A stretch of 64,000 nt of DNA, taken from contig NC_092672.1 in assembly GCF_964355755.1 (NCBI RefSeq), forward strand, positions 36,514,501-36,578,500. The letters are read 5' to 3'. The notes under the pieces are model-generated. The model had not been told where the DNA came from and made no database searches. It saw only the letters and a list, made by a program, of their open reading frames with translations. How positions within the stretch are numbered: position 1 is the first letter of the stretch; every line of letters begins with the position of its first letter. Shown here piece after piece: positions 1 to 64,000 of the stretch. The position numbers and the translations under genes are program-made. The DNA is from Antedon mediterranea (lineage: Eukaryota; Echinodermata; Crinoidea; Comatulida; Antedonidae).

Positions 1-326
1 CTCGAAAGATGTACTAGGTTCATGAATCAAATGTGTACACTGGACCATGTATGCTTATAAATAAAAATACAAATAAGAAACATAGTATGTCAAGTGCATA
101 TTTGAGTTTATGATGATCACTAAATATTGACTTAATATTTAATTGTCATTTATTAGAAAATACAGTAAAAAAAAAACCACATTACCAAAGAAATAGTAAG
201 TTAAGTACTTATCATGGAGTAATGGTGCTATATTCTGTCATTTAATGAAGTCTAGTTCTTTTATTACAAAGAATATTTAGGAGGAAAAATTTTACTATAT
301 GCATTTTAAATTTCTTTTTATTTCAG

Positions 327-3300
327 AGTCCTCCAAACTTCTTCATCAAAACGACAGATTACAGCCATCATTACACGCCAGCCGTCGTCTTGCAAGGTGG
401 TGATGTAGAATCGGAAACAATGAGTGTTACAAGTCACGAAAGTCCACCTGTAAGCAAATTAATTTAAATTTTATGCAAAGTAGAAATATTTGAGTATAAT
501 TGTAAGATTTGAGTATAATTGTAAGCATAATGAGTACCCAGGGTTGATTGAAGCTAAGTTTCATTTTACTTAGATCATTACCTTATTCATTACCAATTAA
601 TGTAATGTACCTGTAGACCATGTGACACATACGGTCACCATTTGTAAAATGAATAGCTTGTCATAAATATCAAAACACTACATGCAGCCAATTAGTAGAA
701 CCCCTATTAGGAGGACACCTTGGAGGCTGTCCCTTTAATAGGGTATAATATGGTTGGTTGAGTGGAGCTGTAGCTTGGTGGTTATGATGCTTGGCTACCA
801 ATCTAAGGGTCCTGTCATATGTCAGGGTTTTTTTCTCATGACAAATTACAACTCCACTCCCAAAGACTTAATAATAAGTCTTTGTTTATGTAGAGCATCT
901 TGTGTATATGTTTGTCTTGTGAACAGGATTGCCACCTTTAAGAAGGATAGTGAATGAATTCACTTGTGGTAATCCTTGGCAATTTGCCTAAAATGAGAAT
1001 TAAAAAAAAACAAAACATATATGGCTCTTGTTTGTGTCATAAGAATGTGTCCACTTAATAGCTGTAACTCAAAAGAAAGGGTTGTAATGTATAATATATA
1101 CAAACATCTCACATTATGTTGGATGTATTCAATTTTCTGGTTTTACTTTATTTTCAGTAGCATCTTTGTATATGTGCCCATATTTTCTAATCTTTTTTTC
1201 CCCATTTTCCATTAGAGTCCTCGAGAATCAACGTTTTTTGACGACACCAGCTTCCAAGATCTGCTAGTGGATGTAGATGCTGCCCAGCAGAATGGTCAGT
1301 TCAATTCACCACCACCAAGAGATGACCGGTAATGACCAATTTATTTAGACAATATGTGTAAAAATACTAGTATACTTATTTTACATTTTTCTTATTTTCC
1401 TTTTAAATTAACAATATAATTATTTTATTGTTTGTTTAGGGATTGGTTGATTGACCAACTGAGGCAAGAGATTAGTAACTTAAAGTTTGAACTTGAGCGA
1501 GTGAAAAAAGACGACCAGAGAATCATGGATGATATGAAGAAAAAGCTGATGGACTTAACGAGACAACTAGAGGAGTATCGATCTATAGGAAGACAAATGG
1601 TTGATGTAAGTTCTGTTCTAGAATTTGCCTGCTTGTCTTAAGTGCATATTTTAATATTTTCATTTAAATAAAATCAATCTATCAATTCAATTTATTCCAT
1701 AAAACTAAGGATATGTACATCATATATATATATATGTTTATTATTTCCGACTTAGACACAATGTAATGACATAAGCGCAAGTAATTTTACCAATCACAAT
1801 GGGATGGATCACCTGATTATCCAAGTGGGAACCAAACTTAAGCCTCCTATTATTTTTAAATATTGTCTTCAACTCTGTGTACTTGTACTACTAAAGCTCT
1901 GTATCAAACTAGTTTGACAAAAAAAGTGTGATGTGCAAAAATATGGTAGTGATATGCCCAAATATGGTAGTGATATGCCCAAATATGGTAGTGATATAAC
2001 ATCATGTCTATATATGGGCACATCACATTTTTTTGTCACATAAAGTTTGATAGTGTAGATAGAGCTTTAGTTGGTACTCTACAACACTGGTATTATGATA
2101 TTGATATTTTGCGCAATGTGTACTGAAATACATCTACCAAATTTGACTTAATTATTTTACTTTTATTTATTATTATTGATCTTGTTTGTAGGAGAATCGA
2201 ACTATGAAGCAACAACTTGAAGAAGTGTTGACGAACTCTGACAATATTAATGCGGTCAAGGAACACGCTGTGAAAAGTGAGAGTAAGTATTAAAACTAAA
2301 AATTAAAAAATTAGAAATCTGGGTTGAGTTCAGATTGTATACTAAAGCTTTGTTACACTATCAAACTTTATGTGACAAAACAATGTGATATAACCATATA
2401 TGGACATGATGATGTCATATCACTACCATATTTGGGCATATCACTACATAATTTAGGCATATCACATTATCAACATAAAGTTTGATAGTGCAGCCAAAGC
2501 TTTTACGGTTGGTGTATTATATCAGAATATCGTATATTGTATCTGTGCTAGAAACATGATCTTCTAATATTGTCTTACATTTTTTAGACAAAGCTAGGGT
2601 GTATGAAGATAAATTTGTTAAAATGAAAGAGGTTTATGGCAAGTTAAGAGAAGAACACATTAATTTAATAAGAAAGGTACCTTTTTATTATTTTTGCTAT
2701 TTATAATTTTTTTTGTATCAATACATTACTAATGTATTTAGGTTGATCAATATTATATATATATCAGTAGAACCCCTCATTTAGATATCCGTATTCAAAG
2801 ACACCCCTAATTAAGAAACGCTGAGAAAAAAACGGGGCACAATATATTTTTCACATTTACAGATGTCTCTATTAAGGGAACACTTTGGTTGATCTTGGAG
2901 ATTAATTTTAATTAATTAATCTTTAATAATAAAAGTTTATTTAATACATTTTGGAGGTATCCCCTTACTAGAAGTTTGAATGTAAAACATTATGTTTAAA
3001 TTTACTTTTACTTCATACATTATTTGTGTGTTTTATTTACAAGTTCAAAACAATAAGATAAAAAAAGATGATTTAATTGGTTTGTCTGTACTCTGTAGAA
3101 TGCTGATGTTAACAAGCAATTGACAACGTATTCAAAGTCCGCGGAAGAAACAGAGTTTGCTAAACGAGAATCCGAAGTGTTGGTTCAATCATTACAGAGG
3201 GCGGTAGACGACAGGACATCTGAAGAAGAGGCACTACGAAGGAAACTGGAACAACAAAGAAAACAAATATTTGGTAACTAGAATTGTTATATTTGATTGA

Positions 3301-6300
3301 AATAAGAATTGTTATTGTAAAGTAATTCACACAGAAAATGTGACATTAATCGGCAACTAGCAAGAATTTGTTTAATACATTACAGTTCATATTTACCAGT
3401 CTACTAGATCTCTTAGATCAGGTGGCCAATGTCTGCTAGTTTGATTTTGATTTATTCAATATCGACTAGTTGTTCCTAAGACTAGACTAGGACATCTACT
3501 ATGGTGGAAGAGCTTCTGCTGTGGCAGCTCCAACTCTGTGGAATTCCCTACCAATTTCAATCAGCCACTCTAAACTCTTCAAGACCCAGTTGAAGCCTTT
3601 CCTTTTCAAACAAAACTTTAATTTAAATTATTGCCATCGTCTATTTTAATTTATGTACAGCACATTGAGAGATTTTTTATGTGCGATATATAAGAATGAA
3701 CTATTTATTATTATTTATTAAAATAATATTTTAATTTGATAGTTGCTGCTATGCAAGAGGCTGAGGAGAATCTTCTTCGTGTTTTAACTCAAATGGACGA
3801 CCCACAGTTTGCTGGCAGCACCTGTACTGCTGGTATGTTTCGATTCATCACATGAGTTACTTTTTATTTCAATTAATATTTGTTTTTTATGATCGTTTAA
3901 CTGAGGATTGTATAATGAAACATAATTTTATATTCCATAGAATATTTCTTAACACGGTGTGATTCTGCTCAGAAATCTTTATCAACGTTACAAGATAGCT
4001 ACAAAAATTACTATGGTAACAAAGAAGGTAAGATGGATCATGACTTTATTAGGTTTACTAACATTATATTAAAATATAACATTGTATGTTGAATCACTAC
4101 ATTATTACAGATTTTGAAAAATGATTTTTACTGTCTTAAAATATTATTTTGTGTTTTTTTCCTGCAAAAAGTTCATTATAATAATGTTGTAATTGTAGAT
4201 TAAAACAACAAAATGTATCAATATTGAGTTGATTTTTCAGAGTTGGAGAGTTTGGTTAGAAGTCTTTCAACGTTTTCCAACTCAATTGGTGAATTCCTTC
4301 TTCTGGGGAAGTCTGCATCTCACATGGCTCCGCTTGACTTAGGAGAAGGTATACTATGACAAAATATAGTCTAGAATTTGCATTTCTGCTATAAATAGTT
4401 ACAAATATGATTGGTAAACTTATACATTCATTGATTTGTTTTCTACAGCTTTAGCAAATTCATGTCGCAGCGGAGGACAAACTTGTTTGGATTTTCTGGG
4501 CGTTATGAGGATTGAGAGCAGCGTAGATAACACGCAACGGCACAAGTCAAAGGCTGAAGATCAACTTCAAGCCATCATCCAGGCAGCTCAGGTACGTGTA
4601 TTTCTACATGTTCCGGGGAAAGCATTCAAATATCAAGGTTTCATCAAATACAATAATCTTGTAGAAAAAAACGAAATTTGATGAAGAAAGATAAAATGAT
4701 AAATTATTTATGATAAAATAACTATCCTTTTTATTTCATAGTTAATGATTTTATCTAACATATTCTCTTTTTTATTTTCTGTTTTAAAATTATAATAATT
4801 TCAGAATATTATACAGGTAATAATGAACAAGTATTTAAATCAGAAATACAATCATCTCAATACAATACTAAGAATAGACTAACCATTGACTTGACCAAAA
4901 CAAGCATGTTAACTAATTACATCATAACAAACACAGTAATTTACCAAAAAAAGTAAATAATTTAGAAAGCTGGCAATGCTTTATGGGAATAGTGTTTGTA
5001 TCAATAAAAAATAAATAATCAATATGGTGATTGGTATAAGCTTTAGTTTTTGGCTCATGGTGCTTTTAAAGATGTGGATTTGATACCGGAAAATGCGCAT
5101 TTGTTATAAATACATAGAAGGGGGGTACCCCGGTGTACTAGTTCATACAGCCACTGTCATGGACAGAGAGAGCGACGCAAATGGCTGCAGGACATGACAA
5201 GACCCTTAGGGGAGAAACTTGTTATTGAAAATGTAACATCTAGTCCACTGTGCCTTGAGCACTTTAGTGGATAAACGCTTTATAAATCTTATATTATCTT
5301 AATGCTAATGTTAATTACATGAAAGGGTGAATCATATTAATAATAACATACTTTACCTGTTTTAACATAAAGTTTAAAATGCATGTACGTAATTTGATAA
5401 TATGGTAGACTATTAGGATTTGGTTAATAAAATAAGATTTTTTACATTACCCTAAAACATTTTAGTATAATATTATTTTTGCTTGTAGGAGTTGCTACCC
5501 AAGGAAGCAGATATCAAGGCAGAGCTTGGAGACATTGTAGATCAAGAAATGCAAAATACCACCGAGGCTATTGATAAGGCTACTGCAAGAATTGAGGTTA
5601 GAATAAGTTGTTTGTGGTTTTCATACTGAATGTGTATTTGATTTGTTAATACATTAGAACTCTTATTAGGGAGACATATCCCAGACCCAACCATGTTTAC
5701 TCTTGGGCTTGGCTGTAGTGTTGAAACAATACCATCCCCTCACAAATAATAATAATAAATAATAAATTTGGATTTTTTAGCACATAATACATAAAGCCTC
5801 TATGCGCTTACATAAAAATAAAAGTAATCCGTGAAATAAATAAAATTTTAAAAAGAGCAGTTAAAAATGAGAGTAACAGGCCATAAAATGTATGGATCTC
5901 ATCTGAATTGAATACGGTTTCTTGGAGTGAAAATATTTGTTGAAAAGGTGAGTTTTCAAAAGCTGTTTATTTTATTAATAGTATTTTATTATATTTTTAG
6001 GAAATGCTTAACAACTCACGGAAAGCTGACACCGGCGTTAAACTCGAGGTGAACAGTAGAATACTTGACTCCTGCACGGACTTGATGAAAGCGATCAAAA
6101 TCCTAATAGAGAAATCAAAATCATTACAAAGAGAGATTGTTTCAAATGACAGAGTATGTATAAGCAATACCGACTCTAATTAGAGTAGAAAAAACTATGG
6201 AATTATCTCCCTGTTTTTTAAAAAATCTGTAAAATGCTACCTTTTAGCCAATTAAACAACATAACTATTGTTATGCTCAATATTTTATCTCTTTCTTTGT

Positions 6301-9300
6301 TATTTTATTTTTTATTGTTCTTTATATTTCTTTTCATGTATTATACATATATGTATTGTTGGGTCCCTCGTGAGACAAGCCTTTGCTTCTAGTGCGGGCC
6401 CCAGTTATTATTGTTATAACTGAATAAATGTGTATAAATGAATGAATGAAAATTGTTAAAGTTTTACCATGGGTCTTTTTTTTTTCAGGGAACAGCTTCA
6501 ACAAAAGAGTTTTATAAGCGTCATCATCGTTGGACAGAAGGCCTCATATCTGCTGCCAAGCTTGTCGGCTTTGGAGCGACACAACTTGTGTAAGTTTACA
6601 TAACAAAAGACAACAAATTGTTATGGCAAAAATTAGGCTGTAGAAAGTGCCAAACTGTTACAGAATGATATATTTTTTCTTTAAAAATAAACTATGATTT
6701 TATTTACAGTGAATCAGCTGATAAGGTTATGCAACGTAAAGGAAAATTTGAAGAGCTTGTTGTGTGTTCGCACGAAATAGCGGCCTCTACGGCGCAGCTT
6801 GTGGCGGCCAGTAGAGTTAAAGCACACAAAGAGAGTGAAAACTTGAAGGGATTGTCTACGGCTTCCAAGGGCGTGGCACAAGCTACTGCAAGCGTGGTAG
6901 CATCATCTAAGTCTGGTGCTCAATTGACGGAGGAAGGAGGTATGTTAAACATTTTTTGTTGGTGTGAAGGGTTGTCTAAGGCTCTGTCTACTTTATCAAA
7001 CTGACAAAAAAATGTGATGTGCCCATATATGGACATGATGATGTCATATCAATACCATATTTGGGCACATCACATTTTTATGTCACATACAGTTTGATAG
7101 TTTAGACAAAGTTTTAGAAAGGACTGGTGTTAAAGTTCTATCAGTGAATTTATGTGGCAAAACAAAAGGAAAATGTGTTTATACCAAAAAATACTCATAC
7201 CTCTTGGTCTATACAGAAAAAAAATTTGCACACAAGTGTTAAATTATTTTATCAATAGTTGTTTCAATGATTATTTTGAACTTTTAGATGTGACAGATTT
7301 TACAAAAATGAGTCTCACTCAGACAAAGAGAAATGAGATGAACTCTCAGGTACGAGTGCTTGAGTTAGAGAGCCTGTTGGACAAGGAACGTGTCAAACTG
7401 GCTGAGCTGAGGAGAAGGCACTATCAATTGGCTGGAGTCAGTGAGGGATGGGAAGAAGAAGAGGTAAGGAAGTGATCAGGCGTAGAAATTATTAGAGAAT
7501 AGTTTAATAGTTTGAAACCTGACCCCCCCTCTACTAATTATTAATCGCATTTTTATTTTTTAAAAAAGATTGTCAAGAAATTTATTCAATCTTTGTCCAT
7601 TAAAATCCTGTTTAAATACAGTTTGAGAAGGAAAAATTATAATTTCAAGACATATTTGTGGAGTTTTACAAACAATATAATTTTCCTTTCTTTTATATGA
7701 TTTCTAATAAATTTTCGTCATCAGATTTATCATAATATATAATACTTTTTGATTTTTATTTATGTTATCATGAATGAATTGACATTTTGGCTTATTTCTC
7801 AATTGTCTGCTATGCTACCCTCTAGCTGCAAAAAATGATCTTTCTGTAGCAAAAGCTGTCATGATAATACATCTTTATCATCTTGAATCATTTAAAACAA
7901 TGTAAACACAAACAGTATTTTGACAACATACTATTAAGCTCTGTCTACACTATCAAACTTTATGTGACATAAACATGTGATGTGCCCATATATGGACATG
8001 ACGATGTCATATCACTACCATATTTAGGCATATCACATTTTTTTGTCAAACTATTTTGATAGCATAGACAGAGCTTTAGCAACAAATTCAAACCATCTGG
8101 AATAGCAACCATTCAAACAATTATTTTAGGGAAATAAAAACAACGTATCAAATCCACCAAAACTTTTAAATGTGGCTTTTGACAAACTGTACTCATTGCT
8201 TTTTAGAAAAAGTTGTTGAAATTGCTAATATAAAATGTTCTTCTTTTTTCATTGCTTGTTCCCTCCTCCTCTTACATAGACCAAAAGCTAGATTAATTAA
8301 AGGTTGGTTTAAATGCTTCATGTTGTATTAGCTTGCTATACTAGAGTTACACATTATATACTATACTGTACATTATATGGATTGTAATGTTAATTTTATT
8401 GCAGTTTAATGTCAGTAGATAGATTGTAGTTGATGTAGTTTTGCTGTAGATTCACCGTAATTGTATACTGTGTTTACTGCTTAATGTTTATCATTCATTG
8501 GTGTGTGGTATTCTTCATCCTAGTTTATTCATTACGTATATATATAGCGGCCTCTTCATGAATAGTCGCAAAGCAAGATGGCTATAGAAAAAGAAACAGT
8601 GATGTTAAATCATACTCATATTAAGAGTGAAAAGAATTTGACTTTTACTTTTTTCACTCTTAAGCTCTTGTCTACACTATCAAACGTTATGTGACAACAA
8701 ATTTGGTGTACCCATATAGGGACATGATGATGTCATACAGTATCACTACCATATTCAAGCATATCACTACCATATTTGGACACATCACTACCATATTTGG
8801 ACACATCACTACCATATTTGGACACATCACACCTTTTTTTGTCAAATTAGTTTGATAGTGTAGACGGAGCTTTACAAACATTTACACATTTTACTACTAC
8901 TACTACTAAAGTATTGTTACTTTTAGTAGTATTGTTTGTTGTGTATTGTCATTTTATTATAATGCATTCACAAACTTTTATTTGTGGTCGATCACAAACA
9001 ACGCGTTTTACCAAATCATTACGTTATTAAGTTTATCTATTGCTTTGTTTTCATTTTGGTGTATAAATTATCTCGCGCTTTTGAAAGTACTTAATTCTTT
9101 CTTGCATTATTTATATTACTTTCTATTGTCTAAGACACAACTTTCATAGTCTTCACTTTGTTTATACATTCATTAATTTATGATTATTTAATGTCAATTT
9201 AATAATATTAATTCATGTGTTACTGTCAATATTATGATTTCATGTTGTTATACTTTCATTTGCTGCTTTCATATTAGGACTTTCCAATTCATTTATGTGA

Positions 9301-10152
9301 CAGGACAGACAATAAAGCTCGGTCTACACTATCAAATATGGTAGTGATATGCCAAAATATGGTAGTGATATGCCCAAATATGCTAGTGATATGCCCAAAT
9401 ATGCTAGTGATATGCCCAAATATGCTAGTGATATGCCCAAATATGCTAGTGATATGCCCAAATATGCTAGTGATATGCCCAAATATGCTAGTGATATGCC
9501 CAAATATGCTAGTGATATGACATCATCATGTCCATATATGGGCACATCACATTTTGTTCTCACATAAAGTTTGATAGTGTAGACAGAGCTTTAGATACTT
9601 TAAATTGAATCGAAATACAAACCATCCTTATCACCCCAGTTTGAATGCTTATGCAACTGTATTCTGCTCCTTTTAAAATATTTTTTATTTATCACCCAAG
9701 TTTTGTTTTATTTTTCTTGCACTTATTATTTGCATGTATTTTGTTTAGTCACACAACTACTCACATTTGTTTAGTTTTATTTACTACTAACAATACTATA
9801 TTTTTACCATATTAAAAAAAGTGTGTCATTGTCTCAAAACTCAAAAGACTAAAAAAACAATGTTTTGCACTGTTTAATTGCTACCCGAAAACATTTTTGG
9901 CCAGCCCAAGGGTGTTCAGGTATTTTTGGCCAGCCCAACATTAAACAGGTTTAGAGGAGTTGATGAATCAACTTATTAAACCCAATAATGTCACTCGTCT
10001 GTGTAAATTGGTCTTACCATCATCCGGTTATTCTTGCCTTTAAACTACTCTTCATTGTATCCAATTTTAAAAATTAATTTTCTCTTTTCTTTCTGTAGAA
10101 CGGAGAAAACTTTCAATCAATGTTGCAACAAGCGAAAGAAGAGTTCCTGTGA
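327..10152 (+). CDS. HIP1: HIP1/HIP1R-type (Sla2 family) endocytic adaptor, 3' part of gene
   Basis: Adaptor linking clathrin coats and phosphoinositide membranes to F-actin during endocytosis. Predicted exons: 327-449, 1216-1328, 1440-1605, 2192-2282, 2588-2676, 3099-3273, 3743-3832, 3941-4027, 4241-4348, 4449-4591, 5489-5596, 6001-6153, 6489-6589, 6710-6939, 7288-7463 and 10099-10152 (stop TGA). All have AG/GT borders and consistent phase, giving about 668 aa. The first exon opens with SPPNFF, as in the linker after the ANTH domain of HIP1 proteins. Residues about 90-330 are heptad-rich coiled coil. Residues about 400-640 form the talin-like I/LWEQ (THATCH) actin-binding domain, with RWTEGLISAAKLVG, CSHEIAASTAQLV and a C-terminal helix VLELESLLDKER. 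The ANTH domain and start codon lie outside the window, matching the usual total near 1000-1070 aa. HIP1 versus HIP1R cannot be settled, since invertebrates generally have one orthologue. Introns carry family A elements and LINE remnants. Confidence 0.93.
695..750. repeat. dispersed ACCCCTATTAGG-type repeat
   Basis: GTAGAACCCCTATTAGGAGG then ACACCTTGGAGG. Related blocks occur at 2766-2900, 33410-33455 and 37535-37575, and the unit of the 36405 minisatellite shares GGACACCCCTATTTAGGG. Confidence 0.55.
752..915 (+). mobile_element. tRNA-derived SINE, copy 1
   Basis: The head resembles a tRNA: an A-box-like TAGCTTGGTGGTTATGATG, then CTTGGCTACCAATCTAAGGGTCC and a decayed B box. The body (ACAAATTACAACTCCACTCC onwards) matches the copy at 29163-29345. 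Lies in a HIP1 intron. Confidence 0.75.
1892..2070. mobile_element. family A foldback element (MITE)
   Basis: Starts TAAAGCTCTG and ends TAGATAGAGCTTTA, with CAAACTAGTTTGACAA on one arm and CACATAAAGTTTGATAGTG on the other. Inside are three units of ATATGGTAGTGATATGCCCAA. The left terminus has lost several bases (CTACAC). Confidence 0.85.
2341..2504. mobile_element. family A element, degraded
   Basis: CTAAAGCTTTGTTACACTATCAA at the left and TTTGATAGTGCAGCCAAAGC at the right, with the ATGGACATGATGATGTCATA core. It begins about 60 bp after a HIP1 splice donor (2283). Confidence 0.8.
2766..2900. repeat. dispersed ACCCCTATTAGG-type repeat
   Basis: AGTAGAACCCCTCATTTAGA, AGACACCCCTAATTAAGAAA and TGTCTCTATTAAGGGAACAC in series. 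In a HIP1 intron. Confidence 0.55.
3480..3722 (+). mobile_element. LINE 3' end fragment (CR1/L2-like)
   Basis: The frame from 3500 reads YGGRASAVAAPTLWNSLP, then FKTQLKPFLF, the usual C-terminal tail of non-LTR reverse transcriptases. A short 3' UTR (AGCACATTGAGAGATTTTTT) and a TTATTATT tail follow. 5' truncated; in a HIP1 intron. Confidence 0.8.
5120..5300 (+). mobile_element. possible LINE 3' UTR fragment
   Basis: GTGCCTTGAGCACTTTAGTGG then ATAAACGCTTTATAAATCTTAT resembles L2-like 3' ends ('cacttTagtggataaacGcTtTATAAAT'). No coding part. The block at 5735-5850 looks like a similar end in the opposite direction. Confidence 0.4.
6340..6450 (+). mobile_element. LINE 3' UTR fragment
   Basis: TTGTTGGGTCCCTCGTGAGA, AGTGCGGGCCCCAGTTATTA and the terminal AATAAATGTGTATAAATGAA with tandem GAAT units look like a CR1-type 3' end. 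In a HIP1 intron. Confidence 0.5.
6975..7118. mobile_element. family A element
   Basis: Left end TAAGGCTCTGTCTACTTTATC, right end TTTGATAGTTTAGACAAAGT. Only one internal 21-bp unit remains. It starts about 36 bp downstream of the HIP1 donor at 6940. Confidence 0.82.
7937..8075. mobile_element. family A element with TTA duplication
   Basis: AGCTCTGTCTACACTATC to GCATAGACAGAGCT, flanked on both sides by TTA (7934-7936 and 8076-8078). One of the cleanest target duplications here. In the last HIP1 intron. Confidence 0.88.
8663..8872. mobile_element. family A element with TTA duplication
   Basis: AGCTCTTGTCTACACTATC to TGTAGACGGAGCT, flanked by TTA. It contains four 21-bp units (CACTACCATATTTGGACACAT). 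A spurious 64-codon frame runs through it on the minus strand. Confidence 0.86.
9313..9594. mobile_element. family A element with expanded 21-bp array
   Basis: Termini TAAAGCTCGGTCTACACTATC and TAGTGTAGACAGAGCTTTA. The interior is nine tandem 21-bp units, mostly ATATGCTAGTGATATGCCCAA. Because 21 is a multiple of three, several frames stay open on both strands; these are not genes. Confidence 0.88.
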
Positions 10153-12320
10153 GCTGTAGAATGAATCACAGAGGGCGCTTTGATATCAGACATGTACAGA
10201 GAAGAATATACCAATATTATATATATCCCTATGGTTAGATTTATCTACTGCAGTAACTGTTGTTGAGTATCACACCACCTGCAGTGGTACTGCAGTAATT
10301 AATATTTACTATGTATAGTGCTCATAATGGTGTTTTAGGTTTGAATTCTACCCTTTTTTGCTGAAATTCATTGGTATATTTCACCATACAGTATTTCCAA
10401 ATGTCATCATGGGACAGTGCTTATGAAACAACCAGTGATTACTGCAGTGACTGCAGTAGATTGGTTTGACCTGGTCAAACACTCTTTCACTTATATATAA
10501 ATATCTTACAATTTTTGTGAAGGATCTTTTTATAACTTTTGTAAATACATTCTGATATATTACTTTAGGGTAACATTATGTTAAGTAGGATCATGTACTG
10601 AAGAAAAAAAAAACTATGTATTTAATGAAGTGCTTATTTGAAATAATGAAAGTAAATAGAAAACCAGGAAGTGTGTAACTTTGCAAAATCCATCGCTTGT
10701 GGTATATTCCTAATTTTAGCCATTTTCAAAAAATAAATATATATAACTTAACAAAATAGGCTAAACAGTGACACAAAATTGCACAGGAAAACTATTGAAA
10801 TTTTTCCATACATACAAATATTAATAAAAATATCAAACTATTGAGATTTTAGTAGCTATATCCATACATACAAATATTAATAAAAATACTGAAAAGATGA
10901 CAATTCTGTGGGTATTAGTGGCTGGATCTCAATAGCAAAAAATATTTGCGCAGATATTTTAGTAGCATCATCTCTCCATACGCAAATAACTAAAAAAAAA
11001 TTACATTGATGTGGGTATCAGTGGCTGGATATTAACGGAGATACAAAATAAAAAAGCAAAAAGCTCAATCAAAATGATAAAGTAAAACAACCAGAAAAAA
11101 ATTGCAAAGCTTCCTAACCCTCCCTCAGTGCATATACTTTAAATATTGTTACATTTTAAGAAGGGTCTACTCAATTTCAAGTATGTTCTCCCAAATTCTA
11201 CAAAATAATCATAAACATTAGATAACAAATAATTGAAATAGTCTGTGCTCGAGTAAACATTTTGTAACTGACATTAATTTTTAATCAAGATATATATAAA
11301 ATTTGAAATATTATTTCTGCTTTAAGAAAAATCAGAAGTCTCCCAAATCATAATTAAGTAATTTAGTATAAATATATAATATATGCTTCAATTTTAGTTT
11401 GTTTTCACAAAGTCTATTCACCTTTTAGCCTAAATTGGACAATTTTTATGTTTATTCTCGTAAATTATTATCAAAAAAATAATTGAAAAACTTGTTTTAA
11501 AAGTACTTTGTTTGAGGAATGTGCTAACCAAAAGCATAATGGTCATTTTGCTATCTTACAATGCTAATACAAATTGCACAAATGTTTAAATAAGACATCG
11601 TTGTGTTTACTGCCAAAAATATACATCATTTTAAATGATTTTCATTTAAACTATTCATTTAAATCATATAATCGTACAATATTAAATTGATAGCGAACAT
11701 TAAGTGTTAAATGAACGGCGAACAGTAAGTGTTAAAGTAAAATTTGTGACGAAAAACTTTTGTCGGGTAAAAACTTAAAAAGTGAAAAAAAAAAAAGAAT
11801 TAAACTTTAAGAACCTAAGCACAAGCGTGCGTTGCGGCTGGCGATGATTTCGATTTTCTTTTAATTTTAATTATATTTTATTTTATGTATCAAACGTTAT
11901 ATTTTGAAAAATTGGCAAATGTTTTTGAACAACCATAATGAAAATGTAATTTGATTACAATAGGAAATTATTTATTATTTGCATAATTCTTAGTTTCAGA
12001 TATGCACACAGTTTAGATGTACTCCAGACATGATACCTGTAGTTAATGATGATAATAAACATATTATATATTTCGGTATCAGTTTGAAAATGCTATATTT
12101 GGTTATATAGTCATATTATTTATGAAATAGACATTGTACTTGGAAATCATTGTAAACATCTGAAATGAGTTTGATCATAGAGATATTTCTCTATGATTTG
12201 ATATAATCGTAAACAAAGTTTGTATAATGTACACTTTTAACACTTAAATTACAGAACGTTTTAAACGTTGTCTTTGGTCAAAGACTACACCCCTATAATG
12301 TATATTGGCAGATCTGACCA
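10153..12320 (+). other. HIP1 3' UTR and intergenic DNA
   Basis: The sequence after the HIP1 stop is AT-rich and non-coding in all frames. AATAAA-type poly(A) signals occur near 10732 and again further on, so the transcript end cannot be fixed. Two near-identical stretches (TCCATACATACAAATATTAATAAAAATA) lie around 10805-10890. I see no gene. Confidence 0.5.
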
Positions 12321-12642
12321 TAAAAGCCAATTTTCACAGACGAGCGGTAACGGTAAGCAGAAAACCGCGTAGCTTGTTCCGCGTACTATATGTATCTATC
12401 CTGAGAGCGGAAAAAAGCGTAACTTGTCCCACGTATTATGTATCTATCCTGAGAGCGGAAAACCGCGTAACTTGTCCCACGTATTATGTATCTACCCTGA
12501 GAGCGGAAAACCGCGTAGTTTGTCCCACGTAGATTCTGTATCTGGGCTCCGCATTGTGTGTAAATGGTCATAAGGAATAACATTAGATTCTGTATTTTTG
12601 TTACCGTTACCGTTACCGTTCGTCTGTATAAATTGGCCTTAA
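12321..12642. mobile_element. foldback element with 37-bp termini and internal repeats
   Basis: Left end AGCCAATTTTCACAGACGA then GCGGTAACGGTAA. The right end is its reverse complement with extra TTACCG units (TTCGTCTGTATAAATTGGCC). Between them a 48-50 bp unit (TGAGAGCGGAAAACCGCGTA then TTGTCCCACGTA) repeats about four times. A solo right end lies near 9996-10016. Confidence 0.8.
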
Positions 12643-13007
12643 TTTAGTATTTTTAGACCATGCCCATCACAAAGTCGTCGTTAATTAATTGTGTAGCCTA
12701 ACTATCACCCACATTATCATATTCAGACGAGCATGTAAGTTAATTTAAGTAAAACTTATTTCTACAGTAAATGTGCACTTAATACTATTGTATTTTAGTA
12801 GCAACAATTATATTTTATTAAATATTACTATTTATCCGAATGTTGAACAAAACACAACGTTTATGTCTGATTAGTACATAGGCACTCCACATATTTATTA
12901 TCAATTATATTATTATAAATAGTTTTATTGACATTTTGCATCGCATAAATAAAATAGTACTGTATTCTTTTTCTATATAAATAATATGTAAACCCCGGGA
13001 GATATAG

Positions 13008-13124
13008 CTACGTTTCACACGGATCCGTACCGATGCCGGTATAAACACAAATGTACAGGGTACACACCGAATTGTGTCATCACTATTCGTCCGGCCGCCG
13101 GATCAGGGTTGTGTGTGAACGTAG
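13008..13124. mobile_element. 117-bp palindromic element
   Basis: CTACGTTTCACACGGATCCG at the left pairs with GGATC then TGTGTGTGAACGTAG at the right. The interior is CpG-rich, unlike the AT-rich surroundings. A foldback element seen once here. Confidence 0.65.
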
Positions 13125-13646
13125 ACATGACGTTGAAATAAATGAATGGGATTTTAAAATATTTGTTGAATTTATTTGTCATTTTTTTATGGAGCCAAAG
13201 AAAGAGAAACACCAGAACGCAGCTTTCTATCGTAAAGCCAAACCATGAGTGAATTTTTGGTTCAGCACAAGCTACCAATGTAAAAGAAATTGAATAAAAT
13301 GTTTTCAGTTTTATGGCAAGCTGTCGAGGGGTGTTTTTGCATAACCAGGTGTGACGAAAATTCCTACCATGAATGACGTTGCATCGGTGGAATGGAAGTC
13401 GGACGAAAATGTATGATAAAGACGGTTATCACGTGGATAAGGCTTCATTCGAAAGGTAGAGCACGAAGGCGCTTAGCCTCTTACCTTTTAAGAATGTAAA
13501 ATCATGAGTGAACGAAATGATTAGATTCAAGCATTTACCATTGGTGTATTGTTAGGAAATACGGTAACGAGTTCTAATCCACAGATGTTCGTTCTTCATG
13601 TGCAGTAATGCAAATGGATAAATGTTGTAGATTATTTTTTATTTCC

Positions 13647-14235
13647 CGCTAGTAGAGACGCAACACAAGGACGTAAGTAAAGCGTGGTTCCCACTAGAAC
13701 GCAACGCAGTGACGTATTGACGCAAAGTGTTGTATGGATTATTCGAACTGTCGCTTGTCATTAGTTCAACGCACTTAAGCGTGGTTCCCACTAGCGACGC
13801 AACACAAGGACGTAACGCAACGCAAGTGAATTGACCAATCACAAGCGATGGCTTATTCGCTTGTGATTGCTAACTGTTTATAACTTCACTTGTCATTGGT
13901 TAAAACGCTTGCGTTGCGTTTACGTCCTTGCGTTACGTTCTAGTGGAAACCAAGCTTTACGTTGCGTTAACGTTCTTGCGGGCGTCCTAGTGGGAACCAA
14001 TCTAAAGCTTGGTTCCCACTAGAACGTAACGCAAGGACGTAAACGCAACGCAAGCGTTTTAACCAATGACAAGCGAAGTTATAGACAGTTAGCAATCAAA
14101 AGCGAATAAGCCATCGCTTGTGATTGGTCAATTCACTTGCGTTGCGTTACGTCCTTGTGTTGCGTCGCTAGTGGGAACCAAGCTTTACGTTGCGTTAACG
14201 TTCTTGCGTGCGTCCTAGTGGGAACCAATCTAAAA
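13647..14235. mobile_element. family B foldback cluster, nested copies
   Basis: Family B elements open with AGCKTGGTTCCCACTAG, continue ACGCAACGCAAG and pair with the mirrored right half; the core has GACCAATCACAAGCGATGG. A full copy (13778-13956) sits inside an older copy (13681-14003), with TTA on either side. A further copy in the opposite orientation (about 14005-14192) is followed by a second copy of the outer right end. Confidence 0.85.
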
Positions 14236-14822
14236 GACCGAACACTATAATTAAACCAACATAACCTATTATCGTTGTATGTCTCTATTGACATTCACAC
14301 TATATTGAGATACAGTTTAACTGTATTGATATACGTATACGGTCATTACTGATACCATTGAACGTTTTAATGGTTGATGTGTTTAGCTATTAGTGTTTTA
14401 TTTTTGGTTGTAGACAATTAGTAATGGTAATTATTTTCTTGTGTTTGTGCATATAATTCTGCAACAGCTGGATCAAAATGACTTATTTATTTGATAACAA
14501 ATAAAGTAATAAACCTAAATATACGCAAAGAAACCCACAATAATTGCACTTTAAAATAGCACTATTGAGAACAGTTTTTTTTTTATTTATTCCTGATAAC
14601 CGATCATTGAACCATATTTTCATTAGGTCTGTCAACTATCTCAAGCATAACATATTATCAACCACACGTTCTCAAGTTATCCATTACGTATGTAGGCCTA
14701 TTTAATATTTGACTTCTGCAACTTGTGAATGCTGGTATACAGGTGAGAAACAATGACCTATACTAAAGTAGTTTAATTTTGCCATTAAAAAGCTTTATTT
14801 CATCTAAATCGACCAACTAAGT

Positions 14823-15005
14823 AATGCTCTGTCTACACTATCAAACTAATTTGACAAAAAGTGTGATGTGCCCAATATGGTAGGGATATACCCAAATATG
14901 GCAGTGATGTACCCAAATATGGTAGTGATATGACATCATCGTGTCCATATATGGGTACATCACTTTTTTGTCACATAAAGTTTGATAGTGTAGACAGAGT
15001 TTTAG
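14823..15005. mobile_element. family A element
   Basis: Termini AATGCTCTGTCTACACTATC and TAGTGTAGACAGAGTTTTA, with three 21-bp units (one with GGCAGTGATGTACCC). Confidence 0.86.
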
Positions 15006-15419
15006 ATGGCCAATGACATACTGCGTTCTCTATGCTTGCTGTATGTACAGTAGGTTATTATACCTACATGTAGTGTGTGTTTTAGTAGTACAAAGGTGAG
15101 ACATGTGCATTTTATGGCCTTTTTAATATTTTAACACGCTAGCTTTTTAACATAAATACTAGACTATCAAATAATAATGTGCACTACTAATCATTGGTTT
15201 ATAGTTAAATCAAGACTATCAACAGCCTTACTAGATGCAGCTAATTGTTTGGTCCAACAACCATTCGTAAAAAATGTATAAAAGATGATGGGTGTCGGCG
15301 TTGAGAGAACAGAGGTAGGCATACGTCATTCAACCGGTAGTTCGTGACACTGACGTATCCACTTGTGGTAGCCTACGTATTTTCTTAAGGCACTATGCCG
15401 TTGCAGACCTGGTCTCGAT

Positions 15420-15565
15420 CGTAGTGCAATTATGCAGCTCAGAGTCTACAATAATCGTCCTCTGATTGGCCTATGTCTACAAAAGTCTACACTTGATTGG
15501 TCAATTGTCTACAATAATTTCACCAGTCTACAATAAATGAACTGTGATTGGTTTACGTTGGATTA
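15420..15565 (+). repeat. GTCTACA / ATTGG motif cluster
   Basis: Five occurrences of GTCTACA (mostly AGTCTACAATAAT) alternate with ATTGG boxes (CTGATTGGCC, TTGATTGGTCA, TGTGATTGGTTTACG). A related cluster lies in inverted orientation at 24230-24490. Confidence 0.6.
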
Positions 15566-16178
15566 CGTAGTTATGGTAATGAGGAGGCGGAGCATCTTCA
15601 TCAAAACATTGTGTTCGTCGCGAGCAACACATGTGTGTACTACATGCCTGAGAGCTGTCAAGGGAAGATTTTATGCTAAACTTTGGTAAATTTTTAAAGA
15701 ATATTTAACTGCATAAAATTGGAACTTCCAACTACATAAGCATTCAGCAATTATTAGTAATCAAATAATCTGGTTAAACATTGATAACACAGTGGAGCTT
15801 ACGGCTTGCTACGGCAAGCAAAGGTTGTAATTAGACTCCCTCCTGCTTCCATCAAGTAGGGAGTTGTAATTAGACTCCCTGCTTCAAGCAAGCCTTATAC
15901 AATGGCGACCATGGTTATACTTGTAGCCTGTCGGCCTAGTAGAGTAGTAGGGCTGGTGGTAGGCGTACTCCTTGAAGTTGTGTTCTCCTGCGGCAGCCTA
16001 CTTGCCAGACACCATCCAATCCAATGAATAAAGTATAATCATGGAGTTATACCTCCATGGTATAATTTAATTTAATTCTATACCATACAAACAATAATAT
16101 TTAAACCCATTGCATTAAATTGATTTTTATATTATTTAATAATTTATGAAATAATGTATTTTTTCCCCTAAAAGTAAT

Positions 16179-16514
16179 TTAATGGTTTACTTCTATATGG
16201 ACGGGCAAAGACAAAGTAACCTGCTATTCTATGTGTCGGGGTACAGACAAATATGGCGATGCAATAAATACAATTAAAGATTTCAGTCAGCCTATGCTAC
16301 AAGTAAATGTATTTCAGGTAACAGATTTCAATAACTTTTTTATCACTTTGTAACATCTGACAATATCTTAATGTAAAAACATTTTTGAAATGGGATATGC
16401 TTTATGATGACAGTATATTTCACCATTTCTTATTTATAATATATTTTTATATATTTATAATATATTTTTCATCTTGTAGGCCTTCATCTTCAATCTATTT
16501 CAGTCAATAACAAA
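16179..16514 (+). other. possible 5' exons of the DUF6729-like gene
   Basis: A frame open from after a TAA at about 16176 to 16318 ends at a good donor (CAG|GTAACA). It reads WFTSIWTGKDKVTCYSM and onward. A second short stretch, 16480-16514, has an acceptor (TTGTAG) and donor (GTAAGT). Joined to an acceptor at 16798, they run into a TGA before ATG 16811, so they would be non-coding or an upstream frame in that transcript. No initiator or clear acceptor is seen for the first one. Weak evidence. Confidence 0.25.
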
Positions 16515-16810
16515 GTAAGTATTTTTTGCCATTTTGCTTGACATACAAGGGGAATAATTATTTATTAAAAAACAGATACATTTTTATGCGTCATATACTT
16601 ATTTTTGAAATATTTTTAGTTTAATAATAATTATGTTGGTACTCGATTATAATGTTCTTCCAATGTTTATGTAAGCACATTCAGCCAGTTTATGTTAAGA
16701 ATTCTCTTAGAATCATTTTTATTACAAACCTTTTTAAATTTCTGAAAAGAGACATTATTGTTATTTATAACATTTTTCATTTCCGATTCAAAATATAGGA
16801 AGTCCAATAA

Positions 16811-19800
16811 ATGAAAATGCTTCCAAAATTGCGTGTTCATAATAAAAATATCCCAGCCAATAAACAGCAATGCACTCTGTCATGCACACGTGAAGCTTAT
16901 GAATATGCAAAGTCAAAGAAAACGTTGGATATTTCAAAAGAAAGATTATTCAAAGAAGAAACTGGTTTCGAATCGGCTAGACAGGTACTACAACAATCAA
17001 GACAAATTATTAACCCATCCAGAATTCAATGCCTTGGAGAACTGGTCATTCCATTTGGGAAATATTGCAACCAAAATTTCAGATGGCTTTTAGAGAATGA
17101 TGTTGGTTATGCAAAATAGTAAGTACAAATGACACATGTTTTTAATGAAAATAGTTAACATACTGTTTATAAATGGGGTGAACCAGTATTGATATAGTTG
17201 GTTACTTTTCTTGTATGATTATGTTTTTTAAATATTGACAGACATTTTCAATATTAAATTTTTTTAGTGTTATTGACAAACATTTAAAAGAAAAAGTACA
17301 CCCTGGACGCAAAGTCGAAATACGGGATGGCTGGCTGAAGGATATGCTTTATGAGTATGCCGAAATGTTTCCTCCTGTAAGCTCTCATCTGGAGAAAAAT
17401 ATAGACTACTGCATATACGGTCAGTTTGGCTTTAGTGATAAAACATACCTTGAGATGTGGGAACTGTATAACCGTCACAAGACTCGCAATCCTTTAGAAG
17501 AAATTGATGATTTGGCAAAACAGGCTTACAATTCTGTAAGGAAATGGATTCTCACAAAACCTAACTACATATCAACAGCTACCATGAAACGATTTAGATT
17601 GTATATTTTATCAAAGGATGAGGATGAGGTGATTAACAAATATTGTCTTATATTTATATTTGTAGGTAAATATTTGTAAATAAAAAATTGAATTATAAAT
17701 TGTTACTGATTTAAAAAAAAATTATATATTCCAGAAAACTGCTAGACTAGAACAAGATGAAACCAATCGTACAGATGAACAGCCATCAACAAGCACAAGC
17801 GACTCAGGTATGAATTAATGCATTACCAGAAATAAGTTGTTTTTTTTTTAAACAAATTTTATTTAAATACATTTCATTATTATACAGCAATCATTGTTTG
17901 CATTAATCTTTAAAAATTCCCTTAATGATTTTTGTTAAAATAAATTTTTTATGTTTTAGGACCACCATTAAGAAAATATTTAAAACAAATGCAGCATAGT
18001 TCGAATATTAAACAAAAGGCTACTGGACAACCTAACATTACAGATATTTCTAGTCAGGTAATTAATTCAAGGATGTCTGTTATATTAGCATTTACTACAC
18101 ATCCCTAAGTGTGTACATAGCATTGTCAATTTTTTTTTTATGATATATTCCAGAAAACTGCTAATTTTGTTAGTGCAGATGAACAGCCATCAACAAGCAC
18201 AGCACAGCATAGTACGAACATTAAACAAAAGGCTCCTGGACAAGCTAACATTAGAAATGTTTCTAGTCAGGTAATTAATTCAAGAATGTCTGTTATATTA
18301 GCATTTGCTACACATCCCAAAGTATGTATAAGCATTGTCAATTTTTTTTTAATGATATATTCCAGAAAACTGCTAATTTTGTTAGTGCAGATGAACAGCC
18401 ATCAACAAGCACAGCACAGCATAGTACGAACATTAAACAAAAGGCTCCTGGACAAGCTAACATTAGAAATGTTTCTAGTCAGGTAATTAATTCAAGAATG
18501 TCTGTTATATTAGCATTTGCTACACATCCCAAAGTATGTATAAGCATTGTCAATTTTTTTTTAATGATATATTCCAGAAAACTGCTAATTTTGTTAGTGC
18601 AGATGAACAGCCATCAACAAGCACAGCACAGCATAGTACGAACATTAAACAAAAGGCTCCTGGACAAGCTAACATTAGAAATGTTTCTAGTCAGGTAATT
18701 AATGTTTTATTTAATTTGTTATACTATCTATATTATCTGTGACTCATACTATTTTCAAGCAAATATTTTAAAAATATATTATTATTATTATCATTAACAT
18801 CATCATTATTATGTTGGTTCTTGTGTGTTTTTTAACTCACAGCAGGTTATCTATGAAGGATGGTGCAAAAGCTGGGAAGATAATACCACCAAAGCATCTA
18901 TACCACCTGAAGACCGTGATTGGTTAAAAAATGACCAGGATAGGGGAATGTTTGGTCCTGTTCAGATGTACACAGACATTAATGGTGCGCAGCAATACCG
19001 TCGTGTTCTGAAAACAGACAGAATGTGGTTTTATCCTCCAGACAGTCCAGGTCATGTTGGTGGTAGTCCTCCAAATGCTGATGCCTTTTTTCGATCCAGA
19101 CTGTTCTTTTGGCGCCCAGTTGGTGTATGGAAGTACAGCCTAAGATGTCCTCGAACAGATTGTCCTGGTAAAGATAAGCAGGTGTTTTTGTATAAAAGTG
19201 GCTACCACGGCAAATGTAGACATGTGTGTGACATCAATGGTTGGTATAGTATGCTGACTGAAGTTCTTGCTTGTGGTCCTTGCAACAAGGCAGCATCAGC
19301 AATAGGTAAATCAAGCTCATCTAAATGGGGTCGATTCCTAGCTTGGGACAAATCAATATTGTCGCAATTGACGCCAGCACATCAGGCAATGTTTCCTGCA
19401 GTACTTACTGTTTGGTAAGTTAGTTACAAAATTTACTCTTCAATTAAATATTAATTTACATATTACTTTCTTTTTATTTGAAAGCAAGACATTTACGGTA
19501 CTCAAATTAACACTCTTCTTTCATTTCATAGTCGTGGTGTAGATAAGAAAGTGCTGCAACTCATGAAAGATCGGACTGAAGGCAACACAATGGCAAAAGT
19601 ATGGCGTCAAGTCCAAGAGAATCATTGCGATGAATATCTAAACAGAAAGGATATGTACACAACTCTGCTAATGGACTTGTTAAAGCCTGGAAGCATTGTT
19701 TCTTCATTTCGTACAAAATTCAAAGCTCCAAAGCAACGTTGGCAACTCCCATCACCAAGACTTTTAAGACATGCTTTTTTGTTGGGTGAAGCTGATAAAG

Positions 19801-22590
19801 TAGAAGAATACAGAACACAAATTCTCTCAACATTTGGAAAGGTCCTGAAATTTGATTCAACTAAAAAGGTAAAACACTTTCATCCAAACAGAATATAAAA
19901 TACAATATGAAATCCTCCTAAATCCTAAATTTTTCATTTTTCCAAATTTGGTACAAATACAAGGATGAGGGTAAATTGCGTCAACTTTCCCCCTCTAAAT
20001 CCAACTAATGGTAATCCTTATTTTATTTTAGATATGTAAAAAATTGTCAGGTGAAGGACGAGGGACTGCCGAATGGTGTACAAACATTGGTAATGAAAAT
20101 AGCCAAATTGTAAGTTTTGTTTTCACATGCGAGGAATCGACCAAAATGCTAAAACCCATGGCAGATGGTGTAATGGAGCGTTATAGGCTGGCAGGAGAAG
20201 ATGCACCACAGCTTATGTATATAGATAGAGGATGTTGCCGTGAACATGGTGCAACATCAGTAGAAGTCCTCTTTAAAGATTGGGTGGACAATGGAATGGT
20301 GATAAGGCTTGATGCTTGGCACTGGATGCACAGATTTGATGCTGCTGTTCGTACCGACAGTCATCCAAAGTTTGGCCTTTTTAAGTCCGCTTTAGCAGGA
20401 GCCGTGTTCGCTTATAACAAGGCAGATATGGACCTCTTGGTAAAAGCTGTTCGTGCAGGCTCTGACGACAACTACAGTGGGTTATCAGATACAGAGTTGA
20501 TACACCAGCGTATCTCATCATTGACTGTAAAACACTACGTGCGTAGGATTACCCAGGGCAGCCAAGAAACATTTAGGCTTCTGGACTTTGCCATCGAAAC
20601 TTTAAAAGGTAATGCTGGCCTCGATGAAAATGGAGTACCATTATTCAAATCTGATGCTGCTATCGACGAGGTTTGGACACAACAACAGCGTCACTTAGAG
20701 TGCATACAGGATCCACCGAACATGCCCATGTATAGAGTAGCGAAGATCAGTTTGAAGAATGGAATTGACATTCCATATTACACATGCATGCGTGGCAATA
20801 ACAGCCTTGAAGGTTTTCATAGTCATCTGCCAAAAATGATACCAGGTTAGTAATAATACTGCAGTTTATGCATGTACTGTATACAATGTTAGAAGCTATC
20901 ACCAATATGGAAATTTTTACAAATTAAGAACTATAGATAAAAATATTGATTGATAAAGTTCTATGTATCCAAAAAGTTTTAAAAAAATATTTATTTTCAG
21001 GTCCTCATTGTGCAGCACGACCCTTCCAGGTGTATCTATTGAGTGGAATCGCAAGGTGGAACTCTGATAGGGAAGCAGAATCAGTTTTCGGCAGAAAAGG
21101 ACGTCAGCATAGGGCATATTCGACCAGTTTAATGGAAAGATTGAACAAAAGATGCGAGAAGCTGTTTGGTGAAAAGGAGGAAAAGAATTTCCGCGTTCCT
21201 GCAAAGGCAACAAATGAATTACTTGGTCTTGAGTACTTGTTTAACCAGTCAACAGCTTGCTCTGTTGAGGATTTAGAAGATACAGGCCCAAGTATGGAGG
21301 AAGAAGTATGCCTTGATTTGGATGATGGCGATGGTATTGATGCTGGTTATGATTCCGAAACTGACACGTTCAACAACCATATGAAACCATGTCATGTTGT
21401 ATATACATCTAAGGAAGCAGCGGAGTCCCACGATCCTTCAAGTGTAAGTTGATTTCATTATTTTTTTGTATTACAATGCAAACCTGTATACTTTAAATGG
21501 GGAATTTAAAAATTATTTCATGTTAGTTTAACTTGTATCGATCACGATTTCACAGGAAGATGTCTGTATGAGTAAAAAACATCTCAAGGGATTTGAAAAG
21601 GTAGAAATTCTAAGCAACTTGCTAGTAGGCCTGGTTTTGGACAAGTTACCTATAATACCTTCAAACAAGAGAAAAGAGATTTTTCAAATGTGGGATAGCC
21701 TAGATTCACATGATAAATGCTACAAACATTTCCGCACAGCTTACAAAACACAATGGGGAAATACCATGTATGGGCGAACAAAGGGTGATGAGATAGAAGC
21801 TTCCATAACGCAGCGAATAAAGCATCGCCATCGTTTCACGCCTGCGCAGAGCATTGATGTGCAGAGAAATCGTTTAATGTTTAGCATTATAAAGCATTTA
21901 TGGTTACAGTACAGTAGCAATACACTGATTCTGCAGCGCTATCAGACTTTACAACAGCTTGTAATTGGTGATCCTGTGCTGGGAAAGCTTGGTATTCCAC
22001 TGGGAAATATTAACTTGAAATGTATTCGAACTTTCATACAGAGACAGCAAGCACTTGCTAGTGTCGGATCAACTGAGCAGAGCAGATACATCACAAAGAA
22101 AATGGATAGCATCTCAAATACAACTTTGCCGGCTGCACCTGAATTCCCAGCGACACAGCCTGAAACTTCCTGGCCAGAAACAACCACTTACCCAGAAATT
22201 GAGTGTTTGGCAGGAACAAAAAAAATGAAAAACAGAATTGACGAGAGTGATACAAAGAAAGGTGAATTTTCAAAACGAGATACAGCTCCAGTGACAGTGA
22301 CCTTACCAACTAGTACACAAGTGGAACAAGCACCAACGACGTCATGGGCAAGGTCAACCATGTTTAAAAGACGTACACAAGAAAAATCCGGTGAGATTGT
22401 TCTGAAAACAAAAAAGAGAAAAGAGGCCCTTCCAATTTGTGCGCTGTGTTCCAAACCCATGCATGGCCATAAAAAATATAAGAAAAAAACGTGGTGCGAA
22501 GAAAGCAAGAAATCTACATCAAAAGGCCTTAAAACAATTAACTTTAATAATTTTGAACATTTTAAAGAAATTGTCGATAATTTAGATTAG
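16811..22590 (+). CDS. DUF6729-like, DDE-transposase-like multi-exon gene
   Basis: Predicted exons: 16811-17118, 17268-17628, 17735-17807, 17960-18057, 18154-18270, 18366-18482, 18578-18694, 18843-19414, 19532-19868, 20032-20845, 21001-21443 and 21556-22590 (stop TAG). Phases agree throughout, giving about 1463 aa. Residues 80-110 hold GKYCNQNFRWLLENDVGY, resembling ExoX C-terminal-like segments. Residues 224-397 are low complexity and include three identical 39-aa repeats. Residues about 430-560 are Cys/Trp-rich (FFWRPVGVWKYSLRCPRTDC, then GYHGKCRHVCDINGWY), which I recall as the DUF6729 pattern. Acidic residues follow DDE order: D696 in KFDSTKK, D765 in MYIDRGCC, a D-x2-H (LDAWHWMH, D794/H797), and E960 in NNSLEGFHSHL. 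The C-terminus has a Cys/His knuckle (CALCSKPMHGH). ATG 16811 follows an in-frame TAA. This is inferred to be a transposase-derived gene; whether it is mobile or domesticated is open. Confidence 0.8.
18058..18698 (+). repeat. tandem 212-bp exon-plus-intron triplication
   Basis: Three units, each one 117-nt exon plus about 95 nt of intron, follow one another. Donors lie at 18271, 18483 and 18695, exactly 212 bp apart. The two intron copies after exons 18154-18270 and 18366-18482 look identical. The intron before the first unit differs slightly (18058-18153). Each exon is phase 0 at both ends and encodes 39 residues starting KTANFVSADEQPSTSTAQHS, so any number can be skipped or included without frame change. 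Confidence 0.92.
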
Positions 22591-24229
22591 TTATGGACTC
22601 TTTTTTCATATTTAAATAGTATACAGTATATATAGTAGTATTATAATGAGGTGACATCGGGTATGAAGCGTCTCACATACACACAGAGCCAAAATGGCAT
22701 CTTGGACTTGCACAGTGTATGGACTCTAACCTTACGGTTTTCATTAAATATATCATTCCACGCTATCATCCTAATTATCTGATTTTCAAACTTTTGCATT
22801 CCTCTTTTTTCATCTCATCCATTTTTTCTTGGTGAAAAGGGAGGATATTTTATATTCCTCCTCTGAGTTTATAGCCTCTCTACCCGAACACGAACAAGAT
22901 AGTGACTTTTATAAGTCTGATTTTACACATAAAACTGTTTTCATTCATTACTGAATTCAAGATTGCATAACTTTAAACATTTTTAAAATGTAAATATTTA
23001 ATGTAATTTAATGTAAATACGAAGATTCATTAGAGGGCACATAGAGTTATATTTATTTTGTTAAGTTGTTAATAGAGAAGAGAAAAAAACAAAAGTTTAC
23101 TGTCTACAGAAGTCTGTGCACATGAGATAACTCTTTTATTTTACATTAATAGTTTTGTATTGCTAAGAGGCAATGAAATAATAATTGTGAACCGTTTATA
23201 TTTTAATATTCTTAATTTGTTAACTTGTTACATAGAGAAGAATAAGAAAAACCAAAGGATTGTGTAGAAGTTTACACATAAGAAAACTATTTTTATTTTA
23301 TGCTTGCATACTTTTAATTAATAATATAATTTTTACAATTCAATAATGTTTAACGGCAACAAAATTGTTGAATCCTATACGTCGGTACTACAGGTATATT
23401 GTTTATTATTATTCAAGTACATCATTGGCAATGTAATACTTTCGAACCGTTTTCTGTTTATATTTTAAATTAATCTTAATTTTTTAATTTGTTAGAGAAG
23501 ACAAAGAAAAACAAAAGGATTGTATAGAGGTTTGCACATTTAGTTTTTTATTATAATACAATTTTCACAATTCAATCCACAACAAATAGTGTGGAATAAA
23601 ATCTATGCCTGTACTTATGCTAATATGTACAGTAAACTTAATACTATTATTATTATACTGTATTATCTTCCCTGGTATTAATGTGTTGAAAATTGAAATA
23701 TAGTTTCAATGTGATGAATTCCATTCACGTTTCATTTTAAAAAACAATTAGAAAAAGTTTAATTGTAATTGCTAAAATGTATACTACCTCTCTCTGGCCT
23801 ACCTCATTGAAAAAGTACTAATTACGGGACATTAATTAATATATGATGTGAGACTAAAAGTATCTTTTAATAGGCCTATAGATAATTATAAATAGAAAAT
23901 GGGTAACTGTTTTTATTTTACACATGAACAGTATGTAATTATTGTTTTTATAGATCATTTATAATAAATATTTTAACAGTTGGCCTAGGCCTAACCTCTA
24001 TCTGTGTATGCCTACACACTTTAAAATTCCGCCTAGGCCTACGATCAAATTTCTCAGGATATCAATAAAGCATTGTTTTACCCTCATCTAGAGACTAGTT
24101 ACCTCTGAAAAAAGGAGATATATTTAATAATAAAGTTTTCAAATTTCAAGTAAAACTAAAAGTATTATTGATTCATTTATGCCGTTGTACGATGGTGGTT
24201 GCAGGAAAATGTACACAAACCCCCTGATT
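22591..24229. other. intergenic, convergent 3' ends, degenerate repeats
   Basis: AT-rich spacer between two convergent genes, the DUF6729-like gene and SEC14L. A degenerate tandem repeat of roughly 160-250 bp appears about three times (near 23065, 23225 and 23490), recognisable by TTAATTTGTTA, AGAGAAGA and AAAACAAAAG followed by GTNTAGA. No convincing open frame is present. Confidence 0.45.
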
Positions 24230-24490
24230 GGACAGCATAAATAATGCTCATGAATATAACGTAGACTTCATGAATATAACGTAGACTCTCCATAGGCTTT
24301 TTTGTACACCTCATGAATATAACGTAGACTCTGACCTTCCTCATGAATACAACGTAGACTCTGACCTTCCTCATGAATATAATGTAGACTCTCAACCAAT
24401 AGCAATACAGTAATTGCTCCACTGTGATTGGATGTTGTACAACAAATTCTAATTTTAATATCATGAATATAATGTAGACTGTCAGCCAAT
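24230..24490 (-). repeat. short repeats at the SEC14L 3' end
   Basis: On the minus strand the unit AGTCTACRTTATATTCATGA occurs about six times, partly with spacer GGAAGGTCAG. Two units are preceded by CCAAT/ATTGG-containing stretches. The distal unit overlaps the SEC14L stop codon at 24482. The rest would be 3' UTR. A similar motif set lies inverted at 15425-15560. Confidence 0.75.
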
Positions 24491-27400
24491 GGCGCTACAG
24501 TGATTGCACGACGGGTGAACGGAGGTCTCGTTGCAGTGTTCCTTTGCTTTTGTCGTGTTTTCATTCATTGGTGGTCGCACTTCAACATTGTATCTTACAC
24601 TTTTACTCTGTAGAATGTTGGTATTTTCAAATGTAAGCACATCTAAACAAAGAAGAACACTATTAGTTTAAATGTGTTTCTTTTTTCTTATTCGCACCCA
24701 AAAGCAACTTGCAAACTATAACTTATCGTGCCTAAACTAAGTCTAAAATCATACATGAAGCTTGGTTCCACTAGAACGTATAGGCAAGAACGTAAACGAA
24801 ACGCAAATAGTTTGACCAATCACAAGCGATGGATTATCAGAACTGTCGCTTGTCATTGGTTAACTCCCCTGCGTTGCGTTACTTACACAGTCCAACTTGT
24901 ATACAGACTATTTTCCCTGATTCTGGCACTTGGTTTGAGTTGTACTTTGCTTTTGACTGGATTATTTTCAAATCTTTCTCCTTCTCTTTTTCAGCTTTAT
25001 TTTTCTTAAATATTCCAAATATGATTGCTTCATCCGAATTGAAATCCCAACTGAGGAAAATGTGAATAAAGAAGTACGATTAGTGTTGACATTGTCGATA
25101 AAGTTTAACATTGAAAAGAGTACTGTTGTTGCCCGTAGCGTAATGAGGACTCTTTTACAGCCTTGGGTACACTTTATGTGACAAAGCAATGTGATGTAAC
25201 CATATAGGGACATGATGATGTCGTATCACTACCATATTGCGGCATATCGCCACCGTATTTGGGCATATCGCCACCGTATTTGGGCATATCGCCACCGTAT
25301 TTGGGCACATCATACTTTTTCTTGTCAAGCTAGTTTGATAGTGTAGACAGAGCTTTAGGCTTTTTTGTACATACCTTATAACTGAGTTTTCTTCTGTTAT
25401 CTCTAGTTTGACGTAATGTGACGATTTAGAAGGTATTGATACTTTTTGCAAATTTTCAATTTCTTGTAATTCTTTATTGACGTAGTACGATCGAGGTACT
25501 TTGCCACCCCAACATATCTATAAGAAATATAATTACTATAAAGTAAATTGTAACTGTAAATGCACACACGAGAGTAGCCATCTCTTTCACGCATCTCGCA
25601 AATCGGGAGCATCTCATAAATCGGGCGCATCTTGAACATCGAGCGCATCTCGTAAATCGGGCGGAAACTGTACATCGCAGCGCATCTCGTATATCGGGCG
25701 CATCTCGTACATCGGGCGCATCTCGTACATCGGTGTGTTTTCGATAAATTTGTTTTATGTTAAAGAATTTTTGCTCGAGGATTTTGCTAGCGTCTATATC
25801 TTCGTCGTCATTTTATTTATCTTTGCCATAGTAATATTTGTCATATCTTCGTCAGAATTATTATAGTAATTAGGCCTACCATACCTCATCTTTACATTGC
25901 GGACAACCGTTTGAATCTGTTCTTGTCCCTCCGTAAGCTTTTGGTAGCTGGTCAGGATCGATATACTCTAGTAAAACCTGTAATTGATTACCTGTCGGTA
26001 ATAATATAAGTTAAGTAACACAAATGTGCTATTAGAACATTACACTTATAATAAACATTATGTTAGTCTCCCAAAATAATCTACCTAAATATACTTATTG
26101 TGTGCTTTCAATCTATCGTCGTGTGTAAGCTCTGTCCACACTATCAAATTTGATGTGACTTTTTTTTTCAAACTAGCTAGTTTGATAGTGTAGACAGAGA
26201 TTAAGGTCGAGTTGTTCTCAGTTTCGATACAGTTTTACGGTGTCTTGTAAAATAGATATAGTTTCAAAATGACAAGGCCTATTGTATATCCATCCACTCT
26301 TCTTTTAATATTATATTTAATATTTACTTTTGAGGAATTTGATCTTGTGTGTTGTGTCTTCACTTAGAAACGGTTTGATTAAACTGAAACCCGCAGATAC
26401 CATACTTGGAGCTGTAAATTGAAAATATGCATTTTATTTTACTTTCGGCAAACAATCAAACAACAACATTAATGCAAAGGGGTAAACATAATTGATTGAG
26501 CATCAAAGAGAAAACTAGACAAGAGTGTTATTAATAACTCCAGACTGGTTGTAAACAGAATTTGGTTTACAGCACTATAAATATTTGCGTCGAGCGCAGC
26601 GTGGAGTAAAGCTTTGTCTACACTATCAAACTAGAAGTGTGATGTGCCCAACTATGGTGGTGATATGCTCACATATGGTAGTGATGTGACATCATCAGGT
26701 CCATATATGGGCACATCCAATTTTTGTCACATAAAGTTTGATAGTGTATACAGAGCTTAACACAATTAGAAGTTTGTATTGATGGGTTAGTTAGATTAAC
26801 ATAATAGGCCTAAAGCCTAGCCTCTAAATTTGAATGTAGTGTTGTTGTCGAATTAGTTCAGTTCATGCAAATCATCACAATAAATATTATAGTATACTGA
26901 AAAATATAGATTACCATTTAGTACAAAACATATTTTAAGTACTTCTGGGTAGTTGGCCTCAAACATTGTAAAAGCGGCATTGTACGCATCAACTAACGGT
27001 TGCCATATATGGTGATATTCAATTGTATCAAGATCAACAATTACAATGACGTCATCAACAATTTTACCAAGCTAAAAAAATTAAATTATAATAATATTAG
27101 ATCAGAGACGTACGTTTCTGATTTAATAGTATATGAAGATTCATGTTTTTGCTAAATAAATGTGAACACTTGAATTGAATATAAGTATGACACGCTATGT
27201 GTGCCAACAAAACTTTCTCTTTTAAGCAGAATCGTCGTCGTCGTCTTGTTTACCTTTTTCGATTGTTCTTGAAAATCTTTCAATATTATTTCACAAAATT
27301 TAGTTTTGTATCGGACAAAATCCGACTTATTACAAGATCGAACTATGCCTTTTGGATCTATACGCCCATACGGTTCGATCCAGATGATACCCCCATCTTT

Positions 27401-30400
27401 GTGATGCCCGCATATTCCACCCGGCATGTACTTTGGCAAAACCTAGAAAAATAGGAAATTGAAAATAATTAGTATAGTCCTAATGTTTTATTAGTGTGTG
27501 CTTATTGTATGTGGTAGGCCTATACCCGGTCAGTCAACTTATCGAAAATAAAATTAAAATCGTAGTTGTTTCTACAGATAGTAACGCACGTGTTTAGTTT
27601 TCATATCTGAAATTATTTTGCGTCCTTATCACCACCTCTCGTCCTCATCACCACTTACTCGTCCTCATCATCACTCTCGTACTCATTTTCACCACGTTCA
27701 TTGACACCGTGTCTTTCTCACCATACTCCTGCGTCCTCATCACCACCTCTTCCTCATCACCACCTCTCGTCCTCATCATAACTCTCGTTGTCACCACGAT
27801 ATCAATATCACCACATCTTTCTCACTATCACCACCCCGTCCTCATTATCACCACCCCGTTCTCATTATCATCACACCGTTCTTTTTATCATCACCACCCG
27901 TCCTCATTATCACCACCCCGTCCTCATCATCACCACCCCGTCCTCATCATCACCACCCCGTCCTCATCGTCACCACCCCATCCTCATTATCACCACTCCC
28001 GTCCTCATTATCACCACTCCCGTCCTCATTATCACCACTCCGTCCTTATTATCACCACTCCCGTCCTCATTATCACCACTCCGTCCTTATTTTCACCACC
28101 TCCGTCCTCATTATCACCACCCCGTCCTCATCGTCACCACACCCCCTCCTCATGATCACAACTCCGTTCTCATCACCACCCCGTCCTCATTATCACCACT
28201 CCCGTCCTCATTATCACCACTCCCGTCCTCATTATCACCACTCCGTCCTTATTTTCACCACCTCCGTCCTCATTATCACCACCCCGTCCTCATCGTCACC
28301 ACACCCCCTCCTCATGATCACAACTCCGTTCTCATCACCACCCCGTCCTCATTATCACCAACCGTCCTCATTATCACCACCCCGTCCTCATTATCACCAT
28401 CCGTCCTCATTATCACCACGTCGTATACTACCACACCATCATCACCACGGAATAAACATGTAGTATACAACACTATCCATGTTCGTCATGTATACGATCA
28501 TTTCATGCACTGTGCTCCTATCATCGTAACGCTATCCTCATCCTTATTATTCTACCTACTCCATGTTAGTTAGCATAGCTTACCTCGGGCGGATTCCAAT
28601 CTAGAATCCCATCTATATTCATCTGTTTTCTGAATATTAGATGCTGTGAATATGAATTAAAGACTTTTTTCTTAGGCGTATTCATAGGTTTTTTTATATG
28701 CTATATCGATTACACGCTATATCGATTACACGCATTCGGTAAAATAATTTATTCAATTCATTTATTTAAAAAAAACAACCTCCACAAACAAATAAGTACA
28801 GATTATATTTTGTTTTAGATACCTAACTTCTCAGTACTTCTTCAGTCTATTGTAACTCATGAATTTGTTTTTACTTCACCAATGAATAAACATCTTAACT
28901 ACATTGAATAAAACAGTTTTAACTGTGTCTATTTGTACTCATTGTGTCTATTTGTACTCATTGTGTCTATTTGTACTTATTGTGTCTATTTGTACTCATT
29001 GTGTCTATTTTTACTCACGTCTCTTAACATTTTCTCGGATTTTGACAGGTCGAACTTGCGAGCTGTAATAAGATGATACGTTCATTATGTTATTATTTTT
29101 ATTTTATTTTATTTCATACTCATCCAACAGCGAGTAACCCGCCAATTACAGGATGGATAAACTATTTAATAATTTCACAAGACAAACATATAAACAAGAT
29201 GCTCTACATAAACAAAGACTTATTATTAAGTCTTTGGGAGTGGAGTTGTAAATTGTCATGAGAAAAAAACCCTGACTTGAACCCAGGACCCTTAGATTGG
29301 TAGCCAAGCATCATAACCACCAAGCCACAACGCTACTCCACTCCATTACTGTGTAATGATCTCAGTTAACTTTTGTTATTACATTTTTTTCTTGTTCATC
29401 TACTGATCCTCTGATATATGGTTGATCAGGGCAGTAAGAAATTGATTTAATGGTCGTTTGTATTAATATTATTAAATTGGGTGGTTGCTTGATGATTTAG
29501 TTTTGTAATCGATCAATCACTTGATTGATTGATTGTGATCGATTAATTTATTATTATCAATTTTATCAATACCTCGTAGCCATCTCAGAAGGTAATGATC
29601 ATCGTGACGAGGTGAAAGGTCATCAGAAAGGTTTTGACGAAACTATAAGACAAAAAATATTTAAATAGTGTGAAACTAAAAGCAAATCAACTAATCGTTT
29701 AAATGTAATTCTTGTTCATTTACAGTATTGTAATTGAACCATTGTTTAGTTCTATTTATTCTTGCGCTTTTGGCGTTTCATAACAAGCTATTTAGTGTAT
29801 AAATAAGCCTATTTGTACCAGCAAAGTAGCTGTGGCAGATTAATGTAATAGCAACTGGCTCATTTATTTTTATCGTCTGCTAAAGCTTGCTTGCATTTAT
29901 TGCGCCAATACTGAGAATGACCTTTCGCTTTTTACCAGAAGGTCTTCTTCGCTTGATCACTGGGGGGAGGGGGAGTCAGGGAATGGTTTACAGTAGCCTA
30001 ACCCATGCACGTACAAAATGTCAAATTTAAATGGTAACCTTTTTCATGTAATAGTAAATTGATCAATAGGTAATTGTTCCAAAGTCTAAAGCTCTGTTTG
30101 ATAGTGTAGACAGAGTTTAAGGGATATCGTAAGGATACTTATCCAGCGTGGCCTGTCCAGTGAATATAAAAATCCCGGACTTTTATTAAAAAGAAATTAA
30201 CATTCAAGGTTTTTTTCTTTTAATATTTAATGCGTTTCATTACAGCAGTTGCTTTATCCACACAAAGCAGTAATCCATACCACTTAATAGGGTACCATGG
30301 ACACAATATTATCACTTCATAAGTTGATAATTGTAACTTAGATTATAATTATTGTATTGCTCGTGTTTAATATAGCTTATCAAATAATAAATTTAGGCTT

Positions 30401-31637
30401 TTTTTCAATAATAATTGTCCAGACTTTAATATTCTTGTATATATAAAAAACCGACATTACATTAAAAGTCGAACAAGTCTAAAAATGATAGCATAGGCCT
30501 ACATTATAAAAGCCAAGGGCTTATAATACAGTATACATACTCATAGGGCTAAATAGGCAGCGCATCAAAATGAATTTGCATAACATTTAGAGAGAATATA
30601 ATTTATATTGATAATCTGGGATAGACCTACTTGCGTGTTTATTTCGAATGCTACATTGTATTTCTTTGAGCATCTGGTTCTCGCGTGTGACACGCAAGGC
30701 AGCATTATATTTAAGTAATAATATTGATGCCGCTATCGGCATACACTGTTGATGATGTACCAATTTCTGACGTAGGCCTACATGAACATTGCTGAACTGT
30801 TACTTTCATTAACCATGAATTGGCATCGGTCATCGGGTCCAGGAATAGGAGCGGAGTTTACTTCCGTATTTCTTATATAAGTCTCGACTTAAGTAAGGTT
30901 AATGAACCTATAATATTACATAATGTGTATAAGGAAACAACATAAACCATTATATTCAGAACAACAACGATTTTACTTCTCATTTAAAAAAGAATAAACA
31001 GCCGATAGGATAATTAGGCTATGTCGCTGTCATGTCGAGAGTAGCTTACCGTAATAAAACTGTATATTCCTAGGCCTAGTAGGCCTATAATGTGAGCGAA
31101 TTATTGTTGTTTTCTTTGTATTATTTAATACTTAATAGATGGCCGGTGGAAATCAAAATATGATGATGATGATCATATGATATGATATATATTTGTTATT
31201 TTGCAAGCCTATTAGTATTGATGCGGATCAAAGTTGTAATTAACAAATGGCGCAAAAGATAAAGGTCTGACCTTAATTTACTAAGTATAGGTAGGGCCTA
31301 CTTATATATAGGCCTATATTAGCACAGCTAAATAACAATATGTGACCAATAAGGCCTAATTAATTTAAGTAATACCCGATTCATAATATCAATAAATGTA
31401 TCATTTCGCATTGTACGCTATGCAAAATTAAGCTCTTAAAAAAAATCATTATAGTAGTAGTAGGTATAGGCCTACGTATCACCATTTAAAATTACCACTA
31501 CCTTCCGCGGTCTAAGTCTGTCAGCCTTCGTCACCATCCCCACAGTTTCATATCCTACCCAGCCTGTGTATACTAACACTTACTTCATTTAGCTTCTTCT
31601 GTTGTTGCTCCGAAAGATCTCCTACACGGCCACTCAT
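24482..31637 (-). CDS. SEC14L: SEC14-like protein (CRAL-TRIO + GOLD)
   Basis: Cytosolic lipid-binding/transfer protein of the SEC14L1-4/SEC14L2 type. Coding exons, 5' to 3' on the minus strand: 31637-31584, 29642-29573, 29062-29019, 28643-28584, 27442-27254, 27071-26915, 26411-26328, 25991-25885, 25517-25375, 25050-24887 and 24642-24482 (TGA). Phases are consistent, giving 410 aa against about 400 in vertebrate SEC14L2. The start MSGRVGDLSEQQ matches the family N-terminus. The CRAL-TRIO-N helix region (YLLRWLRARKFDLSKSEKML) spans residues about 35-56. The CRAL-TRIO lipid pocket follows at about 75-245, including IEYHHIWQPLVDAYNAAF and ANYPEVLKICFVLNAP. KPFLSEDT and LPKAYGGTRTD lead into a GOLD beta-sandwich at about 260-385 (VPRSYYV, WDFNSDEAIIFGIF, YVLTFENTN). 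The last 25-30 residues run beyond the usual family end and are encoded by repeat-like DNA. Confidence 0.93.
24758..24884. mobile_element. family B element at a SEC14L splice donor
   Basis: Left end AAGCTTGGTTCCACTAGAACG, core TTTGACCAATCACAAGCGATGG, right arm GCGTTGCGTTAC cut short. The SEC14L donor (minus strand, exon edge 24887) reads GTAAGTAACGCAACGC, so intron bases from about +5 onward look element-derived. Confidence 0.8.
25159..25357. mobile_element. family A element in SEC14L intron
   Basis: Degraded left end (GGGTACACTTTATGTGAC), intact right end TAGTGTAGACAGAGCTTTA. Holds four 21-bp units (CGCCACCGTATTTGGGCATAT). Only about 18 bp separates it from the SEC14L exon at 25375. Confidence 0.83.
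26126..26204. mobile_element. family A internally deleted element
   Basis: Both termini (AAGCTCTGTCCACACTATC and TTTGATAGTGTAGACAGAG) remain, but the interior is reduced to about 30 bp. Confidence 0.82.
26610..26757. mobile_element. family A element with TAA duplication
   Basis: AGCTTTGTCTACACTATC to TGTATACAGAGCT, flanked by TAA at 26607-26609 and 26758-26760. Two internal units. Confidence 0.87.
27620..28430 (-). repeat. C-rich minisatellite in SEC14L intron
   Basis: About 40 units of roughly 20-21 bp around GTCCTCATTATCACCACCCC, with an internal duplication of about 162 bp (28081 and 28243 blocks). Strand composition is extremely biased: almost no G on the plus strand apart from CG. Long Ser/His/Pro frames here are artefacts. 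Confidence 0.9.
28922..29018 (-). repeat. 19-bp tandem repeat reaching a SEC14L donor
   Basis: Five units of about 19 bp. On the minus strand the first is GTGAGTAAAAATAGACACA, which is the functional donor of exon 29062-29019; the others read ATGAGTACAAATAGACACA. Confidence 0.88.
29163..29345 (-). mobile_element. tRNA-derived SINE, copy 2
   Basis: On the minus strand it begins GGAGTGGAGTAGCGTTGTGG and keeps a better B box (GGGTTCAAGTCAGGG) than the copy at 752. The same body and tail (TTTATGTAGAGCATCTTGT) follow. It lies in a SEC14L intron in the sense orientation of that gene. Confidence 0.78.
29700..31580. other. SEC14L first intron
   Basis: Intron between exons 31637-31584 and 29642-29573. 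Apart from one family A remnant at 30086 and many TAGGCCTA words, I see nothing coding or repetitive in it. Confidence 0.6.
30086..30121. mobile_element. family A minimal remnant
   Basis: TAAAGCTCTG joins directly to TTTGATAGTGTAGACAGAG, leaving two half-termini and no interior. Confidence 0.7.
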
Positions 31638-32287
31638 TGTTATTTTCTCTACGTATACCACCACAATAAATATACCATAGTGTTATAATAATAATATATC
31701 TATAAATAGATATGTCACTTTTTTTTTAAATTTGCTGACGCCCTCAGTGATAAACAACTTAAGTCACTGGCTCTGGAACTTGAATCCTGACAAGCTGTAA
31801 CCCTCTAAAAAGAGGAATGAAGCCTACTAAACAATTATGAAAATCTAACTAACAATAATTCACACTTGATAAAGTTTGGATACGGTAAAGTTATTTTTTA
31901 TCTAAAATATAGTAGATCCGAATAATAGATTAATTTATTATTGTGTTTACCACTCATCTGTAATCAGCACTGACGTCATATTTTAGGATTATGAGCTGAA
32001 GAATGCAAACATAATATAACTGTTGTCAAAATATGGTAAAGAAATCAATCATATAACACGCATAAAATATAATTTGTACAGATGATGTAACAAACATACA
32101 GACTGCACTGAGAACAATTGTATACGACTCTGAATTGTTGTTACAAAGGACGCCATCAACGTCCATCATTGTGTTGCTATCGAAACGTTTTGTGGTGTGT
32201 GGGGAGAAATGTGATTGTTTATGTTTTTACATCGTTCCGTCACTTTTTAAGTTTTATATAATTAAATAAAATACACAAAACATCAAA
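31638..32287. promoter_or_regulatory. bidirectional intergenic promoter, SEC14L/CCDC42
   Basis: The two start codons (31637 minus, 32288 plus) face away from each other across 650 bp containing no repeat element that I recognise. The gap must hold both 5' ends. GC content rises towards 32100-32250, with several CpGs just upstream of CCDC42. Confidence 0.6.
32173..32186 (+). promoter_or_regulatory. X-box-like RFX site upstream of CCDC42
   Basis: GTTGCTATCGAAAC matches the imperfect inverted repeat GTTGCCATGGCAAC bound by RFX factors at 11 of 14 positions. It lies about 100 bp upstream of the CCDC42 ATG, where X-boxes of ciliary genes typically sit. Binding is inferred, not shown. Confidence 0.45.
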
Positions 32288-35200
32288 ATGTCGGTGAGCT
32301 TAGAAGAGTACTTTAGGACGACATTTGAGGATAAACTCCTCGTGTAAGTTTTGCTTGTTTTGTCTGAAGAATTATAAAACTAGCCTCCTTCCTACCTATC
32401 CCGACCTAACTAGGCCTAGCTAGCCTAGGTAGGCCTAGCTAGCTAGTTAAGTTAGGCCCTCCCTTGGCCTGCCTGGCTAACTAGATGATAGAGCTAGATA
32501 GCCTTGAATAAGAGGCCTAGTTGATGATGCTGAGTAGGCTACTCTAAGATAGGCCTAGAGGGTAGTAAGGATTAGGATAAGGCCTAAGGCTTAATAGCAG
32601 TATGAATATAGGCCTAGGCCAGGGGGCCTAGCCTATACTAGTCTAGGCCTAGGCCTATATGCTTCATAAATGTCAAACTCAAATGACTCTAAAAACTAAA
32701 GTAAGAATAAGATAAAAAGAAAGATTAAGAATAGCAATAATGTAATGTTCAATAACAGCATGTACTAGTAGGCTAGGCTCTAAGCCTCTATTATACTAAT
32801 AATAATATTATTATGAAACCAATCAATATAGTATCTTTTTTATTTCATAGCAAAATGCCAGAGAGGGAGGATGATCATTTAACTCCAGCTACTCGGTTAC
32901 TTGAGAAAAGACGAGAAATGTCAGAAGTTGAACAGGCTTTAGCTGCACAGAAAGAGGCAAGTGAATAAAGTGAACCACTCTCACATGGTACATATTTTAT
33001 GTGAACCACTCTCACATGGTGCATATTCTATGTGAACCACTCTCACATGGTGCATATTCTATGTGAACCACTCTCACATGGTGCATATTTTATGTGAAAC
33101 ACTCTCACATGGTGCATATTCTATGTGAACCAATCTTTAATCCATTTCCAGTTTCCTGACTTTCTGATCTGTAATCATTTCTGAAATACACTGTATTACA
33201 GTAAAACTTCTTAATTTTGCTAAACTTGTATTTATTCAGGAGTTTCAGATGAAGATGGAAAGCCTGCAACAACGAAGAGAAGAATTAGAAAGAAAAGAAT
33301 ACCAATTAAAGGAATCGCTACTCAAGTTTGATAAATTTCTGAAAGTAAGGAAAATTAGAATATAGATTATCGGTAAAGAAATATCATGCTTTATAAGACT
33401 TATATTTTAACACTACACCTATTCAGGAGACACCCACATTAAAAGGGCACTTTCATTTTTTTTTTTTTTTTTTTTTCATTTCTTTATTCGAATTCATAAA
33501 ATAACACAACATAAAAAAAATACAAAGAATGAATTCAGGGTAACACAAAAAAGTAACCAAAGGTCAAACTTATTTCCATTGTGGCCCTTAAGGATAAAAA
33601 CACCATAAGAATAAACATTTACAATAAACAATAACACATGTAGTAACAATATAAATATAAATTATAATCTTTCAAGCATAACCTCTTTGAGATGTTTCCT
33701 GATATTTCTTTTGAATTGATTGATGGTTTCTGAACACTGTATCAATTTTGGCAGGTGATTCCATGACGTTATTGCCGTGTTAACAAAGGTTGTTTGGGAG
33801 TGGTTACCTATATATGGTCTATAAATTGATTGAGTTGCAAATCTAGTATTGTACTGGTGAATTACATTTGCTCTACTAATACCATCATTCATAAACGTAG
33901 GGCTTAATCCATTAATAATACGATACATGTGACAAAGTTTTATCTGTTTAACTCTTAAGTCTACTGGGAGCCAATTCAGTTTGTTTAATTCATTAGCCCC
34001 AATGTGATCCCTTGGTTCAAGACCAAGAATACATCTGACCGTCTTATTTTGTGCAGTTTGCAATTTAACTTTTAATGTTTTATTGGCTCTCAAAGGTGTT
34101 CTCTTATAGGTGTGAGGTTCTACTGTATTCAAGATTATTTACATTTCTTATTTTATCTACCGGTACCTCAAAACCACATTGTACCACAAACCAATAAAAT
34201 AAACCTAGAGAATGTTTTTGCTATCTTCCAAATCTTCTATACTGTGAAAATAAATTCATTAGAATAATAATTAAATTCTACTTCTGAAAATCAATTTTTC
34301 ATTTATAGGAAAATGATTCAAAAAGATCAAGAGCTGTGAAGAAAGCAGAAGATGAGAAAGAACACAAGAAAACAAAAGATAAAGAGATAACGCGGCTTTT
34401 AGAGGAGAAGGGCGAGTTGGAGCAACAACGCAATAAGTTTATGATGCGGTTGGAGAAACGCAAGATATTTAATACGTTTCTTGATCGCGTGTTGGAGTCA
34501 GCAGAAGAGTTTCAAGAATCACGGGATGTGATAGCTAGATTTGAGACACTTGTAGCAACACATAAGGTATTAACAGCTTGATTTAGCCTAGTTGAGGAAC
34601 TGTACAGGGGACACCATTTTGCTTGCCCAAACTAGATTGACTAGTTCTGTGTAAGATTTTAATCTCCAAATAGCTTTAAGTCATTCTTATGTCATACTAC
34701 TTACCTAAAGCTCTGTCTACATTGTCAAACTTTATGTGACAAAAAAAATGTTTTTTTTTATTTATTTATTTTTTAAAATTTATTTATTTTTTAACATTTA
34801 TTTTTTTTTTTTAATTTATTGATTTTTTAAAATGTATTTATTTGTTTTATTTCATACATTCATATATGTAATATTTGTTTCAGGATTTAATGGATAAAGC
34901 TAGCAAATCCCAAGACGCAGTAGACGGTCACAAAGCAGAGCTGATGAAGTTTACCGAGGAGAAGAACAATGAGATATTAAGTCACAATAATCAACTAGCA
35001 ATGTTACAGACGAGGCTGGACACGGCTCAGGGAGATGCTGTTAAATGGTAACAAACTTTAATCTGTGAAATCGGTGAAACTACAGTATTAAGATAAGATA
35101 GTGACTTGTAGACGCTCCTGTGCGATTTCCAAATTGCATTTCGTCTAATTTAGGCGCGATCTTGGGTTTTATCCATGACGAGGCAAAGTGTTCTAGCATG

Positions 35201-38200
35201 CGTACAAAAATTGGTGTAATGGATATGGGTCTGATTTGATTTAAGTTAACCGGTCCTTTCACTTTAGGAAGTGGGGTTATGGTCGCCTCTTTCCACTTGC
35301 GCGGGACTATGCCTTGCGAGAGTGATGCGTTGTAGATGTCAACTAACGGTGATGCAATTTCAAATGCGAATTCTTTGATGGCGCGAGGCGGTAGATCACC
35401 CGGGGCAACTGATTTGTTGCAGTTTATTTTCTGAAGCTGATGATACACCTGCCAGAAGTTGAGTGTCGGTGCATAGCCACAAGGAAGGTATGATGGTAGA
35501 CTATTAGTTTGTAGGGGTTCAATCTTCTGGCATATATTCGCTAGGTAGTTATTTATTAGTTCGCAAATTTTAAGCGGATCGGTTTCTTCAGTTTCTAGAT
35601 TCAACACCGATTTCTTTTTATTCGTACCGCATATTTGGTTAACTTTTTGGAACCACTGCTTTGCGTTAGTGTTTTGCAGATTGTTAACTTCGTATTTGTA
35701 GTATTTAATCTTTGCTTGTTTGATTTCCCAAATTACTTGGTTTCTAAGTGTACGGAAATTGCGGGACATTTTTCCATATTTATGAAAACTAATTTGTCTC
35801 TTCTTACAAAGTCCTTTTATTTTTGGTGTGATCCATGGTTTGTCATTTGAATGAACTTTAATTCTGCGCTTTGGAAAACAACGTTCGTATGCCAGACATA
35901 ATGTTGATTCGAAAATATTTACTTTTTCATCAAGGTCGTCGGTTTCCAGTATTTCATGCCAATCTTGTGATGTTATCCATTGACCAAATCTATTGCAAGC
36001 AGATTCGCTAAAAGGCCGGGGAGACTTAATAACATTGCGGCCCTTAATGCAGACGAATCCAGGTTTTGGTTTCCATAAAATCGAATTCAATCATTATGCA
36101 GAATGTAATGTATATCTTTAAAAGAGATGATATACATTATTTAATACTTGATTAAAGGTCGTATAAAATATTGAATTCATGCTTGATATTACATTTCTTG
36201 AATAATTCATATTTACTACAGTATTTCTTCACACAATTTTCTAGTGATTATAACTAAACTCTAGAGGGCAGATGACAATTTTTTATGTTCATCAAAGCAA
36301 ATTCTCACTGTAAAGAATGTGTATTTCACAGTGAAAAATTAAATTATAAAATTTATTAATATTAGATTTTTTAAATAAATAATTTAATTTATTATACAGA
36401 AGTTCTCCTTTTGGACACCCCTATTTAGGGCCATAGCCAGCATGAGCACTACCTTGTCTTAGGGACACCCCTATTTAGGGCCATAGCCAGCATGAGCACT
36501 ACCTTGCCTTAGGGACACCCCTATTTAGGGCCATAGCCAGCATGAGCACTACCTTGCCTTAGGGTACATTGGACACCCCTATTTAGGGCCATAGCCAGCG
36601 TGAGCACTACCTTGCCTTAGGGACACCCCTATTTAGAGCCATAGCCAGCATGAGCACTACCTTGCCTTAGGGTACATTGGACACCCCTATTTAGGGCCAT
36701 ATCCAGCATGAGCACTACCTTGCCTTAGGGACACCCCTATTTAGGGCCATAGCCAGCATGAGCACTACCTGGCCTTAGGGACACCCCTATTTAGAGCCAT
36801 AGCCAGCGTGAGCACTACCTTGCCTTAGGGACACCCCTATTTAGGGCCATAGCCAGCATGAGCACTACCTTGCCTTAGGGACACCCCTATTTAGGGCCAT
36901 AGCCAGCATGAGCACTACCTTGCCTTAGGGTACATTGGACACCCCTATTTAGGGCCATAGCCAGCGTGAGCACTACCTTGCCTTAGGGACACCCCTATTT
37001 AGAGCCATAGCCAGCATGAGCACTACCTTGCCTTAGGGTACATTGGACACCCCTATTTAGGGCCATATCCAGCATGAGCACTACCTTGCCTTAGGGACAC
37101 CCCTATTTAGGGCCATAGCCAGCATGAGCACTACCTGGCCTTAGGGACACCCCTATTTAGAGCCATAGCCAGCGTGAGCACTACCTTGCCTTAGGGACAC
37201 CCCTATTTAGGGCCATAGCCAGCATGAGCACTACCTTGCCTTTTGGACACCCCTATTTAGGGCCATAGCCAGCATGAGCACTACCTGGCCTTAGGGTACA
37301 TTGGACACCCCTATTTAGGGCCATAGCCAGCATGAGCACTACCTTGCCTTTTGGACACCCCTATTTAGGGCCATAGCCAGCATGAGCACTACCTTGCCTT
37401 AGGGTACATTGGACACCCCTATTTAGGGCCATAGCCAGCATGAGCACTACCTTGCCTTTTGGACACCCCTATTTAGGGCCATAGCCAGCATGAGCACTAC
37501 CTGGCCTTAGGGTACATTTTCCTGTTGAAAATGAAATAGTCCAACCCCTATTAAGAAGACACTGTTTTGGATCCCTACCTTTTGTATGTATTATATTAAT
37601 GTTGATATCGTTTTCTTAGGGAATCTGTGTGGACACATATTAAGAACACAGCAGCCAAGAAGACTCTACTCCTTGGCAGAATTAAAATGTAAGTTTAAAG
37701 CTATGTCTACACTATCAAACTTTATGTGACCAAAAAATGGGAGCATATCACTACCCTATTTGGGAACATCACACTTATTTTGTCAAACTAGTTTGATAGT
37801 ATAAACATAGCTTAATGATTGTACTTCTAGGACGTTAGGGCGTAATCACAATGCAAGTAAATTGACCAATTACAAGCGGTGGTTCGCATGATCCTTAAGA
37901 TTACATTTGTTGCACATATTTTCTTGCGTTGCGTCCTCTCATAGTAACTACTTAATATTCTGTCATTCAGATTAAGGCTTGATTTTAAGTAATTTGTCAA
38001 GTTAAGTTGTTTTAATTTAACCCCAACATGAGCCACTTAAACATATCTCTTGTCACTGCTTATAGAGTTGTTATTTTTCCATAACCTTTTAATTGGTTGT
38101 CTCTTACGTTTGAAATTTTCATTTAGTTCTAGCAAACATACTTGTCAACTAATGCATTTTATTGTTAGCTAATAATGTTATTATTCTAACACTAATAATG

Positions 38201-41200
38201 ATAAATAATATTGTATCAAGGTCATAACATAACTGTTAAAGTTTTATCAAGGTCATAACTAATTAAAGTAACTAATAATCAAATGGAGTGCATAAAAAAC
38301 AACTATTTTAAAGTCAATTAGGTAATGAGAAGGGGAAAAGCAAAACATTGCTGCTGGCCCATCATGTTTTTTATTTCCTTTATTATGATACTGTTATTAC
38401 TATGTAATTGTTCGTTTACAATAAACCATTGATTAGCGAAAGATATTTTTGTTTGCTCCCATTTGCCTTTGGTGAATTGAGATAAGAAATTATGAAGTGA
38501 AGGGGATGGTACGACTGTGTTGTCTGTCTGACACTTTACCATTCATATCAAGTCTAGATATGGTACTATTCATAATAAAAGTATAGAAATGCAATTTCAT
38601 TATGTGAAAATACATTTAAATAAATGTTATTATATGGCAATAATATCTGTCTGTGTTGACATCAAATATTCCAAAATTCTGTTCATAATGTAAACTCCGT
38701 CTTGCATGACAATGACGAAGGTTTTTGTCTTGACTACATTATTTTATTGTTAGATGCTTAGTGTAATTTTATTTATTTTAGTGCTATTTTTACAGGGTAT
38801 GATGTCAATAATCTCAACCCAATGTATTTATACTGTACAGTACATAATTATTAATTAATTAATTATTAATTATTAATTACTAATTAAATGGCAAGCACCA
38901 ATCTGAACTCATGACTTCAAAGCTCTGTCTACACTATCAAGCTAGTTTGACAAAAAAAGTGTGATGTGCCCAAATGTGGCAGTTATATGCCCAAATATGG
39001 TAGTGATATGACATCATCATGTCCATATATGGACACATCACATTGTTTTGTCACATAGAGTTTGATATTGTAGACAGAGCTTAATATTACTGTACATATG
39101 TAGATGCATATCATCAAAGCCATAGTTTGATAAAAGCATATTTTAAAAAATGCCAAGTCTCATCCTAAATAGATCATTTATATTCCTACTTAGGTTTTTT
39201 TTAATTCTAAAGTCATGGTTCGAGTCCTTTTTGAAGTCACAGATTTATTCTCATCCTATCATAATATAGAGATGATCATTATGCATGCTTGTTTTCATTG
39301 TGACATCATGCGAAACGCCTTAAGTTCAATTTAGCCTAAATAAATGATAATGCAGTACGCCTCTATGCATAATTTATTATTATAAAAATAAGTAATGCCA
39401 ACAAAACAACTAAATTGAAAATATTAGTCCAGATGAGTATGTTTTGTAAAACTTTTCCCGAGGCTAAATAATTATTAAGAACAGAAAGGTAGATGTGAGA
39501 AGTAGGCTGCTGTGTGCTGAGCTATTATGTTCATTTTCATTACGTTCTTGTCCCCCGTAGTATATTTATATTTTGAGTAATTTATGTTTTGAAATCTTGC
39601 GCATTTCATTCTTTATTCCCAATCCCAAGGCTGTTATTAATATCAAGTAGTGAATCGGATAACAACATTTCATTGCTTGTGATTTCTTTTGAGAATTATT
39701 ATTCTATCTGTGTGCGGATTGCATCGAAATATAGAGTGTCGTCCGTCAATATCTATTTCTAAATGCTTATGGTAATTTAATTATTAAAACAGTATTCTGA
39801 GAAAGTTGTTTAAAATCGTAAAAAATGATTTTATGAACTTTTATGGCTTAGACTGTATTGCTAGATATTTCTTTCAAGATTGTGTTTTTGTTTTATAATA
39901 ATATTAAAATTCATTGAAGCTACACTTTTACAATGGCGGCACACATTCATACAGGTGTGTTCGTAGAATAAATATATTGAAAACAAACAGATACAAAAAT
40001 AAAAATGTGTTTGTGTGCGATTTAAAAGCTTATTACTATTAGCTTATTTCCATTGGGATCCTTGAAATTTGCTATAATACTTACCAAAAAGCAAATGTGA
40101 TTGAAACAATACATTTAAATAAATAAATATGAATAAGTACATATATGAATAGGTAAATAGATGAATAAGTACATATGAATAAGTACATATATGGTTAAGT
40201 ACATATATGGATAAGTACATATACGAATAAGTACATATATGAATAAGTAAATAGATGAATAAGTAAATAGATAATAAGTACATATATGGATAAGTACATA
40301 TACGAATAAGTACATATATGAATAAGTAAATAGATGAATAAGTATTGTTTGTGCAGTGATATTTGTAGATCTAAATGGTAAATGTCTGAGATGTTCTAAT
40401 GTGACCGATGTGATTTTAATTTGTATTTTATTACTCTGTAGAGTGACGTATGGTTATTGCTTGCATGCTATAATAAAGACATGAACTGCATGTTCATTAA
40501 TAAATGTATCAGATGTTTAATTTAACCAATGTGATTTTAATCAATGATTTATTTGTCTCCAGGGCGACGCACAACTTATTTCAACTTGTTAATAGACACC
40601 AAAAACAATCAGGTTCAACGGACCTGACAGAAGAACAGCTTTCAAAGGTAAGACTTACCACCTTACGAAGTGCATGTACAGATAAGTACATGTAAAAATA
40701 GGTACATGGACAAATAAGTACATTACAAATAAGAATATTTACAAGTAAGTGCATGTGCAAATAAGTACATATACGAATAAGTACACCTGCAAAAAAGTAT
40801 GTGTACAAAAGTACATGTGCAAATAAATACATGTGAAAATAAGTACATGTGCAGATAAGTACAAGTGTGAATAAGTACTAATGACTACATGAGTGAATAA
40901 GTACATGTATGTGTGAATAAGTACATGGATGTGTAAATAAGTACATGTATGTGTGAATAAGTACATGTATGTGTGAATAAGTACATGTACGAATAAGTTT
41001 GTGTATCTATTTGTTGTTAATTTTATGGCATTTTGGAGATATAATTGTAAAAAAATATCATGTTTACATCATCTACTTTGTTTACTTCATGTCATGTTCA
41101 ATTTGACATCACGGAGACAAACTAGCACATACTTTAATTAAGCACTACATCAACAGTTACACCGCTGCTGAAGACCATATAAGTTTATGTTTCTTCTCAT

Positions 41201-44200
41201 TCAATCAAAGAAATCAGATTGTCTATTGCATTGTCGTTTTAAGACTCATAAAGCAATGCCGTTATTGACTGTTTATATTAGGTGTTCACATAAAATGTTT
41301 TGTTTTCTCACTTGTTCTTGCCGATGGCATTTTCATCTTTGTATGTCATTTCGAATCGTACAATTTTGCATCTACTAAAGAAATCTCATGACATCTCTGA
41401 ATAATGCTCGCTTATTATTTAGTTTTAAACTTCATACTTGCATTATCTTTTACATCTTTAAGTGGCTATTTCTTCTTAATGAATGTTTTCACATTTTCTA
41501 TATTACTGTATAAGCGTTTCATCTTTTATCTATTTACTGCAGTAATTATTTTATTCTACTGTATCATTCTGTATATGAATGGTGTGATTTTGAGATTCTT
41601 ATAAAATATTTGCAATATTGGCATTTATAAGGATATTTTTTTAGGATAGGAAAGAGTGTATAGACAATGCAATCAAATTTTATGTAACTGTAATTTAGAA
41701 ACTTTGTCACTCTATTTAATGCCTAGCCTACCTGGATAAACCGACAATAGTCCATGCTCTCCAAAGGGAGGGCTTAGATACGAAAAGTAAATTGCCTAAT
41801 TAAATGTGTAAAAACATAAGAGATAAGATATGCTGAGAAGACAATTTTTACAGTTATTTCAAATAATCGTAAATACTAAACCATACAAGTACAACTCAAG
41901 GTTGAAATGAAAATTTTTTTAATGAAAATAGTAACGAGTCCATAAAAAAAATGAACAAAATGTGTAAATGACGAGGTTAAGACAACTGACAGGCATACAA
42001 GGTTAAGACAACTGACAGGCACACAAGGTGAAGATGAGTATCATTTGGGACACTTTGACATTATGCTATTGTTATTACTTGTCTTGTTATTGTTTCTATC
42101 TTAATACGTAATAATAAAAAGGAATAATACATATATATTTATAAGAACAGAATTCATGACAGTTATAATAGTCTGATTCAAACCATAGTTAACGCACTTC
42201 CACAATCCAACCTGCATCAGCGTTGGTGCTAATTCATGACAGTTATAATAGTCTGATTCAAACCATAGTTAACGCACTTCCACAATCCAACCTGCATCAG
42301 CGTTGGTGCTAATTCATGACAGTTATAATAGTCTGATTCAAACCATAGTTAACGCACTTCCACAATCCAACCTGCATCAGCGTTGGTGCTAATTCATGAC
42401 AGTTATAATAGTCTGATTCAAACCATAGTTAACGTACTTCCACAATCCAACCTGCATCAGCGTTGGTGCTAATTCATGACAGTTATAATAGTCTGATTCA
42501 AACCATAGTTAACGCACTTCCACAATCCAACCTACATCAGCATTGGTGCTAATTCATGACAGTTATAATAGTCTGATTCAAACCATAGTTAACGCACTTC
42601 ACAATCCAACCTACATCAGCGTTGGTGCTAATTCATGACAGTTATAATAGTCTGATTCAAACCCTGCATCAGCGTTGGTGCTAATTCATGACAGTTATAA
42701 TAGTCTGATTCAAACCATAGTTAACGTACTTCCACAATCCAACCTGCATCAGTGTTGGTGCTAATTCATGACAGTTATAATAGTCTGATTCAAACCATAG
42801 TTAACGCACTTCCACAATCCAACCTGCATCAGCGTTGGTGCTAATTCATGACAGTTATAATAGTCTGATTCAAACCATAGTTAACGCACTTCCACAAACC
42901 AACCTGCATCAGCGTTGGTGCTAATTCATGACAGTTATAATAGTCTGATTCAAACCATAGTTAACGCACTTCCACAATCCAACCTGCATCAGCGTTGGTG
43001 CTAATTCATGACAGTTATAATAGTCTGATTCAAACCATAGTTAACGTACTTCCACAATCCAACCTGCATCAGTGTTGGTGCTAATTCATGACAGTTATAA
43101 TAGTCTGATTCAAACCATAGTTAACGCACTTCCACAATCCAACCTGCATCAGCGTTGGTGCTAATTCATGACAGTTATAATAGTCTGATTCAAACCATAG
43201 TTAACGCACTTCCACAAACCAACCTGCATCAGCGTTGGTGCTAATTCATGACAGTTATAATAGTCTGATTCAAACCATAGTTAACGCACTTCCACAATCC
43301 AACCTGCATCAGCGTTGGTGCTAATTCATGACAGTTATAATAGTCTGATTCAAACCATAGTTAACGTACTTCCACAATCCAACCTGCATCAGCGTTGGTG
43401 CTAATTCATGACAGTTATAATAGTCTGATTCAAACCATAGTTAACGCACTTCCACAAACCAACCTGCATCAGCGTTGGTGCTAATTCATGACAGTTATAA
43501 TAGTCTGATTCAAACCATAGTTAACGTACTTCCACAATCCAACCTGCATCAGCGTTGGTGCTAATTCATGACAGTTATAATAGTCTGATTCAAACCATAG
43601 TTAACGCACTTCCACAAACCAACCTGCATCAGCGTTGGTGCTAATTCATGACAGTTATAAAAGTCTGATTCAAACCATAGTTAACGTACTTCCACAATCC
43701 AACCTGCATCAGTGTTGGTGCTAATTCATGACAGTTATAATAGTCTGATTCAAACCATAGTTAACGCACTTCCACAATCCAACCTGCATCAGCGTTGGTG
43801 CTAATTCATGACAGTTATAATAGTCTGATTCAAACCATAGTTAACGCACTTCCACAAACCAACCTGCATCAGCGTTGGTGCTAATTCATGACAGTTATAA
43901 TAGTCTGATTCAAACCATAGTTAACGTACTTCCACAATCCAACCTGCATCAGCGTTGGTGCTAATTCATGACAGTTATAATAGTCTGATTCAAACCATAG
44001 TTAACGCACTTCCACAAACCAACCTGCATTAGTGTTGGTGCTAATTCATGACAGTTATAATAGTCTGATTCAAACCATAGTTAACGTACTTCCACAATCC
44101 AACCTACATCAGCGTTGGTGCTAATTCATGACAGTTATAATAGTCTGATTCAAACCATAGTTAACGTACTTCCACAATCCAACCTGCATCAGCGTTGGTG

Positions 44201-46998
44201 CTAATTCATGACAGTTATAATAGTCTGATTCAAACCATAGTTAACGCACTTCCACAAACCAACCTGCATCAGCGTTGGTGCTAATTCATGACAGTTATAA
44301 TAGTCTGATTCAAACCATAGTTAACGCACTTCCACAATCCAACCTGCATCAGCGTTGGTGCTAATTCATGACAGTTATAATAGTCTGATTCAAACCATAG
44401 TTAACGCACTTCCACAAACCAACCTGCATCAGCGTTGGTGCTAATTCATGACAGTTATAATAGTCTGATTCAAACCATAGTTAACGCACTTCCACAAACC
44501 AACCTGCATCAGCGTTGGTGCTAATTCATGACAGTTATAATAGTCTGATTCAAACCATAGTTAACGTACTTCCACAATCCAACCTGCATCAGTGTTGGTG
44601 CTAATTCATGACAGTTATAATAGTCTGATTCAAACCATAGTTAACGCACTTCCACAATCCAACCTGCATCAGCGTTGGTGCTAATTCATGACAGTTATAA
44701 TAGTCTGATTCAAACCATAGTTAACGCACTTCCACAAACCAACCTGCATCAGCGTTGGTGCTAATTCATGACAGTTATAATAGTCTGATTCAAACCATAG
44801 TTAACGCACTTCCACAATCCAACCTGCATCAGCGTTGGTGCTAATTCATGACAGTTATAATAGTCTGATTCAAACCATAGTTAACGTACTTCCACAATCC
44901 AACCTGCATCAGCGTTGGTGCTAATTCATGACAGTTATAATAGTCTGATTCAAACCATAGTTAACGCACTTCCACAAACCAACCTGCATCAGCGTTGGTG
45001 CTAATTCATGACAGTTATAATAGTCTGATTCAAACCATAGTTAACGTACTTCCACAATCCAACCTGCATCAGCGTTGGTGCTAATTCATGACAGTTATAA
45101 TAGTCTGATTCAAACCATAGTTAACGCACTTCCACAAACAAACCTGCATCAGCGTTGGTGCTAATTCATGACAGTTATAATAGTCTGATTCAAACCATAG
45201 TTAACGTACTTCCACAATCCAACCTGCATCAGTGTTGGTGCTAATTCATGACAGTTATAATAGTCTGATTCAAACCATAGTTAACGCACTTCCACAATCC
45301 AACCTGCATCAGCGTTGGTGCTAATTCATGACAGTTATAATAGTCTGATTCAAACCATAGTTAACGCACTTCCACAAACCAACCTGCATCAGCGTTGGTG
45401 CTAATTCATGACAGTTATAATAGTCTGATTCAAACCATAGTTAACGCACTTCCACAATCCAACCTGCATCAGCGTTGGTGCTAATTCATGACAGTTATAA
45501 TAGTCTGATTCAAACCATAGTTAACGTACTTCCACAATCCAACCTGCATCAGCGTTGGTGCTAATTCATGACAGTTATAATAGTCTGATTCAAACCATAG
45601 TTAACGCACTTCCACAAACCAACCTGCATTAGCGTTGGTGCTAATTCATGACAGTTATAATAGTCTGATTCAAACCATAGTTAACGTACTTCCACAATCC
45701 AACCTGCATCAGCGTTGGTGCTAATTCATGACAGTTATAATAGTCTGATTCAAACCATAGTTAACGTACTTCCACAATCCAACCTGCATCAGCGTTGGTG
45801 CTAATTCATGACAGTTATAATAGTCTGATTCAAACCATAGTTAACGCACTTCCACAAACCAACCTGCATCAGCGTTGGTGCTAATTCATGACAGTTATAA
45901 TAGTCTGATTCAAACCATAGTTAACGCACTTCCACAATCCAACCTGCATCAGCGTTGGTGCTAATTCATGACAGTTATAATAGTCTGATTCAAACCATAG
46001 TTAACGCACTTCCACAAACCAACCTGCATCAGCGTTGGTGCTAATTCATGACAGTTATAATAGTCTGATTCAAACCATAGTTAACGCACTTCCACAATCC
46101 AACCTGCATCAGCGTTGGTGCTAATTCATGACAGTTATAATAGTCTGATTCAAACCATAGTTAACGCACTTCCACAATCCAACCTGCATCAGCGTTGGTG
46201 CTAATTCATGACAGTTATAATAGTCTGATTCAAACCATAGTTAACGTACTTCCACAATCCAACCTGCATCAGTGTTGGTGCTAATTCATGACAGTTATAA
46301 TAGTCTGATTCAAACCATAGTTAACGCACTTCCACAATCCAACCTGCATCAGCGTTGGTGCTAATTCATGACAGTTATAATAGTCTGATTCAAACCATAG
46401 TTAACGCACTTCCACAATCCAACCTGCATCAGCGTTGGTGCTAATTCATGACAGTTATAATAGTCTCATTCAAACCATAGTTAACGCACTTCCACAATCC
46501 AACCTGCATCAGCGTTGGTGCTAATTCATGACAGTTATAATAGTCTGATTCAAACCATAGTTAACGCACTTCCACAAACCAACCTGCATCAGCGTTGGTG
46601 CTAATTAATATTGTAGGTTGATTTTGTGGAAGTTGCTTATATTGTTAATTTCCTGTCACATTTTTTATCTTTTTGTTTTGTATGATTTGTATATTAATGT
46701 ACTATCCGAAATAAAGGAATTTAATGAATGAATATTATTAAGTTTAATCAAGGAAGATTGAAATTACAATTTACCTTTTCCCTGATTTAATTAATTTAAT
46801 TTATTAAACCCCAATACTTGGATTATAAAACGAGGCTTAACATGTGTCTTCTTGGTTAAGATTTAATCAGAAAAAAATGTTTACAAAATTAATTTTATTT
46901 TCTAGATTCAAACATTTATAATGGACTTGACCCAAATAACGACTGAAATAAAACGAGGGGAGGCTATTGGAACATCAATAGGAGCCACTTCTTCATAG
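32288..46998 (+). CDS. CCDC42: CCDC42-type axonemal coiled-coil protein
   Basis: Coiled-coil protein of the CCDC42/CFAP73 (DUF4200) family, known from sperm flagella and motile-cilium assembly. Exons: 32288-32343, 32851-32956, 33240-33344, 34309-34566, 34884-35047, 37620-37688, 40563-40647 and 46906-46998 (TAG). Phases agree, giving 311 aa against about 316 in human CCDC42. Recognisable segments are the N-terminal EEYFRTTFEDKLL, TRLLEKRREM, FDKFLKENDSKRSRAVKKA, FNTFLDRVLESAEEFQE, HNNQLAMLQTRLD and the near-invariant WTHIKNTAAKKTLLLGRIKM at residues about 230-250. Nearly all residues 35-215 have heptad character. The CDS is only 0.94 kb but the gene spans 14.7 kb, because introns hold LINE pieces, a minisatellite and a 4.45-kb satellite. 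Intron 2 uses a GC donor. (Eight coding exons are listed; an extra untranslated 5' exon was not sought.). Confidence 0.93.
32969..33132 (+). repeat. 31-bp tandem repeat
   Basis: About five units of GTGAACCACTCTCACATGG then TGCATATTCTAT, starting 12 bp after the GC donor of CCDC42 intron 2. Confidence 0.92.
33455..34136 (-). mobile_element. 5'-truncated LINE with poly(A) tail
   Basis: On the minus strand a 156-codon frame (34132-33662) reads LRANKTLKVKLQTAQNKTVR, NWLPVDLRVKQIKLCHMYRI and SWNHLPKL near the end, the post-RT region of a non-LTR ORF2. A 3' UTR and a tail of about 19 A follow (T run at 33459-33477). It lies in a CCDC42 intron, antisense to the gene. Confidence 0.88.
34706..34750. 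mobile_element. family A left end only
   Basis: TAAAGCTCTGTCTACATTGTC then AACTTTATGTGACAAAAA, running into a T-rich low-complexity stretch (34750-34850) in place of the rest. Confidence 0.7.
35060..36092 (-). mobile_element. LINE ORF2 fragment, endonuclease-RT linker and RT start
   Basis: A 336-codon frame. Residues 1-150 are linker (SNDKPWITPKIKGLCKKRQ). After that RT blocks begin: NKSVAPGDLPPRAIKE, KEATITPLPKVKGP, IRPISITPIFVRMLEHF and MQFGNRTGASTSHYLI. The frame stops before the catalytic FADD-type motif, so it is cut on both sides and inactive. Antisense within a CCDC42 intron, 12 bp after exon 34884-35047. Confidence 0.9.
36405..37517 (+). repeat. 50/58-bp minisatellite with higher-order structure
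   Basis: Twenty-one to 22 units beginning GGACACCCCTATTTAGGG, then CCATAGCCAGCATGAGCAC and TACCTTGCCTTAG. Units with an added GGTACATT are 58 bp. Variant bases recur with a 366-bp (seven-unit) period. In a CCDC42 intron. Confidence 0.93.
37699..37812. mobile_element. family A element just after a CCDC42 donor
   Basis: AGCTATGTCTACACTATC to AGTATAAACATAGCT, flanked by TAA (37696-37698 and 37813-37815). It begins at intron position +11 after the exon 37620-37688. Confidence 0.87.
37828..37950. mobile_element. family B element, decayed
   Basis: CTAGGACGTTAGGGCGTAA, AAATTGACCAATTACAAGCGG and a right arm TTGCGTTGCGTCCT are recognisable; the termini are lost. Confidence 0.55.
38918..39083. mobile_element. 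family A element
   Basis: AAAGCTCTGTCTACACTATC to ATTGTAGACAGAGCTTA, with two 21-bp units. In the CCDC42 intron before exon 40563. Confidence 0.86.
40120..40345 (+). repeat. ATAAGTACATATATGA array, upstream of CCDC42 exon
   Basis: Units of 12-16 bp (ATGAATAAGTACATAT and AATAAGTAAATAGATG). Minus-strand open frames through it are spurious. Confidence 0.85.
40670..40998 (+). repeat. AATAAGTACATGTATGTG array, downstream of CCDC42 exon
   Basis: Units of 14-20 bp sharing AATAAGTACATG with the array at 40120-40345. It begins about 25 bp after the exon 40563-40647 donor. Confidence 0.85.
42151..46602 (+). repeat. 4.45-kb satellite of 80-bp units
   Basis: About 56 units opening AATTCATGACAGTTATAATA and closing CAGCGTTGGTGCT; 80 bp each, except one of 79 bp and one truncated to 53 bp (near 42631). 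Sparse variants (AACGCAC/AACGTAC, CAATCC/CAAACC, CAGCG/CAGTG) recur in ordered blocks. No spacers, so not CRISPR. In the last CCDC42 intron. Confidence 0.97.
46569..46632. repeat. inverted half-unit closing the satellite
   Basis: CTTCCACAAACCAACCTGC (46569-46587) pairs with GTAGGTTGATTTTGTGGAAG (46613-46632) across a loop of about 25 bases. Confidence 0.75.
46632..46735 (+). mobile_element. possible LINE 3' tail
   Basis: TTTGTATGATTTGTATATTAA then CCGAAATAAAGGAATTTAATGAATGAAT resembles CR1-type 3' ends. It directly follows the 80-bp satellite. Confidence 0.4.
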
Positions 46999-48204
46999 AC
47001 CATTTGCAGTAATCACTCTTCTTCACAGTTGTTAATTCAATTAAATTATATATAGGAGATTGTACAGTGTTACCTCACAATGTAAATATTTATTTGAAAA
47101 TATTTTTTTTCTTGTTGAAAGAGTAAAAATGTACTAAATGTTGAAAATTATGTGTCAATGTCTTTTATTTTTTATATTTTAATCATAATCAATAATAATA
47201 ATAATAATTTAATCAATAATTTTAATATAATTTCACTCTTCCCTGATTTTAATATATTTCATATATCATTTCAATACTAATTTAAAACATTCATTTACCA
47301 TACATACATGTGCTAACATACTTACTGTATTTTAGAAATATACTACACAATAACCCATTACAGTGTATTCCATTGTTTGAAATATTTATATACTTTTCAT
47401 AATTTTTTTTTGCTGGATCTATTCTCTTCTTTATTGTATCAAACAAAAAAACAATTTCAATACAAAAGGTAGCCAAGGTATAGCCGAAGCTAATCAAGCT
47501 TGGTACCTTTTATCTTAACTAACTTAAGCTACAAAATTAACAAATAAATAACAGAACTTAAAAGAAAATAAAAATTTGATAACGTCAATAACAAAACAAA
47601 AAATGTTGAATAATAAATAAATAACATAACATAAAGTGCTGTATGTACTATACTGTATTAAACAAAACCATATCAGTTCAATAGATAATATCTGATGAAT
47701 TAACAATATATAAAAACATTGTAAATTATAGATTATTCTTTTATATACTTAGATAAAAGTAATTCTTTAAGTTGTTTAGAGAAAGCAAATCTAGATGTAA
47801 TTGTTCGTAATTCTTGCGGTATTATATATGTTTAATTAGCAAGCAAACAGAAATCGATGATAATTGTATACATGAAAACTATTTTAATGTGGTACAAATA
47901 GGTTTTAAATTTGCGTCTTTTTTTCTTTTATCTATTCGTGCCATCCATAAAAAAAAACGTACGAACTTATATAACACCATTAGTTGTGAATTTTTAACAA
48001 ATTTCACAGTTACATTTCACATTTAAATTTCACATTTTGACGAATGAGTTAAAATATCGACAGATGTACGATAAACTTCCCTGTCATGTCGTGCTTTCAT
48101 CACATTCTTTTCTCTTTTATTAATTTTCTTCGTGATTAAAAACTTTAAAAACACATTTTTTTTCACAAAAATGTTTGTTTTCTATCATCAGCGAGAGTAC
48201 CTGT
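46999..48204. other. CCDC42 3' flank, no gene seen
   Basis: Very AT-rich (many TTTAT and AATAA runs); the open frames here are short and without recognisable composition. Confidence 0.5.
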
Positions 48205-48695
48205 GTAAGAAATACACATAATCAACAATAACCAATACAATAATCAATAATAACAATAATCAATACAATAATCAATAATAACAATAATCAATACAATAAT
48301 CGATAATAACAATAATCGATACAATAATCAATAATAACAATAATCAATAATAACAATAATCAATAATAACAATAATCAATAATAACAATAATCAATACAC
48401 ATAATCAATAATAACAATAATCAATACAATAATCAATAATAACAATAATCAATACAATAATCAATAATAACAATAATCAATACAATAATCAATAATAACA
48501 ATAATCAATACACATAATCAATAATAACAATAATCAATACACATAATAATAACAATAATCAATACAATAATCAATAATAACAATAATCAATACAATAATC
48601 AATAATAACAATAATCAATACAATAATCAATAATAACAATAATCAATACACATAATCAATAATAACAATAATCAATACACATAATCAACAATTAT
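48205..48695 (+). repeat. AATAATCAATAATAAC tandem array
   Basis: Roughly 490 bp of interleaved CAATAATCAATA, AACAATAATCAATAC and ACACATAATCAATA units, strongly A/C biased on the plus strand. Confidence 0.92.
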
Positions 48696-49051
48696 ATGTG
48701 CTGCGTGCAATATTCTTCTATGTTTTAATAACTACTTTACAATTTCAATATGTAACTCTGCGCATGCTCGTAATGTTTCTGAGCGTGTGTAGAATGACTT
48801 TACGACTCGACATCTGCGTGGTCGCGTTGTGCATCGTGGAAGCGAAATGTCGCAACTATTATGTAATAAAAATTGTTGCTTTTAATAGAGAGTGATAGGG
48901 ATTAAATGACGATAGTGATATGATGTGGGATTAGCCGATTTATCTTATATATCATATAGGGATTAGGAGTGTATTTTGTACATACTATTCGCAATTGAGA
49001 GATACACTTTGCAGGAGATTACGTTAATGAGTTGCTTCTAATCGTTTTCAG

Positions 49052-49149
49052 ATTACAGAGCACTCGAAGAAATGGAAACATCATTACAACGACAGCAGGA
49101 AGAAATCAATTCCATTTCAAACATTACATTTTCTCTCAGTAAATTGTAG
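49052..49149 (+). CDS. orphan terminal exon-like segment, coiled coil
   Basis: After a clear acceptor (ATCGTTTTCAG) a frame entered with one borrowed base reads YRALEEMETSLQRQQEEINS and continues to ISNITFSLSKL with stop TAG at 49147. Its heptad pattern and low-complexity-free composition look like a protein C-terminus. The CCDC42 exon at 40563 ends in phase 0 and would not feed this frame. I could not find the partner exon. It may be the 3' exon of a small unknown gene, or a relic. Family not recognised. Confidence 0.3.
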
Positions 49150-49197
49150 AAAAAATATGTAAAAACGCGTGAAAGTATAATTTAGAAAGTGTGATCT

Positions 49198-49342
49198 AAA
49201 GCTCTGTCTACACTATCAAACTAGTTTGACAAAAAAAGTGTAATGTGCCCAAATATGGTAGTGATATATGACATCATCGTGTCCATATACGGAAACATCA
49301 CATTTTTTTGTTACATAAAGTTTAAGTGTAGACGGCTTTAAG
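49198..49342. mobile_element. family A element
   Basis: TAAAGCTCTGTCTACACTATC at the left; decayed AAGTGTAGACGGCTTTA at the right. One internal unit, 48 bp after the orphan exon-like segment. Confidence 0.83.
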
Positions 49343-49431
49343 CAATGTTTATGCTCTAAAAATCAAAATAGGTTACTTAGTTATTGCGATATAGGCCTAC
49401 ATATAAGCGTGAGATGATGGTAGGCCTACAC

Positions 49432-50219
49432 TAAAGGCTTGTTCACACTATACCTAGGTGGGATTCACAGTTTAACACTGCGCAGCTGTTCGCGATTCGA
49501 GCGTTTGATTTTTCGCAGTTATATTTTGTTTTCATAGCATCATCGGCGGTTTACACTGCATTGTGCTCCTATACTTTGTTAGTAGAGGATACATTTTCGT
49601 CACTCGGACCTCAAATGTAATATGACGACTTCGCTGTACGCAAATGTGTCTATTTAGCTCTGTTGGGAATGAATATTTAACTATAGTACATGTTGAAGTG
49701 TACTTGAATGAAGATCCATTGCAGAGTAAATAATAGCGCACGTTCTTCGTGGCCCGCCATAGTTTCATCATCAGCAGACGATAACTAGGTCGGTAACACT
49801 CGGCTACTGTGTGTTGTATTTTGGTTAATGTGACAATTTGCTTCATTTTGTGTTTTTCATTTTCGTATTAAAACTGTGGCTTGGGAGCGAATAAAGCTAC
49901 TGTAGGCTTTATTCCCACTAGGACGCCATGGAAGGACGTACGAACAACGCAAGTAATTTAACAATCGCACAAACAAAAGTTCGGATTTTCTGTCGCTTAT
50001 GATTGGATAAATTATACATTTGCGCGCGTAAGCTTGGTTCCCACTCAAGGACGTAGAGACGCAGCGCAAGTGAGTTGGCCAATGACTAACGACAGTTTGA
50101 ATAATCCATCGTTTGTGATTGGTCGAATCATCTTTGTGCTTTTACACTGCGTCTCTCTAGTTGGAACCAAGAATTACTTTTACGTCCATGCGTTACGTCC
50201 TAGTGTGAACAGAGCTTTA
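49432..50219. mobile_element. 788-bp composite element with related termini
   Basis: Left end TAAAGGCTTGTTCACACTA and right end TAGTGTGAACAGAGCTTTA are inverted repeats close to the family A and B termini. Inside lie two family B-like foldbacks (about 49905-50020 and 50030-50215). No transposase frame. Confidence 0.55.
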
Positions 50220-50750
50220 GACACTGAAACACAATGTTGGTTAGGATGATGTATGATAACGCATAAATATTCGTTGAGATCGACTGCATAATAGAGGATA
50301 ATGAAATGATTACAGCCATGGCAGGAATTAGATCTAGAGGCACGCGTACTTGTCAAATATAACGAAATTATGGACACGAATCAATGTAGCGTACTTGCCA
50401 TTTTAGCTGATATTTTAAAATAATGTACGTGTTAAGATGAAGGTAATTAGGGGCTCAGGGATGGGAATAATTCAATTATGATCGAGTAGATTGTGAGGCG
50501 GAACAATGTTTGTATGTCGAGGCGGATGTTAGGTATTCTTATATTATAAGTAAAGGATGACCTACGTTTCCTAAATGAATAAAGTAAGCTTGAGAATATC
50601 TTCTTACTATATATACTGGAGAATTCTCCCGCGACTTTAAATTTATTAGTGTTGGTTCGCCATACAAACTTTTAAACAATATTTCTATATTCTTTTGATA
50701 CTTACGGTAATAATCGCTGTTTTTAACAAAATAGAAACACTAATGACAAG

Positions 50751-50766
50751 CCCCCCCCCCCCCCCC
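50751..50766. repeat. poly-C tract
   Basis: Sixteen consecutive C residues followed by AAATC; flanks are ordinary. Confidence 0.9.
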
Positions 50767-50910
50767 AAATCATCATCCCCACACTCCAACCTGCGTGACA
50801 CGTACTGCGATATATTCATCAACAAAACGGACAGACGATCATACTCTAGGCCTACACGATGGAAATCTTTTCTTTCTTGTCTGAAAAATGGGTGCGCACG
50901 TTTGTTTTTT

Positions 50911-51065
50911 GGTTCCCACTAGAGACGCAACACAAGGACGTAATGCAACGTAAGTGAGTTGCCCAATCACAAACGATGGATTACTCGAACTAACGCTTGT
51001 CATTGGTTAACACGCTTGCGTTGTGTTTACGTCCTTGCGTTACGTTCTAGTGGGAACCAAGCTTA
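50911..51065. mobile_element. family B element
   Basis: GGTTCCCACTAGAGACGC at the left and TCTAGTGGGAACCAAGCTTA at the right, with GCCCAATCACAAACGATGG and TTGTCATTGGTTAACACGC between. Confidence 0.82.
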
Positions 51066-51800
51066 AGTACGTCATATGGTATGGACGCTTGAAATGTTGC
51101 GTAATTTTGTATCTTTCGTTGTCACAGAACAGATGTATTCAATCAGTGCTTTAGACATGATATGTTAAAATGAAACGGCATTCTCTTTTTTTTCCACTAT
51201 GTATTCAAAATGCTTTATAATGCATCTATTCAATATTTCACAAATTGCAAACTAAATCGACAGGAGACCGAGAGAAATTTAGAAAAACATTAGTATTTCT
51301 GCTGATCTATCGACTTCATAAAACGTATAGTGATGAATTCGAAACTATTTATTCATTCATCTGTCATTATTCAAACGATAAAACTGAGATTTGAAATTTG
51401 AGCCTTGAGCGCCGACGAACGAGTGGATAGCAAACATTGTGGCGGCGAAATTGCACTCTAGGTTCTAGCTACAAAAGCAACGCGTATACGCATGCGCATC
51501 AACTTAAAATCACGCTTGCTAATTTCAACGGATCTGATTTAGGTCCGTCCCTCCTAACGACAGGTGTACATTTTATACGTTAGCATAAGATAATGTTTTT
51601 ATGCTTTACGGGAAATGAGCACAGGTAATATAAGTTGAATTATGTCATAAATGGTGATTATTCGGAAATATTCAACTACAAAAATTCTTTTCAGTTTTTC
51701 GTTATGCATTCAGTGTCAAATATACGTAATACAGAATGTATTGATTAACATGATTAGTATCATTGTAAGGTCATTATCAACGTTAAAGTTTCACTAAACT

Positions 51801-52232
51801 TGTGTCTATTTTTGTGTTTTTTCCCTTTTAAATCGCCGATCAGACCTCATGGATTGTCCTCTCGCTTCCTAAAGCTTAATTTTAGATTAAATGAAAGAAA
51901 CCAATATTATGTCTTTAATTATTAATAACATTCATATTACTCATTATCAATTATATTTAATTTAATTCCATAATTTGAATTGGATGACGTTTTAACGTGA
52001 CCATGCATGTGTCTATTTTGGTGTTTCTTTCCCTTTTAAATCGCCGAGCAGAAACTCATGGATTGGTATCTCGCTTCCTAAATCTTAATTTCCATAAGAA
52101 AAAAAAGAAACCGCATTAATTATTATATATATTATTACATATATTATTATTTACATCAACATCCATATTACTCATTATCAACTCAAATTATAATTTGAAT
52201 CATTCTATTCCAAAATGTGAATTGGATGACGT
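51801..52232. repeat. tandem duplication of about 210 bp
   Basis: Two diverged copies start at 51801 and 52009. Both contain GTGTCTATTTT, CCCTTTTAAATCGCCGA, CTCATGGATTG, TCTCGCTTCCTAAA, CATATTACTCATTATCAA and GAATTGGATGACGTT in the same order. Non-coding. Confidence 0.75.
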
Positions 52233-52609
52233 TATAATGAACATTATTGTTTCAATAAATATTTGCACTTTAGATTAGGTTCGTGGTCAGTATTCAATTA
52301 TCTGAAACTCTGTGCAATAGAATTTGCTATTTATATACATGCCAATATATATTATGTTGTACTGCATGAGTTCGTACGGCAACCAGCAAAGCCTTGTTTC
52401 ACTTTTTTTTCTTCGTATTTAATGTTATATCTTGGGGTGGGTCAAACTTAGTCTTTTCTGACTTATCTGACGCTACCAAGCCCACCCCCTCCCCCCACAT
52501 GACTGAACTACTTTTTTCATTGTATTTATAATAATGCAAGTAATAATAATAACTAATTATTTTATCATAATGTTATTGTATAGGTTGTTATATTGTAGAA
52601 ATATAAGCA

Positions 52610-52725
52610 ATGACGTAAACGCAACGCAAGTAATTTGACCAATCGCGTTACAATAGACCATCATTCATCACGTCGTGATTGGTCAAATTACTTCAGTTAC
52701 ATTTTACGTCCTTGAAATGAAGCTT
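52610..52725. mobile_element. family B element, terminally trimmed
   Basis: AATGACGTAAACGCAACGC, TTTGACCAATCGCG and the mirrored GTGATTGGTCAAATTACTT then TTTTACGTCCTTG. Confidence 0.65.
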
Positions 52726-53402
52726 AACGGAAATTAGTATGCCTAACCAACGTAAATTTATTTATTAATTTTTTTAATTTGATTTAACTTTAATTGAGAT
52801 TGTTACGTCATCATCATCCAATTGAACAGTTGGTTGTCCCATATCAGTAATTGATTGTTGGTTGTCACCAAAGTTCCACCAAATGACACTAATAACACCA
52901 CTTCCTTTTCCTAGCCATCTTTCACTTCAGGCCTGACTTCTTTTTCTTTGCTTTATTCATTCATATCCATTAAACAGTACATTATACAGGCACAATCTCT
53001 TTACAGTTTAAACAATGCTGCAAACTTAAATTGACAATGTCATTCACTAACCACGTCTACTGTCATACATTTCCAGTTACGGTGTCAAAAATGCACACTA
53101 CTTTTGTCAGCAAGTTTTGTGAATGTTCTCCTTCCATTCGATGCTCACATTCAACTGATACATTTCAATCACACTCGATAAACAAACTATATTTTTCTTT
53201 TGTCAATAAGTTTCAATACTGATTATTTTTACAAAACAAGTATTTCTATTTCGTATTTTGATAGGCATACATGATGGATGTTTATTCATTTACATTAATT
53301 GACGCCACGAAATCGCATTGGATATATCACGTAAAATATCATAGGTTACTTTTACAAATTCTCAGGTACTATCATCAAATGCTAACCTTTAATTTGCTCT
53401 AT

Positions 53403-53615
53403 TCACCAACGCTGTTCAGAACAATCGGTCAATAATATTCCGTATTTACTAAAGGTAATTAATTCGTGTTTGATGTATTTCTCGTGTATCCAAGCGTACG
53501 TAGCATCATATTTGTTCTCGGATAGATTTACCGATGGCTGTCTGTTAGACGTACTAAGTTCGCTTGGGCCATTTGACGGCAAGCTTCCGAGGTGTACTAA
53601 GTTCGACTGGGCCAT
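53403..53615 (-). CDS. small open frame of unknown nature
   Basis: A 70-codon frame begins MAQSNLVHLGSLPSNG and includes YAWIHEKYIKHELITF. It is preceded closely by a TTTAAATATA stretch. Codons 1-20 and the sequence just upstream are a short direct repeat (ACTAAGTTCG-x-TGGGCCAT-x-TGACGG). No family recognised; it could be a first exon or chance. Confidence 0.2.
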   Translation of the reverse strand: MAQSNLVHLGSLPSNGPSELSTSNRQPSVNLSENKYDATYAWIHEKYIKHELITFSKYGILLTDCSEQRW

Positions 53616-53917
53616 CTGACGGTATATTTAAAGTTTAACGTTTTCTTGATTAATTTTAAGTTACCGTTAATGGGATGGCTTTGAATTTAGAGTAGAATTT
53701 TGAAGTTGAATGTTTGCAAGTTAAACCAACTGTGAATGTTACAATAATCTCTCTTGATAACTAAAGTAATGAGAGATTCCACATAACATAAACACCACTG
53801 GATTGTAATTTCTGACGCCAACGGCGTGCCATGGTTACATCAGAATTATGTCCAGACAGACTAATCTAGTTTATAAACATCATTGGCTAAATTGAAGTTT
53901 ACATTGAATGTATGTTA

Positions 53918-54574
53918 AGCTTGGTTCTCACTAGTACGCAACTTAGCGACGTAGGCGCAATTCAAGTGAGTTGACCAATCACAAGCGACTGTTTGGCGAA
54001 TCAATCGTTTGTGATTGGTTCAATTCTTACTTGAATCTTACTTGAATCTTCGGGCTCTTGATTAAGGCAAATGCCTTTTAAACGCCCTCCATTTCTTCTG
54101 TATTAATCTAGAATTGGTAGCAAAATTTATCTCCCATTGCTCTGTCTTTGTTTAGTTGATCCTTGAATGCATTTATGTTTTCTGCTTGTACTGTAGTGTG
54201 GTATAGATTGTTCCATGTGTTGACGATTCTACATGAAAAGGAGTGGCTTCTGATTTTCAGTCGGGCTCTTGGCTTTCTTAATTTGAATTGATGGCCCCTT
54301 GTTCTACTGTCCTCTCTAAAGTCAAAAAAGGTTTCGGCTTCAATATCATTAAGCGCGGTTCCCACTAGCGACGCAACGCAAGGACGTAACGCAACGCAAG
54401 CGAATTGACCAATCACAAGCGATGGCTTATTCGCTTGTGATTGCTAACTGTCTATAACTTCGCTTGTCATTGGTTAAAACGCTTGCGTTGCGTTTACGTC
54501 CTTGCGTTACGTTCTAGTGGGAACCAAACTTAAGTTGCGCTTACGTCCTTGCGTTGTGTCCTAGTAGTGAGAAC
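53918..54574. mobile_element. family B element split by a LINE piece and a second B copy
   Basis: The left half (AGCTTGGTTCTCACTAG onward, to about 54035) and right end (TTGCGCTTACGTCCTTGCG, ending 54574) belong to one copy. Between them are LINE sequence (about 54040-54350) and an intact B copy (54354-54533). Confidence 0.75.
54036..54350 (-). mobile_element. LINE 3' end fragment with tandem tail
   Basis: On the minus strand residues DSRTRGHQFKLRKPRARLKI, SFSCRIVNTWNNL and NAFKDQLNK form a typical LINE ORF2 C-terminus. The 3' end is a short tandem (ATTCAAGTAAG twice). Different family from the fragment at 33455, judging by its tail. Confidence 0.85.
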
Positions 54575-56585
54575 CAAGATCCAAAAGGATCATATTTCCT
54601 ATTTGTGTATTTGACCAAAATCTCATTACTATTATGTATAGGTCTGTAGTCATTATAATTAGTCATTATGTATATATGTTAATTTAATTTCTTGACTGTA
54701 CATGTATTATTAACATGGGGGAAATATATGGTACTCCATGGTACTAATAAGTACACCACACTCTATGGTTGTCTCTTTCCTCTTTAATTTCTATTTTCAT
54801 ATTGTTACTTTGTTACCTTTTACTTTGATTTGGAATAAAATAAATATCATTTTAAAAAGTAATATGAGAAGAGTGAAACACAAATATTTATTTCAACAGT
54901 AAATGACACAAACGTTGTCTCAGACCGTACCATGCCAAAGTAATGTAATTATTAATTTGCTTACGATAAGATTTATTTAAAAAGAATCCTATGATTGCAA
55001 ATTAATCTTGGCTATTAAGCTTCGCGTCGTGTTGTTTTGAAATTCCTTTGCTTAAAGATCTGACAGCAGTTTTACGCTGAAATTGAACACTAATTCTTCC
55101 TGATTAAGCCATTCATTATAATTTACTTATAATACTCATCCTAATGACAAATTGGATACTAAGATGTATTAAGTTATCTTCTCTTGTTATTATTATTATA
55201 TTTAGGCGCGCCACTAAATGAATAGCGTTATGAGAGTGCCTAGATTAAAGGTAGCATTGAATATCGTTAAGAATTGGAACCGAGATTAACAGTAATATAA
55301 AGGGAATCTGTGGTTGCATAGGCCTACTATACAAATTATATATTAATATTTTTCACTGATAGATTAATAATGATGAATGTTCACATTAATTTAGCCACTG
55401 TATGTTATTATTAAAACCAGGATGTGGCCTATAAAATGGACAAATTTGGCTCAATTTATGAGTAGATTTAATTAGAAACTCCTATTATATTCATGTTTAT
55501 ATAATAAAACGTGCTTTCATCGAGCGTGTACGAAACGCTCGGAAATCGCTATAGCTTAGCTTTTAGATTCTTTTTTTACGAGAATTGCTTACGCGATAAT
55601 ACCCACTATTAAACTATCTTGTCTTCGATCCTCACACTTGCAATCTATCTAATCACATATATTCTGACGTCAGCATTTTAGCAGCAAAAAACGTGACGTC
55701 AGTATAAAAGTAGATTCGAGTTTTTATAGTAGTTTTTTTTAAACTTAAACTTCACTCGTAATAAATCAATTTAACATGTGAAGATGATGACTTTAACATT
55801 CGTGTTGTGATTGACATGCCTGATTGATTATTTATATCTTTAAACTTATTTTAACGTATTTCATTTTGACTAGAAACAAAAGAAGAAAAGAAAGTAAAAT
55901 CTGTAGTCTTATTGTTGATGAAACAGAGGAATTTGGAAGGCTTTTAAGAATTGACAAGATTATTTTGACGATATGTTAATATCTTAAAATAAAAAAAATA
56001 TTATAAATCCCATACTTATTACAAGTATTAGATTATTTTATAATCCTCTTATATTAAGTTAGTGCTTAAGGAGTGGAACAGTATATTTCATGATTATCCA
56101 TATTATGTATGTGTATATATTTGCATCATTTTTTTTTTATCAGTAAAAGATAAGTTGTGAAAATTGGTATGCTGCGTTTGATCCCAGATCAATCTCATTG
56201 ATGGATCTTAGGTTGAAAGGTAGAATACAAGTAAAAATTGAATTTATCATCTTCTTTTAGATGAGATCAGTCATTGTAATTGTATTCAAGATGAAGTATC
56301 TCTTTTTAGTGGTATGTTCTCACCACAAAGTGAATCGCTCGGTTGGAAGTTTCTACTACTAAATCACCTTACATACGCTTTAATGTGGTCTTTAAATGTT
56401 CGTCAATGTGGTCTTTAAATGGTTCTTACTGTAGTCTGTGGTCTTGATTGATTTGGATATTTAGATAATAGACTAGAAATTAAATGTATTTTCTACATGT
56501 TTTCTTTATCTTGAAAAAGAAAACAAATGACAATTATTTACGGTTGTTTTTTTCTTTCTTCCTTCCATTTTTATTTACAATCTTA
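54575..56585. other. no gene seen
   Basis: AT-rich, unique-looking sequence. An imperfect hairpin, GATCCCAGATCAATctcATTG and on to GGATC, lies at about 56178-56205. Nothing else stands out. Confidence 0.45.
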
Positions 56586-56686
56586 AACTCTCAAACACGT
56601 TTGACAAAAAAATATGGTAGTGATATGACATCATCATGTCCATATATGGGCACATCACATTTTTTGTCACATAAAGTTTGAAATAA
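56586..56686. mobile_element. family A element without termini
   Basis: Core CACGTTTGACAAAAAAATATGG, TGACATCATCATGTCC and CACATAAAGTTTGA; the terminal 20 bp on both sides are gone. Confidence 0.75.
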
Positions 56687-56689
56687 ATG

Positions 56690-58514
56690 TACTTAATGAT
56701 CTTATATTTGTACATGAATAATATTATAAAGTTGTAAATTCTAAATGTATTCGTGTTATTTGTTGTTCATGGCATCTAACGTGATTAATGTTTGTAATAT
56801 CACCAAAAATGTACGAACTTCCATGAAATATTAGCCAATTAATTCCATTTAAAATACATGTGCGATTGCAATTTTTCAATGTCCGTCAGGTCGATTTAAA
56901 TACGACACATAAGATAAAAGATTACTCGAGAAATTCACGATCCTGCCATTTTGCCAAGGCTGACATGGAAATTAAAGTGTTGTATAGAACAGACATTTGA
57001 GATTCTATACACTAAGTTTTCTAAAACATTCAATATTTATTATATGATTGGCTTATATTGTTTTTGAATATTACAGTATTGTATTGAATAACATTATTTA
57101 TGAATTAATATCGATTTTTTCGTCGTCATCCAATGCTGGATGTAACTCTCCTCGAGCATTTTCCAATTCTTTTTCTCTGAAAAACCAGTTCGCCTCTTGA
57201 TTTCCTCTCCATCATCTTTTTTTGTCTTCCCCCTTTTCCTCCAGGTCTTGGTTGCCATTATGTCACTCTTTTTGTCAATATATTGTCAGTTTTTTTTCTC
57301 CATTTCATAAACATGTCTTTTGTCGTTGTGCAAGTTGTAGAATTCTTTCTTCATTTTTGTTTTCGCCTTTGTTGCTATGCTTTTGCTCCTCATTAAATAA
57401 CACATTTACTCTTCTTCTAGTGACAATAGTATTATCTTGTTAAAATGTTTTTACATTCCATAGCACATCCAATCAGTTTTTACTCGATATGAAATCATTT
57501 TATGTTTTATGTAGGTTTACTGGCCAATATATAGATATATATATATATTAAATAAATTAAACCTCTTTGAGTTTTCTATCGTTTTGATTTGAGATAGCAG
57601 AAACATTGTATTTGCTTTTCATTTTCATACTTGTTTGTGTTAAATAAATCTAAGAGATTTTTCCAAAACATTAGATATACTTTTGTTATTGATTTCAAGT
57701 GGCCAACGTTTAGAAAGGTATAGTTTTGTTTTTAAAATCGTTTGAAAATCTGGAGTAATGCGTTAAAATGTGGCTAACCTGCTTGGCATTCTTTAATCAA
57801 ACCCCACATGTTCAGGTTCAAATCCTCTGGTAGTAGTATGGTAGTAGTTTTTCAATCAATCTCTTTTAGGAAATATGTTTTGATTTGAAATTAAATTGGT
57901 TGTTTTTTAGTAGAAAAATGACATTTTATCGAGAGAAAAAAAAAACAAGATTGCATTTCCAGGAAGAACTAGGACACTTTAAATTCTCATAAAAGTAATA
58001 ATTTATATAAGTTGAAGGACGAGAAAACGAACGTTTAAGGTTACACAGTTAAAAGCAATAAAAGTTATAAAATATCACACTACAATATTCTTGAATATTA
58101 TATTACAGTGAAGATGAAATATTGTGTTCATAGTGTTTTAATGAAAATAAATATTTGCACACATTTACCTTGTTGAAAATATCTATTTATTTCAAATGTA
58201 AATCTTTGTTTAAATAATTATAACATAAAAACAACTTGTAGTAGGAAAATAAAGTGTTTTACTTTTACTAATATACCTGTTGAATATTTTACAATAATCT
58301 TTCTGATCTAAAACATGATTTGTTATATTGATAAAATAATAAATTTATATACTAAGCATATATGCTCCTGGAAAAGCATGTATTTAAAATGCGAATTTTG
58401 CTGTAATGTCATTACTCACACGGCGGCCGTAGCAGATGTGTAATCAATCGCTGTCAAATGCGCGCCTATGACCATTTAATAGCATAATGTGTTTAATCGC
58501 TAAGTAGTGCTTTG
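56690..58514. other. no gene seen
   Basis: AT-rich, with a short (AT)n run near 57530-57550. A 73-codon Ser/Phe-rich frame at 57222 has a T-rich, non-protein-like makeup. Confidence 0.45.
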
Positions 58515-58658
58515 AACCAAGCAACCCGATTGGCTCCCTATGGACGCAACGCGAGGACGCGAGTATTTTGACCAATCGCAAGTGACAGTTTAGATGATAC
58601 GTTTGTGATTGGTCAAATCATTACGTATACGTTCTTACGTTGCGTCCTGGTAGGCGTC
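58515..58658. mobile_element. family B element, decayed
   Basis: GATTGGCTCCCTATGGACGC, TTTTGACCAATCGCAAGTGA and mirrored GTGATTGGTCAAATCATTACG, then TTGCGTCCTGGTAGGCG. Confidence 0.65.
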
Positions 58659-59553
58659 AATACAATTAGGGTAAACATAAATAACATTTATACTCTTTTT
58701 CTGTTCCTTTGAAACAACACATTTTGATTAACATTATTTTAGCTATTTTTATACAACAAATTCATAAACATCCAAATAATGAACATATCTATGTAAATCA
58801 TATGACAAAGATATGACTGGAAACTTAATATCTGAACACAATATACAATGATTCTGTCTTATTAAAGAAGCCATTTCTCAATTCTGTGCTTTGCGTAAGT
58901 TCAGACACCGGCGCCTAAGTCGTTAAAAAACGAGACTAAATTTAAATTACGATAAATCTTTTCTTCTATACATAGAAAACAACTTCAACTAAACGCAATT
59001 CATTCATTTCATATCTCTCAAAATGTTTTTAAATACATGGCGTTTTACTTTCCAGAAAGAACACAGTTTAAAAAGAAGTCATAAAGTCGATATACATATG
59101 CGCATGCACAGAATTTTCTTCTGTAACGTGCGCGTATTTTGCTTGACACGTCATGAAAAGCAATTATTGAAGTAGTTATATGGTTTGTTATATTTTATAG
59201 TTTTATGTCTTGATGATTTATGTTCGGAACTAAACTAGTTCGTCGTCAATTTATTTATCATTTTTGGAATGAGGTTTTTGTTATCACGACGCGCCTGTAC
59301 CTACTATCAAGTCAAAAAGTCATTCTGTGCATTGTCAGAATAGTTGTTGGACTCTGCGTAGTGGCGCATCTAGTTGTCATCGTATCTTTAAAAAGAAACT
59401 ATTGTTCTCAATGTGTGAACATTAAATTCCTTAAAATGTTGAAAAATCTGAAATAAATATATTGTCAAATTCTTAGTAGTGTGCGTCTAACCATTCATTA
59501 CTATTTTGAGTTGAGTTTTCAATTGACCTTATTTATATTCATAAGGTCAATTA

Positions 59554-61069
59554 CTAAGCTGAGATCAAAGGATTCTGTGAGGTTTTCTTGTCTAATGTTA
59601 TTGGTGAAACTAATTGAGATGGACCCTCTTCAGAACCAGATCTAGAACTTGGTTTCAGCACGTCAGCCAAGCACGGAAACAGATCATGCAATTTCTTTTT
59701 GTACGCGTTTCGAAAATCCTTACCGTACGCGTAAAGTAACGGGTTTCCTGCAGAATTCGCATGGGACAGTAATATAAAGAATTTTAAAAGCATTGGCGGG
59801 AAATTCACAGCAGACGACGGGTGCAGAGCAAATACTGTGTTCATAATTGTCAATGGTAACCATGACAGCATAAAAAATATTACGATTACCCCGAGAGATT
59901 TTGCTGCGCGGATTTCTTGACGGAGTGAGCTTGATAGCACTGAGTTGGACGTGGATGGCTCAGTTTGTGCTCCCCCTGAGATTGTCGGAACAGCTACACC
60001 TGGACGAATTCGTCTTACCTGTAATAAAATTGATAGAAATATATATTAGAATTTATGCCATTCTTTTTCTAATGTAACTTTTGCAAGCGTGCTTGATTCA
60101 ATAATATATACAATGGATAGTAGATAGTCATGGATATTTTTATAGTAATGAAAAGTTATAAATAGTCATGAATAGTTATGAAATTATGAATAATCATGAA
60201 TAGTTATGAATAATAATGAATAATCAGGAATAGTTATGAATAGTCATGAATATAGTTATGAATAATCATGAATAGTTATGAATAGTCATGAATAATCATG
60301 GTTATAGATTAGTGACAGTAAAATACTTCGTAGTAATAGTAATTCTCTGTTATTTTACAGTATGTCATTTAAAAAAAAAATTCTATGTTAATTTGCGTTA
60401 ACAGAGTTTAGTTGTGAGACATGGTGTTCGTCAATGAAGAGAAGAAGAGGCATAACTTTTATATTTTTTTTTGTCATTGTGAGTATTATTATTTACTAAA
60501 CTTACCTGACTTCGAATAGCTTTAAAAATAATGGCGTATATCACCAACATAACTAAAAACGGTAGATAGATGACCAAGGCGCCATTAAATACCATGTAAC
60601 GAGAGTCAATAACTTCCATAAACAAACACTTATTTTCGCCCCATCCTAAGTTCCAGCCAAACGCCGGTAAAAAGCCAATTATCCCGGCCCCTGTCCACGA
60701 TATTGCTATCACAATGTACGTTTTGTTTACAGTTATTAGGCCTGGGTACCGCAAAGGGTGCAACACAGCCACGTATCGTTCTAAAGTCACTCCTATCAAG
60801 CTGAAAGTGGAAGTTCCACATAACCAGAGCAAGAAGGTTAACATAATCAGGCAGCCTCTGAAGTTGTCTGGCAGACCTAAACTGGTAAGGATCGCAAACG
60901 GAATTCCAAGTAACCCAACGAAAAAATCTGCCACAGCAAGAGACGCAATGAAGTGGTTAGTGATTGTTTGAAGTCGTGGGGTGACAAATAATATCCACAG
61001 TGCAAATCCATTTCCTACGACAGACAGAACCGATATTAGAACTTCAAGGAATAAGTACCACGTTTCCAT
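59554..61069 (-). CDS. adenosine-receptor-like class A GPCR
   Basis: Seven-transmembrane receptor. Exon 1 is 61069-60506 (188 codons), with donor GTAAGT after RSQ; exon 2 is 60018-59554, ending in a stop. The total is 342 aa. Class A landmarks are GN in TM1 (VVGNGFALW), D2.50 (SLAVADFF), the TM3 cysteine (FRGCLIML), ERY in place of DRY (LERYVAVLHPLRY), W4.50 (ISWTGAG), P5.50 (IYLPFLV), SWLP in TM6 and NPLLY in TM7, then helix 8 (KDFRNAYKK). Adenosine-receptor-like features are the very short N-terminus, E9 in TM1 (LEVLISVLSVVGN), CLF-x-E in loop 2, asparagine after the TM6 motif (WLPLTIMN), and LSHANSAGNP in TM7, close to LSHTNSVVNP of A2A. Ligand assignment is by resemblance only. Phase-0 intron after TM5. 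Confidence 0.85.
60110..60300 (-). repeat. 10-bp repeat in GPCR intron
   Basis: About 15 units of AATAGTTATG or AATAATCATG between the two receptor exons. Confidence 0.88.
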
Positions 61070-61252
61070 TTTCAGCTGTGTTTCATACCAATCGTTGTTC
61101 TTCCCAAGACTTTTGAATTAGAGAGTTAAGCAATATAAATCGGTTTAATAGTAAAAGTATTCAAGCAGCAGTTCTTGATGACATGTCCCTGGCGCTGGAC
61201 GAGTTGCCTGGGAAGCCGTGACAGCTGTCAAACGTGTTTTCTTCAAGAAATA
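61070..61252 (-). other. 5' UTR segment of the GPCR with a short upstream ORF
   Basis: On the minus strand a pyrimidine tract and TTTTTTCAG end at 61253, so 61252-61070 is a plausible 5' UTR exon part joined directly to ATG 61069. It contains an 8-codon upstream frame at 61184-61161 (ATG to TGA) that could lower translation of the receptor. Inference only. Confidence 0.4.
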
Positions 61253-62034
61253 CTGAAAAAATAATTAATATGAAGTGTATAAGACGTATACATGCATAGT
61301 TGATATGCTAAACTACATACTTTATATTTAATGTGGTTTTATTGGAAAGTGTATGATAATAATGTATCTGAATGCAATTTCTATCCAGTCGGAAATAAAT
61401 TATACAACATTTCATGGAACACGTGGCATAGATTATTACACAATTCTTGTACATGGGATTGAATTTTGAATTACAGAATTCAATACAGTATGTCATAAAT
61501 AATTCAAAGTGAAAATTCAATCATTATCATTCATGGAATTTTAATGCCACCGTACTGCAGTATTTCTAGTAGCCGCCTGTTATACAGGATACTATGCTTA
61601 CGTGATTGAACGTGTAAATAGACGGAAGTTACCGTACGTACAGGTTAAGTGTGCGTAACTTATCCGTACGTATCCTGTCCGTACAACCACATGTTGACAG
61701 ATAATACACGCAAGGTAAGTACGTTGATAAATGGTTGCATTCGCAAGTAAATGATCATACATTTGAAGTATTTAACTACCGTTTGGCATTTTACAGCTGA
61801 TGTATGATGTTTTCCAGCAAGTTTGACATAGTAGTTTCCTCTCAATATTGCGCATAACGCGTAAATATTACGCGTAACGTGTAAACTATTATGTAAATTA
61901 GAAAGATTGAGATCTTTTTGTAAAGAAGCATACTATTTTCAGTAAAAAGTTGTTTGTTATTTAACCGTTAATCTCACCCGTTTCATGCTCTCCGTTAATG
62001 ATAACTAAGTATAGGTTCTTATGTATACCTTTAA

Positions 62035-62112
62035 CCATTGTATGATTTGTACGTTTAGAATGTACATATACTGCTTCTCCTTCAGGAGATTGAAATAAAT
62101 AATTAAAATAAA
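62035..62112 (+). mobile_element. possible LINE 3' tail
   Basis: CTGCTTCTCCTTCAGGAGAT, then TGAAATAAATAATTAAAATAA resembles the hairpin and short tandem end of CR1-like elements. Confidence 0.4.
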
Positions 62113-62582
62113 TAAATATTGTACCCGATACTAAAATTGTCTAAATTTCAAGTGGAAATTATTAAATCAAGATTGGCCGTCAAAAAACACACATTTTATT
62201 TTACTCTTTTACTTACACAAGTTGAAACTGAACTAGATTGTATAAGCAATAGTATTTTAACTTACGTTTTTAAATGTTGTTTATTATCGCGTACATATCA
62301 GCTTGATTTGCAGCTGCAGAAAGGTTATCCTATCGAATCCGATCTCTAAACAGAGAGATTGCCATTAAACTATGTTAAAACGATATAATACAGTCGAGGA
62401 GCCCATGTTAATGACGATGCAATGATAATACGTGCGAGGAGTCTGTGGAGAGATGTCAACCCTTTGCATCAAAACAACTGTATATATTCCTTGAGAGTTG
62501 ATTAGCGAATATAAAGTGAGCGAAAAGTAGGTGTCTTTGAAACATGTAAAGATTAATCACCAACAAACAGCAAAATAGGTTC

Positions 62583-62592
62583 GCGCATGCGC
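62583..62592. promoter_or_regulatory. palindromic GCGCATGCGC, NRF1-type site
   Basis: A perfect GCGCATGCGC in a locally CpG-richer patch (62580-62650), 1.5 kb upstream of the GPCR start. It could mark a promoter; the transcript is unknown. Confidence 0.3.
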
Positions 62593-63127
62593 TCATATCA
62601 CCCGAGATGTTCCGACGGCGCTCATCTTTAGAGTGTGGTGCGTCATTCGTGGAGTAAACGAAATAAGAACAATTATTACTACATTGTATGACATTTAAGA
62701 TGGTATAAAACATGATTTATGCGTATACTACATGACAAACGTTTATAGATATAACTATAATTTAATACAGTGTTGTACTTGTGCAGGTTAGTAGAAAATA
62801 ACGTTATAATATTATAATTGGAATTTATTGAATCATAAACGTGTTTAAAGCCACAGAGTAAACGGATAAAATAGTCTACAATGCCTGCTTTTAATTAAGC
62901 TACAACTACATTTTACACGACTAAAATGTATATAGAAAAATCCATATACATTAATTTTATTATGTAGGCCACTGATTATCGAATAACTCCAAATCAATAT
63001 GAATCGATAGTAATATGCTTTTTTTTTAAATTAACGGAATAGTTTGGAAAATTAAAAGCTTTGTCCTGCTGTCCTATTGTCATACAATGTTTTTATTAAT
63101 TTAAATGATTGCCACTTCTCGTCTATG

Positions 63128-63200
63128 TTAATTTAGGCTACAGCGCATTGAGAGCTTGCTTATAATGCGCTATATAAGAACTATTTTTATTGTTATAACA
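63128..63200 (+). mobile_element. LINE/SINE 3' tail
   Basis: ACAGCGCATTGAGAGCTTGC and AATGCGCTATATAAGAACTA parallel the 3' UTR of the fragment at 3659-3705 in this window. Confidence 0.5.
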
Positions 63201-63231
63201 CATGCATATACATTTTTCTACAACTCACTAT

Positions 63232-63282
63232 GTCGGTCAGTTGGTCGTATGGTCGGTCGGTTGGTCGGTCGGTCGGTAAACA
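63232..63282 (+). repeat. GGTC microsatellite
   Basis: Imperfect (GGTC/GGTT)n run of about 50 bp. Confidence 0.88.
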
Positions 63283-64000
63283 CTAACTCAAATTTGAGCA
63301 CGCGACTGCAGCCATGTATATGGTGTTGTTTCGTCTTTTGTGGGTTCTCCACTTTTATTTCATCATCATTAGCATTGTTTCACCCATTATGGGTTTTACA
63401 TTAATATACATATAATATACAAATGTCTATACATTTCGTGTTTTAACCGAAATCTCTCTCATAACTATTTGAAAATAACAACAAAAATGACAATTAAAAT
63501 GCTTCTGTGCGTGATACAATACAATTCATGTTTTCATTTCTCGTTTTATTCCGCTAAAATGTATGTTTCTTGTCAGTTATGGTGAAATACATCACAATCA
63601 ATCGACTTTGGATAAAGCGAGTGGAATGACGTTTTACTTTGTTCAGTTTCGGAAGATTATAATCATCTTTTGAGTTAGAAGCTTTCTTCAAAATGAACAT
63701 CAACAACTTTTAATTTAGCTAAAAGATAGATTTAAGAATATTAGGAAAACGTGTTTTTTAGAGGTTAGCTACAATTCATCTGTATTTATCTTAATAAATG
63801 TGTCGTTTATAAATTCTAGGAATCAATCTTAAGTAAATCGTGTTAAGGTCTTCGTTGTGCCGGTAAAGGAGCAGGTAATGTTGAACTCAATTATTCCCTT
63901 TTAACTTTTGAAAAATCCTTAGATAACTTCAATAGCCGTAATCTGCACGATTATGTTACGACACGTTTTCTATTTCGAAAAAGCTGAATTCTAAAAACGT

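Follow-up and report, generated by a model that had tools for sequence, protein, structure and literature searches.

What kind of gene occupies positions 16811 to 22590 of the window, the 64,000-nucleotide stretch of Antedon mediterranea DNA analysed here, and does it belong to a mobile element or to the host? A preliminary description had read it as an intron-bearing gene that joins a DUF6729-like cysteine domain to a DDE-like core. The gene is real and lies between an I/LWEQ gene and further genes downstream. When the exons were re-joined, the reading frame ran from the ATG at 16811 through 12 exons to the stop codon ending at 22590 and gave 1463 amino acids with no internal stop, and 11 of 11 introns were GT...AG, which agrees with the twelve coding exons and clean splice sites described earlier. 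Exons 5 to 7 lie in tandem units of 212 bp. Units 1 and 2 do not differ at any of the 212 positions, in exon or intron, and the third exon is identical over 117 bp, so that one exon is present three times among the twelve. The cysteine domain was also borne out, since DUF6729 (PF20499) matches the protein and is the sole family listed in a Pfam profile search at E up to 1. The acidic residues D696, D765, and E960 were found at the positions given before, and the D-x2-H reported between the second D and the E is D794/H797. The coordinates of these features are collected in Table 1.

Table 1. Parts of the gene and of the element around it, in window coordinates
Feature	Position	Strand	Basis
Upstream part of element; sharp 5' breakpoint near 15433	15433-16810	+	Homology to relic L022 begins abruptly at 15433
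Coding exon 1	16811-17118	+	Gene model
Coding exon 2	17268-17628	+	Gene model
Coding exon 3	17735-17807	+	Gene model
Coding exon 4	17960-18057	+	Gene model
Coding exons 5-7 (18154-18270, 18366-18482, 18578-18694)	18154-18694	+	Tandem 212-bp units; 117-bp exon each, in frame
Coding exon 8	18843-19414	+	Gene model
DUF6729 region, residues 451-670, exons 8-9, intron inside	19002-19778	+	PF20499, E 3.3e-42
N-terminal CCCC: C499, C504, C541, C544	19146-19283	+	Spacing pattern as in Dada-U6_DR
Coding exon 9; predicted catalytic D696 (codon 19854-19856) near exon end	19532-19868	+	Gene model
Coding exon 10: D765 (20224-20226), D794/H797 (20311-20313, 20320-20322), E960 (20809-20811)	20032-20845	+	Gene model, alignments
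Coding exon 11	21001-21443	+	Gene model
Coding exon 12; C-terminal C-C-H-C: C1414, C1417, H1422 or H1424, C1433	21556-22590	+	Gene model, alignments
3' non-coding part, internal repeats; pieces common to relic L022	22949-23577	+	Comparison with L022

Three related families, A, B, and C, are present in the same genome and gene models could be built for each of them, the model of C having one stop and locus L016 of B yielding none that was usable. The four motifs (D, D, DxxH, and E) recur in all three families. The acidic residues, whose conservation among homologues the preliminary description had made decisive, are kept as D, D, and E in all four of the window protein, A, B, and C, and so is H797 of the DxxH, while D794 was read from the alignments. 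The window gene shares an intron at residue 700 in phase 0 with 3/3 of the related families with usable models and one at residue 972 in phase 1 with 2/3. Because the four motifs and the residue-700 intron recur in three related families, the window gene is not a chance frame. The four N-terminal cysteines are the same in C and A, and B has a gap at the C504 column in that alignment. In the C-terminal CCHC, A and B align a histidine at 1424 and C does not in that alignment. Over residues 454-1064 family C is the nearest of the three to the window protein (250/608 identities), followed by A (219/579) and B (216/581).

Dada is described as a superfamily of mobile DNA whose insertions fall in multicopy small-RNA genes, with a target duplication of 6-7 bp and without terminal inverted repeats (PMC3706591, PMC8869645). 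The three related families insert in this fashion. Family A has at least 13 copies with long stretches that are 97.9-100% alike, and three of the four single copies having both ends are flanked by equal 6-bp duplications, counted as 6 bp and not 5 since a C comes next on either side of the junctions. A terminal inverted repeat was looked for in the aligned ends of family A and none was seen. Copies of this family form head-to-tail arrays, with satellite-like flanks at 6 of the 7 places examined. Family B adjoins U6 in two of the three copies seen, on both sides in L015 and on one side in L016, and its end carries the published Dada sub-terminal TCTTCTCTG. The third copy, in L014, is bordered by a satellite-like repeat at one end and by an A copy at the other, and GCGCAA is present at each border. 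Family C lies inside a 5S gene cut at CTGGGAAT, which is the fish Dada-5S site.

Published Dada transposases have DDE and DxxH, a D-D spacing of 68, an N-terminal CCCC, and a C-terminal CCHC (PMC3706591, PMC8869645); the D-D spacing in the window protein is 69. Judged against these published features and the insertion sites of the relatives, the window gene very probably encodes the transposase of a Dada DNA transposon, found as one intact copy and with a probable place in the U1/5S-type lineage. The suggestion that it might be an intron-rich transposase of a poorly described family therefore holds in part: it is intron-rich and of the DDE transposase type, but the family was described in 2013 and 2022 and introns are normal there.

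The preliminary description had also proposed counting copies in the genome. The search for the window family gave one intact copy and two decayed ones, L011 and L022, whose aligned codons include 9 and 8 in-frame stops, respectively; a near-identical sibling of the window copy was sought in the genome and none was found. The relic L022 is a decayed and internally deleted relative of the window element, and the 5' homology between them comes to 220 of 281 columns. Because L022 has the non-coding flanks of the window copy, the unit must have multiplied as an element or as a block. In L022 a U1 snRNA-like fragment stops about 10 bases before the same 5' breakpoint. This fragment scores 49 as against a best of 23 in 300 shuffles of the stretch and a best of 28 in 200 shuffles of the locus; Rfam does not list U1 in this flank. 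Since L022 starts next to this U1-like fragment and C is the family nearest to the window protein, the window element is likely of the U1/5S-type lineage. Dada-U1 and Dada-5S have been placed on one branch (Kojima 2022, PMC8869645).

Around the window copy, no RNA gene at Rfam thresholds and no tRNA was found, with weak unrelated matches only. No U1 or 5S fragment scored above 15 shuffles each in window positions 13000-27000 or above 300 shuffles at the 5' edge. The 3' end and the target duplication of this copy were looked for and not found. Inverted repeats that bracket the gene near 13.7-15.0 and 24.8-26.2 kb, seen among the 25 longest of 192 listed, were dropped as element ends because the left one is partly a dispersed repeat. 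An array of motifs at 24.2-24.5 kb that faces the 5' end was weighed as a candidate 3' end and also rejected; one other place resembles it, and a comparison with L022 and L023 matched only a weak 35 bases, 24141-24175. A 5S-like stretch of 27 nt in L011, whose score of 30 was reached by 1 of 200 shuffles, was set aside, its orientation being opposite to that of family C.

Could the protein belong instead to another superfamily with DxxH (hAT, MuDR, Kolobok, or P), or to KDZ? We consider this very unlikely. The fold comparison bears on it, and also on the proposal that D696, D765, and E960 come together in an RNase H fold. ISCth4, an IS256-family transposase, came first in the comparison with the family A model (three entries, Z 8.6, 7.5, and 6.4), followed by unrelated proteins at Z 4.8 and below and, lower still, by Hermes, a hAT transposase, at 3.9; this low match would speak for another superfamily. 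The model is weak, with a mean pLDDT of 52 and two translated introns included, and pLDDT is below 50 in the stretches that hold its first D (model residue 224) and its E (522). The ISCth4 match starts at model residue 280, and so the first D is outside the match. With Foldseek alone the best E for this model was 0.16, and exon 10 of the window gene modelled alone gave a poor fold with matches to unrelated folds. A PDB sequence search with exon 10 gave no match and an IMG/VR scan with it gave no relative. Part of the core in the family A model is thus similar to an IS256-type transposase, but neither model located the catalytic triad. The relatives, on the other hand, sit at published Dada sites in U6 and 5S, and no terminal inverted repeat was seen at the aligned ends of family A, both of which argue against another superfamily. 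That Pfam at E up to 1 lists DUF6729 only is weak evidence against these superfamilies. An assignment to KDZ/Zisupton was replaced by Dada on the published Dada features, and the lack of a KDZ model in the same Pfam search at E up to 1 is likewise weak evidence against it.

A host gene unrelated to transposons, with DDE-like residues by chance, is extremely improbable. Such a gene would agree with the window copy taken alone, which is without a demonstrable pair of element ends, but its motifs and intron positions are common to three mobile families and its non-coding flanks to relic L022. Domestication bears on what the copy is now and not on where it came from: the host would have kept a former Dada transposase in one fixed position and put it to cellular use. 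We regard this as possible but rather unlikely. The dDada of cyprinoid fish is a precedent for a host-kept Dada transposase (PMC8869645). The finding of a single intact copy with the two others decayed, and of no recognised target RNA gene around it, would fit domestication, as would the pairwise dN/dS of 0.53 between the window copy and L011. At the 103 residues that differ between the window protein and L011, C agrees with the window at 35, with the relic at 8, and with neither at 60 (by any of A, B, and C, 45 for the window and 6 for the relic), and by this count the window copy appears to have kept the ancestral residues. However, the same count for L022 is 8 to 7 (9 to 8 if agreement with any one of the three families is taken), which is no signal. 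Both counts dropped gapped codons (99 in L011 and 46 in L022) and the in-frame stops, and skipped BLAST pieces that were more than 30% overlapped. Against domestication, a young copy of a recently active lineage would look alike, the flanks common to L022 point to a unit that multiplied, and the residues of the predicted catalytic centre are all intact, unlike in dDada.

By analogy with published Dada, the window protein would bind motifs near the ends of the element and, within a multicopy small-RNA gene, a short sequence that is conserved. Cutting would be by the D696-D765-E960 centre, and the element, which would have no terminal inverted repeats, would be joined through a staggered cut of 6-7 bp that leaves short duplications of the target. 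The gene model, the motifs, the common intron positions, and the Dada-type insertion of the three related families are observed here, and the function of the zinc fingers, the catalysis, and the target of the window copy are what we infer. DUF6729, an orphan in Pfam, gains a likely meaning as the cysteine-rich part of Dada transposases; a literature search found no paper naming DUF6729 or PF20499. One genome contains Dada lineages that differ in target (U6, 5S, satellite, and probably U1), a naturally occurring set in which target recognition by a DDE transposase can be compared. The window gene is in addition a candidate for a transposase that the host has retained with its catalytic centre intact. 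If purifying selection has preserved in the host a U1/5S-type Dada transposase, with all of its catalytic centre, beyond the death of its element family, which we propose with still more reserve than domestication as such, the protein may be a recombinase that is potentially active and recognises by itself a small-RNA gene sequence, in a genome where a sister lineage would have switched from U6 to satellite DNA.

Among known systems, ISCth4 is the one that the family A model resembles most in fold (rmsd 3.9 over 170 residues) but is bacterial, short, and without introns, unlike the window gene. IS256 has been found to be distantly similar to Dada (Kojima and Jurka 2013, PMC3706591). Dada-U6_DR has 1402 amino acids and 11 predicted exons (PMC3706591, PMC8869645) as compared to 1463 and 12 in the window gene, and its D-E spacing is 176 as compared to 195. 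Families A and B, which are about 37-38% identical to the window protein, are like Dada-U6 in having the hexamer GCGCAA/TTGCGC, and B also in lying against U6 with TCTTCTCTG, but family A and one B copy differ from it in being in satellite-like repeats and not in U6. The dDada of cyprinoid fish, a domesticated Dada-U6, is like the window gene in having an intact reading frame of Dada origin, but its catalytic D is often mutated and it has DxxQ (PMC8869645), whereas the window protein keeps all these residues. Dada-U1 and Dada-5S are reported in the published descriptions from ray-finned fish only (PMC3706591, PMC8869645). The window copy is unlike them in being single and outside any recognisable RNA gene, but it shares with them DDE and DxxH, zinc-finger cysteines at both ends, and many introns, a relic of its family abuts a U1-like fragment, and its nearest relative in the same genome, family C, is at the fish Dada-5S site.

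The gene in the window is a Dada transposase gene, new within a superfamily that is already known. Its 12 joined exons give an open frame of 1463 codons and all 11 introns are GT-AG, in agreement with the preliminary description of a 12-exon gene with clean splice sites and no internal stop. The acidic residues in DDE order that had been claimed were all found (D696, D765 and E960), together with the D-x2-H element (D794 and H797), and the claimed DUF6729-like domain was confirmed by a Pfam profile search, DUF6729 being the only Pfam family listed for the protein (residues 451-670, E 3.3e-42). The suggestion of a transposase from a poorly described family was correct for the transposase but not for the family, since the gene belongs to the Dada superfamily. 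Exons 5-7 are a single 117-bp exon that is present three times within a perfect tandem repeat of exon plus intron, in which the exon length preserves the frame. Units 1 and 2 are 100% identical over 212 bp, introns included, and the repeat is either very recent or an assembly effect. The dispersed repeat behind the gene has 39 other places listed, 87-93% alike, and gave no match in L022, a decayed relative of the gene on contig C5. The retroelement-like frames had no Pfam match at E 0.01.

Coordinates of features in the window and in two related loci
Feature	Location	Strand	Remarks
Dada transposase gene	window 16811-22590	+	
212-bp tandem repeat	window 18154-18694		within the gene
300-bp dispersed repeat	window 22602-22925		starts about 12 bases past the stop codon of the gene
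Large palindrome	window 13777-14185		arms 188 nt, 96% complementary, 33 nt between
I/LWEQ domain exons, HIP1/talin-like gene	window 6669-7475		PF01608; upstream of the element
Rhodopsin-type receptor pieces	window 59554-61117	minus	PF00001, two frames
Frames resembling non-LTR retroelement pieces	window 33662-36090	minus	by eye
Amplified exon 10 stretch	L011 5938-6688		at least 8 tandem units of 75 bp
Dada-U6-like family B copy and family A copy, head to tail	L014 992-1453 and 9739-10000		GCGCAA between

Relatives were sought in the genome (354 Mb, 18 contigs). A 1.2-kb query (window 19500-20700) matched itself and one decayed place, L011 on C5, which is about 73-85% alike in long pieces over the gene; in this relic the exon 10 stretch is amplified in tandem. 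The window protein gave at least 60 exon-level matches, which define three more families (A, B and C); because 34 of 99 candidates were scored, the copy counts are lower bounds. Judged by exon-10 matches, family A occupies at least 13 places, with 40-43% identity to the window protein; family B was located on C1 and C10 and, by a PF20499 profile search that gave 28 matches in the genome, on C9; and family C has at least 2 copies, both on C8 and 13.3 kb apart. Spliced alignment to the window protein, which gave no usable model from L016 (family B) and one stop within the C model, showed that all three families have a phase 0 intron at residue 700 and that A and B also have a phase 1 intron at residue 972. 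Over residues 454-1064 the identities to the window protein are 250/608 for C, 219/579 for A and 216/581 for B.

Comparison of the window gene with L011 over 691 codons gave dS 0.127, dN 0.068 and a ratio of 0.53, with 9 stops in the relic. When the differences were polarised by family C, 35 were kept by the window gene, 8 by the relic and 60 were undecided; by any of A, B and C the counts are 45 to 6. L022 (244 codons, dS 0.187, dN 0.094, ratio 0.50, 8 stops) gave 8 to 7 with 33 undecided, or 9 to 8 by any of the three families. Since the polarised counts favour the window gene over L011, its lineage was constrained relative to that relic, and L022 contributes nothing to this. Such constraint is compatible with a host gene and also with an element that was active until recently, and the window copy may be either a dormant element or a retained gene.

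L022 matches window positions 15433-15707, short parts to 16234 and then 16797-17567, the last joined directly to 22252-22540, with further pieces within 22949-23577. It is a stop-bearing, internally deleted relative of the window element with non-coding flanks in common. About 10 bases from its left edge lies a 40-column match to U1 on the opposite strand with a score of 49, compared with shuffle maxima of 23 (300, stretch) and 28 (200, locus), and its relative orientation is the same as that of U6 in L015 (family B) and of 5S in family C. The match was absent from the Rfam listing for the flank of L022. C5 holds a U1 cluster (42 matches scored), and the window flank gave no U1 signal.

Family A is a near-identical, 7.5-kb Dada family on C1, C3, C4, C5, C8, C10 and C11. 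The ten pieces studied (L001-L010) represent five single copies as well as portions of two head-to-tail arrays, one on C8 with four copies (period 7556) and one on C4 with two (period 7544). In end alignments, in which no terminal inverted repeat was seen, the left ends open with TACAAATAAC in 8 of 9, the exception being the truncated L003, and the right ends close with GTACCCT in 8 of 8. Flanking hexamers are identical in three of the four single copies having both ends (TTGCGC in L001 and L004, TAGTAC in L005), whereas those of L002 differ (CTGTAC and TAGCGC). In the arrays, the hexamer seen between copies repeats that of the left outer edge (ATGCGC on C8, TAGTAC on C4), and both arrays have TTGCGC at their right outer edge. 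Satellite-like sequence, instead of an RNA gene, flanks 6 of 7 insertion places (the exception is L003; by eye), the tandem-structure test having covered L001 and L004. TTGCGC is the Dada-U6 duplication as seen on the opposite strand, and PMC8869645 reports a hexamer of this kind travelling with Dada-tA; family A may therefore derive from Dada-U6 and have shifted to satellite DNA. It looks recently active and retargeted away from U6.

A contiguous family A frame, including two translated introns, was modelled with a mean pLDDT of 52 and block means of at least 70 only across about residues 341-510. D 224, D 332, DxxH 356-359 and E 522 were located in it, the first D and the E in stretches below 50. 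VIA-align placed ISCth4 at the top (Z 8.6, rmsd 3.9, 170 residues, model 280-539), above unrelated proteins (4.8 or less), Hermes (3.9) and retroviral integrases (about 3); Foldseek alone gave a best E of 0.16. Because a Z near 8 can be background in fold comparison, the match to ISCth4 weakly supports a predicted DDE transposase fold. For the window protein, a model of exon 10 was of poor quality and matched unrelated folds.

Among titles and abstract openings on Dada, satellite, snRNA and domestication, none reports a Dada family that targets a satellite; nor do those of the literature searched link DUF6729/PF20499 to Dada. In family B, L015 has U6 positions 1-71 ahead of the element and U6 sequence again behind, with GCAAGGA at both sides, and one end of L016 carries positions 1-55 of U6, with no U6 seen by eye at the other. 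The exception is L014, flanked on both sides by GCGCAA, with a family A copy beyond one and satellite-like sequence beyond the other; here families A and B share one kind of insertion site. In family C the 5S gene extends to CTGGGAAT, then comes the element, and 5S restarts with CTGGGAATACCGGGTGCTGTAG; both 5S sides are visible in L012 only, as L013 has a stretch of N on its left. Uninterrupted 5S genes read GCCTGGGAATACC at this point in 3 of 4 loci and the fourth is a one-base variant. Two papers on the superfamily served for comparison (PMC3706591, PMC8869645). The B element end has TCTTCTCTG, facing CAGAGAAGA within U6, as published for Dada-U6 in the former, and the insertion point of family C in 5S is the fish Dada-5S site described in the latter.
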